The notes beneath the pieces are model-generated. The model was not told where the DNA came from, searched no databases, and saw only the letters and a program-made list of their open reading frames with translations. Source: Paenibacillus sp. NFR01 (GTDB taxonomy: Bacteria > Bacillota > Bacilli > Paenibacillales > Paenibacillaceae). From it: a DNA stretch of 64,000 nt. This document shows, one piece after another, positions 1-64,000 of the stretch. Position 1 is the first letter of the stretch. The number at the start of each line of letters is the position of its first letter. The stretch spans positions 1 to 64,000 of the forward strand of contig NZ_FOIK01000001.1 of NCBI RefSeq assembly GCF_900111565.1, in the 5' to 3' direction. Both the position numbers and the translations under genes were made by a program.

Positions 1-153
1 CGAGCGAATGAATTCATTCGTAAAAGTTATGAATTATTGAAAATAAAACTTGCTGAAACATACAGGTATGATATTGATAATTACAGTCTGATGAAGACTG
101 AATTTGTAACCGATGTATTAAACAAAACCATATACAGGGCAAAGGGCAAGTAA
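1..153 (+). CDS. C-terminal part of a cassette-encoded hypothetical protein
   Basis: Frame 1 is open from the window edge to a TAA at 151-153 and encodes about 50 residues, starting RANEFIRKSYELL and ending YRAKGK. The start lies outside the window. The fragment is charged and probably helical; I do not recognise a family. It sits 40 bp before the first attC-like repeat, as expected for the gene of the cassette that this repeat closes. Confidence 0.6.
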   Translation, partial: RANEFIRKSYELLKIKLAETYRYDIDNYSLMKTEFVTDVLNKTIYRAKGK

Positions 154-193
154 TCTAATTATTAGTGGGAGATTTCAGTGAAGAGGCAACAGC

Positions 194-355
194 GTCTAAC
201 AACGTATTCACGCTGCGGGCCATGCGGCCCTTGGTCTGCAAGAGGAATTTCGGAGATGCGGAGTCAGCAGACAACCCTGCACTGGCTAAGTCCGTCGGAC
301 CCGGGGCGAACGCCCCTTAAGCCAGTGAGGGTTCGTGAATACCAGAACGTTATAG
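194..355 (+). repeat. attC-like site 1
   Basis: R'' GTCTAAC (194-200) and R' GTTATAG (349-355). L boxes TATTCACG and CGTGAATA pair. Arm 1 is GGGCC/GGCCC, arm 2 GTCTGC/GCAGAC, arm 3 CACTGGCTAAG/CTTAAGCCAGTG with a GGGGCG/CGCCCC tip. R'' and R' of this site do not match each other; R' matches R'' of site 2. Confidence 0.85.
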
Positions 356-431
356 GAAATCAGCGCATCCACATTCAAAGAATCGTAGTAACCCAAAAAC
401 ACTCTAAATTCATGAAAGAATAGGTGATTAT

Positions 432-781
432 ATGTCTGATTTTCTATTATATGATTATTTAATGATTTATTCCGATGAGAAATATACAGAGAAAATAAAA
501 ACAATAGAAATTGAGGAATTCTTCATTGAAACATTAGAGTTTAATAAAATAAGCAGTTTGAAATTTTCCAAAGTGATTAATGATGAATTGATAATAGCTA
601 CTGGTCTTTTTGCTGATTCAGAAGGTAGTTATGCTTTTATACTCTAGATGGAATAGAAGAGATTAACTTAATAGAAATAGATATACCCCAAGAGATTAAT
701 ATAGAAATAGAAGAGTCAATCTTAGAAATTGCACATGCAATAGCAAGTAAATTCTCATGGATAATAGATGAACGAAGATAA
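432..781 (+). pseudogene. Frameshifted cassette gene, hypothetical acidic protein
   Basis: An ATG at 432 opens a 71-residue frame (MSDFLLYDYL...) that stops at 645-647. A second frame continues directly from the T-run near 634-640 and reads LDGIEEINLIEIDIPQEIN to a TAA at 779-781. Joined, they give an acidic protein of about 116 residues, so a one-base change in the TTTT run at about 636 is the simplest explanation. This may be a real frameshift or a sequencing error. The family is not recognised; the size and acidity recall immunity proteins, but no motif shows that. The cassette is closed by site 2, whose R'' matches this cassette's start perfectly. Confidence 0.65.
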
Positions 782-823
782 TAAATGATTTTAGTGGGCT
801 AAATCGAGGAAGGCGCTGACATC

Positions 824-944
824 CTATAACAATGTTTTCACGCATCGGCAGACAAGCTGCCTCGGTCTCGGAAGAGAGGTCGGAGATGTTGATGCCGGGA
901 CACATCCGACTACGTCGGACGTCGTGAACACGGGAACGTTAGCC
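824..944 (+). repeat. attC-like site 2 (short class)
   Basis: R'' CTATAAC (824-830), exact reverse complement of the GTTATAG that starts this cassette; R' GTTAGCC (938-944). Arm 1 is GGCAG/CTGCC, arm 2 GTCTCGG/CCGGGAC (one G-T wobble), and arm 3 is only a mini hairpin TCCGAC-tac-GTCGGA. 121 bp. Confidence 0.85.
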
Positions 945-967
945 GAAATTAACTAGGAGGGAAAGCT

Positions 968-1762
968 ATGAAGTTTCTAAAACGCACAAAGGAAATTGCC
1001 ATTCTTATTGTAACCATTTCAATTGCAATTAAGTTTATTTTGCTGGATTTTAACAGTTTGTCCCTTCCGGATAACTTAACAAATCTGCTAGCCATGACTC
1101 TTGCTCTATTTTCTATAGGATTATCAGCACTTTTTTATTTTAAAGCGAATGACACTAGCAACAGTTTTTATAACAATACATACCAATTTACTAAAGATAT
1201 TTCAGAAAAGATTGGTAGAATTGAAGAACGGTTTGGCAAAGATTTAAGTAATATTGAAAAAAATTACTCACGAATGCTTGAGAGAATTGATAAAATACCA
1301 TTCTCTGAATCTATTGAAGAAGAAATATTGGATAAAACACTCAATCAAAATATATTATCACAAGAAAAGGAAGATATAATTAATCAATTAATAGAGAAGG
1401 CTAATATAAGCGAAGACGAAAAATCCAAAATCGTAGATCAACTTAAAGCTAAGGAAATTGAATTAACAGAGGTAAAGACTAGATTATTTGAATTGCAAAG
1501 TCAACTAGATGCTTTTCGTAATCGGTTTGAACTTCCGCCTCATACGAGAAATATTATTCAATATATTATAAAGGGGATTATTAATAGAGGTGAGATGCCC
1601 GAAACATATAGTGATTTTTTAAAACTTGTTGAGAGAAACATTTTACTAATGGATGAAAAGGATCTTAATATTCTACTGGCTGAAGGTTTATTATCTCCAG
1701 AATATAATTTATCAAGAATTGGAAGAAAGTTAATCATTCAGACTCTCAAAGAAGCCAGTTAA
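968..1762 (+). CDS. Cassette gene: two-TM coiled-coil membrane protein
   Basis: 264 residues. Start ATG 968 follows a clear AGGAGGGAAAGCT Shine-Dalgarno. Two hydrophobic segments (about residues 9-29 and 39-60) are followed by a long charged, heptad-like coiled coil (about 75-185) and a C-terminal helical region of about 75 residues (from ELPPHTRNI). This suggests an inner-membrane anchor with a cytoplasmic coiled coil and a small end domain. It is the largest gene of the array and fills its cassette: the stop lies 4 bp before the R'' of site 3. I do not recognise the family. The architecture would suit a membrane-tethered sensor or defence component, but that is inference only. Confidence 0.8.
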   Translation: MKFLKRTKEIAILIVTISIAIKFILLDFNSLSLPDNLTNLLAMTLALFSIGLSALFYFKANDTSNSFYNNTYQFTKDISEKIGRIEERFGKDLSNIEKNYSRMLERIDKIPFSESIEEEILDKTLNQNILSQEKEDIINQLIEKANISEDEKSKIVDQLKAKEIELTEVKTRLFELQSQLDAFRNRFELPPHTRNIIQYIIKGIINRGEMPETYSDFLKLVERNILLMDEKDLNILLAEGLLSPEYNLSRIGRKLIIQTLKEAS

Positions 1763-1766
1763 CTTC

Positions 1767-1928
1767 GGCTAACAATATATTCACGCTGCGGGCCATTCGG
1801 CCCTTGGATCGCCAGAAGGTAAACAGCCAGGAAGCGATTCAGGCGATCAACTCCTGCGAGGCTAAGTCTTCGACCCGGCGCTAAAGCGCCTTAAGCCTCT
1901 CGGGTTCGTGAATACAACAACGTTATGT
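1767..1928 (+). repeat. attC-like site 3
   Basis: R'' GGCTAAC (1767-1773) is the exact complement of this cassette's start GTTAGCC, and the match extends to 10 bp. R' GTTATGT (1922-1928). Arm 1 GGGCC/GGCCC; arm 2 GATCGCC/GGCGATC, different from site 1 but still paired; arm 3 CGAGGCTAAG/CTTAAGCCTCTCG. Confidence 0.85.
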
Positions 1929-1964
1929 GAAATGACCGAAGATCGAAGTGAAAGAGGGATGTTC

Positions 1965-2423
1965 ATGTTACAACTACATCCATTACCAAAAGGAACTACT
2001 GGATTCACTAGTTCTGCTAATTCGTTAACTATTCTAGATGTTAAGCCGTTCATTGGTTTAGTTTATTCGATTTTAAGAGGGACAATGGAATGGGAAGACA
2101 TTGATCTCAAAGGAAAGAATTACTTTTATTTTTCAATTATGTCAGATGATCAAGAATATCATGTATTATTAAATGCCTATTTTCCATACGTAGGCATATC
2201 AAGAAGTTTCAACAATAACAAATTCAGTTTTATGAGTTCAGAAGAAATCAATAATCAGTTTATAATTCTAACAGAATGTAATTATGTACTTCTTGGAAAG
2301 GAAGAACTTGATAAAGAGCTTACAGATACAGATTTTTTAGAATTAGACAATGCTGAATTAGAGCAATTGAATTATTGGAAACCGAGAATTGTTAGTGAAA
2401 TTATTTTTAATAATTGGGATTGA
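1965..2423 (+). CDS. Cassette gene: hypothetical protein
   Basis: About 152 residues (MLQLHPLPKGTTGF...NNWD). The open frame reaches back into attC site 3, but ATG 1965 has AAAGAGGG six bases upstream and is preferred over the GTG at 1908 or the ATGs at 1932 and 1959. Acidic in its second half (EELDKELTDTDFLELDNAELEQ), no signal peptide, no TM segment. Family not recognised. It is the only gene in its cassette. Confidence 0.7.
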   Translation: MLQLHPLPKGTTGFTSSANSLTILDVKPFIGLVYSILRGTMEWEDIDLKGKNYFYFSIMSDDQEYHVLLNAYFPYVGISRSFNNNKFSFMSSEEINNQFIILTECNYVLLGKEELDKELTDTDFLELDNAELEQLNYWKPRIVSEIIFNNWD

Positions 2424-2446
2424 TTATTCGAGAAGTCGGTCACATC

Positions 2447-2612
2447 ACATAACATTATATCCACGCTTCGGGCCTGACGGCCCTCGGTCCGCGAGAAGCG
2501 ATCGGCAGGGAAGTAGATTCAGCGGACACATCTGCACCGACTAACCGCATCGCGGCCGGCTGCTGGCGCAGCCTTAAGTCGGTGAGACGTCGTGGATACA
2601 GGAACGTTATCT
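2447..2612 (+). repeat. attC-like site 4
   Basis: R'' ACATAAC (2447-2453) matches this cassette's start GTTATGT; R' GTTATCT (2606-2612). The L boxes here are TATCCACG and CGTGGATA, a paired double change from TATTCACG/CGTGAATA. Arm 2 GTCCGC/GCGGAC, arm 3 CACCGACTAA/TTAAGTCGGTG. Confidence 0.85.
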
Positions 2613-2642
2613 GAAAGACTAGCATAAAAGGAGAAAAAACAA

Positions 2643-3110
2643 ATGCCTTTAATACATGAATTCCTGGTTGTTTCTAAAGATGATGACTTACTTTTAAATA
2701 AAATTATTAGAGATGATAATGGCAGAATTGATAAGAAGAAATCTGGGTTAGATTATTTGGTCGAAGTGGACGATGATCTAATTCAATATTTTTCTGATAC
2801 TCTTAAGTGGATTCCAAATGGATTGAAAGGTGCACATGGATTAAATTACTACGGACTAACAGAAATCTATTCATTCGGCGCAAGCAAATTGAAGAGTGTA
2901 ATTCAAGGTTGGTACTATTTATTTGATAATGCGCCAAGTATACTGCATCTAACCGGAAACTATTCTTGGATCAACGGAGAGAAAACAGGAAAATATGAAA
3001 TATTACATTTTACAAAAGAAGAGATAATTTTTATGCTTCTTGAGCTAATAAAGATTTGTGAAATAGTAGAAAATAGTGACGACAAAATATTATTACATAT
3101 GGGAATATAG
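2643..3110 (+). CDS. Cassette gene: hypothetical protein
   Basis: 155 residues, ATG 2643 preceded by AAAGGAGAAAAAACAA. Starts MPLIHEFLVVSKDDDLLLNK and ends KILLHMGI. Mixed alpha/beta with an aromatic centre (GWYYLFDNAPSILHL, NYSWINGEKTGKYE), soluble, no signal peptide. Family not recognised. Single-gene cassette between sites 4 and 5, whose R boxes match exactly. Confidence 0.8.
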   Translation: MPLIHEFLVVSKDDDLLLNKIIRDDNGRIDKKKSGLDYLVEVDDDLIQYFSDTLKWIPNGLKGAHGLNYYGLTEIYSFGASKLKSVIQGWYYLFDNAPSILHLTGNYSWINGEKTGKYEILHFTKEEIIFMLLELIKICEIVENSDDKILLHMGI

Positions 3111-3163
3111 AAAACAAAAACTGCAGAATAATAATCAAGCTGATTCAGGAGGGCTAGTCCATC

Positions 3164-3332
3164 AGATAACATCGCATTCAACGCGGCGGGACGGGACAAG
3201 CCCGACCCTGGGTCCGGAAGATGCTTTTCGGGCGGCTAATTCACCGGACACATTCAACCGGCTAAGTGGCAGAGCCACCCGGACCTTCGCTCCTTAAGCC
3301 GCTTGAACGTCGTGAATGCGGGAACGTTATCC
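3164..3332 (+). repeat. attC-like site 5
   Basis: R'' AGATAAC (3164-3170) matches the cassette start GTTATCT; R' GTTATCC (3326-3332). The L'' box is CATTCAACG against L' CGTGAATG: the C/G end pair co-varies and one extra A is present. Arm 2 GTCCGG/CCGGAC, arm 3 CGGCTAAG/CTTAAGCCG with a GTGGC/GCCAC tip. Confidence 0.85.
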
Positions 3333-3369
3333 GAAATTACCGGAATAAAGAATAACAGGAGGAGATCAA

Positions 3370-3870
3370 GTGAAAAAAGCTTCTAAAGAAGAAATACAAA
3401 ATCTCCTCGAGTTATTCAAAAGATTAGACATAGAAGATATTGAGAATCCTAACTTAAATTTTAAACATATTGGGCTATTAGATGTTTATCCTAAGTGCTT
3501 AACGGAAGAGGAAGCAGTGTTATTATTAGGACCTGAACATAATAGAAGTTATGAACACAAGTATACTAAGTATTTTCAACGATTTGAACAATCAATACCT
3601 GGATCAATTTATATAACTAAGCGTCCAATCTTTTGTAGACGGAACAAAGTTAAAGAAAGCGTTTATAAAATAGAAAATAGCCATGAACTAATGGGCATAA
3701 TAATCCAAATTACTAGGGAGGAGTGTTTATATAATTTATTTGTTCCTGAAGCGGAGACAGTAGTCATAGGAAATTTTGATCTTTCGTGGCCGATATATAG
3801 TAATTCAGAATACTTTAAAATATTTAATGAAATAGCAGGAGAAGTGAATTTATATATAAGATCTAATTAG
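3370..3870 (+). CDS. Cassette gene: hypothetical protein
   Basis: 166 residues starting at GTG 3370, with AGGAGGAG at -9. Starts MKKASKEEIQNLLELFKRLD and ends EVNLYIRSN. Soluble, mixed charge, with a basic stretch ITKRPIFCRRNKVKE in the middle. No family recognised. Its cassette is one of two whose ends differ by one base (GTTATCC against the complement of CGATAAC). Confidence 0.75.
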   Translation: MKKASKEEIQNLLELFKRLDIEDIENPNLNFKHIGLLDVYPKCLTEEEAVLLLGPEHNRSYEHKYTKYFQRFEQSIPGSIYITKRPIFCRRNKVKESVYKIENSHELMGIIIQITREECLYNLFVPEAETVVIGNFDLSWPIYSNSEYFKIFNEIAGEVNLYIRSN

Positions 3871-3898
3871 AAGGTTATTCGAAGAAGCTGGTAACATC

Positions 3899-4060
3899 CG
3901 ATAACACTGTATTCACGCCGCGGACCTGATGGCCCTTTGTCTGCAGGAGGCTTTTCGAAGAAGTTAAATCAGCAGACAACCCTACACTGGCTAAGTCCGT
4001 CGGACCCGGGGCTTACGCCCCTTAAGCCAGTGAGGGTTCGTGAATACAAGAACGTTATCT
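3899..4060 (+). repeat. attC-like site 6
   Basis: R'' CGATAAC (3899-3905), one mismatch to the cassette start GTTATCC; R' GTTATCT (4054-4060). Arm 1 GGACC/GGCCC has one mismatch, arm 2 GTCTGC/GCAGAC, arm 3 CACTGGCTAAG/CTTAAGCCAGTG, very close to site 1. Confidence 0.85.
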
Positions 4061-4310
4061 GTAACTCCTGAGGGATAGGAAAGAGTAAGTTTGAATGAAA
4101 GAAACCGCTAGAGTTGGATGAAGAATCGAAGAAGAAGAAGTTACAGCACTGAAACACAGAGGGAAAGCATGCCGGAGGAAGAATCAAAGATGAAGAGACA
4201 GTGGCAATAGAAAGATAGAGGAAGGGCATGCCGGGATGAAGATTCAAGGTAGCAGACGCCTCGGCATTTGAAAGAGTTTAGGCAGAGAATTCGAGGAAGT
4301 CAGGAGCACC
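4061..4310 (+). other. Cassette without a convincing gene
   Basis: About 250 bp between sites 6 and 7, strongly purine-rich on the + strand. No frame with an ATG and ribosome site exceeds about 13 codons; the longest minus-strand frame runs into the attC and looks like a shadow. Two near-copies of GCATGCCGG followed by a GAAGAATCAAAGA-like stretch lie about 60 bp apart (near 4168 and 4228). The cassette ends match exactly (GTTATCT/AGATAAC), so it is a genuine cassette. It could hold a small RNA, a promoter, a very short peptide gene or a dead gene. Confidence 0.55.
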
Positions 4311-4428
4311 AGATAACATAATATTCACGCTGCGAGCATTCGCTCTTGGTCCGGCAGAGGGATATCGAAGAAGTAAGAGCTGCCGGACACCTGGCATTCG
4401 CCAAGTCGTGAATACACAAACGTTAGAT
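4311..4428 (+). repeat. attC-like site 7 (short class)
   Basis: R'' AGATAAC (4311-4317) matches its cassette; R' GTTAGAT (4422-4428). Arm 1 GAGC/GCTC, arm 2 a perfect GTCCGGCAG/CTGCCGGAC, arm 3 reduced to TGGC-attc-GCCA. 118 bp. Confidence 0.85.
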
Positions 4429-4480
4429 GAAACTACTGCAAAGCCTTATATAAACATTGAAAAAATGAGGTGTAACCTAA

Positions 4481-4903
4481 ATGATAAACCAAGAAATCAA
4501 AGGGATATGGTCAGTAGATTGTATGTACAGACCTGGAGCACAAGCAGACGAAAGAGTTGTATTTCTAGAAAATGGATTTGGTTGGATTGAAATATTGAAT
4601 TGGAGCTCTATTTCTGTTGAGACATTTAATTGGACAGTTGAAAATGCAAGATTAAATATTAAAGGTGAACTATGCTCAAGTAATTATGAAGAACCAGAAT
4701 CATCAAATCTTAATGTTGTAAGGATGGAATTTTTCGTAGTAGATGAGTTAACACCATCGGGTAAAACAATGAAAGTAATAAATTTTTCGAGACCAATTTG
4801 TTTAAATAATATGAAATTCGGATTGCTAGAAAAAGATGTGAAAGATGACTACTATATTAAACGCCAGAAACTACTAGAAAATAAAATTGGTCTAAATGAG
4901 TAA
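4481..4903 (+). CDS. Cassette gene: hypothetical protein
   Basis: 140 residues, ATG 4481 after GAGGTGTAACCTAA. MINQEIKGIWSVDCMYRPGA... contains alternating strand-like segments (VVFLENGFGWIEIL, RLNIKGELC, VVRMEFFVVDEL), suggesting a small beta-rich, possibly lipocalin-like fold. This is inference from pattern only. No signal peptide. Family not recognised. Cassette ends GTTAGAT/ATCTAAC match exactly. Confidence 0.75.
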   Translation: MINQEIKGIWSVDCMYRPGAQADERVVFLENGFGWIEILNWSSISVETFNWTVENARLNIKGELCSSNYEEPESSNLNVVRMEFFVVDELTPSGKTMKVINFSRPICLNNMKFGLLEKDVKDDYYIKRQKLLENKIGLNE

Positions 4904-4947
4904 TGACTTGAAGGGGATTTAAGTATTTCGGGGAAGGCAGTAGCACC

Positions 4948-5062
4948 ATCTAACAATATATTCACGCTGCGGGCCATTCGACCCTGGGTCTGCAAGAAGA
5001 TAATTCTGGGATGTGGAATCAGCAGACAACCCTACGGGTTCGTGAATACGGGAACGTTAGAT
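4948..5062 (+). repeat. attC-like site 8 (short class)
   Basis: R'' ATCTAAC (4948-4954), R' GTTAGAT (5056-5062): one of three sites where the two boxes also match each other. Arm 2 GTCTGC/GCAGAC, arm 3 reduced to ACCC-tac-GGGT. 115 bp, the shortest site. Confidence 0.85.
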
Positions 5063-5115
5063 GAAAGATACGCAATAATGACATAAATACAGATAACAAC
5101 ATGGGGGTTGTCTCT

Positions 5116-5484
5116 ATGATTAATGAGGTCAATAAATACCTTGGAAGTTGGATGGATCATTCCCGTCATTTACTAATAATTAACATGATAGATGAAATGA
5201 ATGTAAGTGTAGACTTTTATCCAAGTGTTGGTAGTGAGCCGGTTGTTCGAAAGTTACTTGGAAGAAAAGCTTTATCGAAAAACATGAAGGGGATCTTGCA
5301 AGAACAAGGACTACAAATTGAGTTAGGAGAAGAAGAACTTGGACCAACCCTTCAACTTAAAATAACTCACATAAATATCAAGGAATATTTAGAACCACGT
5401 GTAGTTATGGGAATGTATGATGATTATGAAGACGACTTTGGCGTCCCATGGATATATCCTTTAACTTACTATAAGAGATTATAA
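5116..5484 (+). CDS. Cassette gene: hypothetical protein
   Basis: 122 residues from ATG 5116, which has GGGGGTT seven bases upstream; an in-frame ATG at 5101 has no clear site. MINEVNKYLGSWMDHSRHLLI... has a central LLGRKALSKNMKG stretch and an acidic, proline/tyrosine-rich end (YDDYEDDFGVPWIYPLTYYKRL). Soluble and unrecognised. Cassette ends match exactly. Confidence 0.7.
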   Translation: MINEVNKYLGSWMDHSRHLLIINMIDEMNVSVDFYPSVGSEPVVRKLLGRKALSKNMKGILQEQGLQIELGEEELGPTLQLKITHINIKEYLEPRVVMGMYDDYEDDFGVPWIYPLTYYKRL

Positions 5485-5550
5485 AATGAATAAATTTAAA
5501 TACATATAAGTGATTGATTTTTTAAGCTATTCGAAGAAGGCATATCCATC

Positions 5551-5712
5551 ATCTAACACTGTATTCACACGGCGTGCCTAACGGCCCTTGGTCTGCTAGA
5601 GGCATTTCGTGGAAGAGGGTTCTGCAGACAACCCTGTGAGGCTAAGTGGCGGAGCCACCCGGTCCTGGCGGACCTTAAACCTCTCGGGTTCGTGAATACA
5701 ACAACGTTATCG
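5551..5712 (+). repeat. attC-like site 9
   Basis: R'' ATCTAAC (5551-5557) matches its cassette start; R' GTTATCG (5706-5712). Arm 2 GTCTGC/GCAGAC; arm 3 begins GAGGCTAAG and closes with CCTC, with a GTGGC/GCCAC tip hairpin. Arm 1 is imperfect. Confidence 0.85.
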
Positions 5713-5738
5713 GAAATTCAGTTGAAGGGATAATGCAC

Positions 5739-6377
5739 ATGAAAACTCTATTTCGACCTGTTGGTCTAATTGAAATGAAATTAATATTAGATCTTGAACT
5801 TAATGGTTTTCCTCCAAGGCTGCCAGAGCAGCCTATTTTTTACCCAGTCCTAAATCAAGCTTATGCAGACCAGATTGCATTGGAATGGAATACTAAAGAT
5901 AAAGTCTTTGGGAGCGTTGGATTTGTAACTGAGTTTAATGTGGCTAGTCCTTTTATTGATAAATATGAAGAACAAATTGTAGGATCAAGAAACCATAATG
6001 AGTTATGGATCCCAGCTGAAGATTTAGAGGAGCTTAACAATAATATTGAAGGTCAGATTAAGATAGTTAATGTGTTTTATGGAAGTAACTATAAAGGGCT
6101 TACTCCGGAATTAACAATATTTGAAGATAAGAATCCTAAAGAACAATTTATTATTTGGAAAGAAATTTTGGATTATAATTCAATGGATTTCTATTGTGAA
6201 ATCAAAGACAACTGGAAATATATCTATATGAATTTTGCATTTTGGAAGAAGACTGAATTCATTGAATTTGGAATAACTGATGCAACAAAGTCTGAAGTAC
6301 TTTCAACCATGAAAGAGTACTGGAATGATCACTTTCCACAAACTAAATTATTTGAAGGCAACTCTGAGAAGAACTGA
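5739..6377 (+). CDS. Cassette gene: protein of the 'ADP-ribosylation/crystallin J1' annotated family
   Basis: 212 residues from ATG 5739 (GAAGGGA eight bases upstream; an in-frame ATG at 5733 is too close). The N-terminal half (RPVGLIEMKLI, FPPRLPEQPIFYPVLNQ, ALEWNTKD, GFVTEFNV, HNELWIPAEDLEELN) matches my memory of a Bacillus/Paenibacillus family labelled ADP-ribosylation/crystallin J1; its biochemical function is not established. The C-terminal part (about residues 115-212) looks like an additional small domain. The stop is 5 bp from R'' of site 10, so the cassette is filled. Confidence in the family name is moderate. Confidence 0.65.
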   Translation: MKTLFRPVGLIEMKLILDLELNGFPPRLPEQPIFYPVLNQAYADQIALEWNTKDKVFGSVGFVTEFNVASPFIDKYEEQIVGSRNHNELWIPAEDLEELNNNIEGQIKIVNVFYGSNYKGLTPELTIFEDKNPKEQFIIWKEILDYNSMDFYCEIKDNWKYIYMNFAFWKKTEFIEFGITDATKSEVLSTMKEYWNDHFPQTKLFEGNSEKN

Positions 6378-6382
6378 ACATC

Positions 6383-6569
6383 CGATAACACCATATTCAC
6401 GCTTCGGGCCATTCGGCCCTCGGTCCGGCAGAAGTTAGAAGAGGATTCGGGGATGAATTTTCAGTAGCGGGGAAGCTATTTCAGCCGGACACATCCTTCC
6501 ACCTAACCGCGTCGCGGCCGCCCTTCGGGCTTAAGGTGGAAGGACGTCGTGAATACACGAACGTTATCG
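6383..6569 (+). repeat. attC-like site 10
   Basis: R'' CGATAAC (6383-6389), R' GTTATCG (6563-6569), matching both its cassette and each other. Arm 1 GGGCC/GGCCC, arm 2 GTCCGGC/GCCGGAC, arm 3 TTCCACCTAA/TTAAGGTGGAA. 187 bp; the apical region of arm 2 is enlarged, as in site 13. Confidence 0.85.
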
Positions 6570-6607
6570 GAAATCAGTGTTAGATAATAAAACATGGAGT
6601 TGTAAAT

Positions 6608-7093
6608 ATGAAGTATTCAATCAGAAATATTTTAGGAATTACACTAATGTTTCCAATGTTTATTAGTATGTTCACACTAAATCATTTTATTTCTTGGTTA
6701 ATATTTGGGATTTATATTTTATTGCTAGGCTTAGTTTTTCTCTTTTCAAGCTTTCTTAGTAACTTTGAAAAAATAGAAAATAAAATCAACAAAGTATTTA
6801 TGAGAACACTGGCTTTTATTGTCGGTGTTGGTATGATAATGTTTTTTAGTTTGGTTTGGTCTACAAGTTACTTAGATATTAGTGCGTATTTTTCAGAGAG
6901 TTATGAAACAGTTAGGGGATATCCGAGTCAAATAGGTGATGTATCATCAAAGAGTGTATTTCAGCAAATTGAAATAAATCATATTAAACTTAAGAGCGTT
7001 TATGAAATTCATGAAAAGGACTTTAATAAAGAACTAGAAGCGACTTATTTACCTAGATCAAAGTATGTAATTAAGCTTTGGATATATAAATAA
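6608..7093 (+). CDS. Cassette gene: membrane protein
   Basis: 161 residues, ATG 6608 after TGGAGTTGTAAAT. Three hydrophobic segments (about residues 8-24, 28-48 and 66-86) are followed by an exported or cytoplasmic tail of about 75 residues (SYLDISAYFSESYETVRGYPS...KLWIYK). Family not recognised. Single-gene cassette with exactly matching ends. Confidence 0.75.
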   Translation: MKYSIRNILGITLMFPMFISMFTLNHFISWLIFGIYILLLGLVFLFSSFLSNFEKIENKINKVFMRTLAFIVGVGMIMFFSLVWSTSYLDISAYFSESYETVRGYPSQIGDVSSKSVFQQIEINHIKLKSVYEIHEKDFNKELEATYLPRSKYVIKLWIYK

Positions 7094-7127
7094 GATTTTG
7101 TTGTAGCTCAAAGAAGACACTGACATC

Positions 7128-7290
7128 CGATAACACTGTATTCACGCTGCAGGCCTTTCGGCCTTTGGTTCGCCCGAAGGGATTGGCAGAGTAGTGGAAT
7201 CAGGCGAACAACCCTGCGAACCTAACCGCGGTCGCGGCAGCCCCGTTGGGGCTTAAGGTTCTCAGGTTCGTGAATACAACAACGTTATGT
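7128..7290 (+). repeat. attC-like site 11
   Basis: R'' CGATAAC (7128-7134) matches its cassette; R' GTTATGT (7284-7290). Arm 1 AGGCC/GGCCT (a paired change from GGGCC/GGCCC), arm 2 GTTCGCC/GGCGAAC, arm 3 GAACCTAA/TTAAGGTTC: all three arms differ from site 1 yet stay paired. Confidence 0.88.
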
Positions 7291-7320
7291 GAAATACACA
7301 CAATATTAATGAAAGAAGTG

Positions 7321-7947
7321 ATGAATTTGCCTGAATACTCACATATTCAGACTTATGTAAAATGCAATCAAAATAATTTTAGTGAAGTCATTAGTAACTT
7401 TTCTCAAGCTTTATCTGATATGAATATAGATAACGCATATTTTCTGACTGAATTAGTCTGGGAATTATCGGATAATGGTTTTATGTATGTCGGCGGTGGT
7501 GCAGACTCGAAAGAATACACTATCAATAATCAATTGTTGCATATCCGACCTTATGTTATGGGTTGGACTCCAGACGTAATTGAGGAACTAAGTGAGTCTT
7601 GGTTAGTGATAGATTTACTATTATGGACAGAAGAGATTGAACTTGATTATCAGATGGGTCAACTTAAAGAACCTTATAAACTAATAATATGGAACTTGTT
7701 GGAGGGTCTCTTTAACCGATTTAATGAAACAGGCGTGTATTTTACAAATGAAGTAACTGACGGTAGACCATGGGAGTCATTAATAATGAATAATGAGAAT
7801 GAACTTTGGTCTTTTGATGCTGCTATAATTCCTATATTTCTATTTGAAAAGTATAAAGATATAGATGGGGAGGAATTTTTCTATGAATATGTAGGTGACA
7901 AACTGTATATAGCAAGAAAACTTGTATGGAATATATGTCCTTGGTAA
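7321..7947 (+). CDS. Cassette gene: hypothetical protein
   Basis: 208 residues from ATG 7321, preceded by GAAAGAAG at short spacing; ATG 7309 in frame is an alternative, and the frame is open back into site 11. MNLPEYSHIQTYVKCNQ... with a GGGADSKEY loop and many acidic and aromatic residues (LLLWTEEIELDYQMG, RPWESLIMNNENELWSFD). Soluble. Family not recognised. Cassette ends GTTATGT/ACATAAC match exactly. Confidence 0.7.
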   Translation: MNLPEYSHIQTYVKCNQNNFSEVISNFSQALSDMNIDNAYFLTELVWELSDNGFMYVGGGADSKEYTINNQLLHIRPYVMGWTPDVIEELSESWLVIDLLLWTEEIELDYQMGQLKEPYKLIIWNLLEGLFNRFNETGVYFTNEVTDGRPWESLIMNNENELWSFDAAIIPIFLFEKYKDIDGEEFFYEYVGDKLYIARKLVWNICPW

Positions 7948-7972
7948 GTATCTCAAATTAGGCATGTACTTC

Positions 7973-8128
7973 ACATAACAAAGTATTCACGCATCGGGCC
8001 ATTCGGCCCTTGGTCTGCAGAAGAAATTCGGGGAAGTAGAATCGGCAGACAACCCTGCGAGGCTAAGTCTCCGACCCGGCACTACGCGCCTTAAGCTTCT
8101 CGGGTTCGTGAATACAACAACGTTATGC
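7973..8128 (+). repeat. attC-like site 12
   Basis: R'' ACATAAC (7973-7979) matches its cassette; R' GTTATGC (8122-8128). Arm 1 GGGCC/GGCCC, arm 2 GTCTGC/GCAGAC, arm 3 CGAGGCTAAG/CTTAAGCTTCTCG. Confidence 0.85.
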
Positions 8129-8201
8129 GAAACTGGCTGAAAAACACGAATATATCATAGACCTTAGATAGTACTATGCCTAAGGAATGGAGAATTGAAT
8201 T

Positions 8202-8525
8202 ATGAATGATATAATTGTTGAATTTCTTGAAGGAGAAGTCATATATCAAGATTGGTACGACTCAATTTATAATTTTATAGCGGATCAAAACATTAGAGCT
8301 GGCGAGTATGAAGGGAATATCTTCGTCATAAAAAAAATGGACAGACTCAATTTCATTATCTTTAAGGAATATTCTTTTAGAGATAGTGGATTGAGAGAGA
8401 TTCATAGAGCTACAAATATATTCAGAAAAGATCTATTAAAAGCAGTGAATATTCATGCGTCCGCTCAAGGGTTTACTGTAAGAGGATTTGGCGAAGAGAG
8501 TAATGATATTATAACTCCATGGTAA
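8202..8525 (+). CDS. Cassette gene: small hypothetical protein
   Basis: 107 residues, ATG 8202, GGAG nine bases upstream. MNDIIVEFLEGEVIYQDWYDSI... ends GFGEESNDIITPW. Soluble alpha/beta pattern, no recognised motif. It follows a 73-bp leader after R', longer than in most cassettes here, which could hold its own promoter. Ends GTTATGC/GCCTAAC differ by one base. Confidence 0.7.
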   Translation: MNDIIVEFLEGEVIYQDWYDSIYNFIADQNIRAGEYEGNIFVIKKMDRLNFIIFKEYSFRDSGLREIHRATNIFRKDLLKAVNIHASAQGFTVRGFGEESNDIITPW

Positions 8526-8564
8526 GCAAATAAGACTGTTAGTAGTTCAAGGCGAGCCAGCATC

Positions 8565-8756
8565 GCCTAACACCGTGTTCACGCTTCGGGGGTCGAGCCC
8601 CCCTCGGTCCGTAGGGAGTTAAGAAGAGGATTCGGGGCGGAGTTTCAGTAGCAGGGAAGCAAATTCAGCGGACACACCTGCACCACCCAACCGCGTCGCG
8701 GCCGGACCTAAAGGTCCTTAGGGTGGTGAGGCGTTGTGAATACAACAACGTTAGGC
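8565..8756 (+). repeat. attC-like site 13
   Basis: R'' GCCTAAC (8565-8571), R' GTTAGGC (8750-8756). Arm 1 is GGGGG/CCCCC, a fully paired variant; arm 2 GTCCG/CGGAC; arm 3 CACCACCCAA/TTAGGGTGGTG with GGACC/GGTCC at its tip. 192 bp, the longest site. Confidence 0.85.
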
Positions 8757-8782
8757 GAATTTCTAGGAAATCGGTGAAAAAC

Positions 8783-9265
8783 ATGAGATCAATAAGAGAT
8801 TTTGCTGGTTACTATTACTTGTGCTTAGCAATTGGGTTATGCAACAAGGAGGCAATAATTGAATGGGCAGATTCAATTATTGCTGATGACACTTACCCTT
8901 ATGAATTAATAGAAGTATCTCTTTCTAGGGAAAGAACATTAAATGAAGTTCTAAGTATCCTTAAAGAGATTTATGGGAAATACGACATAGACGCACCCTT
9001 ATCTAAATTACTTGGTTTGTTAGTAATAAAACTTGAAACTGGAAAAATAACTGAAGATGAATTTTTTGGTTATATTTCTAGTCTCTTTTTACAAGGAAGT
9101 GCTTTTACAATAAGCGAAGAAGTACTACACATGCTAGATCGATTAGATGATAGTTATTATTTAGCTTTTCAAGGGATATACGGAAGTGTTGAACAAATTA
9201 GAAATGAAGCAATAATTGACCTAGGGAAATATAAAGATTGTGTGAGTTTATTCGAAGAAGCCTAG
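8783..9265 (+). CDS. Cassette gene: hypothetical protein, helical
   Basis: 160 residues from ATG 8783 (GGTGAAAAAC upstream); the frame is open back through site 13, but no better start exists. MRSIRDFAGYYYLCLAIGL... is largely helical and acidic, with segments such as EAIIEWADSIIADD and LHMLDRLDDSYYLAFQ. The build recalls small immunity or helical-repeat proteins, but I cannot name a family. Cassette ends GTTAGGC/GCCTAAC match exactly. Confidence 0.7.
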   Translation: MRSIRDFAGYYYLCLAIGLCNKEAIIEWADSIIADDTYPYELIEVSLSRERTLNEVLSILKEIYGKYDIDAPLSKLLGLLVIKLETGKITEDEFFGYISSLFLQGSAFTISEEVLHMLDRLDDSYYLAFQGIYGSVEQIRNEAIIDLGKYKDCVSLFEEA

Positions 9266-9271
9266 AACTCC

Positions 9272-9358
9272 GCCTAACACCGTATTCAAGCTGCGGGCCT
9301 TGCGGCTCTTGGTCTGCCAGAGGCATTTCGAGAAGCGGATTCAGCAGACCACCCTGCT
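9272..9358 (+). repeat. attC-like site 14, left half only
   Basis: R'' GCCTAAC (9272-9278), L'' TATTCAAG, arm 1 and arm 2 (GTCTGC/GCAGAC) are present. The site then breaks off after CACCCTGC and unrelated AT-rich DNA follows: R', L' and arm 3 are gone, so this site is probably unable to recombine. First broken site going rightward. Confidence 0.75.
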
Positions 9359-9550
9359 AATTATATTATTACGGTAAAGAATCCATATGATAAAGTTGCT
9401 CTACCGTTTAAGATCACAATAAAGGATGAACACTTGTAGAATATTATTGAAGTGAATAGGATTTATTTTTCTTCATATGAGTATAAAGATATAAATAAAA
9501 AAGTACATTTATTAACTCTAAAGTACCCAGTAGAAGCTGATAAGAATTAA
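9359..9550 (+). pseudogene. Remnant of a cassette gene
   Basis: One frame codes NYIITVKNPYDKVALPFKIT then IKDEHL to a TAG at 9437-9439, and the same frame continues with NIIEVNRIYFSSYEYKDINK to a TAA at 9548-9550. No start codon; the left end abuts the broken attC half. It reads like the C-terminal end of a gene with an in-frame stop. Family unknown. Confidence 0.5.
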
Positions 9551-9583
9551 AGGAGAAATCTGATCGTTATTCAAGTAACTAGC

Positions 9584-9634
9584 TGCATCCGCGGCCTTAA
9601 GTCGGTGGGACGTCGTGGATACAGTAAACGGTAT
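9584..9634 (+). repeat. attC-like right-half remnant
   Basis: CTTAAGTCGGTGGGACGTCG then TGGATACAGTAAACGGTAT reproduces the arm 3 closing strand and L' box of site 4, but the R' GTT has become GGTAT. A decayed site end. Confidence 0.6.
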
Positions 9635-9730
9635 AAAACATAATTACAAGTAAAACCTTTACTTGAAACATATAAAACACCCATAAATATGAATATAAAA
9701 GTGCTAATTCAGTTACATGGAGGGGGAAAT

Positions 9731-10279
9731 ATGCTATACGGACAACGAGTAATAATAAGACCGGTTGTTGAAGAAGATTGGATACAGCGATATGAATGGC
9801 TATCCGATCCTGCAGTTAACCGAACGTTACCATCGGGAAGTGGTATGCCGATAACACCGGGTGTGGTCAAAGAACGTGTAATGAGGTACGCACAAACAGA
9901 TCTATCAGCTGTCTATTTTACTATTTTAAAAGAAGATGGTATCCCGATTGGCAACACCCAATTGTTTAATATCCATCCTTGGTCCAAACATGCTGAATTT
10001 GGCATTTGGATTGGTGACAAAAGGGTATGGGGACAAGGTTATGCTTCAGAAACGACAAGTGTTGTTCTAAAATTTGCATTTGAGCGTTTAAATCTTCATA
10101 AAGTGTATTTGACGGTAGATGCTGATAATCCTGGTGCTATTCGGAGTTATGAAAAGTCAGGCTTCAAGAAGGATGGCATACAAAGAGACGAAGTCTATAA
10201 AAATGGTCAATATGTCGATCGTCTAATGATGAGTATCTTGAAGCATGAATATTTAAGTAAATCTAACTCTTCCATTTAG
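9731..10279 (+). CDS. GNAT N-acetyltransferase, RimJ/RimL type
   Basis: 182 residues from ATG 9731, with GGAGGGGG at -6; a longer frame to 9689 lacks a ribosome site. Transfers acetyl from acetyl-CoA to an amine; the substrate is not predictable. MLYGQRVIIRPVVEEDWIQR is the usual N-terminal strand and helix, GIWIGDKRVWGQGYASE carries the acetyl-CoA-binding W-G-Q-G-Y-A loop, and VDADNPGAIRSYEKSGF is the typical C-terminal N-x-x-x-x-x-Y-x-K-x-G-F motif. It lies between a decayed attC end and site 15, so it is probably an old cassette gene and the best-recognised function in the array. Confidence 0.85.
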   Translation: MLYGQRVIIRPVVEEDWIQRYEWLSDPAVNRTLPSGSGMPITPGVVKERVMRYAQTDLSAVYFTILKEDGIPIGNTQLFNIHPWSKHAEFGIWIGDKRVWGQGYASETTSVVLKFAFERLNLHKVYLTVDADNPGAIRSYEKSGFKKDGIQRDEVYKNGQYVDRLMMSILKHEYLSKSNSSI

Positions 10280-10328
10280 AATGCGTGTAGGTACCATTTT
10301 TGTAGTGATTCAGGATGGCATATAAGTC

Positions 10329-10506
10329 ATATAAGAATGTGTTCACGCATCGGCGGACAAGCCGCCTCGATCGTTAGAAGATTAAGCAAGAAATCAAACT
10401 AAGGCGACACATCCATTCACCCAACCGCATCGCGGCCAGCCGAACACACTGTCTCGCGTCGAGCAGTTTAGGGGAAATGGATGTCGTGAACACGGAAACG
10501 TTATCT
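10329..10506 (+). repeat. attC-like site 15 with mutated R''
   Basis: R'' reads ATATAAG instead of ending in AAC, otherwise the site is complete: L'' GTTCACG, arm 1 GGCGG/CCGCC, an imperfect arm 2, arm 3 with CATCCATT/AATGGATG, L' CGTGAACA and R' GTTATCT (10500-10506). Confidence 0.75.
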
Positions 10507-10532
10507 GATACTACCCGAAAGCTGGTGAAAAC

Positions 10533-11096
10533 ATGAACATAAATGAAACAATTGTTTTTATAGATAATGAATTAACTCAAACACTAAATGACTATCAAAA
10601 TTGGTTTACTTTGAAGTCCGATTTGCTATCCTTCAAGCCTCAGGTTGGATGGAGTATTGAACAAGTATTAGAGCATGTAACATTAACTAACCACTTCTTA
10701 TTGATTCTAATTAGAAAAGGGAAGCGAAAGGCAATTGAATTATCTGCGAAGAAAGATTTGAATTCATTATTAGAATCTTATCAAATCAACCTACAAGAGC
10801 TCGACGCAATAGCTAGACATAAGTCTTTTAATTGGATTAGGCCCGAACATATGGAGCCTAAGGGAGATAAAGAACTAGGACAAATAAGATCATTACTTGA
10901 TGATCAAATTAATGAATGCAAAGGGCTTTTGAAAGAGATGATAAATGGTGAAGGAATACTGTATAAAACAACAATGACGGTAAACAATTTAGGGAAAATT
11001 GATGTTTATCAATATATCTATTTTTTGTGTCAGCATGCAAAACGGCACATTGTACAAGTGCAAAAAGTAATGGAGGAGTTCGGTGGGACGTCGTGA
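10533..11096 (+). CDS. DinB-like protein
   Basis: 187 residues, ATG 10533 after GCTGGTGAAAAC. DinB/YfiT-type four-helix bundle: WSIEQVLEHVTLTNHFLL carries the first conserved histidine in its usual helix and FLCQHAKRHIVQV provides the paired H-x-x-x-H motif near the end, the usual metal ligands. Such proteins are metal-dependent thiol transferases or remain uncharacterised. The last residues (FGGTS) are encoded by the start of an attC right half, so the native gene end and the attC left half were lost in a deletion. The enzyme core is intact. Confidence 0.8.
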   Translation: MNINETIVFIDNELTQTLNDYQNWFTLKSDLLSFKPQVGWSIEQVLEHVTLTNHFLLILIRKGKRKAIELSAKKDLNSLLESYQINLQELDAIARHKSFNWIRPEHMEPKGDKELGQIRSLLDDQINECKGLLKEMINGEGILYKTTMTVNNLGKIDVYQYIYFLCQHAKRHIVQVQKVMEEFGGTS

Positions 11097-11113
11097 CTAC
11101 GGAAACGTTATCT
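11083..11113 (+). repeat. attC-like right-half fused to the DinB gene
   Basis: GGTGGGACGTCG, TGACTACGGAAAC and R' GTTATCT (11107-11113) are present, but no R'', L'' or hairpin arms precede them; the DinB reading frame runs straight in. Deletion junction near 11080. Confidence 0.6.
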
Positions 11114-11161
11114 GAAACCGATAGAGGCAAAGAAAGCTTGCTTTATAGGAGTGTGGAAAAC

Positions 11162-11575
11162 TTGGAGAAAGTTAATTCAGAGCGAGATCTATCGGAAAAT
11201 TGGTATGCTATTAAATTATTATTTGAGTATGTAATATCAGGTGAACCAGATCCAATCAAGATCGATGGAGGATATGATGAGGAGAAGACTTACGAGGAAA
11301 GCATCTACCTGATCCATGCTGACTCTTTTGAATCCGCATACGAAAAAGCTGAAACAGAAGCTCGGAGTAATGAGGTCAGTTATCAAAATCCTTATGGGCA
11401 GCAAGTAGATTTGAAGTTCGTAAGGTCACTTGATAGCTTTCACTTATTTGATGAAGAACCATCGGATTTAACAGAAGTGTATTCCAGGCAACTTACAGCA
11501 CATAAGCATACTAACACTAATGATTTTGTGAAAAGAATGTTTCCTGAAACTCAGGAAGATAAATCAACCGATTGA
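11162..11575 (+). CDS. DUF4288-like protein
   Basis: About 137 residues if TTG 11162 (AGGAG ten bases upstream) is the start; GTG 11153 is also possible and there is no ATG. ENWYAIKLLFEYVISGEP, EESIYLIHADSFESAYEKAE and the end of the domain with QQVDLKFVRSLDSFHLFDE match the layout of DUF4288, a small domain of unknown function. The open frame extends backward through the DinB overlap, which I treat as chance. The cassette start (GTTATCT) does not match the next R'' (GCATAAC), so two cassettes may have been merged by deletion. Confidence 0.65.
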   Translation: MEKVNSERDLSENWYAIKLLFEYVISGEPDPIKIDGGYDEEKTYEESIYLIHADSFESAYEKAETEARSNEVSYQNPYGQQVDLKFVRSLDSFHLFDEEPSDLTEVYSRQLTAHKHTNTNDFVKRMFPETQEDKSTD

Positions 11576-11680
11576 CTTTAATAGTAACCTAAGGATTAAT
11601 GGTCGTGTTCAGGGGGACTTATTTAAGTGCCTAACTTATATATTGATTGTAATTGAGTACTCGAAGAATGCCTGACCTTC

Positions 11681-11830
11681 GCATAACAACGTATTCAAGA
11701 GGTGGACCTAAGGTCCTTGGTCTGCAAGAGGCTATTTCGAGGATGTGGGATGCAGCAGACAACCCTGCGAGGCTAAGTGGCGGAGCCATCCGGTCCTACG
11801 GGCCTTAAGCTTCTCGGTTTCGTGGAATAT
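11681..11830 (+). repeat. attC-like site lacking R'
   Basis: R'' GCATAAC (11681-11687), TATTCAAG, GGACC/GGTCC arm 1, GTCTGC/GCAGAC arm 2, GAGGCTAAG arm 3 and an L' CGTGGAATA. Instead of an R' box the sequence runs into a second site. Confidence 0.65.
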
Positions 11831-11922
11831 ATCCACGCATCGGAACCCGCCGGCTTATCGTTCTGCCCTAAGAGTTTTGCTAAGAAGTAGATTCAGCGGA
11901 CACACTTGCACCAATAAAGCGT
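11828..11922 (+). repeat. Last attC-like fragment, right end of array
   Basis: TATCCACGCATCGG, an arm 1 region, and TTCAGCGGACACACTTGCAC correspond to the left and middle part of a site like site 4, but R'' and everything after arm 3 are missing. Fused head to tail to the preceding site. No further array repeats follow until the doubtful one at 18.7 kb. Confidence 0.55.
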
Positions 11923-11998
11923 AGACTTTGCGCCAGTATAGGTAGAACGGAAATACCTTTACGAATACTGGTGTATTTTGCTATAGAAAAGATTTATA

Positions 11999-12451
11999 AT
12001 GCGAATCGAACGTATTTGGGATACAATTCCATTTAAGGGCTTGTACAAGCAATTAATGGAAAGAGATATTATCAAAACGAAAATAATAAAGTCGATATGT
12101 GGGGGGCTTATTTTGAGACAGTTTCCGACACACATTGTTGCAGTATTTGGTATTGTAGAAAATGAAAAGGAAGAGGTTTTACTCTTAAAGCATCGGGGTC
12201 GTAATGTTTGGATGTTTCCAGGTGGACAAGTCGAAACAGGTGAAAATCTAATAGAAGCCTTATTACGTGAAACAAAGGAAGAGAGTAGTATGGAAATCGA
12301 AGTAGGAAAACTGTTTAGTGTTTCATCTAATACCAGTACATATGAAGGATATAACGGATATGGCATGATTCCAACCAAAGTCATTATGGGATTTACTTGT
12401 ACATATAAAAGCGGGGAGTTCCGCGAATCCGATGAAACATGCTTAATATAA
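11999..12451 (+). CDS. Nudix hydrolase, probably C-terminally truncated
   Basis: 150 residues. Nudix enzymes cleave nucleoside diphosphates linked to another group. The Nudix box is visible at GGQVETGENLIEALLRETKE-ES: the G, E and RE..EE residues are kept, but the usual glycine after EE is serine. The frame ends at SDETCLI, where relatives normally continue for 20-40 residues, so the C-terminus may be lost. No ribosome site is seen at ATG 11999; ATG 12056 is an alternative. It starts within 80 bp of the last array fragment. Function of this copy uncertain. Confidence 0.65.
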   Translation: MRIERIWDTIPFKGLYKQLMERDIIKTKIIKSICGGLILRQFPTHIVAVFGIVENEKEEVLLLKHRGRNVWMFPGGQVETGENLIEALLRETKEESSMEIEVGKLFSVSSNTSTYEGYNGYGMIPTKVIMGFTCTYKSGEFRESDETCLI

Positions 12452-12503
12452 ATGATTCCAAGCAAGCCAAAACTACATTTCAGCGGAAGAGTGAAGATAA
12501 TTA

Positions 12504-12854
12504 ATGGCGAGAAATAAACTTATGCTTACAACTTTGAGTATAGTTCTATCAATATTGTGCCCGATCCTTGTAGTCTTATTGTTCCGTGTAATGTTCTCGA
12601 ATTTTTATGAACAAGAAGCATTTTTGCCTGGACTAGGACACATAATGATATGCATATTAATGGTGATTGTTAACTTGATCATTAATCCGACTACGGTAAA
12701 CAGATATTATAAACAGTATATTGATAATAATTCCGAAAAAATAGTAGGTGTAGTAATAGTGATATTTTCATTAAGTATAGCTGTACAAATTATTTTGTCC
12801 GTTTTAATTGAAAATCCCTTTACAGAACCCCGCTTACCCGAATTTCCAATGTAA
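12504..12854 (+). CDS. Small membrane protein
   Basis: 116 residues, ATG 12504, GCGGAAGAG upstream at long spacing. Three hydrophobic helices (about residues 7-30, 44-62 and 80-102) with a basic-aromatic loop NRYYKQYIDNNSEK. Family not recognised. It lies directly after the truncated Nudix gene and before an acetyltransferase; no shared role is apparent. Confidence 0.65.
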   Translation: MARNKLMLTTLSIVLSILCPILVVLLFRVMFSNFYEQEAFLPGLGHIMICILMVIVNLIINPTTVNRYYKQYIDNNSEKIVGVVIVIFSLSIAVQIILSVLIENPFTEPRLPEFPM

Positions 12855-12993
12855 ATGTTAAAAGAGGAATGATGACGGGCTCTTTTTTGCATAGTGTATA
12901 TCAAAGTTTTAAGGATGTTAAACGCAGTAGTTAAGTTAGAAGTGAGGCTATTGGAAATTATTTTGGATGATATTAAACGAGGAGCTGGTTCGT

Positions 12994-13440
12994 ATGGAAT
13001 TTACGATTATCGAGTATGATCCCTCTTTTGCGTTACAAACGGTTAAAATGTGGAGAGAAAGCAAAGAACGAGCGATTGGACAAAAAGAGATCCATTCTTT
13101 TGAAGATCATTTATTTTTTCTGAATCATATCTTGATGAATGACAATAAAGTATATCTCGCCCTTGAAGCTACGGGTAACCAAGTAATAGGCCTTCTAGCG
13201 TGTAACGAAAATTGGGTTAATCAGCTGTACGTTCATACTCAATATCAAGGAAGAGGAATAGGGAATAGGCTTCTAAGTCTTGCCAAACAGCAATCGAATG
13301 GCAGGCTTTTTTTATATACATTTGAAGTCAACAAGAGAGCTCAGAACTTTTACGAGAGAAACGGCTTCAGGATCATTGGTAGAGGAAATGAAAATGAAGA
13401 GCAGCTTGAAGATATAAAGTATGAATGGGTTAAAATCTAA
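12994..13440 (+). CDS. GNAT N-acetyltransferase
   Basis: 148 residues from ATG 12994 (GAGGAG nine bases upstream; the frame is open to 12967). The acetyl-CoA loop is Q-Y-Q-G-R-G-I-G in LYVHTQYQGRGIGNRLL, and the terminal motif is VNKRAQNFYERNGFRIIGRG. Substrate unknown. It is followed 14 bp later by a VOC protein gene and may be co-transcribed with it. Confidence 0.85.
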   Translation: MEFTIIEYDPSFALQTVKMWRESKERAIGQKEIHSFEDHLFFLNHILMNDNKVYLALEATGNQVIGLLACNENWVNQLYVHTQYQGRGIGNRLLSLAKQQSNGRLFLYTFEVNKRAQNFYERNGFRIIGRGNENEEQLEDIKYEWVKI

Positions 13441-13454
13441 AGGGAGTGTTAGAT

Positions 13455-13847
13455 ATGAAATTGAGAGCAACGCTATACATAAAGAACACCGTTGAAGCCG
13501 TGGAGTTCTATAAGGAAGCTTTTGGAATGACTTTGGGATATAATGAGAAATTTCCAGACGGAACATTCATGCATGCGGAGTTGCTTAGAGATGGACAAGA
13601 AGTATTTGCCGTAAGCGAGTCCGGAAATGATGCCTTTGTTAAGGTCATGCTAACATCATCGTTAAAAGAGTCGCGTCCGACAATGAGCTATGGAATTGAT
13701 CTGGATAACGAAGATGAAGTAAGAAAAGCATATTCTGTGTTAGCCGAAGGCGGAAAGGTGCTTTTCCCTTTAGGATCGCTTCCTTGGAGTTCTTGTTGCG
13801 CAGAGGTAGTGGATAAATATGGCGTGTATTGGTACATCACTGTGTAG
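13455..13847 (+). CDS. VOC-fold protein, PhnB/glyoxalase-like
   Basis: 130 residues from ATG 13455 with AGGGAG eight bases upstream. The paired beta-alpha-beta-beta-beta units of the vicinal-oxygen-chelate fold are visible: LRATLYIKNTVEAVEFYKEAF opens the first unit and VDKYGVYWYITV closes the second. The metal ligands typical of true glyoxalases are not all obvious, so it may be a resistance or binding protein. Substrate unknown. Confidence 0.75.
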   Translation: MKLRATLYIKNTVEAVEFYKEAFGMTLGYNEKFPDGTFMHAELLRDGQEVFAVSESGNDAFVKVMLTSSLKESRPTMSYGIDLDNEDEVRKAYSVLAEGGKVLFPLGSLPWSSCCAEVVDKYGVYWYITV

Positions 13848-13925
13848 ATATAGCGTTCTCTAATGCAGCGTAATCGCACGTGAACTAATAATCTATACAA
13901 CGAAAATGTGGGCAGGTGAAATGAA

Positions 13926-14720
13926 ATGCTTCACCAGGAGATTACCTTAATCAATCACAAAATGATAATGAATGAACCGATCCCTGAAGCCGATAAACAC
14001 TGCTTTATGGAATCCATTTTAAGCAGGTGTAAATCGCGGAACGATGGTTCGAAGGACTGGAGCACCAAATATAATAAAGCTTATCCTTTACAGCTACTGC
14101 CGACCTATGAGGAATCTCAAATGGAGCGGAGTAAAAAGCTGCGACTTATTACTGGGGAACTGCCACGGACATATCTACTCTCACATCATGCCTATGAGCT
14201 TGAGGCACTCCGATTGTTAGCGATGTGGAAAATCGATGATGTTGAAGTTGTTAAGCTGCTTGAGCGTACGGAAGAAAGATTGGCTGATTTAAGTTTTGAT
14301 CATTTATGTGGCGAGGATGAATGGGCAGGTTTATCTCTAGTGATTTTGCGATTTTGGAATACATATAAACTCCAGGATATTGAACGAATGAATAAACTGC
14401 TTGGGAACATCATAGAACATACATTTAATAATGCACAAAATATGAAAAAAGCACCGTCATACTACTTATGGCTTGCCTTATCCGAGTTAGCTGATAAGAG
14501 TGAAATCGTGAATGAAGTTATATTCAAGCATAGCCAGGATTTGTATAATCTTTTTCAAAAGGGATGGATCGTTAACCCTCACAATGCTGATCGATATAAT
14601 CCGATCCGGAAGTATATTATTAAGAATGCTTTATCGAAGCTGCCTGATTTCAATTATTTGAAAGACGCACAAGTGGTTATGGGCAGTGACGGAAGATGCT
14701 ACGGCAGACCTCGTCCATAG
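13926..14720 (+). CDS. Hypothetical protein
   Basis: 264 residues, ATG 13926 with GGCAGGTG upstream. Mostly helical and soluble (for example YELEALRLLAMWKIDDVEVVK, LVILRFWNTYKLQDIERMNK), with conserved-looking tryptophans and an SYYLWLALSEL helix. No catalytic motif recognised. It ends 25 bp before the alpha/beta hydrolase gene, so the two may form an operon. Confidence 0.7.
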   Translation: MLHQEITLINHKMIMNEPIPEADKHCFMESILSRCKSRNDGSKDWSTKYNKAYPLQLLPTYEESQMERSKKLRLITGELPRTYLLSHHAYELEALRLLAMWKIDDVEVVKLLERTEERLADLSFDHLCGEDEWAGLSLVILRFWNTYKLQDIERMNKLLGNIIEHTFNNAQNMKKAPSYYLWLALSELADKSEIVNEVIFKHSQDLYNLFQKGWIVNPHNADRYNPIRKYIIKNALSKLPDFNYLKDAQVVMGSDGRCYGRPRP

Positions 14721-14745
14721 AAAAAGCACTTAGAAGGGAAATGAG

Positions 14746-15609
14746 ATGAAGGAAACAAGAGTTTATAAGCAAATCAATAATTGTGAAATTCATGCAGATA
14801 TTTATGATCAAGGCCCCGGGACGCCTGTCCTTATATATTTTCATAGCGGCGCCTTGATTTTTGGAACGAGAGAATGGCTGCCGGCCGAACAGATCGAATA
14901 TTTGAACAACCATGGATTTAGTGTGGTCAATATGGACTATCGCCTAGCGCCGGAAACGGATTTTGAATCCATCATTGAAGACATAAAAGATGCAATTAGC
15001 TGGGTACGAACGGAGGCCACCCGATGGTACGGCTTTGATGTAGATAAAATGGCAATCATGGGCGGATCCGCAGGGGGCTATCTTAGCTTGTTGGCCGGGA
15101 CCATGAAAGACAAGCCGAAGGCCATTATTTCTTTTTATGGATATGGGGATATTCTAGGGAGCTGGTATACGGAGCCCAGTGGGTACTATTGTAGCAAGCC
15201 AAAAGTGGATCGAGTGAGTGCTTTAAGCAAAGTGGGAAATACGGAAATTACAAAAGGTACATGGGATCGGTTCGACTATTACGTATATTGTCGCCAGGAA
15301 GGAATCTGGATTCAAGAAGTCACTAATCTGGACCCCGAATCCGATGCGGACAAGATCAGACAATATAACCCGATTGACCATATAACGAAAGAATATCCTC
15401 CCACGTTATTTTTGCATGGCAATCAGGACACAGACGTGCCTTATGAACAATCCGTAATGATGCATGAGAAGCTTAAGGCTATGGGTGTTCCAACAAAGCT
15501 GATCACGATTGATGGAGCGGATCATGTTTTTGATCACAATTTCCAAGATGAACTGGTTCAATCTGCATTTGCCGAATTCATCGAGTTCTTGAAGGTTTAT
15601 TTGCATTAA
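14746..15609 (+). CDS. Alpha/beta hydrolase (esterase-like)
   Basis: 287 residues, ATG 14746 after AGAAGGGAAATGAG. Hormone-sensitive-lipase-like layout: FHSGALIFG stands where HGGG forms the oxyanion hole (an altered version), VVNMDYRLAPE is the typical strand with the YRLAPE signature, GGSAGG holds the nucleophile serine, and DTDVPYEQ and ADHVFD give the acid and histidine. Probably hydrolyses a small ester. The changed oxyanion motif (HSG) makes activity less certain. Confidence 0.8.
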   Translation: MKETRVYKQINNCEIHADIYDQGPGTPVLIYFHSGALIFGTREWLPAEQIEYLNNHGFSVVNMDYRLAPETDFESIIEDIKDAISWVRTEATRWYGFDVDKMAIMGGSAGGYLSLLAGTMKDKPKAIISFYGYGDILGSWYTEPSGYYCSKPKVDRVSALSKVGNTEITKGTWDRFDYYVYCRQEGIWIQEVTNLDPESDADKIRQYNPIDHITKEYPPTLFLHGNQDTDVPYEQSVMMHEKLKAMGVPTKLITIDGADHVFDHNFQDELVQSAFAEFIEFLKVYLH

Positions 15610-15658
15610 TAACCCATAGAAGACCTGGCGACTTGCAATCTTAAAATTGGCGAGGTTC

Positions 15659-16075
15659 ATGATTATAAGAAATAGGGGGAACGGGAACTATATGAGCTTG
15701 ATGGTTAGTATAATTCCAAAAGAAAGAAGTATAAATATAGATACGAATTATTTAGAAAATCAAATTCCCGCTCCACACAATCATTTATTTGGTTTTGAGT
15801 CATGCAGAAGGACACTCTGGGGAAATGATGTGATGAGTGAACTTGGATGTAAGTTAATATATTCTTTGAAAGATGGTAATATTTACGCGTTTGATGAAGG
15901 TATTGAGGAGCTGAGGAATGAGCTCCTTACTCTCCTTGATAATATAAATCTCGTAAAATTGCGTACGGGTTATGGTAACGATAACGATTCTATTGAATTT
16001 AGAGTGGGAAATGCTTTGGAAATGATAAAGGTAGCGCTAAAAGAAAAAGATAAAGTTGGAATTGCGATTTGGTAA
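15659..16075 (+). CDS. Hypothetical protein
   Basis: About 138 residues from ATG 15659 (GCGAGG close upstream); ATG 15692 with AGGGGGA is a shorter alternative. Reads MIIRNRGNGNYMSLMVSIIP... and ends KEKDKVGIAIW. Small soluble alpha/beta protein, family not recognised. AT-rich like the array genes but not flanked by attC sites. Confidence 0.6.
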   Translation: MIIRNRGNGNYMSLMVSIIPKERSINIDTNYLENQIPAPHNHLFGFESCRRTLWGNDVMSELGCKLIYSLKDGNIYAFDEGIEELRNELLTLLDNINLVKLRTGYGNDNDSIEFRVGNALEMIKVALKEKDKVGIAIW

Positions 16076-16218
16076 GCCATTATGGCCTAAAATCACTCGA
16101 CTATGCACAACTATTGTCGGCAAGATGGGCAGAATTAACATGTACCGTTGATGAATGTGATTTTAAATCAATACGATGAGGTTTTACATCTGCGGGATTG
16201 CCTACAAAGGAGAATAAT

Positions 16219-16677
16219 ATGGGATACTTATATCGTGGAATCCTATGTTCTATTGAAATAAAAGACCAATACAAGAATAGATATAAAAACATTAAGATGA
16301 TTCCACTTAATAATGACCTGCTGACAATACCGATGTCGGATGAATTATATGATGAGATAAACGAGTTTAAGGGAACGTCATTTGACAATTACGAATATCT
16401 CACAGACAAGATTGGATTATTGTGTGAGGAGCTTTCAATGATATGCAGAACTGCATTCATAGAAGCTGAATATTTCGGCGGAGTCGGTTCACAAAACAGT
16501 ATGGTATGGGATAACCAGAAAGTTATCTTTCATGAAACACTAACCGAACATGCAATAAATAGAGCTTTGAAGTTACTCGGAGTGAATAGTGATAATAATA
16601 AGGATGAATTTGATACTGTTGGTCTTGGAAGGCATAGGTTTGTAGAGGATTGGATTAATGATGAGAATCATCATTAA
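16219..16677 (+). CDS. Hypothetical protein
   Basis: 152 residues from ATG 16219, with AAAGGAG seven bases upstream. MGYLYRGILCSIEIKDQYKN..., with an acidic helix (SDELYDEINEFKG) and FIEAEYFGGVGSQNSMVWD, a segment reminiscent of small immunity-type proteins; I cannot confirm that. Followed by a strong terminator at 16698. Confidence 0.65.
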   Translation: MGYLYRGILCSIEIKDQYKNRYKNIKMIPLNNDLLTIPMSDELYDEINEFKGTSFDNYEYLTDKIGLLCEELSMICRTAFIEAEYFGGVGSQNSMVWDNQKVIFHETLTEHAINRALKLLGVNSDNNKDEFDTVGLGRHRFVEDWINDENHH

Positions 16678-16697
16678 GGGGTACTAGATTATGACTC

Positions 16698-16720
16698 AAG
16701 CGCCGTTTCGGCGCTTTTTT
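16698..16720 (+). terminator. Rho-independent terminator
   Basis: AAGCGCC-GTTTC-GGCGCTT followed by T6, 20 bp after the hypothetical gene. Confidence 0.85.
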
Positions 16721-16876
16721 GTATAGGCATAAACAATAGAAGTGCAAAAAAACATTGTGGGAAGAACGGGGGAAAGCATAGAATCAAAGAAAGGGAACAC
16801 TATGCATGATTAAGAGAATCTGGAAATAAATAAGATGGTATCTAGTATAACGTTGCTATATAGGGAGGAACTAACC

Positions 16877-17339
16877 ATGCGAATCAGGGAAGCAAATATA
16901 GAAGATATTAACGATATAAAAAAGCTGTACTGGGAATTAGACACGGATGCCGTATTTTATCAGCCTTCTTTATTTGTTCGAGCGGAAAGACCGGATGATT
17001 TTCTTATTGATATCATTACTGGCGAGAAATCCGATATTTTGCTTATCGAGATTGATAACAATATTATTGGCTTCTCGCTTTTACAGGAGAAAGAAACACC
17101 TGATATAAGTTGTCTACAAAAGAAGAAATTCGTGTACATACTCGACTTTGTCATTTCAGAAGCATATCGAAGCAGCGGCTATGGATCTTTATTAATGGAG
17201 TCTTCAAAAGACTGGGGTAAGAAACGAGGGTTGGATTTTTTAAGATTGTCCGTGTTTGAAGAGAATTTAAAGAGGGATCGAGTTTTATGAAAAGAATGGA
17301 CTAACGGCCACCATGAGAACCATGGAGGGCGACTTATAA
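16877..17339 (+). pseudogene. GNAT acetyltransferase, frameshifted near its end
   Basis: ATG 16877 has GGGAGGAACTAACC upstream. The main frame gives a normal GNAT protein with a YRSSGYGSLLMESSK acetyl-CoA loop, then stops as ENLKRDRVL at 17290. Another frame continues with IEFYEKNGLTATMRTMEGDL to a TAA at 17337-17339, exactly the conserved C-terminal strand expected. A one-base change in the AAAGAGGGATCGAG stretch (about 17270-17282) therefore broke the gene, unless it is a sequencing error. Confidence 0.75.
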
Positions 17340-17355
17340 ACGGGCAGGTGAAAAA

Positions 17356-17880
17356 ATGACGAATACTCGTCCAAGTTTCTCGTTAGAACTCTCCGTTCAA
17401 GAGTTTGAAAAACACTATTGGTATAAGCAAGAGCTGGTTGATATTTGCCGTTTCTATCACTTGCCTGTTTGGGGAACAAAAGCCGATTTGGAACAGCGGA
17501 TCAGTAAACTTTTATACGGCGAAGAGGCAGCCGCTCCACAATCGGCCGGAAAAACGGAAAGAATGAAGAACAAACAAGTCAATGAAATATCATTACATAC
17601 AAGACTTATCCCTGAAGGCTTTAAGTTTAACCAGCACGCAAGGGATTTTTTTGCACGGTACTATCAAACAGAAAGGTTCTCATTCACGAAAGAGATGGCC
17701 GCCGCTTTAAGAGAAGCAGAGAGTCAGGGAAATCATGAAATGACCGTTGCTGATTTCAAAAAAAATCGAATGAAGGTAGCCGCGATCTTGTGGAAGGAAG
17801 TCCGGGACAATCCGGTTGAGAAGAAATATACGCCCGAATTATTGCAGGGAAAGTGGGAACAGGTAAAGCAATTCCAATAA
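17356..17880 (+). CDS. SAP-domain protein
   Basis: 174 residues, ATG 17356 with GGGCAGGTG upstream. The N-terminal 55 residues form a SAP-type helix-extended-helix (ELSVQEFEKHYWYKQELVDI, LPVWGTKADLEQRISKLLYG), a nucleic-acid-binding fold. The C-terminal part (from about residue 78, LHTRLIPEGFKF...) resembles the DUF6434-like domain often fused to SAP in Firmicutes. Role unknown. It starts 16 bp after the broken GNAT gene. Confidence 0.75.
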   Translation: MTNTRPSFSLELSVQEFEKHYWYKQELVDICRFYHLPVWGTKADLEQRISKLLYGEEAAAPQSAGKTERMKNKQVNEISLHTRLIPEGFKFNQHARDFFARYYQTERFSFTKEMAAALREAESQGNHEMTVADFKKNRMKVAAILWKEVRDNPVEKKYTPELLQGKWEQVKQFQ

Positions 17881-17918
17881 GCCATCAACGATAAAAGAAC
17901 TACTGGAGGAACAAAAAC

Positions 17919-18680
17919 ATGCATGATCATCAGATCCTTTCGGACCCTAAGTTATTAGTTAGAAATGAATTAGAAGGCATGGGTTTAGACTTAGACAAAA
18001 TCCAGATGCCAACCCGAGTATATATTGCGATGTCTGGCATCGTTAATGATTTTATTCAAAAGGAAGCGGTCGTTGATTCGGGAATTCCGATTGCCGGGAA
18101 GTTATTCCGGTTTAAAAATAATCCAAACGTCGGACTTGTGAAGTCGAACGTGGGTTCACCTGGCATTGCCGTACAAGCTGAAGATTTGATTGCTTGCGGA
18201 GTAAAGGAGCTTATCCATCTGGGGTATGCCGGCGGTTTAAGTGCCGAACTGTATCCAGGCCAGTTATTTCTAACGACTGGAGCATTCAACGAAACGGGGA
18301 TTGCGGCTTTATACGGTTTTAAAGATGAGAGGGTCTACCCGGATCTTCATCTTGTCGATGAACTCAATAACTCGCTGAAAGTGAATGCGATAGATTATAA
18401 AAAAGGATATCACTGGACAACGGATGCGGGGTATCTGGAGACATGGGGAAAAGTGAAGCGGTATTTATCCCAGGGCGCCTTTTGCGTTGAAATGGAAGGT
18501 GTGGGGCTTTTCGCTGTAGCGAATTATCGCCAAGTCAGATCTGCGGCCATGTATGTTATATCGGATGTTTTGACCGAGAACGGATGGAATCTAGGCTGGT
18601 CCGGCGATGAGGTGGACAAAGGCGTTTCCGTTTTGACGGAGGCCATCCTGCAATTCAATGTTTCTATGAGTGAAAAGTAG
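17919..18680 (+). CDS. Nucleoside phosphorylase (PNP/UDP family)
   Basis: 253 residues, ATG 17919 after ACTGGAGGAACAAAAAC. Family members cleave nucleosides with phosphate to base and ribose-1-phosphate. VKSNVGSPGIAVQAEDLIACG is the phosphate/ribose region, LIHLGYAGGL the conserved glycine strand, and CVEMEGVGLFAVA the E-M-E-x-x-G ribose-binding motif. Base specificity cannot be read with confidence; the layout is closest to uridine-phosphorylase-type proteins. Confidence 0.8.
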   Translation: MHDHQILSDPKLLVRNELEGMGLDLDKIQMPTRVYIAMSGIVNDFIQKEAVVDSGIPIAGKLFRFKNNPNVGLVKSNVGSPGIAVQAEDLIACGVKELIHLGYAGGLSAELYPGQLFLTTGAFNETGIAALYGFKDERVYPDLHLVDELNNSLKVNAIDYKKGYHWTTDAGYLETWGKVKRYLSQGAFCVEMEGVGLFAVANYRQVRSAAMYVISDVLTENGWNLGWSGDEVDKGVSVLTEAILQFNVSMSEK

Positions 18681-18693
18681 ACTTAAAGTAAAT

Positions 18694-18755
18694 CCTGCAC
18701 CAGCGAAGCGAAGCTCTCAATGCCGGTGCAGGTTTGTGAAAACAGGAACTTAGGA
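18694..18755 (+). repeat. Possible decayed attC right end, or a terminator
   Basis: CCTGCACC (18694-18701) pairs with GGTGCAGG (18725-18732), followed by TTTGTGAAAACAGGAACTTA. The tail resembles the L'-spacer-R' end of array sites (TTGTGAATACAACAACGTTA in site 13), with one base missing from GTT. It lies between two convergent genes, so the hairpin alone could be a shared terminator. Confidence 0.35.
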
Positions 18756-18763
18756 TGGCGAAG

Positions 18764-19540
18764 TTAATCTGTGCCGACTACTGTCTTTTTCTTCCCAACC
18801 GCCCCAAGGAAAATAACGAATTCTTCTTCGCCGTCCAAACCGAGGACCTCGTCAATCAACTGTTGATCGTAAATTCCGATGGCGCAAGCGCCGGCCCCGA
18901 TGGATTCACTGGTCAGGTAAAGGTTTTGGCTGACATGTCCCACGTCGATGAGGATTTTTTTGTGGGCAGAGATGTCGTATTTCCATTCGGAACGATAGGG
19001 AATGGTGCTCCAGGCGAACATCACGGCTGCTTTTTTGGCGAAATTAGGAACAAACGGCTGGTCCAGCGTAATCGCGTCGATTTTCTGATCGATTTCATCC
19101 AGTTCAAACAGATACAGGAGCTTATGCTCGACAGGTAGGTATCTGTACACGCCTGCTTGGATGCCGTCCACCCGCATAATAAACAAATAGGTTTCTAAGG
19201 TATGCGTGGCTCCACTGCAAGGAACGGTCCGTAACGTAAGGCCATTTTTCGTGGTATCCGTAATCCCTTGAGTAGCCCACAATAAATAAGATAACTCCTC
19301 CAGGCTAAGACTCTCATCCGAATAAAACCGCGTGCTTCTTCTTTCGCTGATGCTATCGTATAGGCTGTCTCTGCTTACAACGTCCTTACTAACCTTTGGC
19401 AAATCAATAATCGTCGATGAAGAATCAAAGGCCTTTGTATTTGGCGGCTTTGGGAGCCCCTTAATCTTGTCGGTTTTTATGTGTTTGAATTCAAGAAAAT
19501 TAGATTTCAAAAAATTTCTTTCTTTTTCATATCTGGACAT
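18764..19540 (-). CDS. SagB/ThcOx-type FMN oxidoreductase
   Basis: 258 residues on the minus strand. Nitroreductase-fold flavoprotein of the SagB-type dehydrogenase family: SISERRSTRFYSDESLSLEE is the FMN-binding N-terminal segment, LSYLLWATQG the following helix, RTVPCSGATHTLETYLFIM and GVYRYLPVEHKL are family hallmarks, and GAGACAIGIYD lies near the cofactor. Such enzymes oxidise azolines in thiazole/oxazole peptide clusters, but no precursor peptide, cyclodehydratase or transporter is near, so this is a stand-alone version of unknown substrate. Confidence 0.8.
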   Translation of the reverse strand: MSRYEKERNFLKSNFLEFKHIKTDKIKGLPKPPNTKAFDSSSTIIDLPKVSKDVVSRDSLYDSISERRSTRFYSDESLSLEELSYLLWATQGITDTTKNGLTLRTVPCSGATHTLETYLFIMRVDGIQAGVYRYLPVEHKLLYLFELDEIDQKIDAITLDQPFVPNFAKKAAVMFAWSTIPYRSEWKYDISAHKKILIDVGHVSQNLYLTSESIGAGACAIGIYDQQLIDEVLGLDGEEEFVIFLGAVGKKKTVVGTD

Positions 19541-19653
19541 AGCAAACGCTCCTTTGGATACCTTGATAGCTTTACTATACCTTTTTCAGCAGATTTCATT
19601 GTGACCTGACTCACTCTTTGGTTGTGGATGCATTACATTCAAAGGAGCTACTT

Positions 19654-20082
19654 ATGAAAGAAATCAAAGTGAGGTATCCAATGAATTGGCAAGTGATAAT
19701 TTCAATGAGTATGATCTGTTTGCTTACATTATGGACCTCTATAATTAGTGGAGACCGGTATCGCTTTGGCAATTTGATTATCAGTGTAGTTTGCGGAGGA
19801 ATCGTTGTCTTTACCATTATTAGAAGTAATCTCAAACCGAAAACGCTTGAGCTTCAACAACAACGAATGAAGATTGGTCATACCTACATTTATGCCACTG
19901 ATATAAAGAATATTTTTATTGAGGGATCTTGCATTATAGGTGTTAGACCAAGAAATAGAAAAATTACGCCATTGTCTTTAACGCTAAAGATTATGGGAAC
20001 GGATGAAGTAGAATTAATTATTAAATGGGCTCACGAAAACAAAGTTGAGATCAAGTACAGAACATTTATGAAATGGCTTTGA
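19654..20082 (+). CDS. Small membrane protein
   Basis: 142 residues from ATG 19654 (AAAGGAGCTACTT upstream). Two hydrophobic helices (about residues 10-28 and 39-57) are followed by a soluble domain with strands (RMKIGHTYIYATDIKNIFIE, LSLTLKIMGTDEVELIIKWA), a PH-like pattern seen in many two-TM bacterial proteins. Function unknown. The next frame starts almost at once, so it may be the first gene of the 19.65-21.8 kb operon. Confidence 0.7.
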   Translation: MKEIKVRYPMNWQVIISMSMICLLTLWTSIISGDRYRFGNLIISVVCGGIVVFTIIRSNLKPKTLELQQQRMKIGHTYIYATDIKNIFIEGSCIIGVRPRNRKITPLSLTLKIMGTDEVELIIKWAHENKVEIKYRTFMKWL

Positions 20083-20107
20083 GATGAAAAAGACTGGAGG
20101 TTTTTCA

Positions 20108-20932
20108 ATGCGATTGGGGATGCCCACTTTAATTGAGTTCCGAGATATTCATGAGAATATCCGGCTCTGCAAGGAACTGGATCTGGCATTTATCGAGCTG
20201 AATATGAATTTGCCGATATGCCTGCCTGAAACTATGCCTGCGAATGAGATCATGAGGTTAAAGCGGCTCCACGGCATTGATTTTACCATTCATCTTCCTG
20301 AAGAATTGGACCTGTCATCCTTCCATCCCGCGATCCGCAGGGGGCATATCCAGCGTTGTAAAGAAACCCTGGAATGGGCACATGCGGCCGAAATTCAAAC
20401 GTTGAATATGCACTTGAACAATGGGATTTATTTTACAATACCTCAACAGAGGGTTTGGATTAATGAGCAATATGAGGCAAAATATTTGGAATTACTATTG
20501 GATTCTTGCGCGGAGCTGTATGACCTTGCCAAGCAACTGTCAGTGAATCTGTGCATCGAGAATGCCTGTAATTTTCATTATCCATTTATGAGTAGTGCTT
20601 TAGATAAGTTGAGCGGCATGTTTGATCGTTTCTATCTCACTTGGGATGTCGGCCATGATGCAAAAGTAGAGTATAAGGAGCAGCCGTTTATTCTGTCCCA
20701 TGCCGAGCAGGTAAGACACATTCATTTACATGATTATAATGGTCAATCGGATCATCAGCCCTTGTGTACGGGAATCGTCCCTATTGAAGAGAGATTAAAG
20801 TTCGCCGAAGAACATGATTTATCGGTCGTTGTTGAAGTGAAAACGAGCCGTGCGCTTAAAGAGTCGATCCATAAATTAAAGAGTATTTCTGAGATCAAAC
20901 TTCTAAAGGCTGATAAGGAGCAGGATTCATGA
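20108..20932 (+). CDS. Sugar phosphate isomerase/epimerase-like TIM barrel
   Basis: 274 residues from ATG 20108 (CTGGAGG eight bases upstream). Xylose-isomerase-like TIM barrel: MRLGMPTLIEF is strand 1, LCIENACN carries the first metal glutamate, LTWDVGHD the Asp/His pair, HIHLHDYNG the His/Asp pair, and VVVEVK the last glutamate. It probably isomerises a sugar or related polyol; substrate unknown. Its end overlaps the next gene by 4 bp (ATGA), so the two are translationally coupled. Confidence 0.8.
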   Translation: MRLGMPTLIEFRDIHENIRLCKELDLAFIELNMNLPICLPETMPANEIMRLKRLHGIDFTIHLPEELDLSSFHPAIRRGHIQRCKETLEWAHAAEIQTLNMHLNNGIYFTIPQQRVWINEQYEAKYLELLLDSCAELYDLAKQLSVNLCIENACNFHYPFMSSALDKLSGMFDRFYLTWDVGHDAKVEYKEQPFILSHAEQVRHIHLHDYNGQSDHQPLCTGIVPIEERLKFAEEHDLSVVVEVKTSRALKESIHKLKSISEIKLLKADKEQDS

Positions 20933-21801
20933 TTTTTGAACCTAATGTAGTGAACATTAACCGGTTATTCGTAGAGAATAATCTAGATATCAACATCGTC
21001 GGCTTTCAGGTCATGTCAGGAACCACCAACGGACTAATCGTAAAGTTAACTTCTGAACAAGGGGATAAGTACGTTTTAAAGTTCGATCCTCCCAATGAAA
21101 TCCAGTTGGCGGTACGCTTATTGGAGGCGTATCAAAGTTCAGATTTACTGCCTAAAATCATCTTCGTTGCTCCCGACGAATCATATTTTGTGTACTCTTA
21201 TACCGAAGGGACGACTCATTTTAATCGAGGAAGCAAGAGGGACTGGTTAACCAAACTTGTCATTGAGCTGCTGAATAAATACACAACCTGTGATTCCGAG
21301 AACAAGTGGGGGAGGTTAGGGTATCCACGCGCATCTTGGTGGGAGTTCAATGAAACAAGCGTTGAAGAAGCTAAAGAGAATATTGGCGATGTGTTAACGA
21401 ATGAGGATTATGAATTTGTACGCTCGCAAATGACAAAGTTGTTTAATACGGATTATATCGCGAAGCAGTATTTACTCCATGGAGATACGGGCGTACATAA
21501 TTTTGTGTTTGATCGATCCGAATTGATAGGTGTAATTGATCCATCGCCGATGGTTGGCCCGTTACTATACGACTTTATTTATGCCTTTTGTTCTTCACCG
21601 GACGATATTACGAAGGATACATTGTTTGCAGCCTATGCGTTTCTGGAGCAAGGAACCGTAGATAAATTGCGGTTGATCGATGAAGTTTCCATTCAGCTAT
21701 ACTGCCGCATTGGACTTTCAATCAAGCATCATCCTAATGATCTGCCCGAATATTTACAGGCCTGGAGACACTGGAGAGAAATTTGCCAAACGAGGAGCTA
21801 A
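20929..21801 (+). CDS. APH-family phosphotransferase
   Basis: 290 residues, ATG 20929 overlapping the upstream stop. Aminoglycoside-phosphotransferase-type kinase fold: YVLKFDPPNE carries the ATP-binding lysine, LLHGDTGVHNFVFD the catalytic H-G-D-x-x-x-x-N loop, and GVIDPSPMVGPLLYDF the metal-binding Asp. Substrates in the family include aminoglycosides, choline, sugars and fructosamines. Coupling to a sugar-isomerase-like gene makes a sugar-type substrate at least as likely as antibiotic resistance. Confidence 0.8.
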   Translation: MIFEPNVVNINRLFVENNLDINIVGFQVMSGTTNGLIVKLTSEQGDKYVLKFDPPNEIQLAVRLLEAYQSSDLLPKIIFVAPDESYFVYSYTEGTTHFNRGSKRDWLTKLVIELLNKYTTCDSENKWGRLGYPRASWWEFNETSVEEAKENIGDVLTNEDYEFVRSQMTKLFNTDYIAKQYLLHGDTGVHNFVFDRSELIGVIDPSPMVGPLLYDFIYAFCSSPDDITKDTLFAAYAFLEQGTVDKLRLIDEVSIQLYCRIGLSIKHHPNDLPEYLQAWRHWREICQTRS

Positions 21802-21884
21802 TGATGAAACGGATAAGAGCATACTGCCGAACCAAGCTTGTTGTCTGTGGTTGAAAAACCGCTGAAGAAATCTTTGTAAGGAAG

Positions 21885-22223
21885 GTGAGAAAGATAAAAT
21901 TACTCTTTATATGCAGCAGAAATAAGTGGAGAAGCCTCACGGCAGAGAAGATTTTTGCACAGTACGAAATGTATGATGTAAAGTCAGCGGGGACAGAAGA
22001 GAATGCGAGAATAAAAGTAAATGGAGGCCATGTCGGGTGGGCTGACAAGATTTTTGTGATGGAGAAAAAACATGAGCAGCGCCTTAAAGCCAAGTTTAGT
22101 CAGGAGCTAAATGGAAAACCCATCATTAGACTTGATATACCGGATGAATATCAGTTTATGGATGAGGAATTAATTGAGATTTTAAAGGCGAGAGTGTCTG
22201 AATATATTGAAGTACCGGAATGA
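21885..22223 (+). CDS. Low-molecular-weight phosphotyrosine-phosphatase-like protein
   Basis: 112 residues, GTG 21885 with AAGGAAG immediately upstream (tight spacing). LLFICSRNKWRSLTAEKIF contains the C-x5-R-S signature of the LMW-PTP fold near the N-terminus. GGHVGWADKIFVMEKKH matches the short annotated family rather than classical 150-residue PTPs; the usual C-terminal DP acid motif is replaced by LDIPDEYQFMD. Probably a small phosphatase or phosphatase-like protein; substrate unknown. Confidence 0.75.
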   Translation: MRKIKLLFICSRNKWRSLTAEKIFAQYEMYDVKSAGTEENARIKVNGGHVGWADKIFVMEKKHEQRLKAKFSQELNGKPIIRLDIPDEYQFMDEELIEILKARVSEYIEVPE

Positions 22224-22419
22224 GCGGCCGCGACCGCTGACCCCGGTCAGATCTACAGGAAAAGGACGCACAACTTGGCTAGAGAAATCATCGTTACAGG
22301 CGGAACCATAATTAGGCCGGTAAAACGATTGGAGAGACGATGAAGAACGAAAGGAGTACCTACCGGACGGGAAGCTTGCAACGGGATTCTGAGAACCCAA
22401 GGGGGGGACTTCTGGAATT

Positions 22420-22716
22420 ATGCTCTTCTCCATATTGCAATTGATTGGCGGAATTATTTTATCCGTAGGCTGGGTTCCTCAGATTGTCCAAATCATTAAA
22501 ACGAAGTCGGTTAAGGATTTAAATTTGAAGTCCTATTTATCCATGTTATTGGGAATCGGTCTGATGGAAATCTATGCAGTACATTTGGTGATGACCGGCA
22601 ATGGGATGGCCTTCTTAATTACGAACTCACTGTCGTTACTGGTTGTCTCGCTTGTGGTTGGGTTGATTTTGGGGTATGGAAAGGCGAGAAAACCGACGAA
22701 GGAAGAATCACCATAA
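22420..22716 (+). CDS. SemiSWEET sugar transporter (PQ-loop)
   Basis: 98 residues, ATG 22420, with a G-rich AAGGGGGGGACTTC upstream. Three TM helices with the PQ-loop signature VGWVPQIVQIIKTKS in the first helix, the length and layout of bacterial SemiSWEETs, which dimerise to pass sugars across the membrane. LNLKSYLSMLLGIGLMEIYAV forms the second helix region. The 196 bp before it hold no clear gene. Confidence 0.85.
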   Translation: MLFSILQLIGGIILSVGWVPQIVQIIKTKSVKDLNLKSYLSMLLGIGLMEIYAVHLVMTGNGMAFLITNSLSLLVVSLVVGLILGYGKARKPTKEESP

Positions 22717-22754
22717 AATAAGAATGGCTATTTTAGTTTGTCTCAAGACAGAGA

Positions 22755-23174
22755 ATGGAGAGTAAGGTGGAAACCGTTTTGGTTATTCTCATAGCCGTAT
22801 TTACATTAATGATTTTTCTTATCGTTCAGTCTATAATGCCCATGAATTTGGGAGTACTACAAAAGGTAATCCTAGCAATCCTTGAGTTCCTTATATCTGT
22901 GGCGATTTCGTATGCAGTAAATAAATATTTTTTGATTACTTATCCAGAACATTATGAAGCGCAATTTTTAGAGGGTTTGTTGAGTGCAATGATTTCAGTA
23001 ATATGTTTACCTCTTTATGCACTGATATTTTTTAGTATTAATAAACTTCTCAAAAAAATTAGAGTTTCCCGGATCTTATTTTCGCTTCTAATTATACTTG
23101 TTGGGATTGGTTTACAGGCAGGGGCGATTTATATCCTTGATAAACCCTACATCGTTGATACCCAAGGCTGGTAA
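22755..23174 (+). CDS. Four-TM membrane protein
   Basis: 139 residues; ATG 22755 has only a weak ribosome site, and GTG 22767 with GAGAGTAAG is an alternative. Hydrophobic segments at about residues 7-27, 35-55, 75-95 and 103-128. Family not recognised. It ends 29 bp before a bidirectional terminator. Confidence 0.65.
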   Translation: MESKVETVLVILIAVFTLMIFLIVQSIMPMNLGVLQKVILAILEFLISVAISYAVNKYFLITYPEHYEAQFLEGLLSAMISVICLPLYALIFFSINKLLKKIRVSRILFSLLIILVGIGLQAGAIYILDKPYIVDTQGW

Positions 23175-23203
23175 CATGGGAAATGACTGGAAGACGAAAA
23201 AAT

Positions 23204-23243
23204 AAAAAGCCTCCCACCACTTCCCGTGGCCTGGAGGCTTTTT
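23204..23243. terminator. Bidirectional terminator
   Basis: AAAAAGCCTCC and GGAGGCTTTTT flank a CCACGG-containing loop; A- and T-runs on both sides serve the convergent membrane-protein and HTH genes. Confidence 0.85.
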
Positions 23244-23261
23244 GCTTTCCTCTATAACATC

Positions 23262-23444
23262 CTACTTCACGGCAGCTTCCCATTTGCAGCGGACCGGGGA
23301 GACGATGGCATTGTCTTTCTTCAACTCGGCAAAAGCCTTGTCCACCGATTTGCGGTCAATCCCCGATAATTTCTCCACTTCGCCGGCGGTTACAGGGTTC
23401 GGGGAGGATTTGATGATATCGAATACTTGCTCTTTTACGCTCAT
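23262..23444 (-). CDS. Small winged-helix-like DNA-binding protein
   Basis: 60 residues from an ATG at 23444 (minus strand), with GAGGAGGCCTTTAATA upstream; an upstream in-frame start at 23462 lacks a site. MSVKEQVFDIIKSSPNPVTA, GEVEKLSGIDRKSVDKAFAE and LKKDNAIVSPVRCKWEA form a helix-turn-helix plus wing. This short protein is common in Bacilli; its target is unknown. Confidence 0.75.
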   Translation of the reverse strand: MSVKEQVFDIIKSSPNPVTAGEVEKLSGIDRKSVDKAFAELKKDNAIVSPVRCKWEAAVK

Positions 23445-23622
23445 TATTAAAGGCCTCCTCAACTGAAAGTTATTCTCATGTTAGAGTATAGAGATCGAGA
23501 CGGAGGTTTGCTGTGATCTTTTTGGACAAGCAATCTTGTAAAAATTAAGTCTGCCTATTTACATTAAAAGTAAAAAGTGATATCATATAAATATCAAATA
23601 CATATTAATTTGGAGGTGCTTC

Positions 23623-24468
23623 ATGATGAAGGAGAAGCTGCTTCGTCCCATGAGCGGGTTTTGGGTCATTCTCTTGATTGTGGTGTTGGCCGGGTTAGGA
23701 ATATATGGGGCGGCAAATGAAAATGCGTATATCGCGGCGCCGGCATTTATCGTGGCAAGTATTCTTTGCACCAGTATCACGGTCGTACAGCCGAACAACT
23801 CGGTCGTCGTTACTTTTTTTGGAAAATACATCGGGACCATTGCTTCCAGCGGCCTATGGGCGGTTATTCCGTTCAGCGTTCGCAAGACCGTTTCGCTGCG
23901 GGTCCGCAATTTTAACAGCGTCAAGCTGAAGGTTAACGATGTAGAAGGCAATCCGATCGAGATTGCGGCGGTGGTTGTCTTTAAGGTAATCAACTCCGCC
24001 AAAGCGTTATTCGATGTAGATAAATACATGGCCTTTGTCGAAATCCAAAGCGAAACCGCGCTGCGCCATGTTGCAAGTAAATATCCGTACGACAGCTTCC
24101 AGGTTGGGGGCATGTCGCTGCGGGCGAATGCCGATGAGATCGCCAAGGAGCTGGCTTCCGAATTGCAAGAGCGGTTGTCGCTGGCCGGCGTGGAGGTTAT
24201 TGAAGCCCGCCTGACCCACCTGGCGTATTCAACGGAAATTGCCAGCACGATGCTGCAGCGCCAGCAGGCGTCCGCGATTTTGTCGGCCCGCCAGATTATC
24301 GTGGAAGGCGCGGTCGGCATGGTGGACATGGCGATCCGCCAGCTCCGGGAGAGCGGTGTCGTAGAGCTTGATGAAGAACGCAAAGCGGCGATGATCAACA
24401 ATCTGATGGTGGCGATCGTATCCGAGCGCGGCGCAAGTCCGGTGATTAACACCGGGTCGCTGTACTAG
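23623..24468 (+). CDS. SPFH/band-7 membrane protein
   Basis: 281 residues, ATG 23623 (or the adjacent ATG 23626) with GGAGGTGCTTC upstream. Two N-terminal hydrophobic segments (about 13-30 and 36-52), then the SPFH domain: [20 protein letters not shown] is the hallmark start and [20 protein letters not shown] the core, followed by a helical region ([30 protein letters not shown]). Flotillin/stomatin-type scaffold in the membrane. The next gene starts 12 bp later, so they form a pair. Confidence 0.88.
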
Positions 24469-24480
24469 GGGCGATTCATT

Positions 24481-24651
24481 ATGGCGGCCAAAAAAAGCTT
24501 TCCGCTGCGAATCGATCCCTTGCTGTACGAAGCGCTGGAACGCTGGGCGGCGGACGAATTTCGCAGCGTCAACGGACATATTGAATATTTGCTGCGCGAG
24601 TCAATAAAGCGGTCCGGCCGCTTGACTGAACGGAACAAAGAGGAGGAATAG
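24481..24651 (+). CDS. Arc-type ribbon-helix-helix protein
   Basis: 56 residues ([20 protein letters not shown] ... TERNKEEE), ATG 24481, 12 bp after the SPFH gene. [20 protein letters not shown] is the RHH strand and first helix; [15 protein letters not shown] is the second helix. Such proteins bind DNA as dimers and often act as antitoxins. Here it pairs with the SPFH gene, and no toxin gene is visible, so autoregulation of the pair is the simplest idea. Confidence 0.75.
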
Positions 24652-24708
24652 CAGGCGGGTGCTGCGGTAGGAATCGGCAATTCCTTATTGCAGCTGGCGG
24701 CTGCACGC

Positions 24709-24738
24709 TTGACGAAGAAAGACAAAACGATTTATAAT
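24709..24738 (+). promoter_or_regulatory. Sigma-A-type promoter of the thrS leader
   Basis: TTGACG (24709-24714), 18-bp spacer, TATAAT (24733-24738), placed just upstream of the T-box leader. Confidence 0.65.
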
Positions 24739-24749
24739 GATGTCGATTA

Positions 24750-25034
24750 TGTATCTGCTTCGACAAAGACATGAATCGATTGGTGCGGGCCGTTCAGAGA
24801 GAGGAAACCTGGCTGCAAGTTCCTCCGGCGCCGATTTTCGGTTTACCCCTTTGTAGCTGCGTTTTTGAACTCCGGCCGGGTTTGATTACCTGTTCGCTGG
24901 ATAGTAGGAGACGCCGGCTCATGGCCGTTACCCCATGCTAATGAAGGATTTTCGCCGGCTGGCGGGAATTGAATTTGGGTGGAACCACGGGTATAACACT
25001 CGTCCCTTTGCGGGACGGGTGTTTTTTGTTTTTT
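24750..25034 (+). ncRNA. T-box leader of thrS
   Basis: The T-box bulge sequence GGGTGGAACCACGGG (24977-24991) is followed by a terminator ACACTCGTCCC/GGGACGGGTGT plus T-run (24996-25034), the classical antiterminator/terminator pair. An AGAGAG motif near 24796 fits stem I. Uncharged tRNA-Thr would stabilise the antiterminator and allow thrS expression; threonine specificity is inferred from the downstream gene, since I did not fix the specifier codon. The 5' boundary is approximate. Confidence 0.88.
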
Positions 25035-25078
25035 TACAAAGTTTCATTAGGGGATCTCACAATTTAGGAGGAATTCAC

Positions 25079-27013
25079 ATGGTAAGCATCAAACTGCCGG
25101 ACGGCTCCGTCCGGGAATACGCGGAAGGCAGCAGCATCGACGATGTCGCCGCTTCGATCAGCAGCGGACTGCGCAAAAATGCGGCAGCCGGCAAACTGAA
25201 CGGAATCGTCGTCGACCTGGCGACCCCGCTGGAGGAAGGCGCGCTGATTGAGATCGTGACGCTGGATTCGCCGGAAGGCCTTGAGGTAATGCGTCACAGC
25301 ACGGCGCATTTGATGGCTCAGGCGACCAGACGCCTGTTTGGGCAAAAGGAAGTTAAGCTCGGCGTAGGACCGGTTATCGAAGACGGCTTCTATTATGACA
25401 TGGATCTTGAAACTCCGCTGAATCCGGAAGATCTGCTCAAGATTGAAAAGGAAATGGAGCGTATCGTTTCCGAGAACCTGCCGATTGTCCGCAAGGAAGT
25501 AAGCCGCCAGGAAGCGCTCGATATTTTTGCCGAGCTGGGCGACCCGTACAAAAAGGAATTGATCGAAGCGCTGCCGGAAGACAGCATCATCACTATCTAT
25601 GAGCAAGGCGAATTCTTCGATCTGTGCCGCGGACCGCATTTGCCTTCCACCGGCAAGATCAAAGTGTTCAAGCTGATGAACGTGGCCGGCGCTTACTGGC
25701 GCGGCGACAGCAAGAACAAGATGCTTCAGCGCGTGTACGGCACCGCTTGGGTGAAGAAGGCGCAGCTCGACGAGCATCTGCACCTCCTGGAAGAAGCGAA
25801 AAAACGCGACCACCGCAAGCTGGGCAAAGAGCTGGAGATTTTCACGTTCAATCAGCTGGTGGGCCAAGGCCTGCCGATCTGGCTGCCGAAAGGCGCCAAG
25901 CTGCGCAGCATTCTGGAGCGCTACATTGTTGACCTTGAAGCCAGCCTGGGCTACCAGCATGTATATACACCGGTGCTGGGCAACGTGGACCTGTACAAAA
26001 CCTCCGGCCACTGGGAGCACTATCAGGAAGATATGTTCCCTAAGATGGTTATCGACACCGAAGAGTTCGTGCTTCGTCCGATGAACTGCCCGCATCACAT
26101 GATGATCTATAAGAGCTCGATGCACAGCTACCGCGATCTGCCGATCCGCATCGCTGAGCTGGGCACCATGCACCGATACGAAATGTCCGGCGCATTGACC
26201 GGCCTGCACCGCGTGCGCTCGATGACGCTGAACGACTCACATATTTTCTGCCGTCTCGACCAAATCAAAAGTGAATTCAAACGCGTGCTGGATCTGATCA
26301 AACAGGTCTACAGCGATTTCGGTATCCACGATTACCGTTTCCGCTTGTCTTACCGCGATCCCCAGGACACCGAGAAATACTTCCAGAACGACGAAATGTG
26401 GGAAACCGCGCAACGGATGCTGCGTGAAGTAGCGGAAGAAGCTGGCCTGCCGTTCTTCGAAGCCGAAGGCGAAGCGGCCTTCTACGGACCGAAGCTGGAC
26501 GTACAGATCCGCACCGCGCTGGGTAAGGAAGAAACCTTGTCCACCGTGCAAATCGACTTCTTGCTGCCGGAACGCTTTGAACTGGAATATGTCGGCGACG
26601 ACGGCCAAAAACATCGTCCGGTCGTGCTGCACCGCGGCATCCTCGGCACGATGGAACGGTTTGTGGCGTTCCTGCTGGAGAACTTCGCCGGTTCGCTGCC
26701 GCTGTGGTTGTCTCCGCAGCAAGCGAAGATCATTCCGGTATCGTCGGCATTCGACGACTATGCCAAAGAAGTAGCCGAGAAGCTGCAGCGCAGCGGCATC
26801 CGTGCCGAAGTGGACCTGCGCAACGAGAAGCTGGGCTACAAGATCCGCGAAGCTCAGCTTGAGAAGCTTCCATATATGTTCATCGTCGGCGAGAACGAAC
26901 AATCTGCCGGAACCGTTTCGATTCGCAAACGCGGGGAAGGCGATATCGGCGCCAAACCGCTGCAGGAAGTCATTGATACGCTCGCCGCTGAAGTGGCTGG
27001 ACGCGTTATCTAA
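25079..27013 (+). CDS. thrS: Threonine--tRNA ligase
   Basis: 644 residues from ATG 25079 with TAGGAGG; the frame is open upstream through the T-box terminator, which is not a real start. Charges tRNA-Thr. Order: TGS domain (about 1-63, [13 protein letters not shown]), second additional editing domain with [10 protein letters not shown] (about 70-220), class II catalytic core with RPMNCPHHM (zinc cysteine C337) and the motif 2 region, then the anticodon domain from about residue 540. Length is normal for Bacilli. A strong terminator follows. Confidence 0.97.
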
Positions 27014-27022
27014 ATGGTTATT

Positions 27023-27049
27023 AAGCCGGCCCTCGGGCCGGCTTTTTTT
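27023..27049 (+). terminator. Terminator of thrS
   Basis: AAGCCGGCCC/GGGCCGGCTT followed by T-run, 10 bp after the stop. Confidence 0.9.
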
Positions 27050-27173
27050 ATCTACCAAACGAGGCTCCCGCAAATTTCTGTATCGACTCCAGGCCAAAGC
27101 CCACTTTTTGGGTTGTTTTATGTATAAAATACTGTAATACGGGCAACCTTCCCTAATAGGGGGAGGTTTATCA

Positions 27174-28007
27174 ATGAACAAAATGGGCTTATGCCAGAGG
27201 TTATGGTGTCTGTTCATCACGGTCGTATTGCTGGTTACCGCCGCAGGTTTTTTTCCGGAAAAGCGGACTTCGTCAGCGCCGTTGATCGAAGCAGACATTA
27301 CTGCACATCAGCCGAGCTTCAGCATAAAGCAAACGAGCACCCAGCCTTATATAAGCAGTACAGTGAAGGTTAGCACCGCACGGACGGCTTTGCCGGAAAC
27401 GAAAGTATCGGCAACAAAAGTTCAAACTTCGCCGGCGCAAAACAAGTCAGCTGCTGTTCAAAAGAACAGCAAGGCGAGCGTTATAACGACTAAACCGGCC
27501 GCGGTTAAAAGCAATCAGCCGGTGTCTCAAAGTCCTGCCAAACCGCAGATATCCTTACCGGTTGCCGCTCCGGCGCCGGAGCAAATCGTCAGTTCGCTCA
27601 AAGTTACGGCGACAGGGTATACGGCAGGGGTAGAATCGACCGGTAAAACGGCGAAACATCCGCAGTATGGCATTACTTATTCGGGGGTCAAGGTACGACG
27701 GGACAAAAACGCCGTCTCGACGATTGCCGCGGATCCGAAGGTGCTGCCGCTCGGAAGTATTCTTTACATCCCGGGATACGGCTATGCGGTTGTTGCGGAT
27801 ACCGGTTCTGCCATCAAAGGCAAGAAAATCGACCTTTATTTTGCCACTACCAAGCAGGTGTATAAGGAATGGGGCAAAAAAACCGTCACCGTACATGTGA
27901 TTAAGCGGGGAAGCGGCAAATGCACCGAAAGTATGCTGAAGCAGCTTGGGGCCGCCATCAAGACGTACAAAGGCGTTCCGCAGGATGTACTGGAAGAACT
28001 GATTTAG
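27174..28007 (+). CDS. Secreted 3D-domain protein
   Basis: 277 residues, ATG 27174 after GGGGGAGGTTTATCA. Signal or anchor helix (about residues 9-27), a 110-residue Ser/Thr/Lys/Pro-rich linker, then the C-terminal 3D domain (about 140-235): [30 protein letters not shown] and [18 protein letters not shown] carry the conserved aspartates of the YocH/MltA-like barrel. Probably acts on peptidoglycan outside the cell. Unlike many relatives it has no LysM or G5 domain. Confidence 0.85.
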
Positions 28008-28114
28008 CGAAGCGCGGCGGAGCCGTATGACCTGAAGACTTTTTCGCTTGGCGATGCATAATCCCTTGCTCACCATCCCATAATACGGATTGTGATCAAA
28101 GGGAGGTGAAATCC

Positions 28115-28252
28115 ATGGCTAAAAAGCAAAAAGTGGTAGAAAATTATAAAACACCAAACGAAAAATACAATGCTGAGTTTGCCGTAGAAAACGACGTCGC
28201 TTCAAAGCAAAGCACTTCGGTTGCCAAACCGGTGCAAAAACCGCAACAATAA
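28115..28252 (+). CDS. Small lysine/glutamine-rich protein, possible gamma-type spore protein
   Basis: 45 residues (MAKKQKVVENYKTPNEKYNA ... KPVQKPQQ), ATG 28115 with GGGAGGTGAAATCC upstream. YNAEFAVENDVASKQ resembles the E-F-A-x-E-x-(D/N)-x-x-x-K-Q repeat of gamma-type small acid-soluble spore proteins, here present once. Low complexity and high K/Q content fit an amino-acid store in spores. Followed by its own terminator. The family call is tentative. Confidence 0.6.
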   Translation: MAKKQKVVENYKTPNEKYNAEFAVENDVASKQSTSVAKPVQKPQQ

Positions 28253-28283
28253 CCTAAAGCAAGTCATTGCCGCACAGGCAAAG

Positions 28284-28330
28284 AGACTGCTCCGTATGCC
28301 CGGATTCGGGCTGCGAAGCAGTCTTTTTTT
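28284..28330 (+). terminator. Rho-independent terminator
   Basis: AGACTGCT/AGCAGTCT with a nested CCCGGATTCGGG hairpin, followed by T7. Confidence 0.85.
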
Positions 28331-28470
28331 CGTTATAATCTTAAATAAGTTCACCTGTTTTCCATCTGCCTCAGTCCCGGGACGGAGAAGCATTTCCTTC
28401 TCACGCCGCTGTACCGGGAAGCCGCTTTCTTGTAGACTAAGGCTATAAGAAACCTAAAGGGGATATGAAG

Positions 28471-29589
28471 ATGAAAAGACGGTTTGCCGGTCAAGTGCTT
28501 GGCGGGCTGATCCTAATCGGCATCGGCGCCATGTTTTTGCTCAGACAGCTGGGTTACGCCCAGTTTGATATTGGCTATTTGGTTTCAACCTATTGGCCGG
28601 TCATCCTGATTCTGCTGGGCTTCAAACGGCTGATATCCACGGATGATCATTCCTCGCGGTTCGGCGCCGCGTTTTGGGGATTGCTCTTTATGGCCATCGG
28701 CGCTTATTTTCTGGGGCGCAATCTGGAACTGTTTTACTTGTCGGCCAGCGACTTCTTCCGGATGCTGTTCCCGGCGATGCTGATTCTAGGCGGGCTGTTC
28801 GTGATCTTCCGGCCGCGCCGCGTCGAGCCGCCAACGCCTCCGGTACCTCCTGTTCCGCCAACCTTTAAGCCGCAGGGACCGAACCCCCTCGATGTTCCGC
28901 CGCCGTCTCCGCTGGAGTCGACGCTGGATGAACAGTTTGAGCAAAAGTTCGGCAAGCCGGCAGACAAACGGAACTGGAACGAATATTTGTCCAAAAGCGA
29001 CCCTGCCGATGATGAAGGGGAAGGCGGGGATTCCAAGCAGAAAAATTATTTCCAATCCGCGGCGGAAGCCCGTTGGCAGGAAAACCGCGAACGCCATGAG
29101 CGCAGACGGCAGGAACGCATGGAGCGCCATGCGGAACGTCATGCCGAGCGCCATGCCCGCCGTCACGGCGAATGGCATGAGGAATTTCAGACGAAAGGCG
29201 GACACCGGGAGACAGAGAACCGTTCCGCCTTCATCGGCGACGTGCATATGGGCCGCGAGCATTTTCAACTAAAGCCGACAAATATTTCGCAATTTATCGG
29301 CGACACCGTGCTTGATCTGACCAATGCGCAAATTCCGTACGGCGAAACGAAGGTAAACATCTCCGCTTTCGTCGGCGACATCAAGGTGTACATTCCGGAC
29401 GATATGGATCTGGGTGTCACCGTGAACAGCAGTTCCTTCATTGGGGACATGCATGTGCTGGATCAATCGCGCAGCGGGTTTATGAGCAGCGTGCAATGCA
29501 GCACTCCTTACTATAAGGAAGCAGGCAAAAAAATCCGGATTAACGTTAGCGCGTTTATCGGGGATATCAAAGTTAAAACGGTGGGCTGA
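28471..29589 (+). CDS. liaF: LiaF-like membrane protein
   Basis: 372 residues; ATG 28471 sits eight bases after AAAGGGG, better than ATG 28465. LiaF inhibits the LiaRS envelope-stress system. N-terminal hydrophobic segments (about residues 8-28, 35-52, 65-83 and 94-112), then a proline-rich linker (PPTPPVPPVPPTFKPQGP), an unusual Glu/Arg/His-rich stretch at about residues 205-235 (repeats of ER-H-AERHA), and the C-terminal LiaF-like beta domain with repeated SAFIGD, QFIGD, SAFVGDI and SSFIGDM units. First gene of liaF-liaS-liaR; the stop is 3 bp before the next start. Confidence 0.9.
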   Translation: MKRRFAGQVLGGLILIGIGAMFLLRQLGYAQFDIGYLVSTYWPVILILLGFKRLISTDDHSSRFGAAFWGLLFMAIGAYFLGRNLELFYLSASDFFRMLFPAMLILGGLFVIFRPRRVEPPTPPVPPVPPTFKPQGPNPLDVPPPSPLESTLDEQFEQKFGKPADKRNWNEYLSKSDPADDEGEGGDSKQKNYFQSAAEARWQENRERHERRRQERMERHAERHAERHARRHGEWHEEFQTKGGHRETENRSAFIGDVHMGREHFQLKPTNISQFIGDTVLDLTNAQIPYGETKVNISAFVGDIKVYIPDDMDLGVTVNSSSFIGDMHVLDQSRSGFMSSVQCSTPYYKEAGKKIRINVSAFIGDIKVKTVG

Positions 29590-29592
29590 CGC

Positions 29593-30642
29593 ATGGGAAT
29601 GGGGACGATCTTTAAAAATACGAAATGGCTGCTGCTGCTTTATTTTCTGCTGAGCGGCAGTGTCACTGCCGGCTTCGTTTATGTGGGGACCTGCCTTAAT
29701 TTCATCCAAGTTGTGGACTACAGAATGTGGGTTTATCTCATTGTCAGCATTGTACTGTTTACCGTAGTGGTCGGGTACATGGCCGGTCAGCGTATCCAGC
29801 GGCGGATCGATCTTCTGGATCTGAACATGCTGCAGGTGGCCAAAGGCAATCTGTCCGTACGGATGCCCGAAAGCGACGATCAGTCGTTCACGCGGGTATA
29901 TCACGAGTTCAACATGATGATGGACACGGTGGAAAATAAAATGCAACTCCTGCAGCGGCTCGGTGAACAGGAAGTCATCGAGAAGGAAAAGGCAGCGGAG
30001 AGCGCGGTTCTTGAAGAGCGGCGGCGAATGGCCCGGGATCTGCATGATACGGTGAGCCAACAGCTGTTCGCGATTCATATGTCCGCTTCTTCGCTGCCTA
30101 AAGTGCTGGAACGGAGCGAAGAGCACGGCAAACTGGTCATGGAGCAGCTGATTACGATGTCGCAAATGGCGCAGAAACAGATGCGGGCGCTGATCGCACA
30201 GCTGCGTCCGGTGGAGCTGGAAGGGCGGACGCTGCTGACTGCACTCGAAAAATGGTTCCCGGATTATTGCCGCCAGAATAATCTGAAAGGGATCAAGGAG
30301 CTTGAGCTTCAGGGTGAACTGTCTGAAGCAATTGAACATCAATTATTCCTGATTATCCAGGAATCCATGGCGAATATTGTGAAGCACGCCGGTGCGCGGC
30401 TCGTCAGCCTGTCGCTGCGCGAAGCGCCTAGACAAGTCGTGCTGAGCATCAGCGATGATGGCCAGGGCTTTGAGCATGTGCAGCATAAGCAAGGCTCTTA
30501 CGGCCTTACGACGATGCGCGAACGGGCTGAGAAGCTGGGCGGACAAGTCGAGATCATCAGCCGGCCGGGTGCGGGCACAACGATTCGCGTACATATCCCT
30601 AAATTTGTGCAAGGAAATCAGGAGAAGGAGGAAGAGGCATGA
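29593..30642 (+). CDS. liaS: Sensor histidine kinase LiaS
   Basis: 349 residues, ATG 29593. Two TM helices (about 10-30 and 44-64) with a very short extracellular loop (intramembrane-sensing type), a HAMP-like region (about 70-120), a HisKA_3 domain with RRRMARDLHDTVSQQLFAIH (phosphorylated H151), and an HATPase domain with SDDGQGFE and GSYGLTTMRERAEKLGG. Senses cell-envelope stress, controlled by LiaF. Overlaps liaR by 4 bp (ATGA), so translation is coupled. Confidence 0.92.
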   Translation: MGMGTIFKNTKWLLLLYFLLSGSVTAGFVYVGTCLNFIQVVDYRMWVYLIVSIVLFTVVVGYMAGQRIQRRIDLLDLNMLQVAKGNLSVRMPESDDQSFTRVYHEFNMMMDTVENKMQLLQRLGEQEVIEKEKAAESAVLEERRRMARDLHDTVSQQLFAIHMSASSLPKVLERSEEHGKLVMEQLITMSQMAQKQMRALIAQLRPVELEGRTLLTALEKWFPDYCRQNNLKGIKELELQGELSEAIEHQLFLIIQESMANIVKHAGARLVSLSLREAPRQVVLSISDDGQGFEHVQHKQGSYGLTTMRERAEKLGGQVEIISRPGAGTTIRVHIPKFVQGNQEKEEEA

Positions 30643-31292
30643 GTGTCATCAGGGTATTGCTGGTCGACGACCATGATATGGTGCGGATGGGGCTGAAAAC
30701 CTACCTGCTGCTTGATCCGGGTTTTGAGGTCATCGGCGAGGCGGCGAACGGGCAGGAAGCGTTGGAAATGCTGCGCAGCGGGGGCGCGGAAGGGCTGCCG
30801 GATTTAGTGCTGATGGATTTGATGATGCCGGTCATGAACGGCGTGGAGACCACCCGGGCGGTGCTGGCCGAATTCCCGGGTCTCAAAATCGTGATTCTGA
30901 CAAGTTTCCTCGAGGATGATCTGGTCGTTGACGCGATCGAGGCGGGCGCAGTCAGCTATGTGCTCAAAACGGTATCCGCCGAGGAATTGATCTATGCGCT
31001 GCAAGGCGCCTTCCGCGGCATGCCGGTGATGACGGGCGATGTATCGCAGGCTTTGACGCGCGGCATCCGCCAGCGGACGGTTCAAGGCGATTCCTCCGGT
31101 CTCACCGAACGGGAGAAAGAAGTGCTGCTTCTCATCGCCGAAGGCAAAACCAACAAGGATATCGGCGAGGAGCTGCATATCAGCATCAAAACGGTCAAGA
31201 CGCATGTCAGCAACCTGCTGATGAAGTGCGAATTGGAGGACCGCACGCAGTTGGCGATTTACGCGCACCGCAAAGGCTGGGCGCAGGCCTAA
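30639..31292 (+). CDS. liaR: Response regulator LiaR
   Basis: 217 residues, ATG 30639 within the ATGA overlap and preceded by GGAGAAGGAGGAAG. Receiver domain with DDHDMVRMG acidic pair, phospho-acceptor D60 in LVLMDLMMPVMNG and a C-terminal LVLKTVSAEEL; then a LuxR/NarL helix-turn-helix (SGLTEREKEVLLLIAEGKTN, HISIKTVKTHVSNLLMKCEL). Activates envelope-stress genes on phosphorylation by LiaS. Terminator follows. Confidence 0.92.
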   Translation: MSVIRVLLVDDHDMVRMGLKTYLLLDPGFEVIGEAANGQEALEMLRSGGAEGLPDLVLMDLMMPVMNGVETTRAVLAEFPGLKIVILTSFLEDDLVVDAIEAGAVSYVLKTVSAEELIYALQGAFRGMPVMTGDVSQALTRGIRQRTVQGDSSGLTEREKEVLLLIAEGKTNKDIGEELHISIKTVKTHVSNLLMKCELEDRTQLAIYAHRKGWAQA

Positions 31293-31307
31293 TAACAATT
31301 AATACCG

Positions 31308-31343
31308 AAAGCCCGCTGGCGCTTGCTGCCGCGGGCTTTTTTT
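31308..31343 (+). terminator. Terminator of the lia operon
   Basis: AAAGCCCGC/GCGGGCTTT with a T-run, 15 bp after liaR. Confidence 0.9.
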
Positions 31344-31517
31344 GCATATATAAAATTTATTAGTTCCGGGGTACGCTTTGTGGAGGTATTTCCCTTATCT
31401 TTTATCTACCATTAAATTGTTTTTAATGTGGACTTAAGGTTTAAAGTACAAAATAAGAACATCAAGAACAACAACAATTCCTTGCCGGAAGCGGCAAGGC
31501 ACGGGAGGAAAGAAAAC

Positions 31518-33161
31518 ATGGACGACAGCAAAAACAATTACAATCGTGATCGGGAAACGGCGCCAGATCGGGAATGGGATAATAATAGAAGCAATAACGA
31601 AACAGAAGGCGCTGAACAGAACTCTTCTTACTACTACTCTTACGGGCCTTTTAAATCGATTAACAATGAAGAAAACGAAACCGACGGCGCACAGCACTAC
31701 AGCCGCATGGAACCGGAACGGGTGGAAGTTACTCCGCCGAGCCCGGTAAAACCGCTCCCTTACAGCACATCGCTGCGCACCGTCGGTGACGGGGGAAGAG
31801 GAGGCAACGGTTCGGACGGCGGGAACGGCAATGGAGGAAACGGCGGCTGGCAGTACAATCACAAGCCGAAAAAGCCGGTAAAAGCCGTCGTTGCTTCATT
31901 CCTGGCCGGCATGCTGGTTCTCTCGGGTTCGATGTTTATGGCAGACCGCGGCAATTGGTTCACCGGCGATCCGGCAACCTCCGCTCCGGCTACAAGCTCT
32001 GCGGCAAAGACGGCGGCTGGCAGCGCCACCGCAGTACCTTCGACCTCGACAACATCCCTGGTAACCGGCTCCGGCAGCGTAGCCAATGTGGTTGACGGCG
32101 TTGGACCGGCGGTAGTCAAGATTGAGACGCTGGTAAAACAAAGCTCGCGCAGTTCTTCCAATCCGAACATGAGTGATCCGTTCTCGCAATTTTTCTTCGG
32201 GGATCAATTCGGCGGTAACTCCGGTTCTGATCAGAACTCGCAATCCGATCAAGGCTCCTCGTCGAGCTCACAGCTCGTTCCTTACGGAATCGGCACCGGG
32301 TTCGTCTATGATTCCAACGGCTATATTCTGACCAACGAACACGTTATCGAGAACGCCGATGTCATCCAGGTAACGATCGACGGAACAACCAAACCTTACG
32401 AAGCGAAGCTGCTTGGCTCCAGCAAAGATCTGGACCTGGCCGTCCTGAAGATTGAAGGCAGCAACTTCCCGACCGTAGCCTTGGGCGATTCCGACCAAAT
32501 TAAAGTCGGCGATGAAGTCGTAGCCATCGGTAACCCGCAAGGCTTCGACCACACCGTTACGGCCGGCGTGCTGAGCGCCAAAGGCCGTAGCATCGACATC
32601 AATGAAGAAGACGGCAGCGGCACGCGCAACTACAAAAACCTGCTGCAAACGGATGCTTCGATCAACCCGGGGAACTCCGGCGGACCGCTGCTCAACCTGA
32701 ACGGCCAAGTCATCGGCATGAACGTTGCCGTCAGCACGGACTCCCAAGGCATCGGCTTCGCGATCGCGGTCAACACGATCAAAGAAGTCGTAGACAAGCT
32801 GGAGGCCAATCAACAGATTCCTAAAGAACCGGTACCGTTCATTGGCGCATCGCTCATGACCATTACCGATGAAGTGGCGAAACAAATGGGCACGGACATT
32901 AAAGAGGGCTCTGTTGTAGCTGAAATCGTCTTTAAATCCCCGGCTTACAATGCGGATCTTCGCCCTTACGATATTATTACCGGCGCCAACGGCACGAAAT
33001 ACGCGACCAACCAGGATCTGATTACCTATATCCAATCGCTGAAGGTTGGCGACAAAGTGACGCTGAACGTGGTACGCGACGGCAAAAAAATGGATCTCGT
33101 CGTAACGATCGGCAACAAAAATGACTTCGATACTTCGAGTACCCAATCGCAGCAACGGTAA
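31518..33161 (+). CDS. htrA: HtrA-like membrane serine protease (S1C) with PDZ
   Basis: 547 residues from ATG 31518 (GGGAGGAAAGAAAAC upstream). Long N-terminal cytoplasmic region, very rich in N/D/E and glycine (about 1-118), TM helix at about 122-142, an S/T-rich linker, then the trypsin-like domain with H275 (LTNEHVIENAD), D306 (KDLDLAVLKI) and S387 (NPGNSGGPLL), and a C-terminal PDZ domain (about 440-540). Degrades misfolded proteins outside the membrane. The two-component pair that follows could control it, as CssRS controls HtrA in B. subtilis (inference). The exact paralogue (HtrA, HtrB or YyxA type) is not resolved. Confidence 0.9.
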   Translation: MDDSKNNYNRDRETAPDREWDNNRSNNETEGAEQNSSYYYSYGPFKSINNEENETDGAQHYSRMEPERVEVTPPSPVKPLPYSTSLRTVGDGGRGGNGSDGGNGNGGNGGWQYNHKPKKPVKAVVASFLAGMLVLSGSMFMADRGNWFTGDPATSAPATSSAAKTAAGSATAVPSTSTTSLVTGSGSVANVVDGVGPAVVKIETLVKQSSRSSSNPNMSDPFSQFFFGDQFGGNSGSDQNSQSDQGSSSSSQLVPYGIGTGFVYDSNGYILTNEHVIENADVIQVTIDGTTKPYEAKLLGSSKDLDLAVLKIEGSNFPTVALGDSDQIKVGDEVVAIGNPQGFDHTVTAGVLSAKGRSIDINEEDGSGTRNYKNLLQTDASINPGNSGGPLLNLNGQVIGMNVAVSTDSQGIGFAIAVNTIKEVVDKLEANQQIPKEPVPFIGASLMTITDEVAKQMGTDIKEGSVVAEIVFKSPAYNADLRPYDIITGANGTKYATNQDLITYIQSLKVGDKVTLNVVRDGKKMDLVVTIGNKNDFDTSSTQSQQR

Positions 33162-33182
33162 TCCTAGTCAAGCGCGGGACTC

Positions 33183-33212
33183 AAGAGCGGAAGGGGCTGC
33201 CCTTCCGCTCTT
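33183..33212 (+). terminator. Terminator of htrA
   Basis: AAGAGCGGAAGGG/CCCTTCCGCTCTT followed by TCT, 20 bp after the stop. Confidence 0.85.
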
Positions 33213-33287
33213 TCTATACCGGAAGTAAGCGATTCCGCAGATTCATGCTACAATAAGAGAAACGAACGAGATAATGGGGGAAGCTGA

Positions 33288-33977
33288 ATGAGGCCAACGA
33301 TTTTAATCATTGATGACGACGAAAAAATCACTTCGATGCTCCGCCGGGGCCTGGCTTTTGAGGGCTACGACGTGAAAACGGCAGCCAACGGCGCGGAAGG
33401 TCTGCGCACCTTTGCCGCCAACGAAGCGGATGTCGTGATTCTGGACGTAATGATGCCGCAGGTGGACGGCTTTGAGGTATGCCGCCGGCTGCGCGAAGGC
33501 GGAAGCAACGTGCCGGTGTTGATGCTGACGGCTAAAGATGAAATCGAACACCGCGTAAAAGGGCTTGACCTCGGCGCGGACGATTATCTGGTCAAGCCGT
33601 TTGCGCTCGAGGAGCTGCTTGCCCGGGTGCGGGCGCTGCTGCGGCGCAAAAGCGACCACGGCAACGGCGCGGAGGCCGCCGTTACCTTCGAGGATCTTAC
33701 GCTAGACGTCGATTCTCGCGAGGTGACCCGAAGCGGCAAAAGGCTGGAGCTGACGGCGAAAGAATTCGAACTTTTGCATCTGTTTATGCAGAATCCGAAG
33801 CGCGTGCTTTCCCGCGATCTCATCATGGATAAAATTTGGGGCTACGATTACAGCGGAGAATCCAACGTGCTTGAAGTCTATATCGCGATGCTGCGGCAAA
33901 AAACCGAAGAGCATGGCGGTAAACGGCTGATTCAGACGATCCGGGGCGCCGGATACATTTTACGGGGTGACAATTAA
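33288..33977 (+). CDS. OmpR-family response regulator
   Basis: 229 residues, ATG 33288 after GGGGGAAGCTGA. Receiver domain with IDDDEKI, D53 in VVILDVMMPQVDG, T and K at MLTAKD and YLVKPFALEEL; C-terminal winged helix (TFEDLTLDVDSREVTRSGK, LTAKEFELLHLF, IQTIRGAGYILRG). A TACAAT at about 33249-33254 may be its -10 box. The kinase gene starts 1 bp after its stop. The gene order after an HtrA protease suggests envelope-stress control. Confidence 0.92.
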   Translation: MRPTILIIDDDEKITSMLRRGLAFEGYDVKTAANGAEGLRTFAANEADVVILDVMMPQVDGFEVCRRLREGGSNVPVLMLTAKDEIEHRVKGLDLGADDYLVKPFALEELLARVRALLRRKSDHGNGAEAAVTFEDLTLDVDSREVTRSGKRLELTAKEFELLHLFMQNPKRVLSRDLIMDKIWGYDYSGESNVLEVYIAMLRQKTEEHGGKRLIQTIRGAGYILRGDN

Positions 33978-33978
33978 C

Positions 33979-35421
33979 ATGTCGATCAAATTGCGGCTGA
34001 CAGCGTGGTTCTCAGGAATATTGGCCGTTATGCTGCTGGCCTTATCAGCCGCGATTTACGGTTTCGTCTATTACAGCACTTACGATGATATCAAGGACAA
34101 GCTTAAATACCAGACCGGCATGGTCAAGTTCAGTTCGGATTGGAACTATGACCTGAAGCTGACGGTTGCCGGGCCCGAAGGTCAAAACTTGTTTGCGCAG
34201 GCCTATATCTACGAAGCCAAAAGGCTGATCGCCAGCGACAGCCTGAAGAGTACAGGCCTCCAGTTCGGCGTCCCTGAAAAATCAGCGTTGGGAACCCATC
34301 CGGTCTTCATTCAAACGACCGTCGCAGGCAACCCGTTTCTGATCTATCAGACGGCAATCAGCATTTCGACCACATCCGGCGATTTGTCGGGTGTACTTCA
34401 GGTGGCCACATATACGGGAGAGCAGGTTAAGCTGCTGGACCGGTTGAAAAATATTCTGCTCGTCGGATCTTTTGCAACGCTCATTGCGGCCTTTACGCTC
34501 GGACTGTTCCTGGCCCGCAAATCGATGAGCCCGATCGGTAAAGTCATCGAGGCGGCCAACGGAATCCAGACCGGCAATGACCTCAGCTCCCGGATTGAAT
34601 ATGACGGTCCTTCCGACGAGATCGGCCGGTTGATCCAGACGGTCAACAGCATGCTTGGACGGATGGAAGGTTTTTACCGGGAATTGGAAGACTCTTACGC
34701 GACCCAGCGGCGCTTTGTATCCGATGCTTCGCATGAGCTGCGGACGCCGCTGACGACGATCCGCGGGAATATCGAGCTGCTCCAGAAGGTATGGGAGCTT
34801 GGACCGGGCGACGGCAAAATGAGCGAAGCCGAAATCCGCCAGCTGTCGATTGAATCGGTGCAGGATATTGCGGATGAATCGAGACGGATGAGCCGGCTGA
34901 TCGGCGACATGCTGTCGCTGGCCCGCGCCGATACCGGCCGGACCTTTGACAAGGAGCCGGTGGCGCTGGAGCCGATGATGACCGAGGTGGCCCGGCGGGC
35001 AGCGCTGCTGCCGCGGCAGGCGGAATGGATTGTCGGCGATCTGACCAACCTGAACGGCAAGTACATCGTCGGCAACAAAGACTACTTGCAGCAGATGATG
35101 TTTATTTTTATTGATAATGCATTCAAATACACGCCGTCGGGCGAAGTTACGCTTAGCGCGGTATTTTACCAGGATCAAGTAGGTTTGCGCATCAGCGATA
35201 CGGGAATCGGGATGGATAAAGACGAGGTGCCGCATATTTTCGACCGGTTTTACCGGGCCGACGAATCGCGGGGCATGACCGAGGGCATCGGTCTCGGATT
35301 ATCCATTGCCAAATGGATTATCGATGAACATAAGGGTTCTGTGGAGGTTGTCACCCGGCAAGGGGAAGGCACGACGTTCATCATCTGGCTCCCGCTTCTC
35401 TTTGCTCCTCCGCTGGAATAG
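33979..35421 (+). CDS. Sensor histidine kinase, partner of the preceding regulator
   Basis: 480 residues from ATG 33979 (GGGGTG ten bases upstream; an in-frame GTG at 33967 overlaps the regulator). TM helices at about 8-30 and 158-180 flank an extracellular sensor of about 125 residues; HAMP follows, then HisKA with H252 in FVSDASHELRTPLTTIRGN, and HATPase with N-box FIDNAFKYTPSG, G1 ISDTGIGM and G2 GIGLGLSIAK. Standard length for the PhoR/CssS-like class; the ligand is unknown. Confidence 0.92.
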   Translation: MSIKLRLTAWFSGILAVMLLALSAAIYGFVYYSTYDDIKDKLKYQTGMVKFSSDWNYDLKLTVAGPEGQNLFAQAYIYEAKRLIASDSLKSTGLQFGVPEKSALGTHPVFIQTTVAGNPFLIYQTAISISTTSGDLSGVLQVATYTGEQVKLLDRLKNILLVGSFATLIAAFTLGLFLARKSMSPIGKVIEAANGIQTGNDLSSRIEYDGPSDEIGRLIQTVNSMLGRMEGFYRELEDSYATQRRFVSDASHELRTPLTTIRGNIELLQKVWELGPGDGKMSEAEIRQLSIESVQDIADESRRMSRLIGDMLSLARADTGRTFDKEPVALEPMMTEVARRAALLPRQAEWIVGDLTNLNGKYIVGNKDYLQQMMFIFIDNAFKYTPSGEVTLSAVFYQDQVGLRISDTGIGMDKDEVPHIFDRFYRADESRGMTEGIGLGLSIAKWIIDEHKGSVEVVTRQGEGTTFIIWLPLLFAPPLE

Positions 35422-35485
35422 GGTATAATGTGAAACGAGTCCCAATCCAGCCGTCATTGACAGCAGAAAGCCGGTGAACACCGAA

Positions 35486-36442
35486 ATGGAAGTAATAAAG
35501 ATTTCTCCCCGGGGCTATTGCTACGGCGTTGTCGACGCCATGGTGATGGCAAGACAGGCTGCGCTTAATCTCGACCTGCCCCGGCCGATTTATATACTTG
35601 GCATGATTGTGCATAACAGCCATGTCACCAACTCTTTTGAGGACGATGGTATTATAACGCTGGACGGCGCTAACCGTCTGGAGATCCTTGAGAAGGTTGA
35701 CAAGGGAACCGTCATCTTCACCGCGCACGGTGTGTCGCCCGAAGTGCGCAGACTGGCGCGCGAGAAAGGGCTGACGACAGTGGATGCCACCTGCCCTGAC
35801 GTCACGAAGACCCATGATCTTATCCGTGAGAAAGCGGCCGAAGGCTTTGATATTATTTATATCGGCAAAAAAGGGCATCCCGAGCCGGAAGGCGCAGTGG
35901 GCATCGCTCCCGAACATGTCCATCTGATTGAAAAAGAAGAAGAGATTGCCGGCCTCACGATCGACTCGTCCCGTATCGTCATCACCAACCAGACGACAAT
36001 GAGCCAGTGGGATATCAAGCACATTATGAAAAAGCTGCTGGAGAAATTCCCCGGCGCGGAAGTGCATAATGAAATTTGCATGGCCACGCAGGTGCGGCAG
36101 GAAGCGGTAGCGGAGCAGGCCGGACAGTGCGATCTCGTCATCGTCGTCGGCGATCCGCGCAGCAATAACTCCAACCGTCTGGCTCAGGTATCCGAGGATA
36201 TCGCCGGTACGCCGGCTCACCGGATCGCCGACATCAGCGAGCTGCAGCTGGAATGGCTAAAGGGCGTCCAGAAGGTCGGCGTTACCTCCGGCGCTTCGAC
36301 GCCGACGCCGATTACCAAAGAAGTGATCCAATATCTGGAGCAGTACGACCCTGCCGCTCCGGAGACATGGGAGATCAAACGGACGGTGAATATGGCGAAG
36401 CTGCTGCCGCCGGTGAAGAACAAGAGTGCAAGCACAACATAA
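35486..36442 (+). CDS. ispH: 4-hydroxy-3-methylbut-2-enyl diphosphate reductase
   Basis: 318 residues from ATG 35486 ([19 protein letters not shown], the usual family start); GTG 35474 is in frame. Last step of the MEP isoprenoid pathway, using a 4Fe-4S cluster held by C12, C103 (DATCPDV) and C198 (NEICMAT). IVHNSHV and TAHGVSP carry substrate-binding histidines. A TATAAT at 35424-35429 overlaps the end of the kinase gene and may be its promoter. Terminator follows. Confidence 0.95.
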
Positions 36443-36475
36443 TCCATAAGACCAAAAGAACTTATAACGTATCAG

Positions 36476-36506
36476 GCGCCTCCGCATATAGCGGAGGCGC
36501 TTTTTT
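36476..36506 (+). terminator. Terminator of ispH
   Basis: GCGCCTCCGC-atata-GCGGAGGCGC followed by T6. Confidence 0.9.
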
Positions 36507-36653
36507 GATTGACGGAGCATGGAATATGATGTAGAATTACTTTAGTGCTTAAAAGCGTACACGCGTCTAAGTGAAAAACAAACGTATCGTTTATGATCGA
36601 AAACCAAGGCATAGCATACATTTATTTTTATATGCGAGAAGGGGAGCTTAATT

Positions 36654-37700
36654 ATGATCGTTATTACATCCAACCAAACACCGCAGGAGCAGGTCAGCGA
36701 TATTATTGCCGCCATTGAACGGGAAGGCCTTCAGGCCCATGTATCGCGCGGAACCGACCATACAGTGATCGGGCTGATCGGCGGGGTTACGCCGAAGCTT
36801 GCCGAACATTTGCGGCAGATGAAAGGCGTCGAGAACGTTGTGAAAATCTCCAAGTCCTATAAGCTGGCCAGCCGCGACTTTCATCCGGAAGACACGATTA
36901 TCGACATCCGCGGCGTAAAGATCGGCGGCGAAAATTTGGTGATTATGGGCGGACCTTGCGCCGTGGAGACACCGGAGCAGATCGATGAAATCGCCCGCCT
37001 GGTGAAAGCCTCCGGCGGCCAGGTGCTGCGCGGCGGCGCCTTCAAGCCCCGCACCGGTCCGTACAGCTTCCAGGGCGTCGGCGTGGAAGGCCTCAAGATG
37101 ATGGCCGAAGCTGGCCAGCGCCATGGCCTCTTGACCATCACCGAAGTCATGACGCCGGAATACGTCGACATTTGCGCCGAATACGCCGATATTCTTCAGG
37201 TCGGCACGCGGAACATGCAGAATTTCGATCTGCTGCGCAAGCTTGGAACCTGCGGCCGTCCGGTGCTGCTGAAGCGCGGCTTCAGCGCGACGTACGATGA
37301 ATTCCTCAATGCCGCAGAATACATCCTGGCCGGCGGCAACCGCGATGTCATGTTGTGCGAGCGCGGAATCCGTACATTCGAAACGTACACACGGAATACG
37401 CTCGACCTGTCAGCGATCCCTGTTCTGCAAAATTTGAGCCATCTTCCGGTCATCTCCGACCCGAGCCATGGCACGGGCCGCCGCGAGCTGGTAGCCCCAA
37501 TGTCCAAAGCATCTGTAGCCGCCGGAGCGAACGGCCTGATCATCGAAATGCATACCGATCCGGACAATTCCATGACTGGCGACGGCGTACAATCGCTGTT
37601 CCCGGAGCAATTCGATGTTCTGCTGCGTGAGCTGGAACAGATTGCACCGCTTGTTGGACGTAAATTCTCCGAATCCCTTTCGCCGGTTACGGCTGGTTGA
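36654..37700 (+). CDS. aroF: 3-deoxy-7-phosphoheptulonate synthase (class I beta)
   Basis: 348 residues, ATG 36654 after AAGGGGAGCTTAATT. First step of the shikimate pathway (PEP + erythrose-4-phosphate). N-terminal ferredoxin-like regulatory domain (about 1-75, MIVITSNQTPQEQVSDIIAA) as in Thermotoga/Geobacillus types, then the barrel with VIMGGPCAVE (metal cysteine), KPRTGPYSFQG and VISDPSHGTG. The N-domain usually gives feedback control by aromatic amino acids. Monocistronic, with its own terminator. Confidence 0.95.
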   Translation: MIVITSNQTPQEQVSDIIAAIEREGLQAHVSRGTDHTVIGLIGGVTPKLAEHLRQMKGVENVVKISKSYKLASRDFHPEDTIIDIRGVKIGGENLVIMGGPCAVETPEQIDEIARLVKASGGQVLRGGAFKPRTGPYSFQGVGVEGLKMMAEAGQRHGLLTITEVMTPEYVDICAEYADILQVGTRNMQNFDLLRKLGTCGRPVLLKRGFSATYDEFLNAAEYILAGGNRDVMLCERGIRTFETYTRNTLDLSAIPVLQNLSHLPVISDPSHGTGRRELVAPMSKASVAAGANGLIIEMHTDPDNSMTGDGVQSLFPEQFDVLLRELEQIAPLVGRKFSESLSPVTAG

Positions 37701-37725
37701 TCAGCCGGGTTAGGGTAAAACCCGC

Positions 37726-37767
37726 GGTCTTCTTCCCTGTTTTTGGAACAGGGCAAGAAGGCCTTTT
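37726..37767 (+). terminator. Terminator of aroF
   Basis: GGTCTTCTTCCCTGTT pairs with AACAGGGCAAGAAGGCC (one bulge), followed by TTTT. Confidence 0.75.
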
Positions 37768-37872
37768 CGGCATATAAAACAGGCAGTTTCCAGTCTTTGG
37801 ACAGGCTATTTTCAAATTTCACCAAAGCGTCAGAAAAACTTACATTGTCTCAAGAAATACCTGACATAAGCA

Positions 37873-37901
37873 TTGACGATGTTAGGTATGGGATTTATAA
37901 T
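37873..37901 (+). promoter_or_regulatory. Sigma-A promoter upstream of glnA
   Basis: TTGACG (37873-37878), 17-bp spacer, TATAAT (37896-37901), 79 bp before the glnA start. I looked for a GlnR/TnrA box (TGTNA-N7-TNACA) and saw none with correct spacing. Confidence 0.7.
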
Positions 37902-37980
37902 GACGACAGCAAAAAAATTAAAAACAGAACATTTGATACTGAGAGCGGCCTAATGTTCGGAATTTTGGGGAGGAAAAATC

Positions 37981-39405
37981 ATGTCGGTTGAAAAAGTGTT
38001 GCAAACGATCAAAGAAAACAATATCGAATGGGTGGATTTCCGCTTTGTTGATCTGGGGGGACATGCTCACCACATCACGCTGCCGGCTTCCGCGGTTGAA
38101 GAAGAAACATTTGTTAACGGCGTAGCATTCGACGGATCTTCCATTAAGGGCTTCCGTGGTATTGAAGAATCGGACATGGTAATGATGCCAGATCCAAGCA
38201 GTACTTACATCGATCCTTTTACTGCTCATCCGACGTTGAACGTTATGTGCGACATCTTCACACCGGACGGCGAACGGTATGAACGCGACCCGCGCGGCAT
38301 CGCAGTGAAAGCCGAAGAATTCCTGCAATCCAGCGGTGTAGGCACAGCGGCATTCTTCGCGCCTGAGTCCGAGTTCTTTATCTTCGACGACGTGCGCTTT
38401 GAAAGCACCATGAACAGCTCCTCTTATTTCGTTGATTCCGAAGAAGCTTCCTGGAACACGAACCGTAAAGAAGAAGGCGGCAATCTTGGATTCAAGATTC
38501 CGGTAAAGGGCGGTTACGTTCCGGTAGCTCCAGTCGATTCCCAACAAGATATCCGCAGCGAAATGTGCCGTCTGCTCGGCGAAGCCGGGCTTGAAATCGA
38601 ACGTCATCACCACGAAGTGGCGACGGCCGGCCAAGCGGAAATCAACTTCCGTTTTGACACGCTGAAGAAAACAGCCGACAACCTCCTGACTTATAAATAC
38701 ATCGTTCATAACACTGCCCGCCAATACGGCAAAGTGGCAACATTCATGCCTAAACCGCTCTTCGGCGACAACGGCAGCGGCATGCACGTTCACCAATCGA
38801 TCTTCAATGGCGACGCTCCTCTGTTCTACGAAAAAGGCGCATATGCCAACCTGAGCGAAATGGCTTTGCACTACATCGGCGGTATCCTGTACCATGCTCC
38901 GGCGCTGATCGCTTTGACGAACCCGAGCACCAACTCGTTCAAACGTCTGGTTCCTGGTTACGAAGCACCGGTTAACCTGGTATTCTCCAAAGGCAACCGT
39001 TCCGCTGCGATCCGTATCCCGGTAGCTGCTGTGACACCTAAGGGCTGTCGTATCGAGTTCCGTACACCGGACTCCACCGCTAACCCTTACCTGGCCTTCT
39101 CCGCTATGCTGATGGCCGGCCTGGACGGCATCAAGAAGAAAATCAACCCGATCGAACTGGGCTACGGTCCACTCGACAAGAACATTTACGAACTGTCCGA
39201 CGAAGACAAGAGCAAAATCCGCAGCGTTCCGGGCAGCCTGAACGAAGCGCTTGACGCTCTGGAATCCGATTATGAGTTCCTGACTGAAGGCGGCGTGTTC
39301 ACTAAGGACTTCATCGATAACTACATCGAGCTGAAACGCGGCGAAGCTCAAGCGGTTGCGATTCGTGTTCATCCGCACGAATACTCCCTGTACTTCGATT
39401 GCTAA
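37981..39405 (+). CDS. glnA: Glutamine synthetase, long (GSI-beta-like) type
   Basis: 474 residues, ATG 37981 with GGGGAGGAAAAATC. Makes glutamine from glutamate and ammonia with ATP. FDGSSIKGFRGIEESDM, EFFIFDDVRFES, the HHHEVATAGQAEINFRFDT active-site region, MPKPLFGDNGSGMHVHQS and NRSAAIRIP are conserved. It is about 30 residues longer than the GSI-alpha enzyme of B. subtilis and carries the extra loops of enterobacterial GlnA, including Y403 in DKNIYELSDE where the adenylylated tyrosine lies. The GSI-alpha arginine that senses glutamine (position 62 in B. subtilis) is glycine in FRGIEESDM. No glnR is adjacent. Confidence 0.95.
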   Translation: MSVEKVLQTIKENNIEWVDFRFVDLGGHAHHITLPASAVEEETFVNGVAFDGSSIKGFRGIEESDMVMMPDPSSTYIDPFTAHPTLNVMCDIFTPDGERYERDPRGIAVKAEEFLQSSGVGTAAFFAPESEFFIFDDVRFESTMNSSSYFVDSEEASWNTNRKEEGGNLGFKIPVKGGYVPVAPVDSQQDIRSEMCRLLGEAGLEIERHHHEVATAGQAEINFRFDTLKKTADNLLTYKYIVHNTARQYGKVATFMPKPLFGDNGSGMHVHQSIFNGDAPLFYEKGAYANLSEMALHYIGGILYHAPALIALTNPSTNSFKRLVPGYEAPVNLVFSKGNRSAAIRIPVAAVTPKGCRIEFRTPDSTANPYLAFSAMLMAGLDGIKKKINPIELGYGPLDKNIYELSDEDKSKIRSVPGSLNEALDALESDYEFLTEGGVFTKDFIDNYIELKRGEAQAVAIRVHPHEYSLYFDC

Positions 39406-39425
39406 GATTCGATCGACAAGCAGAT

Positions 39426-39453
39426 AAAAGCCTCCGGGGTTCCGGAGGCTTTT
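39426..39453 (+). terminator. Terminator of glnA
   Basis: AAAAGCCTCCGG-ggtt-CCGGAGGCTTTT. Confidence 0.9.
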
Positions 39454-39681
39454 CTATTGTATTTTTACGAAACTGTTTCGTAATTTTGGGGCCAATATTT
39501 ACATATTGTAGGATGTTGTTTGAATAGAGGCAGACCAACCGTAATCCTATAGATGCAAATTTATATAAATAACGCTGATAATCTAGAGTAAACGGCCTAT
39601 GTTTCGCTTGGTTTTTCGGTTTTAGCATCCATAATAAAACGCTTTACATCCATAGCCAACGATGCAATAATTGAACTGACC

Positions 39682-39693
39682 GAAACCGGTTTC
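39682..39693. promoter_or_regulatory. Perfect 12-bp palindrome, possible operator
   Basis: GAAACCGGTTTC lies about 45-55 bp before the phosphorylase start. A LacI/CcpA-like operator is possible, but it lacks the full cre consensus. The 270-bp gap holds no other clear signal. Confidence 0.35.
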
Positions 39694-39737
39694 TGAATGA
39701 GAGCAGAACAGGTTTATACTTAATGTACGTAGAGGGG

Positions 39738-42482
39738 ATGAATCGCTTGAGTCAATCGAAAACGGGCTGGGAGTTTACAGGAAAGAACGGAGACTTCCGG
39801 CTCCGGGAAGCCGGACGAAGCAGTTATTTATATTTTCCGCTTGTCAATGAAGGGGGAATGATGTCCACTGTTTCGCCCAATCTTCATGGACAAGTTACTT
39901 CGGGCCATAACAGCTTCCTGACACCGCCACTGTCGGTGGAGGATCTGCACAATTCCCGGGCATCACGGAATTTTTGGGTGTATGCCGAAGGCAAAGGCGC
40001 ATGGTCTGCAGCGGGTAACTCCGCCAGACAAAACGCGCTCGCTTATGAAGATTCAGCGGAAGAGACCCAGCTTGAGGCAGGGCTGCTGTGGCATAAAGTC
40101 GCGCGTGAAAGTAAGGAGTTGGGCTTGCGCTCGGAGATTACCAGCTTTGTGCCTAGCGGCAACGATAAGGTTGAGCTGATGAAAGTCGTGCTGACCAATG
40201 TCGGCAGCGAGACGCTGACGGTTACTCCAACGGCAGCGGTGCCGCTGTATGCCCGCTCCGCGGACGATCTGCGGGACCACCGGCATGTAACTTCGCTTCT
40301 GAACCGTACCTATACTTCAGCCTTCGGTGTCGAAGTGCAGCCCGCATTGTCTTTTGACGAACGCGGCCACCGCATAAACCACACGTCCTACGGCGTGTTC
40401 GGAGCAGAAGCGGACGGTACAGCACCGGTCGGATTTTTCCCGGTACAAGAGGAGTTTATCGGCGAAGGCGGAAGCCTGGATTGGCCGGAAGCCGTTGTGC
40501 GCAATGTACAGCCGCCGATTTGCGAAGGCGGAGGCGTGGACGTCGAAGGCTACGAGGCGCTGGGCGGACTGAGATTTGCGGCTGCCAAGCTGAAGCCGGG
40601 TCAAAGCTGGGCTTATATCCTTATCCTGGCCATCGATAAAGAACGGATTGATGTCGCGGCGCTAATGGACAAATACGGCAACGAAGCCAGCTTTGACGAG
40701 CTGCTGGAAGAAACCCGCTCCTTCTGGGCGGATAAAGTGAATACGGTGCAGTTTGAGTCCGGCGAACCGGCTGTCGATGCATGGATGAAATGGGTGACGC
40801 TGCAGCCGGTACTGCGCAGACTTTACGGCAACTCATTCCTGCCGTACCATGACTATGGACGCGGCGGCCGGGGCTGGCGGGACCTGTGGCAGGACTGCCT
40901 GGCGTTGCTGATCATGGAGCCGGCCGATGTGCGCAGCCTGCTGCTGAACAACTATGCCGGCGTCCGCATCGATGGCAGCAACGCCACGATCATCGGCCAG
41001 CAACCGGGCGAGTTTATCGCCGACCGCAACAATATTCCGCGGGTTTGGATGGATCACGGGGCTTGGCCGTTCCTGACGACATGGCTGTACCTGAATCAAA
41101 GCGGAGATCTGGATTTCCTGCTGCAGGAACAAACCTATTTCCGTGATTCCTTTATGAATCACTGCAAGGTTCGCGATACGTCCTGGGAGCCGGCAGCAGG
41201 CAGTCAATTGCGCAGCGAAGACGGCGAAGTATATATGGGCACGATTCTGGAGCATATCTTGCTGCAAAACCTCGTTCCGTTCTTCAATGTCGGCGAACAT
41301 AACAACATTCTGCTCGAAGGCGCGGACTGGAACGACGGCCTGGATATGGCGGCACAGCGCGGAGAAAGCGTCACCTTCACGGCCTTCTACGCCAGCAACC
41401 TGCTGGAGCTGTCCGGCTTGCTGCGCACATTGAAGGAACGCAAAGGCTTGCAGCAGCTGGAGCTGGCCGAAGAAATGACGCTTCTCCTGGATCGGCTGGG
41501 CGAGGCAGTGGATTACAGCTCGGTTGCCGCGAAGCAGGAACAGCTGAACCGGTTTTATGCCGCTGCGCCTAACCAAGTGAGCGGCCGCCGCGCAGCGCTT
41601 GATCTGGAGCAGGTCGCAGCCGACCTGGCGGAGAAGGCGGAATGGATTTTTGCCCACCTGCGCCAAAATGAATGGGTGAGCAGCAGCCAGGGTGACGGCT
41701 GGTTCAACGGTTACTACAATAACGATTCCGAACGGGTCGAAGGAGAGTTCGAACAAGGCGTACGCATGACCTTGACGGGTCAGGTATTCCCGCTTCTTGG
41801 CTACGCGGCTACGGAAGAACAAATTCCGCAAATCATCTCCGCGGTGGAACGCAATCTGCTGGATGTGAAAATCGGCTACCGCCTCAACTCCAACTTTGGC
41901 GGCATTCAACAAAACCTGGGCCGTGCGTTCGGCTTTGCTTTCGGGCATAAGGAAAACGGGGCCATGTTCAGCCATATGACCGTGATGTACGGCAACGCGC
42001 TGTATAAACGCGGTTATGTCCGCGAAGGACGCAAGGTGCTGGACTCCCTGTATCAGCTGAGTGCCGATTTTGAACGGAGCCGGATGTATCCGGGCATTCC
42101 GGAGTACATCAACGAGCGCGGACGGGGCATGTATACTTATCTGACCGGTTCGGCCAGTTGGATGCTGCTGACGATGGTGACGGAAGTGTTTGGCGTTAAA
42201 GGCAAGCTGGGCGACCTCTTGCTGCAGCCTAAACTGGTTAATGAACAATTTGATGATAACCATCAGGCTGCCATTACGACTCTTTTTGCAGACCGCCGTC
42301 TGAAAGTCGTCTATACGGCCACAGGAGGCGCCGAGTTCGGAGAGTATGAAATAGACTCCGCCCTGCTGAATGGCGCTGTGGTGACGCTTCAGCGCGTCTC
42401 AGAGGGTGTGCTGATTCCGCGCGAGGTAATTGCCGCACTGGCTGAAGGCGAAACGCATCTGCTGGAAGTTAAACTGGTATAA
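39738..42482 (+). CDS. GH94-like glycoside phosphorylase
   Basis: About 914 residues. Start uncertain: TTG 39747 has GAGGGG nine bases upstream; ATG 39738 and ATG 39723 are in frame. N-terminal beta-sandwich (about 1-270), linker, then an alpha/alpha-toroid: YGRGGRGWRDLWQDCLAL and LLEGADWNDGLDMAA carry the G-x-D-W-N-D-G motif whose Asp is the general acid in GH94-type cellobiose, cellodextrin and chitobiose phosphorylases; the HKENGAMFSHM region matches the phosphate-binding part. Cleaves a beta-glucoside with phosphate to a sugar-1-phosphate. The exact substrate and GH family are not resolved. No transporter genes adjoin. Confidence 0.82.
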   Translation: MNRLSQSKTGWEFTGKNGDFRLREAGRSSYLYFPLVNEGGMMSTVSPNLHGQVTSGHNSFLTPPLSVEDLHNSRASRNFWVYAEGKGAWSAAGNSARQNALAYEDSAEETQLEAGLLWHKVARESKELGLRSEITSFVPSGNDKVELMKVVLTNVGSETLTVTPTAAVPLYARSADDLRDHRHVTSLLNRTYTSAFGVEVQPALSFDERGHRINHTSYGVFGAEADGTAPVGFFPVQEEFIGEGGSLDWPEAVVRNVQPPICEGGGVDVEGYEALGGLRFAAAKLKPGQSWAYILILAIDKERIDVAALMDKYGNEASFDELLEETRSFWADKVNTVQFESGEPAVDAWMKWVTLQPVLRRLYGNSFLPYHDYGRGGRGWRDLWQDCLALLIMEPADVRSLLLNNYAGVRIDGSNATIIGQQPGEFIADRNNIPRVWMDHGAWPFLTTWLYLNQSGDLDFLLQEQTYFRDSFMNHCKVRDTSWEPAAGSQLRSEDGEVYMGTILEHILLQNLVPFFNVGEHNNILLEGADWNDGLDMAAQRGESVTFTAFYASNLLELSGLLRTLKERKGLQQLELAEEMTLLLDRLGEAVDYSSVAAKQEQLNRFYAAAPNQVSGRRAALDLEQVAADLAEKAEWIFAHLRQNEWVSSSQGDGWFNGYYNNDSERVEGEFEQGVRMTLTGQVFPLLGYAATEEQIPQIISAVERNLLDVKIGYRLNSNFGGIQQNLGRAFGFAFGHKENGAMFSHMTVMYGNALYKRGYVREGRKVLDSLYQLSADFERSRMYPGIPEYINERGRGMYTYLTGSASWMLLTMVTEVFGVKGKLGDLLLQPKLVNEQFDDNHQAAITTLFADRRLKVVYTATGGAEFGEYEIDSALLNGAVVTLQRVSEGVLIPREVIAALAEGETHLLEVKLV

Positions 42483-42500
42483 TAGTAAAAGATCATTCGG

Positions 42501-42534
42501 GCGTCCGCTGCCGATCCGGCAGCGGACGCTCTTT
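42501..42534 (+). terminator. Terminator between phosphorylase and mutarotase-like gene
   Basis: GCGTCCGCTGCCG-atc-CGGCAGCGGACGC followed by TCTTTAT; a weak T-run, so perhaps partial. Confidence 0.7.
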
Positions 42535-42589
42535 ATAAATTGTCGGGGCATTATCATCTGTGCAAGAATGGCCAGAGAGGAAGATGAAA

Positions 42590-43480
42590 ATGGCGCATCA
42601 ACTATCCAATGGGATTTTAACGGTAGAGCTTGCTGATGTTGGCAGCTACAGCGGTACCCGTTTTGACTGGACAGGATTCATTACCCAAGTGACGCTGGCG
42701 GCGGGAACGGCGAAACATACGTTTTGCGTGCCGGAGAGCCTGCAGCCAGGCCAGGGCACCGGCGGGATCGGACTCTGCGGCGAATATGGCATTTCCCGGG
42801 CAATCGGCTATGAAGAAGCCGAGGTCGGGGAATGGTTCCCGAAGCTTGGCGTAGGCTTGCTGCAAAAGCAAAACGCCGAGCCGTATCTTTTTCATCATGA
42901 ATTTCCGCTAATCCCGTTTGAAAAACACGTGCAGGCCGCAGAAGGACGGATTACCTATACGGTAGAGCCGCTGGATTGCCGCGGGTACAGCATGCGATTG
43001 AACAAAACCGTCTCGCTGCATGGCGATATCCTGGAGATTGCCTATGAACTGGAGAATACGGGGACAAAGCCGATCGACACGGAGGAGTACATCCATAACT
43101 TTGTAGGGATTAATGGCGCTAAGGTGGGGGCGGGGTATGAGCTGAGCTGGTCCGGAACGCCCCGGGTGGATGAACCCGAATCGGAGTATACTGTCGGACT
43201 GCTCGATATCTCCGGAGGCATTGTGCGCTGGAACCGGGAACCGGATCGTCCGTTCTACGGTAAACCTGCGGGCTGGGAGCAGGCAGAAGCAGAGTGGTAC
43301 TGGGAGCTGCGGCATTTGCCGAGCGGTGCCGGTGTCAGGGAAAGCGGAGACTTCAGGGCTGCCCGGATCGCGCTTTGGGGAGAACGACATGTAATTTCGC
43401 CGGAAGTATTTGTGAACATCAATGTTTTACCGCGTCACAGCAAGCATTGGCGCCGTTTTTACCGTTTTTTTGCCCTTTAG
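42590..43480 (+). CDS. Aldose-epimerase-like (galactose mutarotase fold) protein
   Basis: 296 residues from ATG 42590 (GAGAGGAAG upstream; ATG 42584 adjacent). Beta-sandwich pattern: GILTVELADVGSYSGTRFDW, FITQVTLAAGTAKHTFCVPE, EIAYELENTGTKPIDTEEYI and HNFVGING (a histidine typical of the sugar pocket). Related proteins are annotated as hypothetical or aldose-1-epimerase-like. The neighbouring phosphorylase suggests sugar handling, but a terminator lies between them. Confidence 0.65.
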   Translation: MAHQLSNGILTVELADVGSYSGTRFDWTGFITQVTLAAGTAKHTFCVPESLQPGQGTGGIGLCGEYGISRAIGYEEAEVGEWFPKLGVGLLQKQNAEPYLFHHEFPLIPFEKHVQAAEGRITYTVEPLDCRGYSMRLNKTVSLHGDILEIAYELENTGTKPIDTEEYIHNFVGINGAKVGAGYELSWSGTPRVDEPESEYTVGLLDISGGIVRWNREPDRPFYGKPAGWEQAEAEWYWELRHLPSGAGVRESGDFRAARIALWGERHVISPEVFVNINVLPRHSKHWRRFYRFFAL

Positions 43481-43577
43481 CGAGGTTTGAGCTTACGTTT
43501 TATGTGAATAATTATACTTGCTGGGGTGGAACATTGCTGCTATCATAACCATATTCCATATTCGTAGGAGAGAAAGG

Positions 43578-44678
43578 GTGGGGGAAGTTTTGAGCAAGAG
43601 AGCATACAACTTTAACGCCGGACCGGCGGCGCTGCCGTTGACCGTGTTGGAACGCGCGCAAGCGGAATTCGTTGATTTTCGGGAAAGCGGAATGTCGATC
43701 ATGGAAATGTCGCACCGCGGGGCAATATACGAATCCGTGCATAATGAAGCACAGGAGCGCCTGCTTTCGCTTCTTGGCAATCCGCAAGGATATAAAGTGC
43801 TGTTCATTCAGGGCGGAGCCAGCACCCAATTTGCCATGGTGCCGATGAACCTGATCTCCGAGGGGCAAGTGGGAAGTTATGTCATGACGGGCAGCTGGGC
43901 GGACAAGGCATTCAAGGAAGCCAAGCTGACGGGAGGCGCGCATGTCGCGGCAACGTCGGAGGATAAGAAGTTCCTGGCGATTCCGGAGCTTTCCAGCATC
44001 AAGGCTGCCGACAATGCCGCATATCTGCATGTGACATCCAACGAGACGATCGAAGGTACGCAGTATGCCGCGTATCCGGATGCGGGCAGCATTCCGCTCG
44101 TGGCAGACATGTCCAGCGATATTCTTAGCCGTACCTTCGACGTCAACCAGTTCGGCTTGATCTATGCCGGCGCGCAGAAGAATTTGGGGCCTTCCGGCGT
44201 AACGGTGGTCATCGCCAAGGAAGAGCTGATCGCCGAATCTCCGGCGACGATTCCGACGATACTGCGGTACAGCACCCATTACAAGAACAACTCGCTCTAC
44301 AACACACCTCCATCTTATTCGGTATATATGGTTAACGAAGTGCTGCGCTGGATCGAAGAGCAAGGCGGTCTGGCCGGCGTTGAGCAGAAAAACCGCGATA
44401 AAGCGGGTCTCCTCTACGATACCATTGACGGCAGCGGCGGTTTCTTCCGCGGCGTGGCCGAGCAGGGCAGCCGTTCCATCATGAACGTCACGTTCCGCAT
44501 GGAATCGGAGGAACTGGAGAAACAGTTCATCAAAGCTTCCGAGAAGGAAGGTTTTATCGGCTTAAAGGGACACCGCAGCGTAGGCGGGCTTCGCGCCTCC
44601 ATTTACAACGCAGTCCCTTATGAAAGTGTAAAGGCGCTGGCCGATTTCATGAATCACTTCCGTCAAACGCAAGGCTAA
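43578..44678 (+). CDS. serC: Phosphoserine aminotransferase
   Basis: 366 residues from GTG 43578 (AGGAG seven bases upstream); TTG 43590 is an alternative. Converts 3-phosphohydroxypyruvate and glutamate to phosphoserine; PLP-dependent. NFNAGPAALP is the family start, FIQGGASTQFAM binds the phosphate, PLP lysine K201 in YAGAQKNLGPSG, and GHRSVGGLRASIYNAV is the end signature. Length matches other Bacilli. Terminator follows. Confidence 0.95.
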   Translation: MGEVLSKRAYNFNAGPAALPLTVLERAQAEFVDFRESGMSIMEMSHRGAIYESVHNEAQERLLSLLGNPQGYKVLFIQGGASTQFAMVPMNLISEGQVGSYVMTGSWADKAFKEAKLTGGAHVAATSEDKKFLAIPELSSIKAADNAAYLHVTSNETIEGTQYAAYPDAGSIPLVADMSSDILSRTFDVNQFGLIYAGAQKNLGPSGVTVVIAKEELIAESPATIPTILRYSTHYKNNSLYNTPPSYSVYMVNEVLRWIEEQGGLAGVEQKNRDKAGLLYDTIDGSGGFFRGVAEQGSRSIMNVTFRMESEELEKQFIKASEKEGFIGLKGHRSVGGLRASIYNAVPYESVKALADFMNHFRQTQG

Positions 44679-44694
44679 TGAACGGGATGAACCG

Positions 44695-44724
44695 ACCTTC
44701 CGCCGTCAGGCGGAAGGTTTTTTC
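44695..44724 (+). terminator. Terminator of serC
   Basis: ACCTTCCGCC-gtca-GGCGGAAGGT followed by T-run. Confidence 0.9.
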
Positions 44725-44827
44725 TTGGACGAAAGCGAATGTATAGTTGTTCGAGGGCCTGTAATGAATCTGGGCAGGCTTCGAAATCCTGCATGAACAA
44801 GACAACAAGAAGGGAAGCGTAATAACT

Positions 44828-45292
44828 ATGGCATTGCATATTGTACTTGTGGAACCGGAAATTCCGGCCAATACCGGCAACATCTCCCGCACCTGCGCGG
44901 CGACGGGCATTCATCTTCATTTGGTTCGCCCTCTCGGCTTCCGGACGGATGACGCGACGCTCAAACGGGCGGGATTGGATTACTGGCACGCCGTTCATAT
45001 CGAATATCACGACTCTTTTGCCGAAGTGAAGGAAAAATACAGCGACGGGCGCTTCTTCTACGCGACAACCAAAGCACAGAAGCGTTACACCGATTTTTCA
45101 TTCCGGGACGGGGACTTCTTTGTCTTTGGCAAGGAAACGAAAGGCCTGCCTCCGGAAATTCTGGAAGCCGGCAAAGAAACCTGCATGCGTATGCCGATGA
45201 CCGGGGATGTCCGTTCGCTCAACCTGTCCAACTCCGCGGCAATTATCGTTTATGAAGCGCTGCGCCAGCTGGATTTCCCTGGGCTGACATAA
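44828..45292 (+). CDS. trmL: tRNA (cytidine(34)-2'-O)-methyltransferase
   Basis: 154 residues, ATG 44828 with GAAGGGAAGCG upstream. SPOUT-fold enzyme that methylates the wobble base of certain tRNA-Leu. MALHIVLVEPEIPANTGNIS, RTCAATG, FFVFGKETKGLP and MTGDVRSLNLSNSAAIIVYE are the SAM-binding knot motifs. Length typical of the short TrmL class. Confidence 0.93.
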   Translation: MALHIVLVEPEIPANTGNISRTCAATGIHLHLVRPLGFRTDDATLKRAGLDYWHAVHIEYHDSFAEVKEKYSDGRFFYATTKAQKRYTDFSFRDGDFFVFGKETKGLPPEILEAGKETCMRMPMTGDVRSLNLSNSAAIIVYEALRQLDFPGLT

Positions 45293-45416
45293 AAAATTAT
45301 GAATTTTTATAATTTCAGCAGGATTCGACAATTTCATAACGAAATTAAAAAATAGTGCTGAATTATGAAGAATTTTGTTATTCATTATTAGTTGAACAGG
45401 AGAGTGTGCATTTATC

Positions 45417-45671
45417 ATGAAACCAGCCGGCGTAGTTCGGAAAGTTGATCAGCTGGGCAGAATCGTTCTTCCCAAATCCCTGCGTAAAAGATACCAAATG
45501 AATGAAGGAGACCCGGTGGAAATTTTGGTGCAGGGCGATCATATCATTCTGGAGCGCTATCGTCCCAAATGCGTGTTCTGCGGTTCAATGGAAGAAGTCA
45601 GCGAATACAAGGACCGTTATATTTGCGGCGCATGCCTTGGCGAAATGACCCAACTGTCCAAACATGCCTAA
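45417..45671 (+). CDS. AbrB-family transition-state regulator with zinc ribbon
   Basis: 84 residues, ATG 45417 (AGGAG rather distant). MKPAGVVRKVDQLGRIVLPK and SLRKRYQMNEGDPVEILVQG are the AbrB/SpoVT swapped-hairpin DNA-binding domain (1-52). Then C-x2-C (KCVFCGSME) and C-x2-C (YICGACLGE), a small zinc ribbon as in AbrB-type proteins. The 124 bp upstream are very AT-rich with TATGAATTTT-like repeats, fitting autoregulation. Confidence 0.88.
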   Translation: MKPAGVVRKVDQLGRIVLPKSLRKRYQMNEGDPVEILVQGDHIILERYRPKCVFCGSMEEVSEYKDRYICGACLGEMTQLSKHA

Positions 45672-45750
45672 GGATGCTCGATCGCTAAAGGAAGCGGTTT
45701 TTTAGTCCTCAAAATCTGTACATATCATTAGAAACATTACCTGTGTTCCT

Positions 45751-45786
45751 AAAAAAGAGAGCGCCGCGGTCAGCGGCGCTCTCTTT
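45751..45786. terminator. Bidirectional terminator
   Basis: AAAGAGAGCGCCGC-ggtca-GCGGCGCTCTCTTT with A-run before and T-run after; serves the AbrB-type gene and the small gene on the other strand. Confidence 0.88.
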
Positions 45787-45807
45787 GCGTAAATGCGTCA
45801 GGACAAA

Positions 45808-45912
45808 TTACAATCCTTTGGTTTTATCTTCGTTGTAGGCAGCGGTAAGAATACCGGTCAGAAACATCAGAAAGACCAGAATAACAATCCAAAAGGTCAA
45901 GGAAAACGTCAT
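45808..45912 (-). CDS. 34-residue single-TM protein
   Basis: Minus strand, ATG at 45912 with TCTGGAGGTGTCCGGC upstream. MTFSLTFWIVILVFLMFLTG followed by ILTAAYNEDKTKGL: one TM helix and a short charged tail. Strong ribosome site and a terminator directly after the stop support it as a real gene. Function unknown; it recalls small membrane subunits or regulators, without a specific match. Confidence 0.65.
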   Translation of the reverse strand: MTFSLTFWIVILVFLMFLTGILTAAYNEDKTKGL

Positions 45913-46032
45913 GCCGGACACCTCCAGAGGCGGACTGTATGCGCTATCCTGATTATACCCTGAGCCGCCGAAAAAGGAAACGAAAATGCGATAAAGTTAA
46001 TTGACAAATCCTAAAGCACGCTTAATGTGTCT

Positions 46033-47094
46033 CTACTTGAAAAATAAAAAGCTGGTTGGCACCTTCCGCAGATTGCCGTCCGATGGATGATTGATCACTT
46101 TCCCTTTAAAGATCAGGGAAGAAGAACCGCCGCCGTCCAGATTGTAGGCATCGATAACGCCCATGTTATACAGCTTGTTCTGCAGTTCTTCCAGCGTTGC
46201 CCCGGAAGTCCCACTCTCGTTGTAGCCGTCGGCCACGAGTACGAGCAGCTGGTCGTCCTTGTAACGCCCGATAACGGTACGCGGCGCGCGGCGCGGCGAC
46301 AGCTTCCATTTGTCGGGAATAACCGTCTTTACCCGGTTCTGGAGCAGCACCGGAACAAACGTCGCCCCGAAAACAGGGTTCTGCGCCTCAAGCTGGGACT
46401 GGCTGAAGAAACGGCCGCCGACCAGTTGGCCCGAGGCGTTCATCCCGACGAAGCTGAGATCCTTGAAGCTGGGATCAAACCCGTTGACATATTGGCCGTC
46501 CACCATGGTGGTGGATAACGGATAACGTTTGCCGCCCTTGTCGGCAAAACCGCCGGCATTGATGCCGGCCGATGCGCCGTAACGGTTCGCGGCGTGAAGC
46601 GTGGTTTCGGCGCCGCTGCCGCCGGCCAGGCTCATTTTCATGGCGGAGGCGTCTTTGAGTTTGACTTTTAGGGCATAAGCTTTATAATTTCCGGGGTTGA
46701 GCCGGTAAAGTTCAATGGTAATCCGGTCGCTGCTGAGGACATCGGCAGGAATGCCGAGCTTGGCAGTAATCCGGCGGTTGTAGATTTTCTCCGGCCGGCC
46801 GGCTTGGACTTTGGCGTTTGAGACCAGCGCATTCATCGTATTGGTCGTTTGCTGGTACAGCTTGGCGCTTTTGCCGACGGCGGCAATGGTCGAGGACGCG
46901 GCGGCCTGGGCATGCTTCAGATCGTCCTGCAGCGCCGAAGTTTCCTGCACCGGTCCCTCGCTGGCCAGATAAGGCGCTACATTCAGCTTCAGCTCCAGCG
47001 GCGGATGATACCGCCACAAACACAGCAGCAGTCCGAGAAATGGAGCGGTTAACATCATAAAAAAACGGTTTACCCGTTTGACCGGCGTCATCAT
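46033..47094 (-). CDS. Phosphodiester glycosidase family (NAGPA-like) exported protein
   Basis: 353 residues on the minus strand, ATG at 47094. N-terminal TM anchor (about 11-27), a helical region of about 75 residues, then the NAGPA/DUF2233 domain (about 125-353): INAGGFADKGGKRYPLSTTM, PRTVIGRYKDDQLLVLVADG, GATLEELQNKLYNMGVIDAY and NLDGGGSSSLI are the signature blocks. Relatives cut phosphodiester-linked sugars or act on cell-surface polymers. Its start overlaps the stop of the upstream coiled-coil gene (ATGA, 47091-47094): a two-gene operon. Confidence 0.85.
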   Translation of the reverse strand: MMTPVKRVNRFFMMLTAPFLGLLLCLWRYHPPLELKLNVAPYLASEGPVQETSALQDDLKHAQAAASSTIAAVGKSAKLYQQTTNTMNALVSNAKVQAGRPEKIYNRRITAKLGIPADVLSSDRITIELYRLNPGNYKAYALKVKLKDASAMKMSLAGGSGAETTLHAANRYGASAGINAGGFADKGGKRYPLSTTMVDGQYVNGFDPSFKDLSFVGMNASGQLVGGRFFSQSQLEAQNPVFGATFVPVLLQNRVKTVIPDKWKLSPRRAPRTVIGRYKDDQLLVLVADGYNESGTSGATLEELQNKLYNMGVIDAYNLDGGGSSSLIFKGKVINHPSDGNLRKVPTSFLFFK

Positions 47095-47495
47095 TTCAAA
47101 ACATCCATTTCTTTCTTCAGGGCGTCAAGCTGCTTACGGACTTCGCTGAGCTGGGTATACAGCTTGTTGCTGTTGTCCGTTTTGTTGCTGGCATTGTCCT
47201 TCGTAAAGGTCAACAGCTCGTTGAAGCTCTGAACGGTGCTTTGCAGCTGGTCTACCTGCTCGGTCAACGCTGCAATCTTCGTCTCGTAATCGGTTTTCAG
47301 CACGGAAAGCTGTTGCTGGTTTTGAGCGCCAAGCTCGCTCAGCACCTGGTCTTTCAGATGGTTGGTGTAGCTGTACACGGCATACACGCCGAGCCCGATC
47401 ATCAAAATCCAGAACAGCAGGAACCATTTGACGGAAGAGCCGCTTCTCGCCGCCGCACGGCGGGAGTGTGCCGGAGATTCCGCTAGGGGTTGCAT
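47091..47495 (-). CDS. Single-TM coiled-coil protein
   Basis: 134 residues on the minus strand, ATG at 47495. A basic N-terminus, TM helix (about 22-41), then a coiled coil from about residue 46 to the end (LKDQVLSELGAQNQQQLSVL, KIAALTEQVDQLQSTVQSF). Extracellular coiled coil anchored in the membrane. Translationally coupled to the phosphodiester glycosidase, whose N-terminal helical region could pair with it (inference). Confidence 0.75.
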   Translation of the reverse strand: MQPLAESPAHSRRAAARSGSSVKWFLLFWILMIGLGVYAVYSYTNHLKDQVLSELGAQNQQQLSVLKTDYETKIAALTEQVDQLQSTVQSFNELLTFTKDNASNKTDNSNKLYTQLSEVRKQLDALKKEMDVLK

Positions 47496-47569
47496 GACAT
47501 CACCTCAAAGCTTTTTTTTGAAGAATAATACATAAGTTGACAGGGTCCCGGAAAGCCCGAATAGGCTTC

Positions 47570-47587
47570 AAAGCGGAGCTCCGCTTT
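47570..47587. repeat. Perfect 18-bp palindrome in a gene-free stretch
   Basis: AAAGCGGAGCTCCGCTTT, followed by a TGGGGA/TCCCCA stem (47589-47610). The 360 bp between the divergent genes at 47495 and 47857 hold no other clear gene; these may be operators or processing hairpins. Confidence 0.4.
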
Positions 47588-47856
47588 ATGGGGATTTAGT
47601 CAAGTCCCCATTCTATCAAACTTTGACAAGATTCGCAAAAGGACAATGGCCTGAAAACACTGAAAAAGTAATTGCCACCAAGGAATCGACTGCGATACAA
47701 TTTCTAGTGATTGGAATATTTTGATAGACGTATTCAAGGTAAAAGAGAACGGACGTGCAAGACATCAACCATCCTTGCTTGCGTGTTATCCGGAAGAGCC
47801 GTAAAGGCTTTTTCATATTGGGTAAATTTTAGATGTTGCAGGAGGTTAGGGCGTTA

Positions 47857-48516
47857 ATGATGAAGGTTTGGCGGGTGGTCATTGTGGGCTGTCATCCCAC
47901 CAGTATGCTCGGGACAAAATTGATATTAGAGGAAGGGGGAGAACTGAAGGTCGAGGCGATGATGTCCTCGTGGACCGAAGGCGTCGCAGCAATCCGGGAC
48001 CGGCAGCCGGATCTGATCCTCTTTGACTATCAGATGCCGGACGGTACGGTAGAAAGCGTGCTCGGAGAAATAAAGAACAGCGCGCCGGAGTCCCATTGCA
48101 TCGTCATGACGGAGGAAGAAGAAAAAGAACTGTATCATCCGTTGATTGAGCTGGGAGCCAGCGGAGTTTTGTCCAAAGGCGCTTCGCCGAGACAACTGCT
48201 GCTGATGATCGAAAGTCTGCGCGAAGGATTCATGTCCCTTCCGCTCGATCTGGTCCGGCACGGGCTGCAGCGGTCGGCCGCATCCCCGCAAGGCGTGGAC
48301 CGGGTGATGCAGCTGACGCAGACGGAGATGTTTATTATGGAACGGATTGTCCAGGGCGTCACTTACGATAAGATCGCGCAGGAGATTGAAGTGAGCCGGC
48401 GGTCCATCGACAATTATTTGCGGAAAATTTATGTGAAGCTGGATGTCACGACCCGGGCGCAGGCTATTGAGAAATTTGCGCTTTATTCGCGGCAGACCAA
48501 GCAAATGTACGCATAG
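47857..48516 (+). CDS. LuxR-type regulator with atypical receiver
   Basis: 219 residues from ATG 47857 (AGGAGGTTAGGGCG upstream). The layout resembles ComA (HPTSMLGTKLILEE). Receiver domain keeps the phospho-acceptor D57 in LILFDYQMPDG and a lysine in GVLSKGASPRQ, but the usual acidic pair near the N-terminus (for example DDHP) is GCHP (G11, C12), so Mg-dependent phosphorylation is doubtful. C-terminal LuxR helix-turn-helix: LTQTEMFIMERIVQG, IEVSRRSIDNYLRKIYVKLD. No kinase gene is adjacent: an orphan regulator. Confidence 0.85.
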   Translation: MMKVWRVVIVGCHPTSMLGTKLILEEGGELKVEAMMSSWTEGVAAIRDRQPDLILFDYQMPDGTVESVLGEIKNSAPESHCIVMTEEEEKELYHPLIELGASGVLSKGASPRQLLLMIESLREGFMSLPLDLVRHGLQRSAASPQGVDRVMQLTQTEMFIMERIVQGVTYDKIAQEIEVSRRSIDNYLRKIYVKLDVTTRAQAIEKFALYSRQTKQMYA

Positions 48517-48582
48517 CCGTATCCGGGCGACATAATGGCGAAAAGCGGGGAATACCTTGGTACCAAGGAAAGGGGAGAGGGT

Positions 48583-49800
48583 ATGAAATATGACTTTTCG
48601 GCACGGGCGCATACGCTTTTATCGTCGCAGCTGCCGGGTTACCGGCTGGAAGCCGGGCGCGGCGCCATCATTTCGCTGGCGGAGGAGCTGCCTGCGGAAG
48701 AATTATTTCCTCTCTCGCTGCTCGCGGAGACCGCGGCTTCGGTGATTTCCGCCGATGCCAATGCGCTGCAGTACGGGGATCCGGAGGGCTACGGTCCGCT
48801 GCGGGAGTGGCTGCTTGGCGATTGGCTGAAAGAAAAGCATGTGATCGCGGGAGACGGGGGGCTGCTGCTGACCACGGGAAGCCAGCAGGCGATCGACCTG
48901 CTGACCCGGGTCTACATCGATCCCGGCGACCGCGTCCTCGTTGAGAACCCGACATCCCCGGGCATTCTTCAGGCGCTGCGCATGCAGGGGGCCGTTATCG
49001 TTCCGGTACGCGGCGACCGGGAAGGGCTGCAGCCGGATCATCTGCGCAGCCAAATCCGTCTGCACCGGCCCAAGATGCTGTTCTGCACGCCGAGCTTCAC
49101 GAATCCAAACGGCATTCTCTGGAGCCGGCGGAGACGACAGGAAGTGCTGGAGCTGTGCATCGAGCATCATCTGCTGATTGTGGAAGATGATTCGTACGGA
49201 GATTTGCATTTTCAGCGGTACGGCGAGCCGGTGGCTCAGCGGTATCCGAGCCTGCATGCATTGGAGAATGTTGCCGAAGGCGGGCATGTGCTGTACATTG
49301 GCTCCTTCAGTAAAACGGTCGCCCCCGCGCTGCGGACGGGCTGGGCGGCAGGCAGCCGGGAACTGGTCGGCATGATGACGGCGGCCAAGCAATTGGCCGA
49401 CCGGCAGTCAAGCTCGCTGAACCAGCGGCTGCTCCATCATCTGCTCAGCGTCTCGGCCTTCGATCTGCGGGAGCACATCCAGCTGCTGAACCGCGAGTAT
49501 AAAACCCGGCTGAAGCTGATGGTGGAGCTGCTGAAGCGTCCGGCCTGGAAAAACTGCGGATACGATCTGCCGGAAGGCGGCATGTTCATTTGGGTGACAC
49601 TGCCGGAGGGGCTGGACGCAAACGCGCTGCTCCGCGCGTCAACGGCCAAAGGGGTCTCTTTCCTACCCGGGCCGCTCTGCTCGGTTACCGGAGGCGGCGG
49701 TTACATCCGCCTCAACTTCAGCCATCCCGGCCGCGACGAGCTGCTGCTCGGGATGAACCTGATCAGCGAAGCGATGACGGAGTTTACGGCGCGGAGCTGA
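48583..49800 (+). CDS. PLP-dependent aminotransferase (class I/II)
   Basis: 405 residues from ATG 48583 (GGGGAGAGGGT upstream). Fold-type I aminotransferase of the 2-aminoadipate/MocR-catalytic type: ALQYGDPEGYGPLREWL, LLLTTGSQQAIDLLTRVYID, FCTPSFTNPNGILWS, VEDDSYGDLHF and PLP lysine K244 in IGSFSKTVAPALRTGW, plus YIRLNFSHPG near the end. No N-terminal GntR domain, so it is an enzyme rather than a MocR regulator. Substrate not predictable. Confidence 0.88.
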   Translation: MKYDFSARAHTLLSSQLPGYRLEAGRGAIISLAEELPAEELFPLSLLAETAASVISADANALQYGDPEGYGPLREWLLGDWLKEKHVIAGDGGLLLTTGSQQAIDLLTRVYIDPGDRVLVENPTSPGILQALRMQGAVIVPVRGDREGLQPDHLRSQIRLHRPKMLFCTPSFTNPNGILWSRRRRQEVLELCIEHHLLIVEDDSYGDLHFQRYGEPVAQRYPSLHALENVAEGGHVLYIGSFSKTVAPALRTGWAAGSRELVGMMTAAKQLADRQSSSLNQRLLHHLLSVSAFDLREHIQLLNREYKTRLKLMVELLKRPAWKNCGYDLPEGGMFIWVTLPEGLDANALLRASTAKGVSFLPGPLCSVTGGGGYIRLNFSHPGRDELLLGMNLISEAMTEFTARS

Positions 49801-50063
49801 GAACGGGAGTAATTGCGGGTAGAGCGATGGAAGGAACGCCCTGGGGTAGTTGCCGCTGTGAATTTCGCGTCGGTAAGCAGAGCAGGCGGCGAGGTACCGT
49901 TGCATTATGGAACCCTCTGCAGAACCTTAAACAACTGCGGTTTGATGCGATGGGGTTCAGCTTGAAGAGGGGCATTATAGAACCACACTGACTGCTGCAC
50001 AACATGCAGGTATGAGCTGGTTCGCTGGAGTAAGGTTTTGAGCAACTGGTGTGTTAGGAATGA

Positions 50064-50116
50064 AAAAGCTGTCCTTAAGCCGCGTTATGGCTGCAAGGAG
50101 AGCTTCTTTTTTTGAT
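50064..50116 (+). terminator. Terminator-like hairpin
   Basis: AAGCTGTCCTTAAGCC pairs imperfectly with GGCTGCAAGGAGAGCTT, followed by CT7. Confidence 0.6.
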
Positions 50117-50218
50117 CAATGGGCGGGGCGAACGACGTTTGGTCGACGATTGAGATAAAGGGATGTGGGTATAAGGGTAAACAGCTGCTAATTAGCCTAA
50201 AGCGATGAGATGGGTGAT

Positions 50219-50410
50219 ATAGAGGGAAAACGTCCCTCTAATTAGCCGAAAGCGCTTGGGCGGACGAAATAGAGGGAAAATGTCCCTCTATTTCAAGCGC
50301 AAACGCAGAAAGTTGAAGATTTGCCCCAATTAGTGGGATGAAATACCACTAATTGCTGGGAATAAGCGTTTTGGGCTGAAATAGAGGGATGAAATCCCAC
50401 TAATTGAAAT
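50219..50410. repeat. Cluster of four related intergenic hairpins
   Basis: TAGAGGGA/TCCCTCTA (50220-50240), AAATAGAGGGA/TCCCTCTATTT (50267-50293), AATTAGTGG/CCACTAATT (50329-50354), and a mixed unit with left arm AATAGAGGGAT and right arm ATCCCACTAATT (50380-50405). Loops are 5-9 nt. No T-runs, so not simple terminators. Confidence 0.6.
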
Positions 50411-50503
50411 AGAGGGTTGATTAAGGCGGTGATTTGGACGGTTTTGTTTGAAAAATAGAGACAGCAGGCTTAAGCCTCCAAAAAATCCGCCCGTGGACAA
50501 GCA

Positions 50504-50541
50504 GAGCCGCGATTCCCTCCATCAGTGGGGAATCGCGGCTC
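50504..50541. terminator. Inverted repeat after the DUF2161-like gene
   Basis: GAGCCGCGATTCCC and GGGAATCGCGGCTC flank a 10-nt loop, 20 bp beyond the minus-strand stop. No clear T-run, so terminator function is only likely. Confidence 0.5.
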
Positions 50542-50559
50542 CGTTTGGCTTGGGTGGAC

Positions 50560-51789
50560 TTAGGCTTTACCCGCCGCCAAGCCCGCGATGGCGGCATATT
50601 CATCTAGGGCTGCCGCGCCTGCGCGCGACAGCGTGTACCGGCCGCGGTTCACACGGGTGAACCAGCCGTAGTAGTTACGCTGCAGAATCGCTGCAGCGTC
50701 GGGGACCCCGCTCCGCCGGCGCAGCTCCGCCGGCGACACCCCCGCCGCGGCGTAACCCGCGGCGGTCTCGGCCACCGTCAACCCGGGCTCCGCCGGGTTG
50801 ACCTCCGCCCGCGGCACAAGCGTCGCCGCGGGCAACATGTCTTGGCCGGATACGTCCGGCCAATCCCAAGCCTCGCTGGAAAGCGCGCCCGGCGGCGCTT
50901 CCTCCATCTCAAGCAGCAGCCAATCCTCGCTGCCGAGCTCGTCTGCCAGCCACCGCCCGCGCTCCTCGCCTCCCGCAACGCCCGGCTCCAGCAGCCCTGC
51001 ATCCGCGCGTAGCGCCTTCTCTCGCTCCTTGCCTCCCGCAGCGCCCGGCGCCAGCCGTTCTGCATCCGCGCGTAGCGCCCGCGCAAGCTCCTCGCTTCCG
51101 GCTACGCCCGGTTCCAGCAGCCCTGCATTCGCGTGCAAAGCTCTCTCGCGCCCCTTGCCTCCCGCAGCGCCCGGCGCCAGCCGCTCTGCATCCGCGCGTA
51201 GCGCCCGCGCAAGCTCCTCCTGCACAGCCTTGCCCGACGCGCCGCCTGCCTCCAGCTCCGCCGCCCGCAGCGCGAGCGCGACGCGCAGCGCCTTCTCGCG
51301 GTAGGCGGTCACGAGCTTGACGCGCGTGCTGCCGCCGGTATTGTAATCGCCGCTGCGCCCGCCGAACTCGCGGAGAAGGCGTTCACGCCGCCGCTGGCCG
51401 CCTCGCGCCTGCGGCGGGGCGGCGCCGGGCTCCGCCAGCACCTCGACCAGCGGCGTTTTGGTTTTATAGAACATGACGGTGATCAGACCGAGCCCGAGCC
51501 GGCGGCAGAGGCCGGTCAGCTCGCCCCAGCGCTGGTTCACCGCGCCTTTTTTATCCCGGGAACGCTCCACGGCCAGATAGACGTTCGGGCTGAGGCGCAG
51601 ACGTTCCACGCCTTGCAGCAGCAGCGCGAGGTTAAACGTCTTTTTCAGCTCCACGATCAGCGGCTCCTCTTCGCCTTCGCGCACGCCGACCAGATCGCAG
51701 GTACGGACCTCCCCTTTGACGGTATACCCCCGCCCTTCAAAAAAACGCTTCAGCGGAGCGTACAGCTCCGTTTCGTGCTTGATGGCCAT
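50560..51789 (-). CDS. DUF2161-like PD-(D/E)xK-type protein with internal repeats
   Basis: 409 residues, minus strand, ATG at 51789. N-terminal nuclease-like core: D32 in RTCDLVGV and E47-x-K49 in PLIVELKK form a PD-(D/E)xK pattern; GVERLRLSPNVYLAVERS and LGLITVMFYKTKTPLVEVL continue the fold. The C-terminal part (about 330-409) looks winged-helix-like (GVSPAELRRRSGVPDAAAIL, GWFTRVNRGRYTLS). Between them lie Ala/Gly/Arg-rich tandem repeats (residues 192-275). Role unknown; possibly DNA binding or cleavage. Confidence 0.78.
   Translation of the reverse strand: MAIKHETELYAPLKRFFEGRGYTVKGEVRTCDLVGVREGEEEPLIVELKKTFNLALLLQGVERLRLSPNVYLAVERSRDKKGAVNQRWGELTGLCRRLGLGLITVMFYKTKTPLVEVLAEPGAAPPQARGGQRRRERLLREFGGRSGDYNTGGSTRVKLVTAYREKALRVALALRAAELEAGGASGKAVQEELARALRADAERLAPGAAGGKGRERALHANAGLLEPGVAGSEELARALRADAERLAPGAAGGKEREKALRADAGLLEPGVAGGEERGRWLADELGSEDWLLLEMEEAPPGALSSEAWDWPDVSGQDMLPAATLVPRAEVNPAEPGLTVAETAAGYAAAGVSPAELRRRSGVPDAAAILQRNYYGWFTRVNRGRYTLSRAGAAALDEYAAIAGLAAGKA
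50965..51216 (-). repeat. 126-bp tandem repeat inside the DUF2161-like gene
   Basis: Two 42-residue units (192-233 and 234-275), each starting ELARALRADAERLAPGAAGG and ending LLEPGVAG-x-E. Each unit itself is two related halves of about 20 residues. In-frame, so expansion or loss would keep the gene open. Confidence 0.85.
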
Positions 51790-51997
51790 ACGGCTTCACT
51801 CCCGGACAAGATGCGCTGTCCTCTGTGCAAATTCATGATTATTCGCGCAGAAGGGACTTACACCTTTTGTGAAATAACGATTCTCTATTATAGCACAGTA
51901 AAAAAGAGGTCAACTATTCCCGGAATGCCGCATAGTTATGTAATACACTTCTAAAGCCAAAGGAGCCAAGTTGGAGCGCAAGAGGAGGCAGCGAGTT

Positions 51998-53893
51998 ATG
52001 GACATTTTTGAGCGAATCTCATCGTATCGGGCTGAGAATGACCGTTTGGCGTGGAGCGGTACTTTCAAGGACTATATAGAACTGCTGAAAAAAGACCCCT
52101 CTCCCGCAAAGACGGCCCATTCCCGCGTATACGACATGATCAAGTCGCACGGCGTGGAGGAGATCAACGGACGCAAGAGGTATAAGTTTTTTGAACGGGA
52201 AATTTTCGGTCTTGACCGCGCGGTCGAAAAGCTGGTGGAGGAGTATTTCCATTCCGCCGCCCGCCGCCTCGATGTACGCAAACGGATCCTGCTGCTGATG
52301 GGGCCGGTCAGCGGAGGCAAATCGACGATCGTCACGCTGCTGAAGCGGGGACTGGAGCAGTATTCACGCACGGAAGAAGGCGCGGTGTACGCCATTGAGG
52401 GCTGCCCGATGCATGAAGAGCCGCTGCATCTCATTCCGCTGGAGCTCCGCCCGGAAATCGAACGGGAGCTGGGCGTGCGCATCGAGGGTAACCTCTGCCC
52501 TTCCTGCCAGATGCGGCTCAAAAACGAATACCGCAGCGACATCGAACAGGTCAAGGTCGTGCGTGTGCTTTTATCCGAAGAAGAGCGGGTGGGCATCGGG
52601 ACCTTCAGCCCCTCCGATCCGAAGTCGCAGGATATTGCCGACCTGACGGGGAGCATCGATTTTTCCACCATTACCGAATACGGCTCGGAATCCGACCCGC
52701 GCGCTTACCGCTTCGACGGGGAGCTGAACAAAGCCAACCGCGGCCTGATGGAGTTCCAGGAAATGCTGAAATGCGACGAGAAGTTTCTGTGGAACCTGCT
52801 CTCGCTGACCCAGGAAGGGAACTTCAAAGCCGGGCGGTTCGCGTTGATTTCAGCGGATGAACTCATCGTAGCTCATACCAACGAAACCGAATATAAATCC
52901 TTTATCGCGAATAAAAAGAACGAGGCGCTGCAGTCCCGCATGATCGTCATGCCGGTGCCTTATAACCTCCGGGTGTCGGAGGAAGAGAAGATTTACGCGA
53001 AACTGATCGGGCAAAGCGACATGAAGCATGTGCATATTGCGCCCCATGCGCTGCGCGCGGCGGCGATTTTCTCGATCATGACCCGCCTGAAGGAGAGCAA
53101 AAAGCAGGGCATGGACCTGATCAAAAAGCTGCGGATGTACGACGGGGAAGAGGTTGAAGGCTATAAGGAAGCCGACCTGAAGGAGATGCAGTCCGAGTAT
53201 CTGGACGAAGGCATGTCCGGCATCGACCCTCGGTACGTCATCAACCGCATCTCCAGTGCCCTGATCAAAGGCGACCTGAAGTGCATGAACGCGCTCGATG
53301 TGCTCCGGGCCATCAAAGACGGCTTGGACCAGCATCCTTCCATTACGAAGGAGGAACGCGAGCGTTACCTGAATTTTATCTCGATTGCCCGCAAGGAATA
53401 CGACGTGCTCGCCAAAAGCGAGGTACAGAAGGCGTTCGTGTACTCTTTTGAAGAGTCGGCCAAAACGCTGTTCGAGAACTACCTCGATAATATCGAAGCG
53501 TTCTGCAACTGGACGAAAATCCGCGATCCGCTGACCGACGAGGAGATGGAGCCGGACGAACGGCTGATGCGTTCCATCGAAGAACAGATCGGCATCTCGG
53601 AAAATGCGAAAAAAGCGTTCCGCGAGGAAATTCTGATCCGGATCAGCGCCTACTCCCGCAAGGGTAAAAAGTTTGAATACAGCAATCACGACCGGCTGCG
53701 CGAAGCCATTGAGAAAAAGCTGTTCGCCGATCTCAAGGATATCGTCAAGATTACGACCTCCTCGAAAACGCCTGATGAAAGCCAGCTTAAACGCATCAAC
53801 GAGGTCTCCAGACGCCTGATCGAGGAGCATGACTACTGCCCGATCTGCGCCAACGAGCTGCTGAAGTATGTGGGCAGTCTGCTGAACCGGTGA
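51998..53893 (+). CDS. prkA: PrkA serine protein kinase/AAA protein
   Basis: 631 residues from ATG 51998 (AGAGGAGGCAGCGAGTT upstream; a TTG at 51971 is in frame but poor). N-terminal AAA+ domain with Walker A GPVSGGKST (102-110), then the PrkA C-terminal region. LCPSCQMRL and YCPICANEL are Cys pairs that may bind metal. Length is exactly that of the Bacillus protein, a sporulation and stress protein usually encoded with yhbH and spoVR. Here yhbH is absent from the window and spoVR lies 7 kb away on the other strand. Confidence 0.95.
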   Translation: MDIFERISSYRAENDRLAWSGTFKDYIELLKKDPSPAKTAHSRVYDMIKSHGVEEINGRKRYKFFEREIFGLDRAVEKLVEEYFHSAARRLDVRKRILLLMGPVSGGKSTIVTLLKRGLEQYSRTEEGAVYAIEGCPMHEEPLHLIPLELRPEIERELGVRIEGNLCPSCQMRLKNEYRSDIEQVKVVRVLLSEEERVGIGTFSPSDPKSQDIADLTGSIDFSTITEYGSESDPRAYRFDGELNKANRGLMEFQEMLKCDEKFLWNLLSLTQEGNFKAGRFALISADELIVAHTNETEYKSFIANKKNEALQSRMIVMPVPYNLRVSEEEKIYAKLIGQSDMKHVHIAPHALRAAAIFSIMTRLKESKKQGMDLIKKLRMYDGEEVEGYKEADLKEMQSEYLDEGMSGIDPRYVINRISSALIKGDLKCMNALDVLRAIKDGLDQHPSITKEERERYLNFISIARKEYDVLAKSEVQKAFVYSFEESAKTLFENYLDNIEAFCNWTKIRDPLTDEEMEPDERLMRSIEEQIGISENAKKAFREEILIRISAYSRKGKKFEYSNHDRLREAIEKKLFADLKDIVKITTSSKTPDESQLKRINEVSRRLIEEHDYCPICANELLKYVGSLLNR

Positions 53894-53910
53894 ATGACTC
53901 CGGAGTTAAC

Positions 53911-53952
53911 GGAAGGAAGAAGCGACGCGTATGGTGTCCTTCTTCCTTTTTT
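53911..53952 (+). terminator. Terminator of prkA
   Basis: AAGGAAGAAG and CTTCTTCCTT flank a 16-nt loop, followed by T-run. Confidence 0.85.
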
Positions 53953-53987
53953 GCGTGCTCTGTGCGGGAACATCCCTATAATCTTGG

Positions 53988-54013
53988 CCTCATTCCGGGA
54001 ATGAGGTCTTTTC
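53988..54013 (+). terminator. Second terminator-like hairpin, left edge of duplicated unit
   Basis: CCTCATTCCGGGAATGAGG followed by TCTTTTC. The same 19-mer recurs at 56581-56599 before the second copy of the unit. Confidence 0.7.
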
Positions 54014-54093
54014 ATTTTCCGCAATTCCGGAACAACCGGCGCCGCACCGGCTTGCTATAATGAAAGCACCGTACGGGAAGAAGGTGGGCTTAC

Positions 54094-54992
54094 CTGAACT
54101 ACAGCAGAGATATAGAGCAGTGCATTGATTTTATTGAGAAAAATTTAAAAGGGACTTTGACGGCCGAGGCCATCGCCGCGCAGGCGGGGTATTCGCTGTA
54201 CCATTTTAGCCGCGTATTCGCGCTCTGCAAGGGGGTGTCCGTAATGGAGTACGTGCGCGGCCGCCGATTGTCGCTGGCTTCGGTGGAGCTGGCGAAAGCG
54301 GGCGAATTCTTGACATCGCACTGGACTACGGATTTGAAACGCAGAGCGGCTTTACCAAAGCATTCCGCAAGGCGTTCGGCTACAGCCCGGCGCAATACGC
54401 GGTCAGAATGAATGGATATTACGTCCACGGCTGTTCGGAGGTTCCCGTAGGAGGATATTTGATGGACCCAGTAATCATCCGCAAACCGGCTTTTAAAGTA
54501 GCAGGATACGGTATTCAAACCAATGTGGCGGAAGGAAATTATACGAAGGATATCGCTTCCTTTTGGAGCGATTATGACGGTGAAAATCTGGAGAGCAAAA
54601 TGTACGCGTTACTCAATCCGCCCAAACACGGCGAAGTGGGACTCTGCATCCCGGCTTCGGATGGCGGGACGGCAACGTACCTGCTCGGCGTAATTGTCGA
54701 AGATTACAGCGGCATTGTGCCCGAAATGTTGACGGCAGAGGTGCCGGAAGCGGAATATGCGGTGTTTACGACACCGCCGGTCGATACGTCGGGCGGGGAC
54801 CAGGACGCATTTGTCCGGGCGATCCGCGGCACCTGGAAATACGTTTTTGAAGAATGGTTTCCTGTGAGCGGCTATGTTTATGATGATAACAAGCTTGACT
54901 CTGAATTTTACGACGAGCGCTGCCATTCGCGGATCGACACAGTGATGGAGATTTACGTGCCGGTTTTGCGGTGTACGCAAGAAGAACTGTAG
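54094..54992 (+). pseudogene. AraC-family regulator with GyrI-like domain, frameshifted
   Basis: The first frame starts at a CTG (54094, AAGGTGGG upstream; no ATG) and reads NYSRDIEQCIDFIEKNLKGT, an AraC helix-turn-helix (AEAIAAQAGYSLYHFSRVFA). It leaves frame after SLASVELAKAGE near 54305. Another frame continues ILDIALDYGFETQSGFTKAF RKAFGYSPAQYAV, the second helix-turn-helix, and runs through a C-terminal effector-binding domain (KPAFKVAGYGIQ, FTTPPV, FEEWFPVSGY) to 54992. One lost or gained base near 54305 and the odd start suggest an inactive gene, or a sequencing error. Confidence 0.75.
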
Positions 54993-55025
54993 GCTTGTAA
55001 AATTCCAAGCAAATAGCGACATAAA

Positions 55026-55054
55026 CTGACAGCCTCCGGCAAGAAAAATATGGT
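55026..55054 (+). promoter_or_regulatory. Probable promoter of the first SLH gene
   Basis: CTGACA, 17-bp spacer, TATGGT. The whole stretch is repeated before the second SLH gene (from 56749), supporting a functional role. Confidence 0.45.
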
Positions 55055-55121
55055 AAGCTGGTATGGATTGTGAAACGCGCTTACATACATTTTATACCAT
55101 TTTTTTGCTGGGGGAATTCAA

Positions 55122-56567
55122 ATGAAATATTGTGTGGGGTTAAAAACGGGCGTCGCCCTATTGCTGGCCGCTCAACTGTTTATAATGCCGGCAGCCGGCA
55201 TTCAGGCCGCTGCTGCGCCAAGCGATCTTGGCGGCCATTGGGCGAATGCGACGATTACGGCTTGGCTCGAGCGGGGGCTTGTCTCCGGCGATCCGGACGG
55301 CCGATTCCGTCCGGACGACAAAATTACGCGGGCGGAGCTGGTTAAACTGGTGAACCGGGCATTCGGGTACACCCAAACCCGCGAAATCCATTTTACGGAT
55401 GCGGTAAGCGGACAATGGTATTATCCCGAACTGCAAATCGCCGGTGCGGCGGGTTACATTCAGGGCTACGCCGATGGAAGCTTTGGGCCAAACCGGCCGG
55501 TGTCGCGCCAGGAACTGGCGGTGATGCTGGGCAAACTGCTTAAGGTTGAAACGAAAGATTACATTGCGGAGTTCAGCGACACCGTCTCCAGCCCGGCCTG
55601 GAGCAAACCGTCGATTGCGATGGCCACGGTTAACGGCTTGATGGGCGGTTATCCGGACGGTACGTTTAAGCCGGCGGAATCGCTGACCCGGGCGGAGGCG
55701 GTGGTTATTCTGGACCGGACCTTGTCCGGAATATCGGGAGGTACCGGGACATCGGCGGCATCCGCCGAATCGGATCGAAGCACGTTTACTTATGCCAACG
55801 GTTTGCGGATGGGCAACGGCAGGCTGGCGATTTTTCAGCAAGGCGTAGACCATCCTTCGAGCGCCACCGTTCCGGTAGAAAACGGTGAATTTACGGTTCC
55901 GGCGCTGACCGATGGCACTTACCGTGTGGAATTCTTCGTCGGCGATGTAAGCAAGGTGAATCAACTCTTAAATTATACTTTTACGATGAAAGACGGCGTT
56001 CCGGCAGGCGGTTTGCTCCATGTGGTTGCACCGCCCAAATATGCGGGCAGCTTTCATTTTTCCGATGGTGCAGCCGCTAACGGCATGCTTTCTCTGACAA
56101 ACCTCCCTGGAGATTATCACAAGGTGTACAGCGTTCCGGTGGTGGCTGGCCGGTTTGCCGTTTATTTGCCGGACGGCGAATATCTCGCTTACAGCCTATT
56201 GGGTGCAGATGGAAAAACGACCTCGGTTGCCAATAATTTTGTCGTCGCCGGCGGACAGGTGACATCGGGTACGCTGGAAATGAAACAAGCCCTTGGACTT
56301 ACCGGCAAGGTTGTCAAAGCGGACGGCACACCGGTTGCGAAAGGTTCTCTGGAGATCCGCTCCAGCGTAAAATCCAGCGAGATTCATGTTGCCGAAGTGA
56401 AAGACGGCCGGTTCACCATACCATTGCCGGATGGTTCATACAATGTCACCTACTATATCTCGCCGGAGAATGAGTATTATCCGATGAATCTGCATTTCGA
56501 AGTCAAGGACGGCGTATCTTGGGGGTTCACGGAGCTGCATTTACCGGCAGAGCCGAAAAAGAACTGA
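55122..56567 (+). CDS. S-layer-homology surface protein, copy 1
   Basis: 481 residues, ATG 55122 with GGGGGAATTCAA upstream. Signal peptide (about 1-31, cut after GIQAAA). Three SLH domains (about 33-215: LGGHWANATITAWLERG, AAGYIQGYADGSFGPNRPVS, VNGLMGGYPDGTFKPAESLT) that bind wall polysaccharide. The rest is repeated beta-sandwich-like modules, each ending near a G-R/E-F-x-V-x-L-P-D-G-x-Y motif (GRFAVYLPDGEY, GRFTIPLPDGSY). Cell-surface protein of unknown role. The first 317 bp are identical to copy 2. Confidence 0.88.
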   Translation: MKYCVGLKTGVALLLAAQLFIMPAAGIQAAAAPSDLGGHWANATITAWLERGLVSGDPDGRFRPDDKITRAELVKLVNRAFGYTQTREIHFTDAVSGQWYYPELQIAGAAGYIQGYADGSFGPNRPVSRQELAVMLGKLLKVETKDYIAEFSDTVSSPAWSKPSIAMATVNGLMGGYPDGTFKPAESLTRAEAVVILDRTLSGISGGTGTSAASAESDRSTFTYANGLRMGNGRLAIFQQGVDHPSSATVPVENGEFTVPALTDGTYRVEFFVGDVSKVNQLLNYTFTMKDGVPAGGLLHVVAPPKYAGSFHFSDGAAANGMLSLTNLPGDYHKVYSVPVVAGRFAVYLPDGEYLAYSLLGADGKTTSVANNFVVAGGQVTSGTLEMKQALGLTGKVVKADGTPVAKGSLEIRSSVKSSEIHVAEVKDGRFTIPLPDGSYNVTYYISPENEYYPMNLHFEVKDGVSWGFTELHLPAEPKKN

Positions 56568-56577
56568 AACGACAGCT

Positions 56578-56608
56578 AGACCTCATTCCGGGAATGAGGT
56601 CTGTTTTT
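56578..56608 (+). terminator. Terminator after SLH copy 1
   Basis: AGACCTCATTCC/GGGAATGAGGTCT followed by GTTTTTG; shares its core with the hairpin at 53988. Confidence 0.8.
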
Positions 56609-56609
56609 G

Positions 56610-56735
56610 CCGCGCTGTTTGCGCTGTGCAAGGAAATGCCGTGATGGAATAGGAATATGTGTGCAGCCCCAGATACCTCGGCGAGGACCAGTGCGAATTT
56701 GTCCGGGCTGTAGAGCGACTAACGAAATGGATGCA
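56610..56735 (+). pseudogene. Collapsed remnant of a second AraC-family gene
   Basis: TTTGCGCTGTGCAAGGAAAT then GCCGTGATGGAATA (about 56617-56651) parallels the stretch at 54217-54250 coding FALCKGVSVMEY. GAGGACCAGTGCGAATTTGT then CCGGGCTGT (about 56683-56712) parallels the part coding GGDQDAFVRAI at 54797-54825. Both pieces are in the same order but only about 35 bp apart instead of 550, so the gene was reduced by a large internal deletion. Confidence 0.6.
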
Positions 56736-56845
56736 GGCAGCGACATAAACTGACAGCCTCCGGCAAGAAAAATATGGTAAGCTGGTATGGATTGTGAAAT
56801 GCGCTTACATACAGTTTTTCACCATTTTTCGCTGGGGGAATTCAA

Positions 56846-58294
56846 ATGAAATATTGTGTGGGGTTAAAAACGGGCGTCGCCCTATTGCTGGCCGCTCAAC
56901 TGTTTATAATGCCGGCAGCCGGCATTCAGGCCGCTGCTGCGCCAAGCGATCTTGGCGGCCATTGGGCGAATGCGACGATTACGGCTTGGCTCGAGCGGGG
57001 GCTTGTCTCCGGCGATCCGGACGGCCGATTCCGTCCGGACGACAAAATTACGCGGGCGGAGCTGGTTAAACTGGTGAACCGGGCATTCGGGTACACCCAA
57101 ACCCGCGAAATCCATTTTACGGATGCGGTAAGCGGACAATGGTATTATCCCGAACTGCAAATTGCCGGCGCGGCGGGTTACATTCAGGGCTATGCCGATG
57201 GAAGTTTTGGGCCAAACCGGCCGGTGTCCCGTCAGGAGCTGGCGGTGATGCTGGGCAAACTGCTTAAGGTCGAAACGAAAGATTATATTGCGCAGTTCAG
57301 CGACACCGTCTCCAGTCCGGACTGGAGCAAACCTTCGATTGCGATGGCTGCGGTCAACGGCCTAATGGGCGGTTATCCGGATGGCACGTTTAAGCCGGCG
57401 GCATCGTTGACCCGGGCGGAGGCTGTCGTTATCTTGGATCGGACATTGTCCAGTATATCGGGCGGTACCGGGACACCGGCGGCATCTGCCAAATCGGATC
57501 GAAGCGCGATTACTTATGCCAACGGTTTGCGGATGGGCAGCGGCAGGCTGGCGATTTTTCAGCAAGGCGTAGACAACCCGCCGAGCGTCATCGTTCCGGT
57601 AGAGAACGGTGAATTTACGGTTCCGGCGCTGAACGATGGCATATACCGTGTGGAAGCCTTCTTCGGCGACGTGAGTAGGGAGGATCAACTCTTAAATTAT
57701 AATTTTGCAATGAAAGATGGCGTTCCGGCAGGTGGATTGCTCCGTGTGGTTGCATCGCCAAAGTATGCGGGAAGCCTTCTTTTTGCCGATGGTACGGCGG
57801 CTAACGGCTCGCTAAGCTTGCAAAGGCTGCCCACGGATTATCACTGGGGGTACAACGTTCCGGTGGTGAATGGCCGGTTTGTCGCTTATTTGCCCGATGG
57901 TGAATATCACGTTGTCAGCTTAACAGGCGCAGACGGTAAAACGACCTCGGTTGCCGCAGAATTTACTGTCGCCGACGGGCAGGTGAGGGCCGGATCGCTG
58001 GACATCCGGTTATCCCGTGAGCTGAGCGGTACGATTGTCAAGGCGGATGGTACGCCGGTTACAAAAGGTTTCGTAGAGATACATTCCAGCGCAAAATTCG
58101 GCGAGATTCATGTTGCCGAGGTGATCGACGGCCGGTTTACCGTGCCGCTGCCGGATGGTGCATACGATATAACCTACTATGTCTCACCGGAGATCGACTA
58201 TTACCCGCTGGATCTGCATATCGAGGTCAAGGACGGCCAAGCGGTGACGGGGCCGCTGAAGCTGACGCTGCCGGCGGAGCCGCGGAAGAGATGA
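56846..58294 (+). CDS. S-layer-homology surface protein, copy 2
   Basis: 482 residues, ATG 56846, same ribosome site as copy 1. Signal peptide and three SLH domains almost identical to copy 1 (residues 1-147 identical), while the beta modules after about residue 215 have drifted. Ends LKLTLPAEPRKR. Product of a tandem duplication with copy 1; the sharp identity step suggests recent gene conversion of the 5' part. A terminator follows. Confidence 0.88.
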   Translation: MKYCVGLKTGVALLLAAQLFIMPAAGIQAAAAPSDLGGHWANATITAWLERGLVSGDPDGRFRPDDKITRAELVKLVNRAFGYTQTREIHFTDAVSGQWYYPELQIAGAAGYIQGYADGSFGPNRPVSRQELAVMLGKLLKVETKDYIAQFSDTVSSPDWSKPSIAMAAVNGLMGGYPDGTFKPAASLTRAEAVVILDRTLSSISGGTGTPAASAKSDRSAITYANGLRMGSGRLAIFQQGVDNPPSVIVPVENGEFTVPALNDGIYRVEAFFGDVSREDQLLNYNFAMKDGVPAGGLLRVVASPKYAGSLLFADGTAANGSLSLQRLPTDYHWGYNVPVVNGRFVAYLPDGEYHVVSLTGADGKTTSVAAEFTVADGQVRAGSLDIRLSRELSGTIVKADGTPVTKGFVEIHSSAKFGEIHVAEVIDGRFTVPLPDGAYDITYYVSPEIDYYPLDLHIEVKDGQAVTGPLKLTLPAEPRKR

Positions 58295-58307
58295 GGAATA
58301 GGATCGG

Positions 58308-58335
58308 AGACTGCTCTGAAGAGCAGTCTTTTTTT
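58308..58335 (+). terminator. Terminator after SLH copy 2
   Basis: AGACTGCTC-tgaa-GAGCAGTCT followed by T7. Confidence 0.9.
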
Positions 58336-58463
58336 GATATTTTAGGGGGATATACAAAAAAATGCAGGTAATTTAAAGATGTTTCAAATTTTATATGGCA
58401 AAAAATTGAAATATTGTGTAATTTAATAGAAAGCACTGATTTCATCCGCGAAGGGAGAACATT

Positions 58464-60959
58464 ATGCTAAAAATAAGAAGTTCGATTTTGAAGAAAGGCT
58501 TCGCCATATTTATTGCAATTTGTTTTACATTATCATCGTTTGGTTCCGTTTTTGCCGCTCCGGCTTCGGATATTGCAGGCAACTGGGCGGAACCACAGAT
58601 TCGCGCATGGATGGATCAAGGGTACATATCGGGTTATCCGGACGGGCGGTTTAAACCTTCCAATTCCATAACCAGAGCTGAATTGATTGCATTAATCAAT
58701 AAATCGTTTGGTTTTACGGAGAAAAAGGATGTTGCATTCAAGGATGTCTCCTCTAAGAGCTGGGTATATTCGGAGGTCTTAAAGGCAAATGCCGCCGGTT
58801 ATATCAGCGGATACGGCAACGATATGTTCGGGCCGGGCAACAAAATTTCGCGGCAGGAATTAGCGGTGATGATCAAAAAGTTGTTGAATCTGAAGCCTTC
58901 GGCCGATGCGGGATTCACCGATATGGCAGCGGTTCCGGCTTGGGGCAAAGATGCGGTCAATGCCGTGCAGGAAAAAGGAATCATGCAGGGTTTTGCCGAT
59001 CATACCTTCCGTCCGTCCCAACCGGCGAGCCGCGCCGAAGCGGTTGTTATTCTGGACCGGGCGCTGGCATTATTTCATGAAGGGACAAGCATAACCTACA
59101 CAACCGCAGGCGTATACGGGCCGGAAACGGGAAATGCAGCCGTGGGCCAAGATGTAGTGATCGACTCGAAGGATGTGACCTTGCGGAATACGACGATCAG
59201 CGGCAATCTGCTGCTTGGCGCAGGCATTGGCGAAGGGGACGTGCAGCTGGAGAATGTGACGGTCAAAGGAACCACAACCGTTTCCGGCGGCGGAGCGAAC
59301 AGCGTGCATTTCAACAAAAGTACGCTCGGTAACGTAATCGTCGACAAGAAAAAGGGCAGCGTGCGGGTCGTTGCCGAAGGCTCAACCACGGTGGGCAACC
59401 TCCAGATTCAATCCGCTGCGGCCATTGAGTCTGTAGGCGGAGCTCAGGTAGACACTTTGTTGCTGTCCAAAGACCTGCCGTCTGATTCCAAAGTAAGCCT
59501 GAAAGGCAGCTATAAAGCGGTAAACGTTGACGCGCGGAATGTGAACGTGGAGATTCCGGAGGGCACGATTCAGAGCCTGACCGTAAGCAAAGAAGCGACG
59601 GGCAATAAACTGAAGAACGAAGCGGCGATCTCATCGCTGGATATAAACGCAGGACTGGAAGTTACGGGAAAAGGCAAGATCGACAAGGCAGTAATCAACG
59701 CTGTAGGAATCTCGCTGGAAACGGCGCCAACCAAGCTGGAAGCCGGTAAAGACAGCAGTGCCGATGTTAAAGTTAAGATCGGCGGCGTCGAGCAGCCGGC
59801 TGCAACGCCTGCACCCGTAGTCATTGGCGGGGGTCCTTCGGGTCCGCTAACACCACCGGTAACGACGCCGGACGTAAGCGGAAACGTACAGGGAAGTATT
59901 AAGTACTCAGACGGAACAATGCTTGGGGATGGGACGGTGTTTCTTTACCGTGTGGAAGATCACGGGGGCTTTAATTACGAAGTGAAGCTGAACAAAGGAA
60001 AGTTCGGTGTGCAGCTGCCCGATGGAGATTACTATATCAACCAAATAACCACCGATGGCATGCAAGAATTGATGAACGTCCGTTACAATTTTACTGTTCA
60101 CAATGGAACGCTCGGTTCCGGAACAATACAGATCACTTTGCCTCCGAAAGTAACCGGTACGTTTAAGTATCCGAACGACGAAACGATTAATGAAGGGATT
60201 ATAAGCTTTAATAGTGTTGATTCAAATCCCTTTGACTATAATCATGCACTTATTCATAAAGGAAGCTTCAACCTGTACCTTCCTGATGGGAAATACCAAG
60301 TTTCTAATGTGTATAGTTCAGATAACGATGAAGATATCTCTATCTATCATTTGTTTGAAATTAAAGACGGATTACTCACCAGTCCGCTGACGGTAACCTT
60401 ACCTGCAGCTGTGACCGGGACAATTAAAGATTCGGAGAACAAAGCGATTACTTCCGGAAGGATAGGCATCACCCGGATTAACGTAGACACTCTCGAGAAA
60501 TATTATGCTAATATAAAGGACGGAAATTATACCTTTTATATCCCCAAGGGCGATTATCAAGTGACTTGGCTTAGTACCGAGAAATATGAGATGAGTGGGC
60601 CATCCCTTAATTTCAGTTTTATTGACGATCCTTTGGATATTGTAATGCCTAAGCTAATTACCGGAACAATAAGTTATGCCGATGGACGTTCGTTTGTTGG
60701 TGATGGTTATGTGATGTTCGAGAATGCGACAACGAAAACTCCGTACAGTTCTAGAGTAACGAATGGTCAATTCAGCGTTTGCCTTCCGGATGGAGATTAT
60801 GTAATTAGTAATTATGTCGGCATAGATGGTGAGCAAGCGTTCTTTCTTTCTTACAGCTTTAAAATTGATAAAGACTCCAGTGAACCCACGCAGATTTCGC
60901 TTATCGTGCCGCTAAATGGAATGCTCCAGGATGGGGCTTCCACCAACGAAATCCCATAA
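58464..60959 (+). CDS. Large S-layer-homology surface protein
   Basis: 831 residues, ATG 58464 after GAAGGGAGAACATT. Signal peptide (about 1-32), three SLH domains (about 33-208: IAGNWAEPQIRAWMDQGYIS, AAGYISGYGNDMFGPGNKIS, QEKGIMQGFADHTFRPSQPA), then a beta-helix-like region (about 220-430) with short repeating strands (VTLRNTTISGNLLLG, VQLENVTVKGTTTVSGGG), a Pro/Gly linker, and beta modules with the same L-P-D-G-x-Y motif as the two smaller SLH proteins. A related but much more diverged paralogue; probably a surface-layer or adhesion protein. Confidence 0.88.
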   Translation: MLKIRSSILKKGFAIFIAICFTLSSFGSVFAAPASDIAGNWAEPQIRAWMDQGYISGYPDGRFKPSNSITRAELIALINKSFGFTEKKDVAFKDVSSKSWVYSEVLKANAAGYISGYGNDMFGPGNKISRQELAVMIKKLLNLKPSADAGFTDMAAVPAWGKDAVNAVQEKGIMQGFADHTFRPSQPASRAEAVVILDRALALFHEGTSITYTTAGVYGPETGNAAVGQDVVIDSKDVTLRNTTISGNLLLGAGIGEGDVQLENVTVKGTTTVSGGGANSVHFNKSTLGNVIVDKKKGSVRVVAEGSTTVGNLQIQSAAAIESVGGAQVDTLLLSKDLPSDSKVSLKGSYKAVNVDARNVNVEIPEGTIQSLTVSKEATGNKLKNEAAISSLDINAGLEVTGKGKIDKAVINAVGISLETAPTKLEAGKDSSADVKVKIGGVEQPAATPAPVVIGGGPSGPLTPPVTTPDVSGNVQGSIKYSDGTMLGDGTVFLYRVEDHGGFNYEVKLNKGKFGVQLPDGDYYINQITTDGMQELMNVRYNFTVHNGTLGSGTIQITLPPKVTGTFKYPNDETINEGIISFNSVDSNPFDYNHALIHKGSFNLYLPDGKYQVSNVYSSDNDEDISIYHLFEIKDGLLTSPLTVTLPAAVTGTIKDSENKAITSGRIGITRINVDTLEKYYANIKDGNYTFYIPKGDYQVTWLSTEKYEMSGPSLNFSFIDDPLDIVMPKLITGTISYADGRSFVGDGYVMFENATTKTPYSSRVTNGQFSVCLPDGDYVISNYVGIDGEQAFFLSYSFKIDKDSSEPTQISLIVPLNGMLQDGASTNEIP

Positions 60960-60964
60960 CGAAA

Positions 60965-61003
60965 CAGCCCGCCGCGCATATCCAAATGCCGGCGGGCTGT
61001 TTT
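60965..61003. terminator. Terminator between convergent genes
   Basis: CAGCCCGCCG/CGGCGGGCTG followed by TTTTG, between the stops of the SLH gene and spoVR. Confidence 0.75.
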
Positions 61004-61022
61004 GCTTTTATAATAAGCACCG

Positions 61023-62417
61023 CTACAAAAACTTCCGGGTCACCTTTTTCCCATCGTAAGAAAACAGCGCCTTTTTATCCTCGACGACCGTCTGCAGATG
61101 CACGCCCTTCCCCCAGAGATTGTAAATATGCGGCAGCGTCCGCTCCAGGTACTTCAGGTCCAGCTCGATGCTTTCGTAACGATGGACGATCAGCAGCTCC
61201 CCGGTGCGTTCGTAATCGGCGTCTTGCACGACGAGGTACGGCATACCGCCGTTGACGCGGGCCAGCACGAGCTGGTCACGCACATTCTCCCACGCTTTGT
61301 CGGTGATCTTCCATTCCGGCCCTTTTTTCTCGAACACGTACAAGTCCAGATCGTTCACCAGCTGTTTGGTCATGTAGCTGCGGATAAAAGAGATGTCCGA
61401 ATCGAGCTCGCGCACCTCGAAGATTTTGTCGCGGTCGTAGCGGCGTTCGATGTCCTCGAAGATTTTCAGCCCCAGATAGTACGGATTGAGGCTTTGCCGG
61501 CTAGGCTGCACCACCGAAGAGTTGAGCTTGGAGTATTCGATCGTCTCCTCCGGCGTCAGATCCAATTCGCGCATGATCCGCTGATGCCAGTACGAAGCCC
61601 AGCCTTCGTTCATGATTTTCGTCTCCATTTGCGGCCAGAAGTAAAGCATCTCATCGCGCAGCATTGTCATAATGTCCCGCTGCCAGTCTTCAAGCGCCGT
61701 GGAATACTGCTGAATAAACCAGACGAGGTCTTTCTCCGGCTCGGGCGGAAACATGCGTTTAGCGGCTGGATCGGGTCCCGGAGCGGCGTCATGGCGTTGA
61801 TCAAGCTCCCATAGTTCGCTGTAGGCGGTTTGCGGTTTGGCCGCGTGGTTCGGGGTCTCTTTTTGCCGTTTCAGCTTGGCTTCCAGCAGTCCGGATTTGC
61901 CCAGTTTATGCGGCTGGATCAGGCTCGGGTCAACATGCTCCTGGATGGCCAGGACGGAGTCGATGAAGCTTTCGACCGTATCCGTGCCGTAGGTCACCGA
62001 ATAGCCGGCGATCCGGTCGGCCGTGGCCGACATGCTCTCCACCATATCGCGGTTGGACATGGAGAAGCGGACATTGTTTTTGAAAAAATCGCAGTGAGCC
62101 AGCACATGCGCCACGATCAGCTTGTTTTGGACCAGGGAGTTGCCGTCCAGCAGGAAGGCGTAGCAGGGATTGGAGTTGATGACGAGCTCATAAATTTTGC
62201 TCAGGCCAAAATCGTATTGCGATTTCATTTTGTGAAAATTTTTGCCGAAGCTCCAGTGGCCGAACCGGGTCGGCATTCCGTAGGCGCCAAACGTATAGAT
62301 AATATCGGCAGGACAAATTTCGTAGCGCATCGGGTAAAAATCCAGCCCGAATCCAGTAGCGATCTCCGTAATCTCGGCAATCGATTTTTCCAGCGCCTTA
62401 ATCTCATCACCGGACAT
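61023..62417 (-). CDS. spoVR: SpoVR family protein
   Basis: 464 residues, minus strand, ATG at 62417 with GGGGAG eight bases upstream (GTG 62423 in frame). Conserved blocks: [59 protein letters not shown] and [14 protein letters not shown]. Needed for a normal spore cortex in Bacillus; the biochemical role is unknown. It usually clusters with prkA and yhbH, and here faces prkA across the AraC/SLH block. Confidence 0.95.
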
Positions 62418-63242
62418 GCCCACATCTCCCCTTCCATTCGATTCGCTAAAAAATCGGCGTCTGCTAGAGCTTATTCCGCGGATTTTGCGGATGTTCCGCG
62501 CCGATCGTCCGGGTGTTGTTCTTTATTATGTATATGGGGCGGGGGAGGGGAGTATGATGGGGGTTCGTTGGATGCGATGCTTGCATAGGCGGGGAGTAAG
62601 ATGGAATGGACTGAACATTGCTATGGAGCATAGCGCTGAAGGGCACAATGAAATGAACGAAAGCGGGAACGGGGCCTGAGCCTAAGAGTTTGGAGAAGAA
62701 CGGACCTGAGCGCCGTTATTTTGGTGAAAAATGCAATGTTGAGCTGCTAACGGACCTGAGCGCCGCTATTATCACCAAATGGGCTTATTTCATGCCGTTT
62801 GGAGCGCAATAACGCCTCTGGTGTCCGTTGTTTCGGGAAATGGGTGTATTTCCCGTATATAAGGGCGCTCAGGTCCGTTAGCACAGGGGCCGCGCTTGTG
62901 TCAGTGCTTCACCACCTGACTCTCACCACCCAGCCCTACCGTCCATCATTCTACCGCCTCTTTTCCGACACTCACCGCCAGTGTCTCACGCTCAAGGGTT
63001 TCACCGCCCAGCCCCACCAATCAATGTCCCGACGCTCCGCCCACCCTCCAGCCTTCCCCCGTCAATTGTTCCAACGCTCACCTCCAGACCCCACCGGGTT
63101 CCGGGTCTTGATGATTGAAGGCTAAACTAACCTGAGCGCCGTTTGGAGAAAAACGCGTTATTGTTCCATCCCCACCATTGCCTCCCCCAGACGTATCCTT
63201 AAAAGCAACGCCTTAAATGCCTCCCCACACCACATTTCAACA
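62418..63242. other. About 820-bp gap with dispersed repeats, no gene seen
   Basis: Open frames here lack ribosome sites and cross repeats. The stretch holds four copies of a CCTGAGCGCC element (62700-62720, 62750-62770, inverted 62863-62882, partial 63131-63144) and a pyrimidine-rich segment (about 62900-63110) with recurring TCACC-(A/G)-CCCAGCCC. Confidence 0.6.
62749..62882. repeat. Inverted repeat built from the CCTGAGCGCC element
   Basis: TAACGGACCTGAGCGCC and its exact complement GGCGCTCAGGTCCGTTA face each other about 100 bp apart; a further direct copy lies at 62700. Could fold into a long hairpin or be two insertions of a small mobile repeat. Confidence 0.6.
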
Positions 63243-63269
63243 ATTATTTATTGATTTACAATAAATAAT
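63243..63269. promoter_or_regulatory. Perfect AT-rich inverted repeat, candidate operator
   Basis: ATTATTTATTG-ATTTA-CAATAAATAAT, 11-bp arms, 42 bp before the DUF2975 gene. The position fits autoregulation by the Cro/C1-type protein encoded in the same operon. Confidence 0.5.
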
Positions 63270-63310
63270 ATGCTACTCTCAGAACATAATCCGGATAGGG
63301 AGGACTTGTA

Positions 63311-63787
63311 ATGGAACGGGGAACGACACTGTTTTTAAGGCTGACGGTGATCATTATTGGCGCGGCGGTGCTGGCGCTGTGCATTTTCGGGCTGCCGATG
63401 ATCGGGAGGGAAATGGCGGATCATTATCCGGACTGGTGGCTGAATACCCTCATTGCCGGGATGTATGTATCGGCGGTTCCGTTTTATATTGCGCTTTATC
63501 AAGCGCTGCGGCTACTGCGGTACATTGACAAGCAGATGGCTTTTTCGGACGCGGCCGTAAAGGCCTTGAAGATCATTAAATGGTGCGCGGCCGCGATTTG
63601 CCTGCTGTACGCCGCGGAGAGTCCGGTGCTTTATTGGATGGCCGACAAAGATGACGCGCCGGGAATTCTGGCGATCGGGCTGGTCATTATTTTCGCGTCG
63701 CTGGTCATTGCGGTGTTCGCCGCCGTACTCCAGAAGCTGTTGAAGAACGCGATCGATATCAAAGCGGAAAACGACTTAACGGTCTGA
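63311..63787 (+). CDS. DUF2975 membrane protein
   Basis: 158 residues, ATG 63311 with AGGGAGGACTTGTA upstream. Four TM helices (about 9-29, 42-66, 88-106 and 118-142); LYQALRLLRYIDKQMAFSDA lies in the second loop, a typical DUF2975 feature. Commonly paired with a small YozG-like Cro/C1 regulator, as here. Function unknown. Confidence 0.88.
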   Translation: MERGTTLFLRLTVIIIGAAVLALCIFGLPMIGREMADHYPDWWLNTLIAGMYVSAVPFYIALYQALRLLRYIDKQMAFSDAAVKALKIIKWCAAAICLLYAAESPVLYWMADKDDAPGILAIGLVIIFASLVIAVFAAVLQKLLKNAIDIKAENDLTV

Positions 63788-63797
63788 GGTGAAGACA

Positions 63798-64000
63798 ATG
63801 GCGATAATCATAAATATTGACGTCATGCTGGCGAAACGGAAAATGAGCGTAACAGAGCTGTCGGAGCGGGTGGGCATTACGATGGCGAACCTGTCGATTC
63901 TCAAGAACGGCAAGGCGAAAGCGGTCCGGTTATCGACGCTGGAAGCCATTTGCAAGGCGCTGGACTGCCAGCCCGGAGACCTCCTGGAATATCGGAGCGA
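63798..64000 (+). CDS. Cro/C1-type helix-turn-helix regulator (YozG-like), cut by window end
   Basis: ATG 63798 after GAGGTGAAGACA, 10 bp behind the DUF2975 gene. MAIIINIDVMLAKRKMSVTE, LSERVGITMANLSILKNGKA and CKALDCQPGDLLEYRS form the complete helix-turn-helix; relatives are about 68-75 residues, so only the last residues are missing. Probably controls this operon. Confidence 0.9.
   Translation, partial: MAIIINIDVMLAKRKMSVTELSERVGITMANLSILKNGKAKAVRLSTLEAICKALDCQPGDLLEYRS

Follow-up and report, generated by a model that had tools for sequence, protein, structure and literature searches.

A cassette array of integron type in Paenibacillus sp. NFR01 and a candidate recombinase with a HARP-like domain at its head

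Known integrons and related systems

In integrons, cassettes are bounded by boxes cut at G^TT, the integrase gene lies beside the attI site, the folded bottom strand of the recombination site is the more stable one, and dozens of cassettes can stand in one array. The N-terminal domains of XPB and UvsW are parts of repair helicases. The HARP domain is likewise attached to a repair helicase, as stated in a section of PMC4035279. The special domain of the integrase is described in parts of PMC9668308 as necessary for recombination, and integrons are defined and searched by it; according to the same paper, an IntI encoded elsewhere may mobilize the cassettes of integrase-less arrays (CALINs). For Firmicutes, IntegronFinder 2.0 gave a single complete integron and a few CALINs (PMC9024848), and the phylum is already listed among those with integrons in a portion of PMC8618304.

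The locus described here resembles IntI integrons (the Vibrio-type superintegron and class 1 with IntI1) in its tyrosine recombinase beside attI, its tandem, mostly single-ORF cassettes, its attC-like sites with R''/R' boxes for cutting at G^TT, its more stable folded bottom strand, and its dozens of cassettes. It differs from them by the lack of the IntI-specific domain, an N-terminal HARP-like domain, a recombinase pointing the same way as the cassettes, and asymmetric spacers of about 3 and 6 nt between the R and L boxes. The catalytic core is that of XerA/XerC/XerD, whereas the extra N-terminal domain and the attached cassette arrays are unlike these proteins. The HARP-like domain sits here on a site-specific recombinase, in contrast to the repair helicases that carry it in SMARCAL1, XPB, and UvsW. 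Our literature search of openly licensed PMC papers found no description of such a system.

The cassette array of NFR01 and its relatives

The array occupies 1..11925 (+) of the window, which is the whole stretch of 64,000 nucleotides analyzed and a part of contig C4. Its features are collected in Table 1. An Rfam scan of 1-13000 gave no match at E <= 1.

Table 1. Features of the array in the window. R1 is a site model built from the NFR01 genome's own sites, so that its matches in this genome arise by construction.
Feature	Position	Strand	Evidence
Repeated cassette X, 3' end, common to contig C7	1..193	+	window from position 22 = C7 start over 286 bp
attC-like site 1	194..355	+	R1 160.1 bits
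Cassette ORF, 71 aa, no family match	432..647	+	
attC-like site 2	824..944	+	R1 69 bits
Cassette ORF, 264 aa	968..1762	+	
attC-like site 3	1767..1928	+	R1 147 bits
Cassette ORF, 171 aa, upstream GTG inside site 3, no family match	1908..2423	+	
attC-like site 4	2447..2612	+	R1 143 bits
Cassette ORF, 155 aa, no family match	2643..3110	+	
attC-like site 5	3164..3332	+	R1 112.7 bits
Cassette ORF, 166 aa, no family match	3370..3870	+	
attC-like site 6	3899..4060	+	folding z: bottom strand -6.2, top -4.9
attC-like site 7	4311..4428	+	R1 93.3 bits
Cassette ORF, 140 aa, no family match	4481..4903	+	
attC-like site 8	4948..5062	+	R1 107.3 bits
Cassette ORF, 127 aa, no family match	5101..5484	+	
attC-like site 9	5551..5712	+	R1 141.8 bits
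Cassette ORF, 214 aa, no family match	5733..6377	+	
attC-like site 10	6383..6569	+	R1 121.8 bits
Cassette ORF, 161 aa	6608..7093	+	
attC-like site 11	7128..7290	+	R1 131.7 bits
Cassette ORF, 206 aa as scanned, no family match	7327..7947	+	
attC-like site 12	7973..8128	+	R1 155.3 bits
Cassette ORF, 107 aa, no family match	8202..8525	+	
attC-like site 13	8565..8756	+	R1 118.4 bits
Cassette ORF, 180 aa, upstream GTG inside site 13, no family match	8723..9265	+	
attC-like site 14, interrupted; right half near 9590-9640	9272..9401	+	R1 60.4 bits; sequence
GNAT acetyltransferase ORF	9731..10279	+	Pfam Acetyltransf_3 2.2e-29
Degenerate attC-like site	10329..10506	+	R1 50.5 bits
DinB-superfamily ORF	10533..11096	+	Pfam DinB_2 4.3e-7
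DUF4288 ORF	11153..11575	+	Pfam 1.6e-20
Last attC-like site, broken right end, then fragment of another	11681..11842	+	R1 82.1 bits; sequence

An earlier note had read each cassette from R' of one site to R'' of the next, and all of its 13 pairs were found as written upon inspection of the sequence: GTTATAG/CTATAAC, GTTAGCC/GGCTAAC, GTTATGT/ACATAAC, GTTATCT/AGATAAC, GTTATCC/CGATAAC (1 mismatch), GTTATCT/AGATAAC, GTTAGAT/ATCTAAC, GTTAGAT/ATCTAAC, GTTATCG/CGATAAC, GTTATCG/CGATAAC, GTTATGT/ACATAAC, GTTATGC/GCCTAAC (1 mismatch), and GTTAGGC/GCCTAAC. Hence 11/13 pairs are exact cassette-wise, while boxes within one site are exact in 3/13. Permuting the R'' boxes among these junctions gave 1.7 exact pairs on average, and 11 or more in 0/100,000 shuffles. 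When contigs C7 (7/7) and C6 (1/1) were included, 19/21 junctions were exact against a permuted mean of 2.1, and 0/100,000 permutations reached 19. For the accompanying shuffled control, blocks of two bases were permuted once, which falls short of a complete dinucleotide shuffle. The distal part of the array (9272-11925) is degenerate: one site is interrupted, one is weak, a right half stands by itself, and the right end of the final site is broken.

Since position 1 of the window is the end of contig C4, the DNA to its left was sought in other contigs. The left end of contig C6 carries an intact tyrosine recombinase gene and an attI-like site, as well as a first cassette to which the box rule also applies. 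The recombinase frame is open throughout with its conserved catalytic motifs present, and the attI-like site follows the gene by ~100 bp or less, its G^TT core having the box expected for cassette 1. Because the repeated cassette X occurs at contig ends, the order recombinase - attI - cassette 1 - X - C7 - X - C4 (window) may be inferred; the two 5' copies of X are identical at 340/341 positions. A matching tyrosine recombinase, for which the earlier note had proposed to search, was located together with an attI-like site at a contig end that can be linked to the array; the IntI-type extra domain named in that proposal is absent.

Such sites are not an oddity of one Firmicute: at least one site (E <= 1e-4) was detected in 305/394 genomes of the host family, and the patch-less recombinase, i.e., that without the IntI-specific domain, in 122 of them (best 7 sites and four recombinase candidates scored per genome). 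At the level of the order, 95/149 genomes carry the sites (best 19 sites scored per genome). Box matching was examined on 47 locus-strands of the NFR01 genome and Paenibacillales relatives, which represent fewer than 47 genomes, as G418 gave four, G433, G252, and Paenibacillus xylanivorans A59 two each, and NFR01 several. The two ends of one cassette matched exactly at 273/333 junctions (permuted mean 54, maximum 73) vs 38/393 for the boxes within one site. The match spans ~9 bp (GTTAnnnGA; 0.89-1.0 per position; 343 junctions), longer than had been noticed before. Left out were 74/483 nhmmer hits (borders not found, length out of range, or repeat of another hit), junctions outside 60-2500 bp, and, from the cassette-copy and junction counts, loci L176-L178, which repeat named loci.

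Sites were found downstream of the recombinase in 26/27 of the named relatives' loci with enough sequence; in these loci they lie almost exclusively on that side, and the arrays almost always have the same direction as the recombinase gene. Cassette reading frames were assigned mechanically. Our first model-free comparison was unusable as a strand test because its pattern is its own reverse complement, and only its downstream/upstream contrast was kept. An attI-like box was predicted beside the recombinase in 27/30 loci; broken recombinases were seen in many relatives. One complete genome holds a 70-kb array with full-length cassettes that are 100% identical at separate places, mostly with unrelated neighbors, and whole-cassette copies end at G^TT when the relatives' sequences are compared. 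Exact copies at new places and different neighbors in different genomes (one genome per species) indicate that cassettes have moved in the relatives; the earlier note had proposed such mobility for the present array. Its reading of an integron-type array is supported; neither a lack of integrase and mobile cassettes nor chance-level box matching appeared.

A recombinase without the IntI-specific domain

The two motif boxes of the recombinase are separated by 55-61 residues, compared with 100 in IntI1 and a P. aeruginosa IntI. This leaves no room for the IntI-specific domain in any of the 74/80 loci where both motifs were found (80 relatives' loci out of 577 confirmed stretches). The NFR01 protein matched TIGR02249 below its cut-off and in two pieces, whereas the IntI controls exceeded it in one piece. 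No IntI over the curated cut-off was detected in 149 genomes of the order (best 13 candidates per genome), for which the positive controls passed. By these sequence criteria, the recombinase is not an IntI, and the IntI-specific domain is absent wherever checkable. Its best NCBIfam match is XerA (NF040815) at 218.7 bits, which does not reach the cut-off of 220. In a tree, the patch-less recombinase rows split from 7 IntI rows, which are of narrow range because a plasmid search for diverse IntI relatives was filled by IntI1; an IntI-like protein with a damaged end (P0228) was left out. The two Xer-like proteins of NFR01 branched elsewhere on very long branches, so that only the split between the patch-less and IntI rows was used.

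The N-terminal domain, which has a conserved G-x-x-W...W pattern, weakly resembles the structure-specific DNA-binding domains of HARP, XPB, and UvsW. This likeness rests on a second-look aligner, a sequence profile, and weak Pfam matches: 20/51 members matched HARP (PF07443) at E <= 1, the best at 7.6e-4. The NFR01 protein itself gave no PF07443 match at E <= 0.01, and a Foldseek search restricted to the N-terminal domain had no result at E <= 0.001; PF07443 is the label of one database protein (P0071). The domain is likely of the same kind of fold as the N-terminal domains of HARP (SMARCAL1), XPB, and UvsW.

Explanations and significance

We consider it highly probable that this is a chromosomal integron-type array whose cassettes a tyrosine recombinase without the IntI-specific domain is predicted to cut and join at G^TT; this recombinase would grip the folded bottom strand partly via its HARP-like N-terminal domain. 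The recombinase at the array head would cut and join the cassettes, acting on the single-stranded, folded bottom strand of the attC-like sites, and the HARP-like domain would perform the structure recognition done in IntI by its extra domain. A canonical integron, in which an ordinary IntI supplied in trans or lost later built the arrays while the head recombinase is a bystander, would agree with the general attC plan of these sites and with the mobility of CALIN cassettes by foreign IntIs stated in the cited part of PMC9668308. It is nevertheless very unlikely, as the order with sites in 95/149 genomes yielded no IntI over the curated cut-off among the best 13 candidates per genome, and as both the sites (26/27 loci) and the attI-like box (27/30) directly follow the patch-less recombinase. 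Self-spreading hairpin repeats, MITE- or REP-like, beside small genes and without cassette recombination could account for palindromic sites abundant at several places in one genome. A lone mover should, however, match best within its own copy and not between cassette ends; together with the G^TT ends of whole-cassette copies and the downstream position of the sites, this makes such repeats the least credible origin.

A greater, though still rather low, probability is given to an old integron-type system that is an inactive relic in NFR01, with activity persisting solely in relatives, G418 among them. The degenerate distal array and the relatives' broken recombinases are in its favor, against which stand the open NFR01 recombinase frame, the 19/21 boxes that still match, and the near-identity of the 5' copies of cassette X.

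In many of these Paenibacillus-like bacteria, the array begins immediately next to a recombinase without the domain that defines integron integrases, and the system is therefore probably a second type of integron able to capture genes. This HARP-type integron appears common in Paenibacillales and probably occurs in other bacteria and archaea. Current detectors likely place its arrays among the integrase-less CALINs, this being the probable label from any detector that demands the IntI-specific domain, judging from the method text in PMC9668308; unlike CALINs, many of them have an associated recombinase, of non-IntI type. It is somewhat more probable than not that HARP-domain recombinases without the IntI domain define a second great integron class, which extends from Paenibacillales, where it is common, to Clostridia, Nitrospirota, Bacteroidota (there also on a plasmid), and archaea, supplies the missing integrases of many CALINs, and recombines cassettes as folded DNA independently of the IntI domain. 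If a patch-less recombinase runs the same kind of cassette system, a large share of integrons escapes both the present definition and today's surveys, and Firmicutes would gain an entire order with such arrays as a common feature. The IntI and HARP-like domains, unrelated add-ons, would then be two solutions to one problem, and the requirements for recognition of folded single-stranded DNA by a recombinase become testable.

A simple pattern for the Gram-positive LexA box gave no match from -250 to +120 bp of the frame start in 30 loci. In silico, the bottom strand folded better in 313/393 sites. Among the 343 junctions, the 11th base nearly never matched (0.03), while the 12th did (0.89).

Cassette-wise box pairing and the attC-like site

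All 13 R'/R'' box pairs named in the earlier note were found in the window, and its claim that the boxes match by cassette held, with 11 of 13 pairs exact by cassette (R' of one attC-like site with R'' of the next, a junction) and 3 of 13 within a site. None of 100,000 shuffles reached 11 exact pairs at these junctions. The pattern is real, and its phase is that expected of integron cassettes, where a single recombination site supplies both ends of a cassette. At the far end of the window array, it is as if old sites decay (Table).

Matching was also above chance over many arrays, as 273 of 333 junctions (47 locus-strands) were exact, against a mean of 54 and a maximum of 73 in 2,000 permutations within loci; exact boxes inside single sites numbered 38 of 393. 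The R'/R'' agreement extends over about nine bases. Among the first bases outside the R boxes, the eleventh position, after nine mostly matching ones, matched at 0.03 and the twelfth at 0.89 in all arrays; a mismatch adjoining the cut is conserved.

A covariance model, R1, was constructed from 14 sites and contains 17 pairs, 8 of which show a pair-keeping change on both sides. This attC-type scan, proposed earlier, returned 29 hits for the window's genome (E <= 0.01), located in C4 (the window's contig), contig C7, the end of contig C6, and a separate small group of four. The 393 sites have a median length of 160 and the consensus aCaTC-nnn-TAACAccgtATTCAcGC ... TCgTGAAtaCaagAACG^TTAnnnGAAAt. 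Their folded bottom strand was more stable in 313 of 393 (means −29.3 and −27.6 kcal/mol for bottom and top), which is what a bottom-strand substrate would predict. For a single site, detailed folding yielded z values of −6.2 (bottom) and −4.9 (top).

The recombinase locus and its co-occurrence with arrays

The genome comprises 5.39 Mb in 15 contigs, and the window begins at the end of C4. The integron-integrase model TIGR02249 picked out the left end of C6, where the tyrosine recombinase and attI-like site sought beyond position 1 are both present. There, the R'' CCATAAC is the exact partner of the GTTATGG behind the recombinase. C7 (4,949 bp) is an array from end to end, with eight sites and 7/7 junctions exact; it has 341 bp at the start of one cassette in common with C6 (340 identical) and its own start has 286 identical bp in common with the window start. 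These overlaps fit a cassette, X, that would occur twice and thereby break the assembly, and from them we infer the probable order recombinase, attI, cassette 1, X, C7, X, window.

Features at the recombinase locus, in the window and at compared loci (L numbers)
Feature	Location	Remark
Tyrosine recombinase, open, 379 aa	C6 left end	reads towards contig end
DNA after recombinase, ~100 bp	C6 left end	terminates AAGAC^GTTATGG
First cassette	C6 left end	protein matches CDI immunity family CdiI_3 (5.2e-26)
attC-like site after first cassette	C6 left end	R'' CCATAAC
Immunity-type genes (CdiI_3, SMI1/KNR4)	L009:482-877 and 2468-2818	flank recombinase on both sides
Interrupted or halved sites	window 9272-9640 and 11093-11925	far end of array
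Four sites, stray array piece	L167:9003-10847 (C6:369002-370846)	far from recombinase
Upstream site	L093:7898-8055	40.5 bits
Two alternating kinds of attC-like site	L165:6153-10776	Chryseobacterium plasmid
Tandem 481- and 482-aa proteins	window 55122-56567 and 56846-58294	near-identical first halves, SLH-like by eye
Longer protein	window 58464-60959	after the tandem pair

Within the family, the recombinase (E <= 1e-60, four candidates scored per genome) was detected in 122 of 394 genomes and a site (E <= 1e-4, at most seven scored per genome) in 305. Sites were present in 121 of the 122 recombinase-bearing genomes, whereas 184 of the 272 others had them (Fisher p 1.5e-15). At the order level, 95 of 149 genomes had sites; a phylum-wide draw gave 10 of 199, made up of the window's genome, another from its family, and eight weak cases (best E 2.2e-8).

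The named loci were obtained by recombinase alignment (best 80 of 577), and 30 of these 80 are Paenibacillales. Downstream sites occurred in 26 of the 27 Paenibacillales loci having at least 700 bp downstream, and the site list that gave this count shows same-strand sites upstream of the recombinase in none of the 30. The covariance model, however, placed one upstream site in L093 and two opposite-strand downstream sites in L087. The seven-base box required by the first cassette lies 60-309 bp after the recombinase stop in 27 of the 30 loci that have their first site within 1,600 bp. In most of them GAAGTTCGTAAATAAGAC or a related sequence precedes it, and a second copy resembling the first frequently lies farther upstream; this arrangement is an attI-like site.

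A recombinase other than IntI, and its reach

An intI-type enzyme with its extra domain had been expected, but the recombinase aligned with IntI4 (2A3V) in two pieces, with 25 residues opposite 67 of IntI4. The distance from the lysine box to HxLRH is 55-61 residues in all 74 of the 80 relatives (best of 577) that yielded both motifs, whereas it is 100 residues in IntI1 and another IntI. No IntI exceeded the cut-off in the 149 genomes of the order; IntI plasmids, the positive control, scored 448-504 bits. In a tree of 62 proteins, a branch (96/85) set apart the 53 patch-less recombinases, which lack the IntI-specific domain, and the 7 IntIs grouped together (100/100). The recombinase is not IntI, yet its full-length model resembles IntI4 most closely in structure.

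Beyond Paenibacillales, a model-free site pattern was counted downstream and upstream of the recombinase in the 80 loci (best of 577). Downstream density was 0.459 per kb for the Paenibacillales loci and 0.287 for the remaining 50, versus 0.031 upstream in both. Two or more downstream matches were found in 12 of these 50, and none in several with long stretches, such as L116 and L144. Non-Paenibacillales junctions were exact in 10 of 25 cases (permuted mean 1.7, maximum 7), and came from seven loci: four Clostridia, one Nitrospirota bin, one Altarchaeum bin and an unplaced marine bin. Many of these loci come from metagenome bins and are of uncertain taxonomy. At L113, L122, L149 and L155 (Clostridia, archaeal bin, Atribacteria bin), members of the same recombinase group have sites of differing sequence behind them; the box rule was seen in the first three, and L155 has sites and no exact junction. 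A Chryseobacterium plasmid also bears the recombinase and similar sites, of which the two kinds stand about 25 bp apart in two places, with matching boxes GTTGGGA/TCCCAAC between.

For Firmicutes, IntegronFinder 2.0 is reported to identify a single complete integron, that of Limnochorda pilosa, along with a few CALINs, clusters of attC sites lacking an integron integrase (PMC9024848), and the phylum is listed among those bearing integrons (PMC8618304). The archaeal integron paper demands the IntI-specific domain and reports 539 attC sites and six IntIs, most arrays being termed CALINs (PMC9668308). We predict that these archaeal arrays might be served by a HARP-type recombinase, the patch-less kind with an N-terminal HARP-like domain. 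No description of such a system was found in the openly licensed PMC papers searched.

Cassette movement and contents

G418, a relative's genome that consists of a single contig, carries an open recombinase frame and then 69 sites across about 70 kb. This array holds 27 cassette pairs at >=99% identity, nine of them 100% identical at full length (343-763 nt). Identity drops to background after G^TT in most pairs; to the left, similarity often persists for 20-40 nt, a stretch that is part of the preceding attC end. In some pairs one or both flanking neighbours are also in common, so these may represent segmental copying. Between genomes, twenty cassette pairs were in common at 70-97.5% identity, the best being 97.4-97.5% over 1,136 and 864 nt, with unrelated cassettes next to them. 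These comparisons indicate that cassettes have moved.

ORFs of at least 60 aa run along the array direction in 246 of 333 cassettes and against it in 49; 38 have none. Among 105 proteins scanned from the 246, at least 11 were GNAT acetyltransferases, and NUDIX, DinB, HIT, Imm33 and candidate defence proteins occurred once or twice each. Elsewhere in the window, the tandem 481/482-aa pair looks like a duplication.
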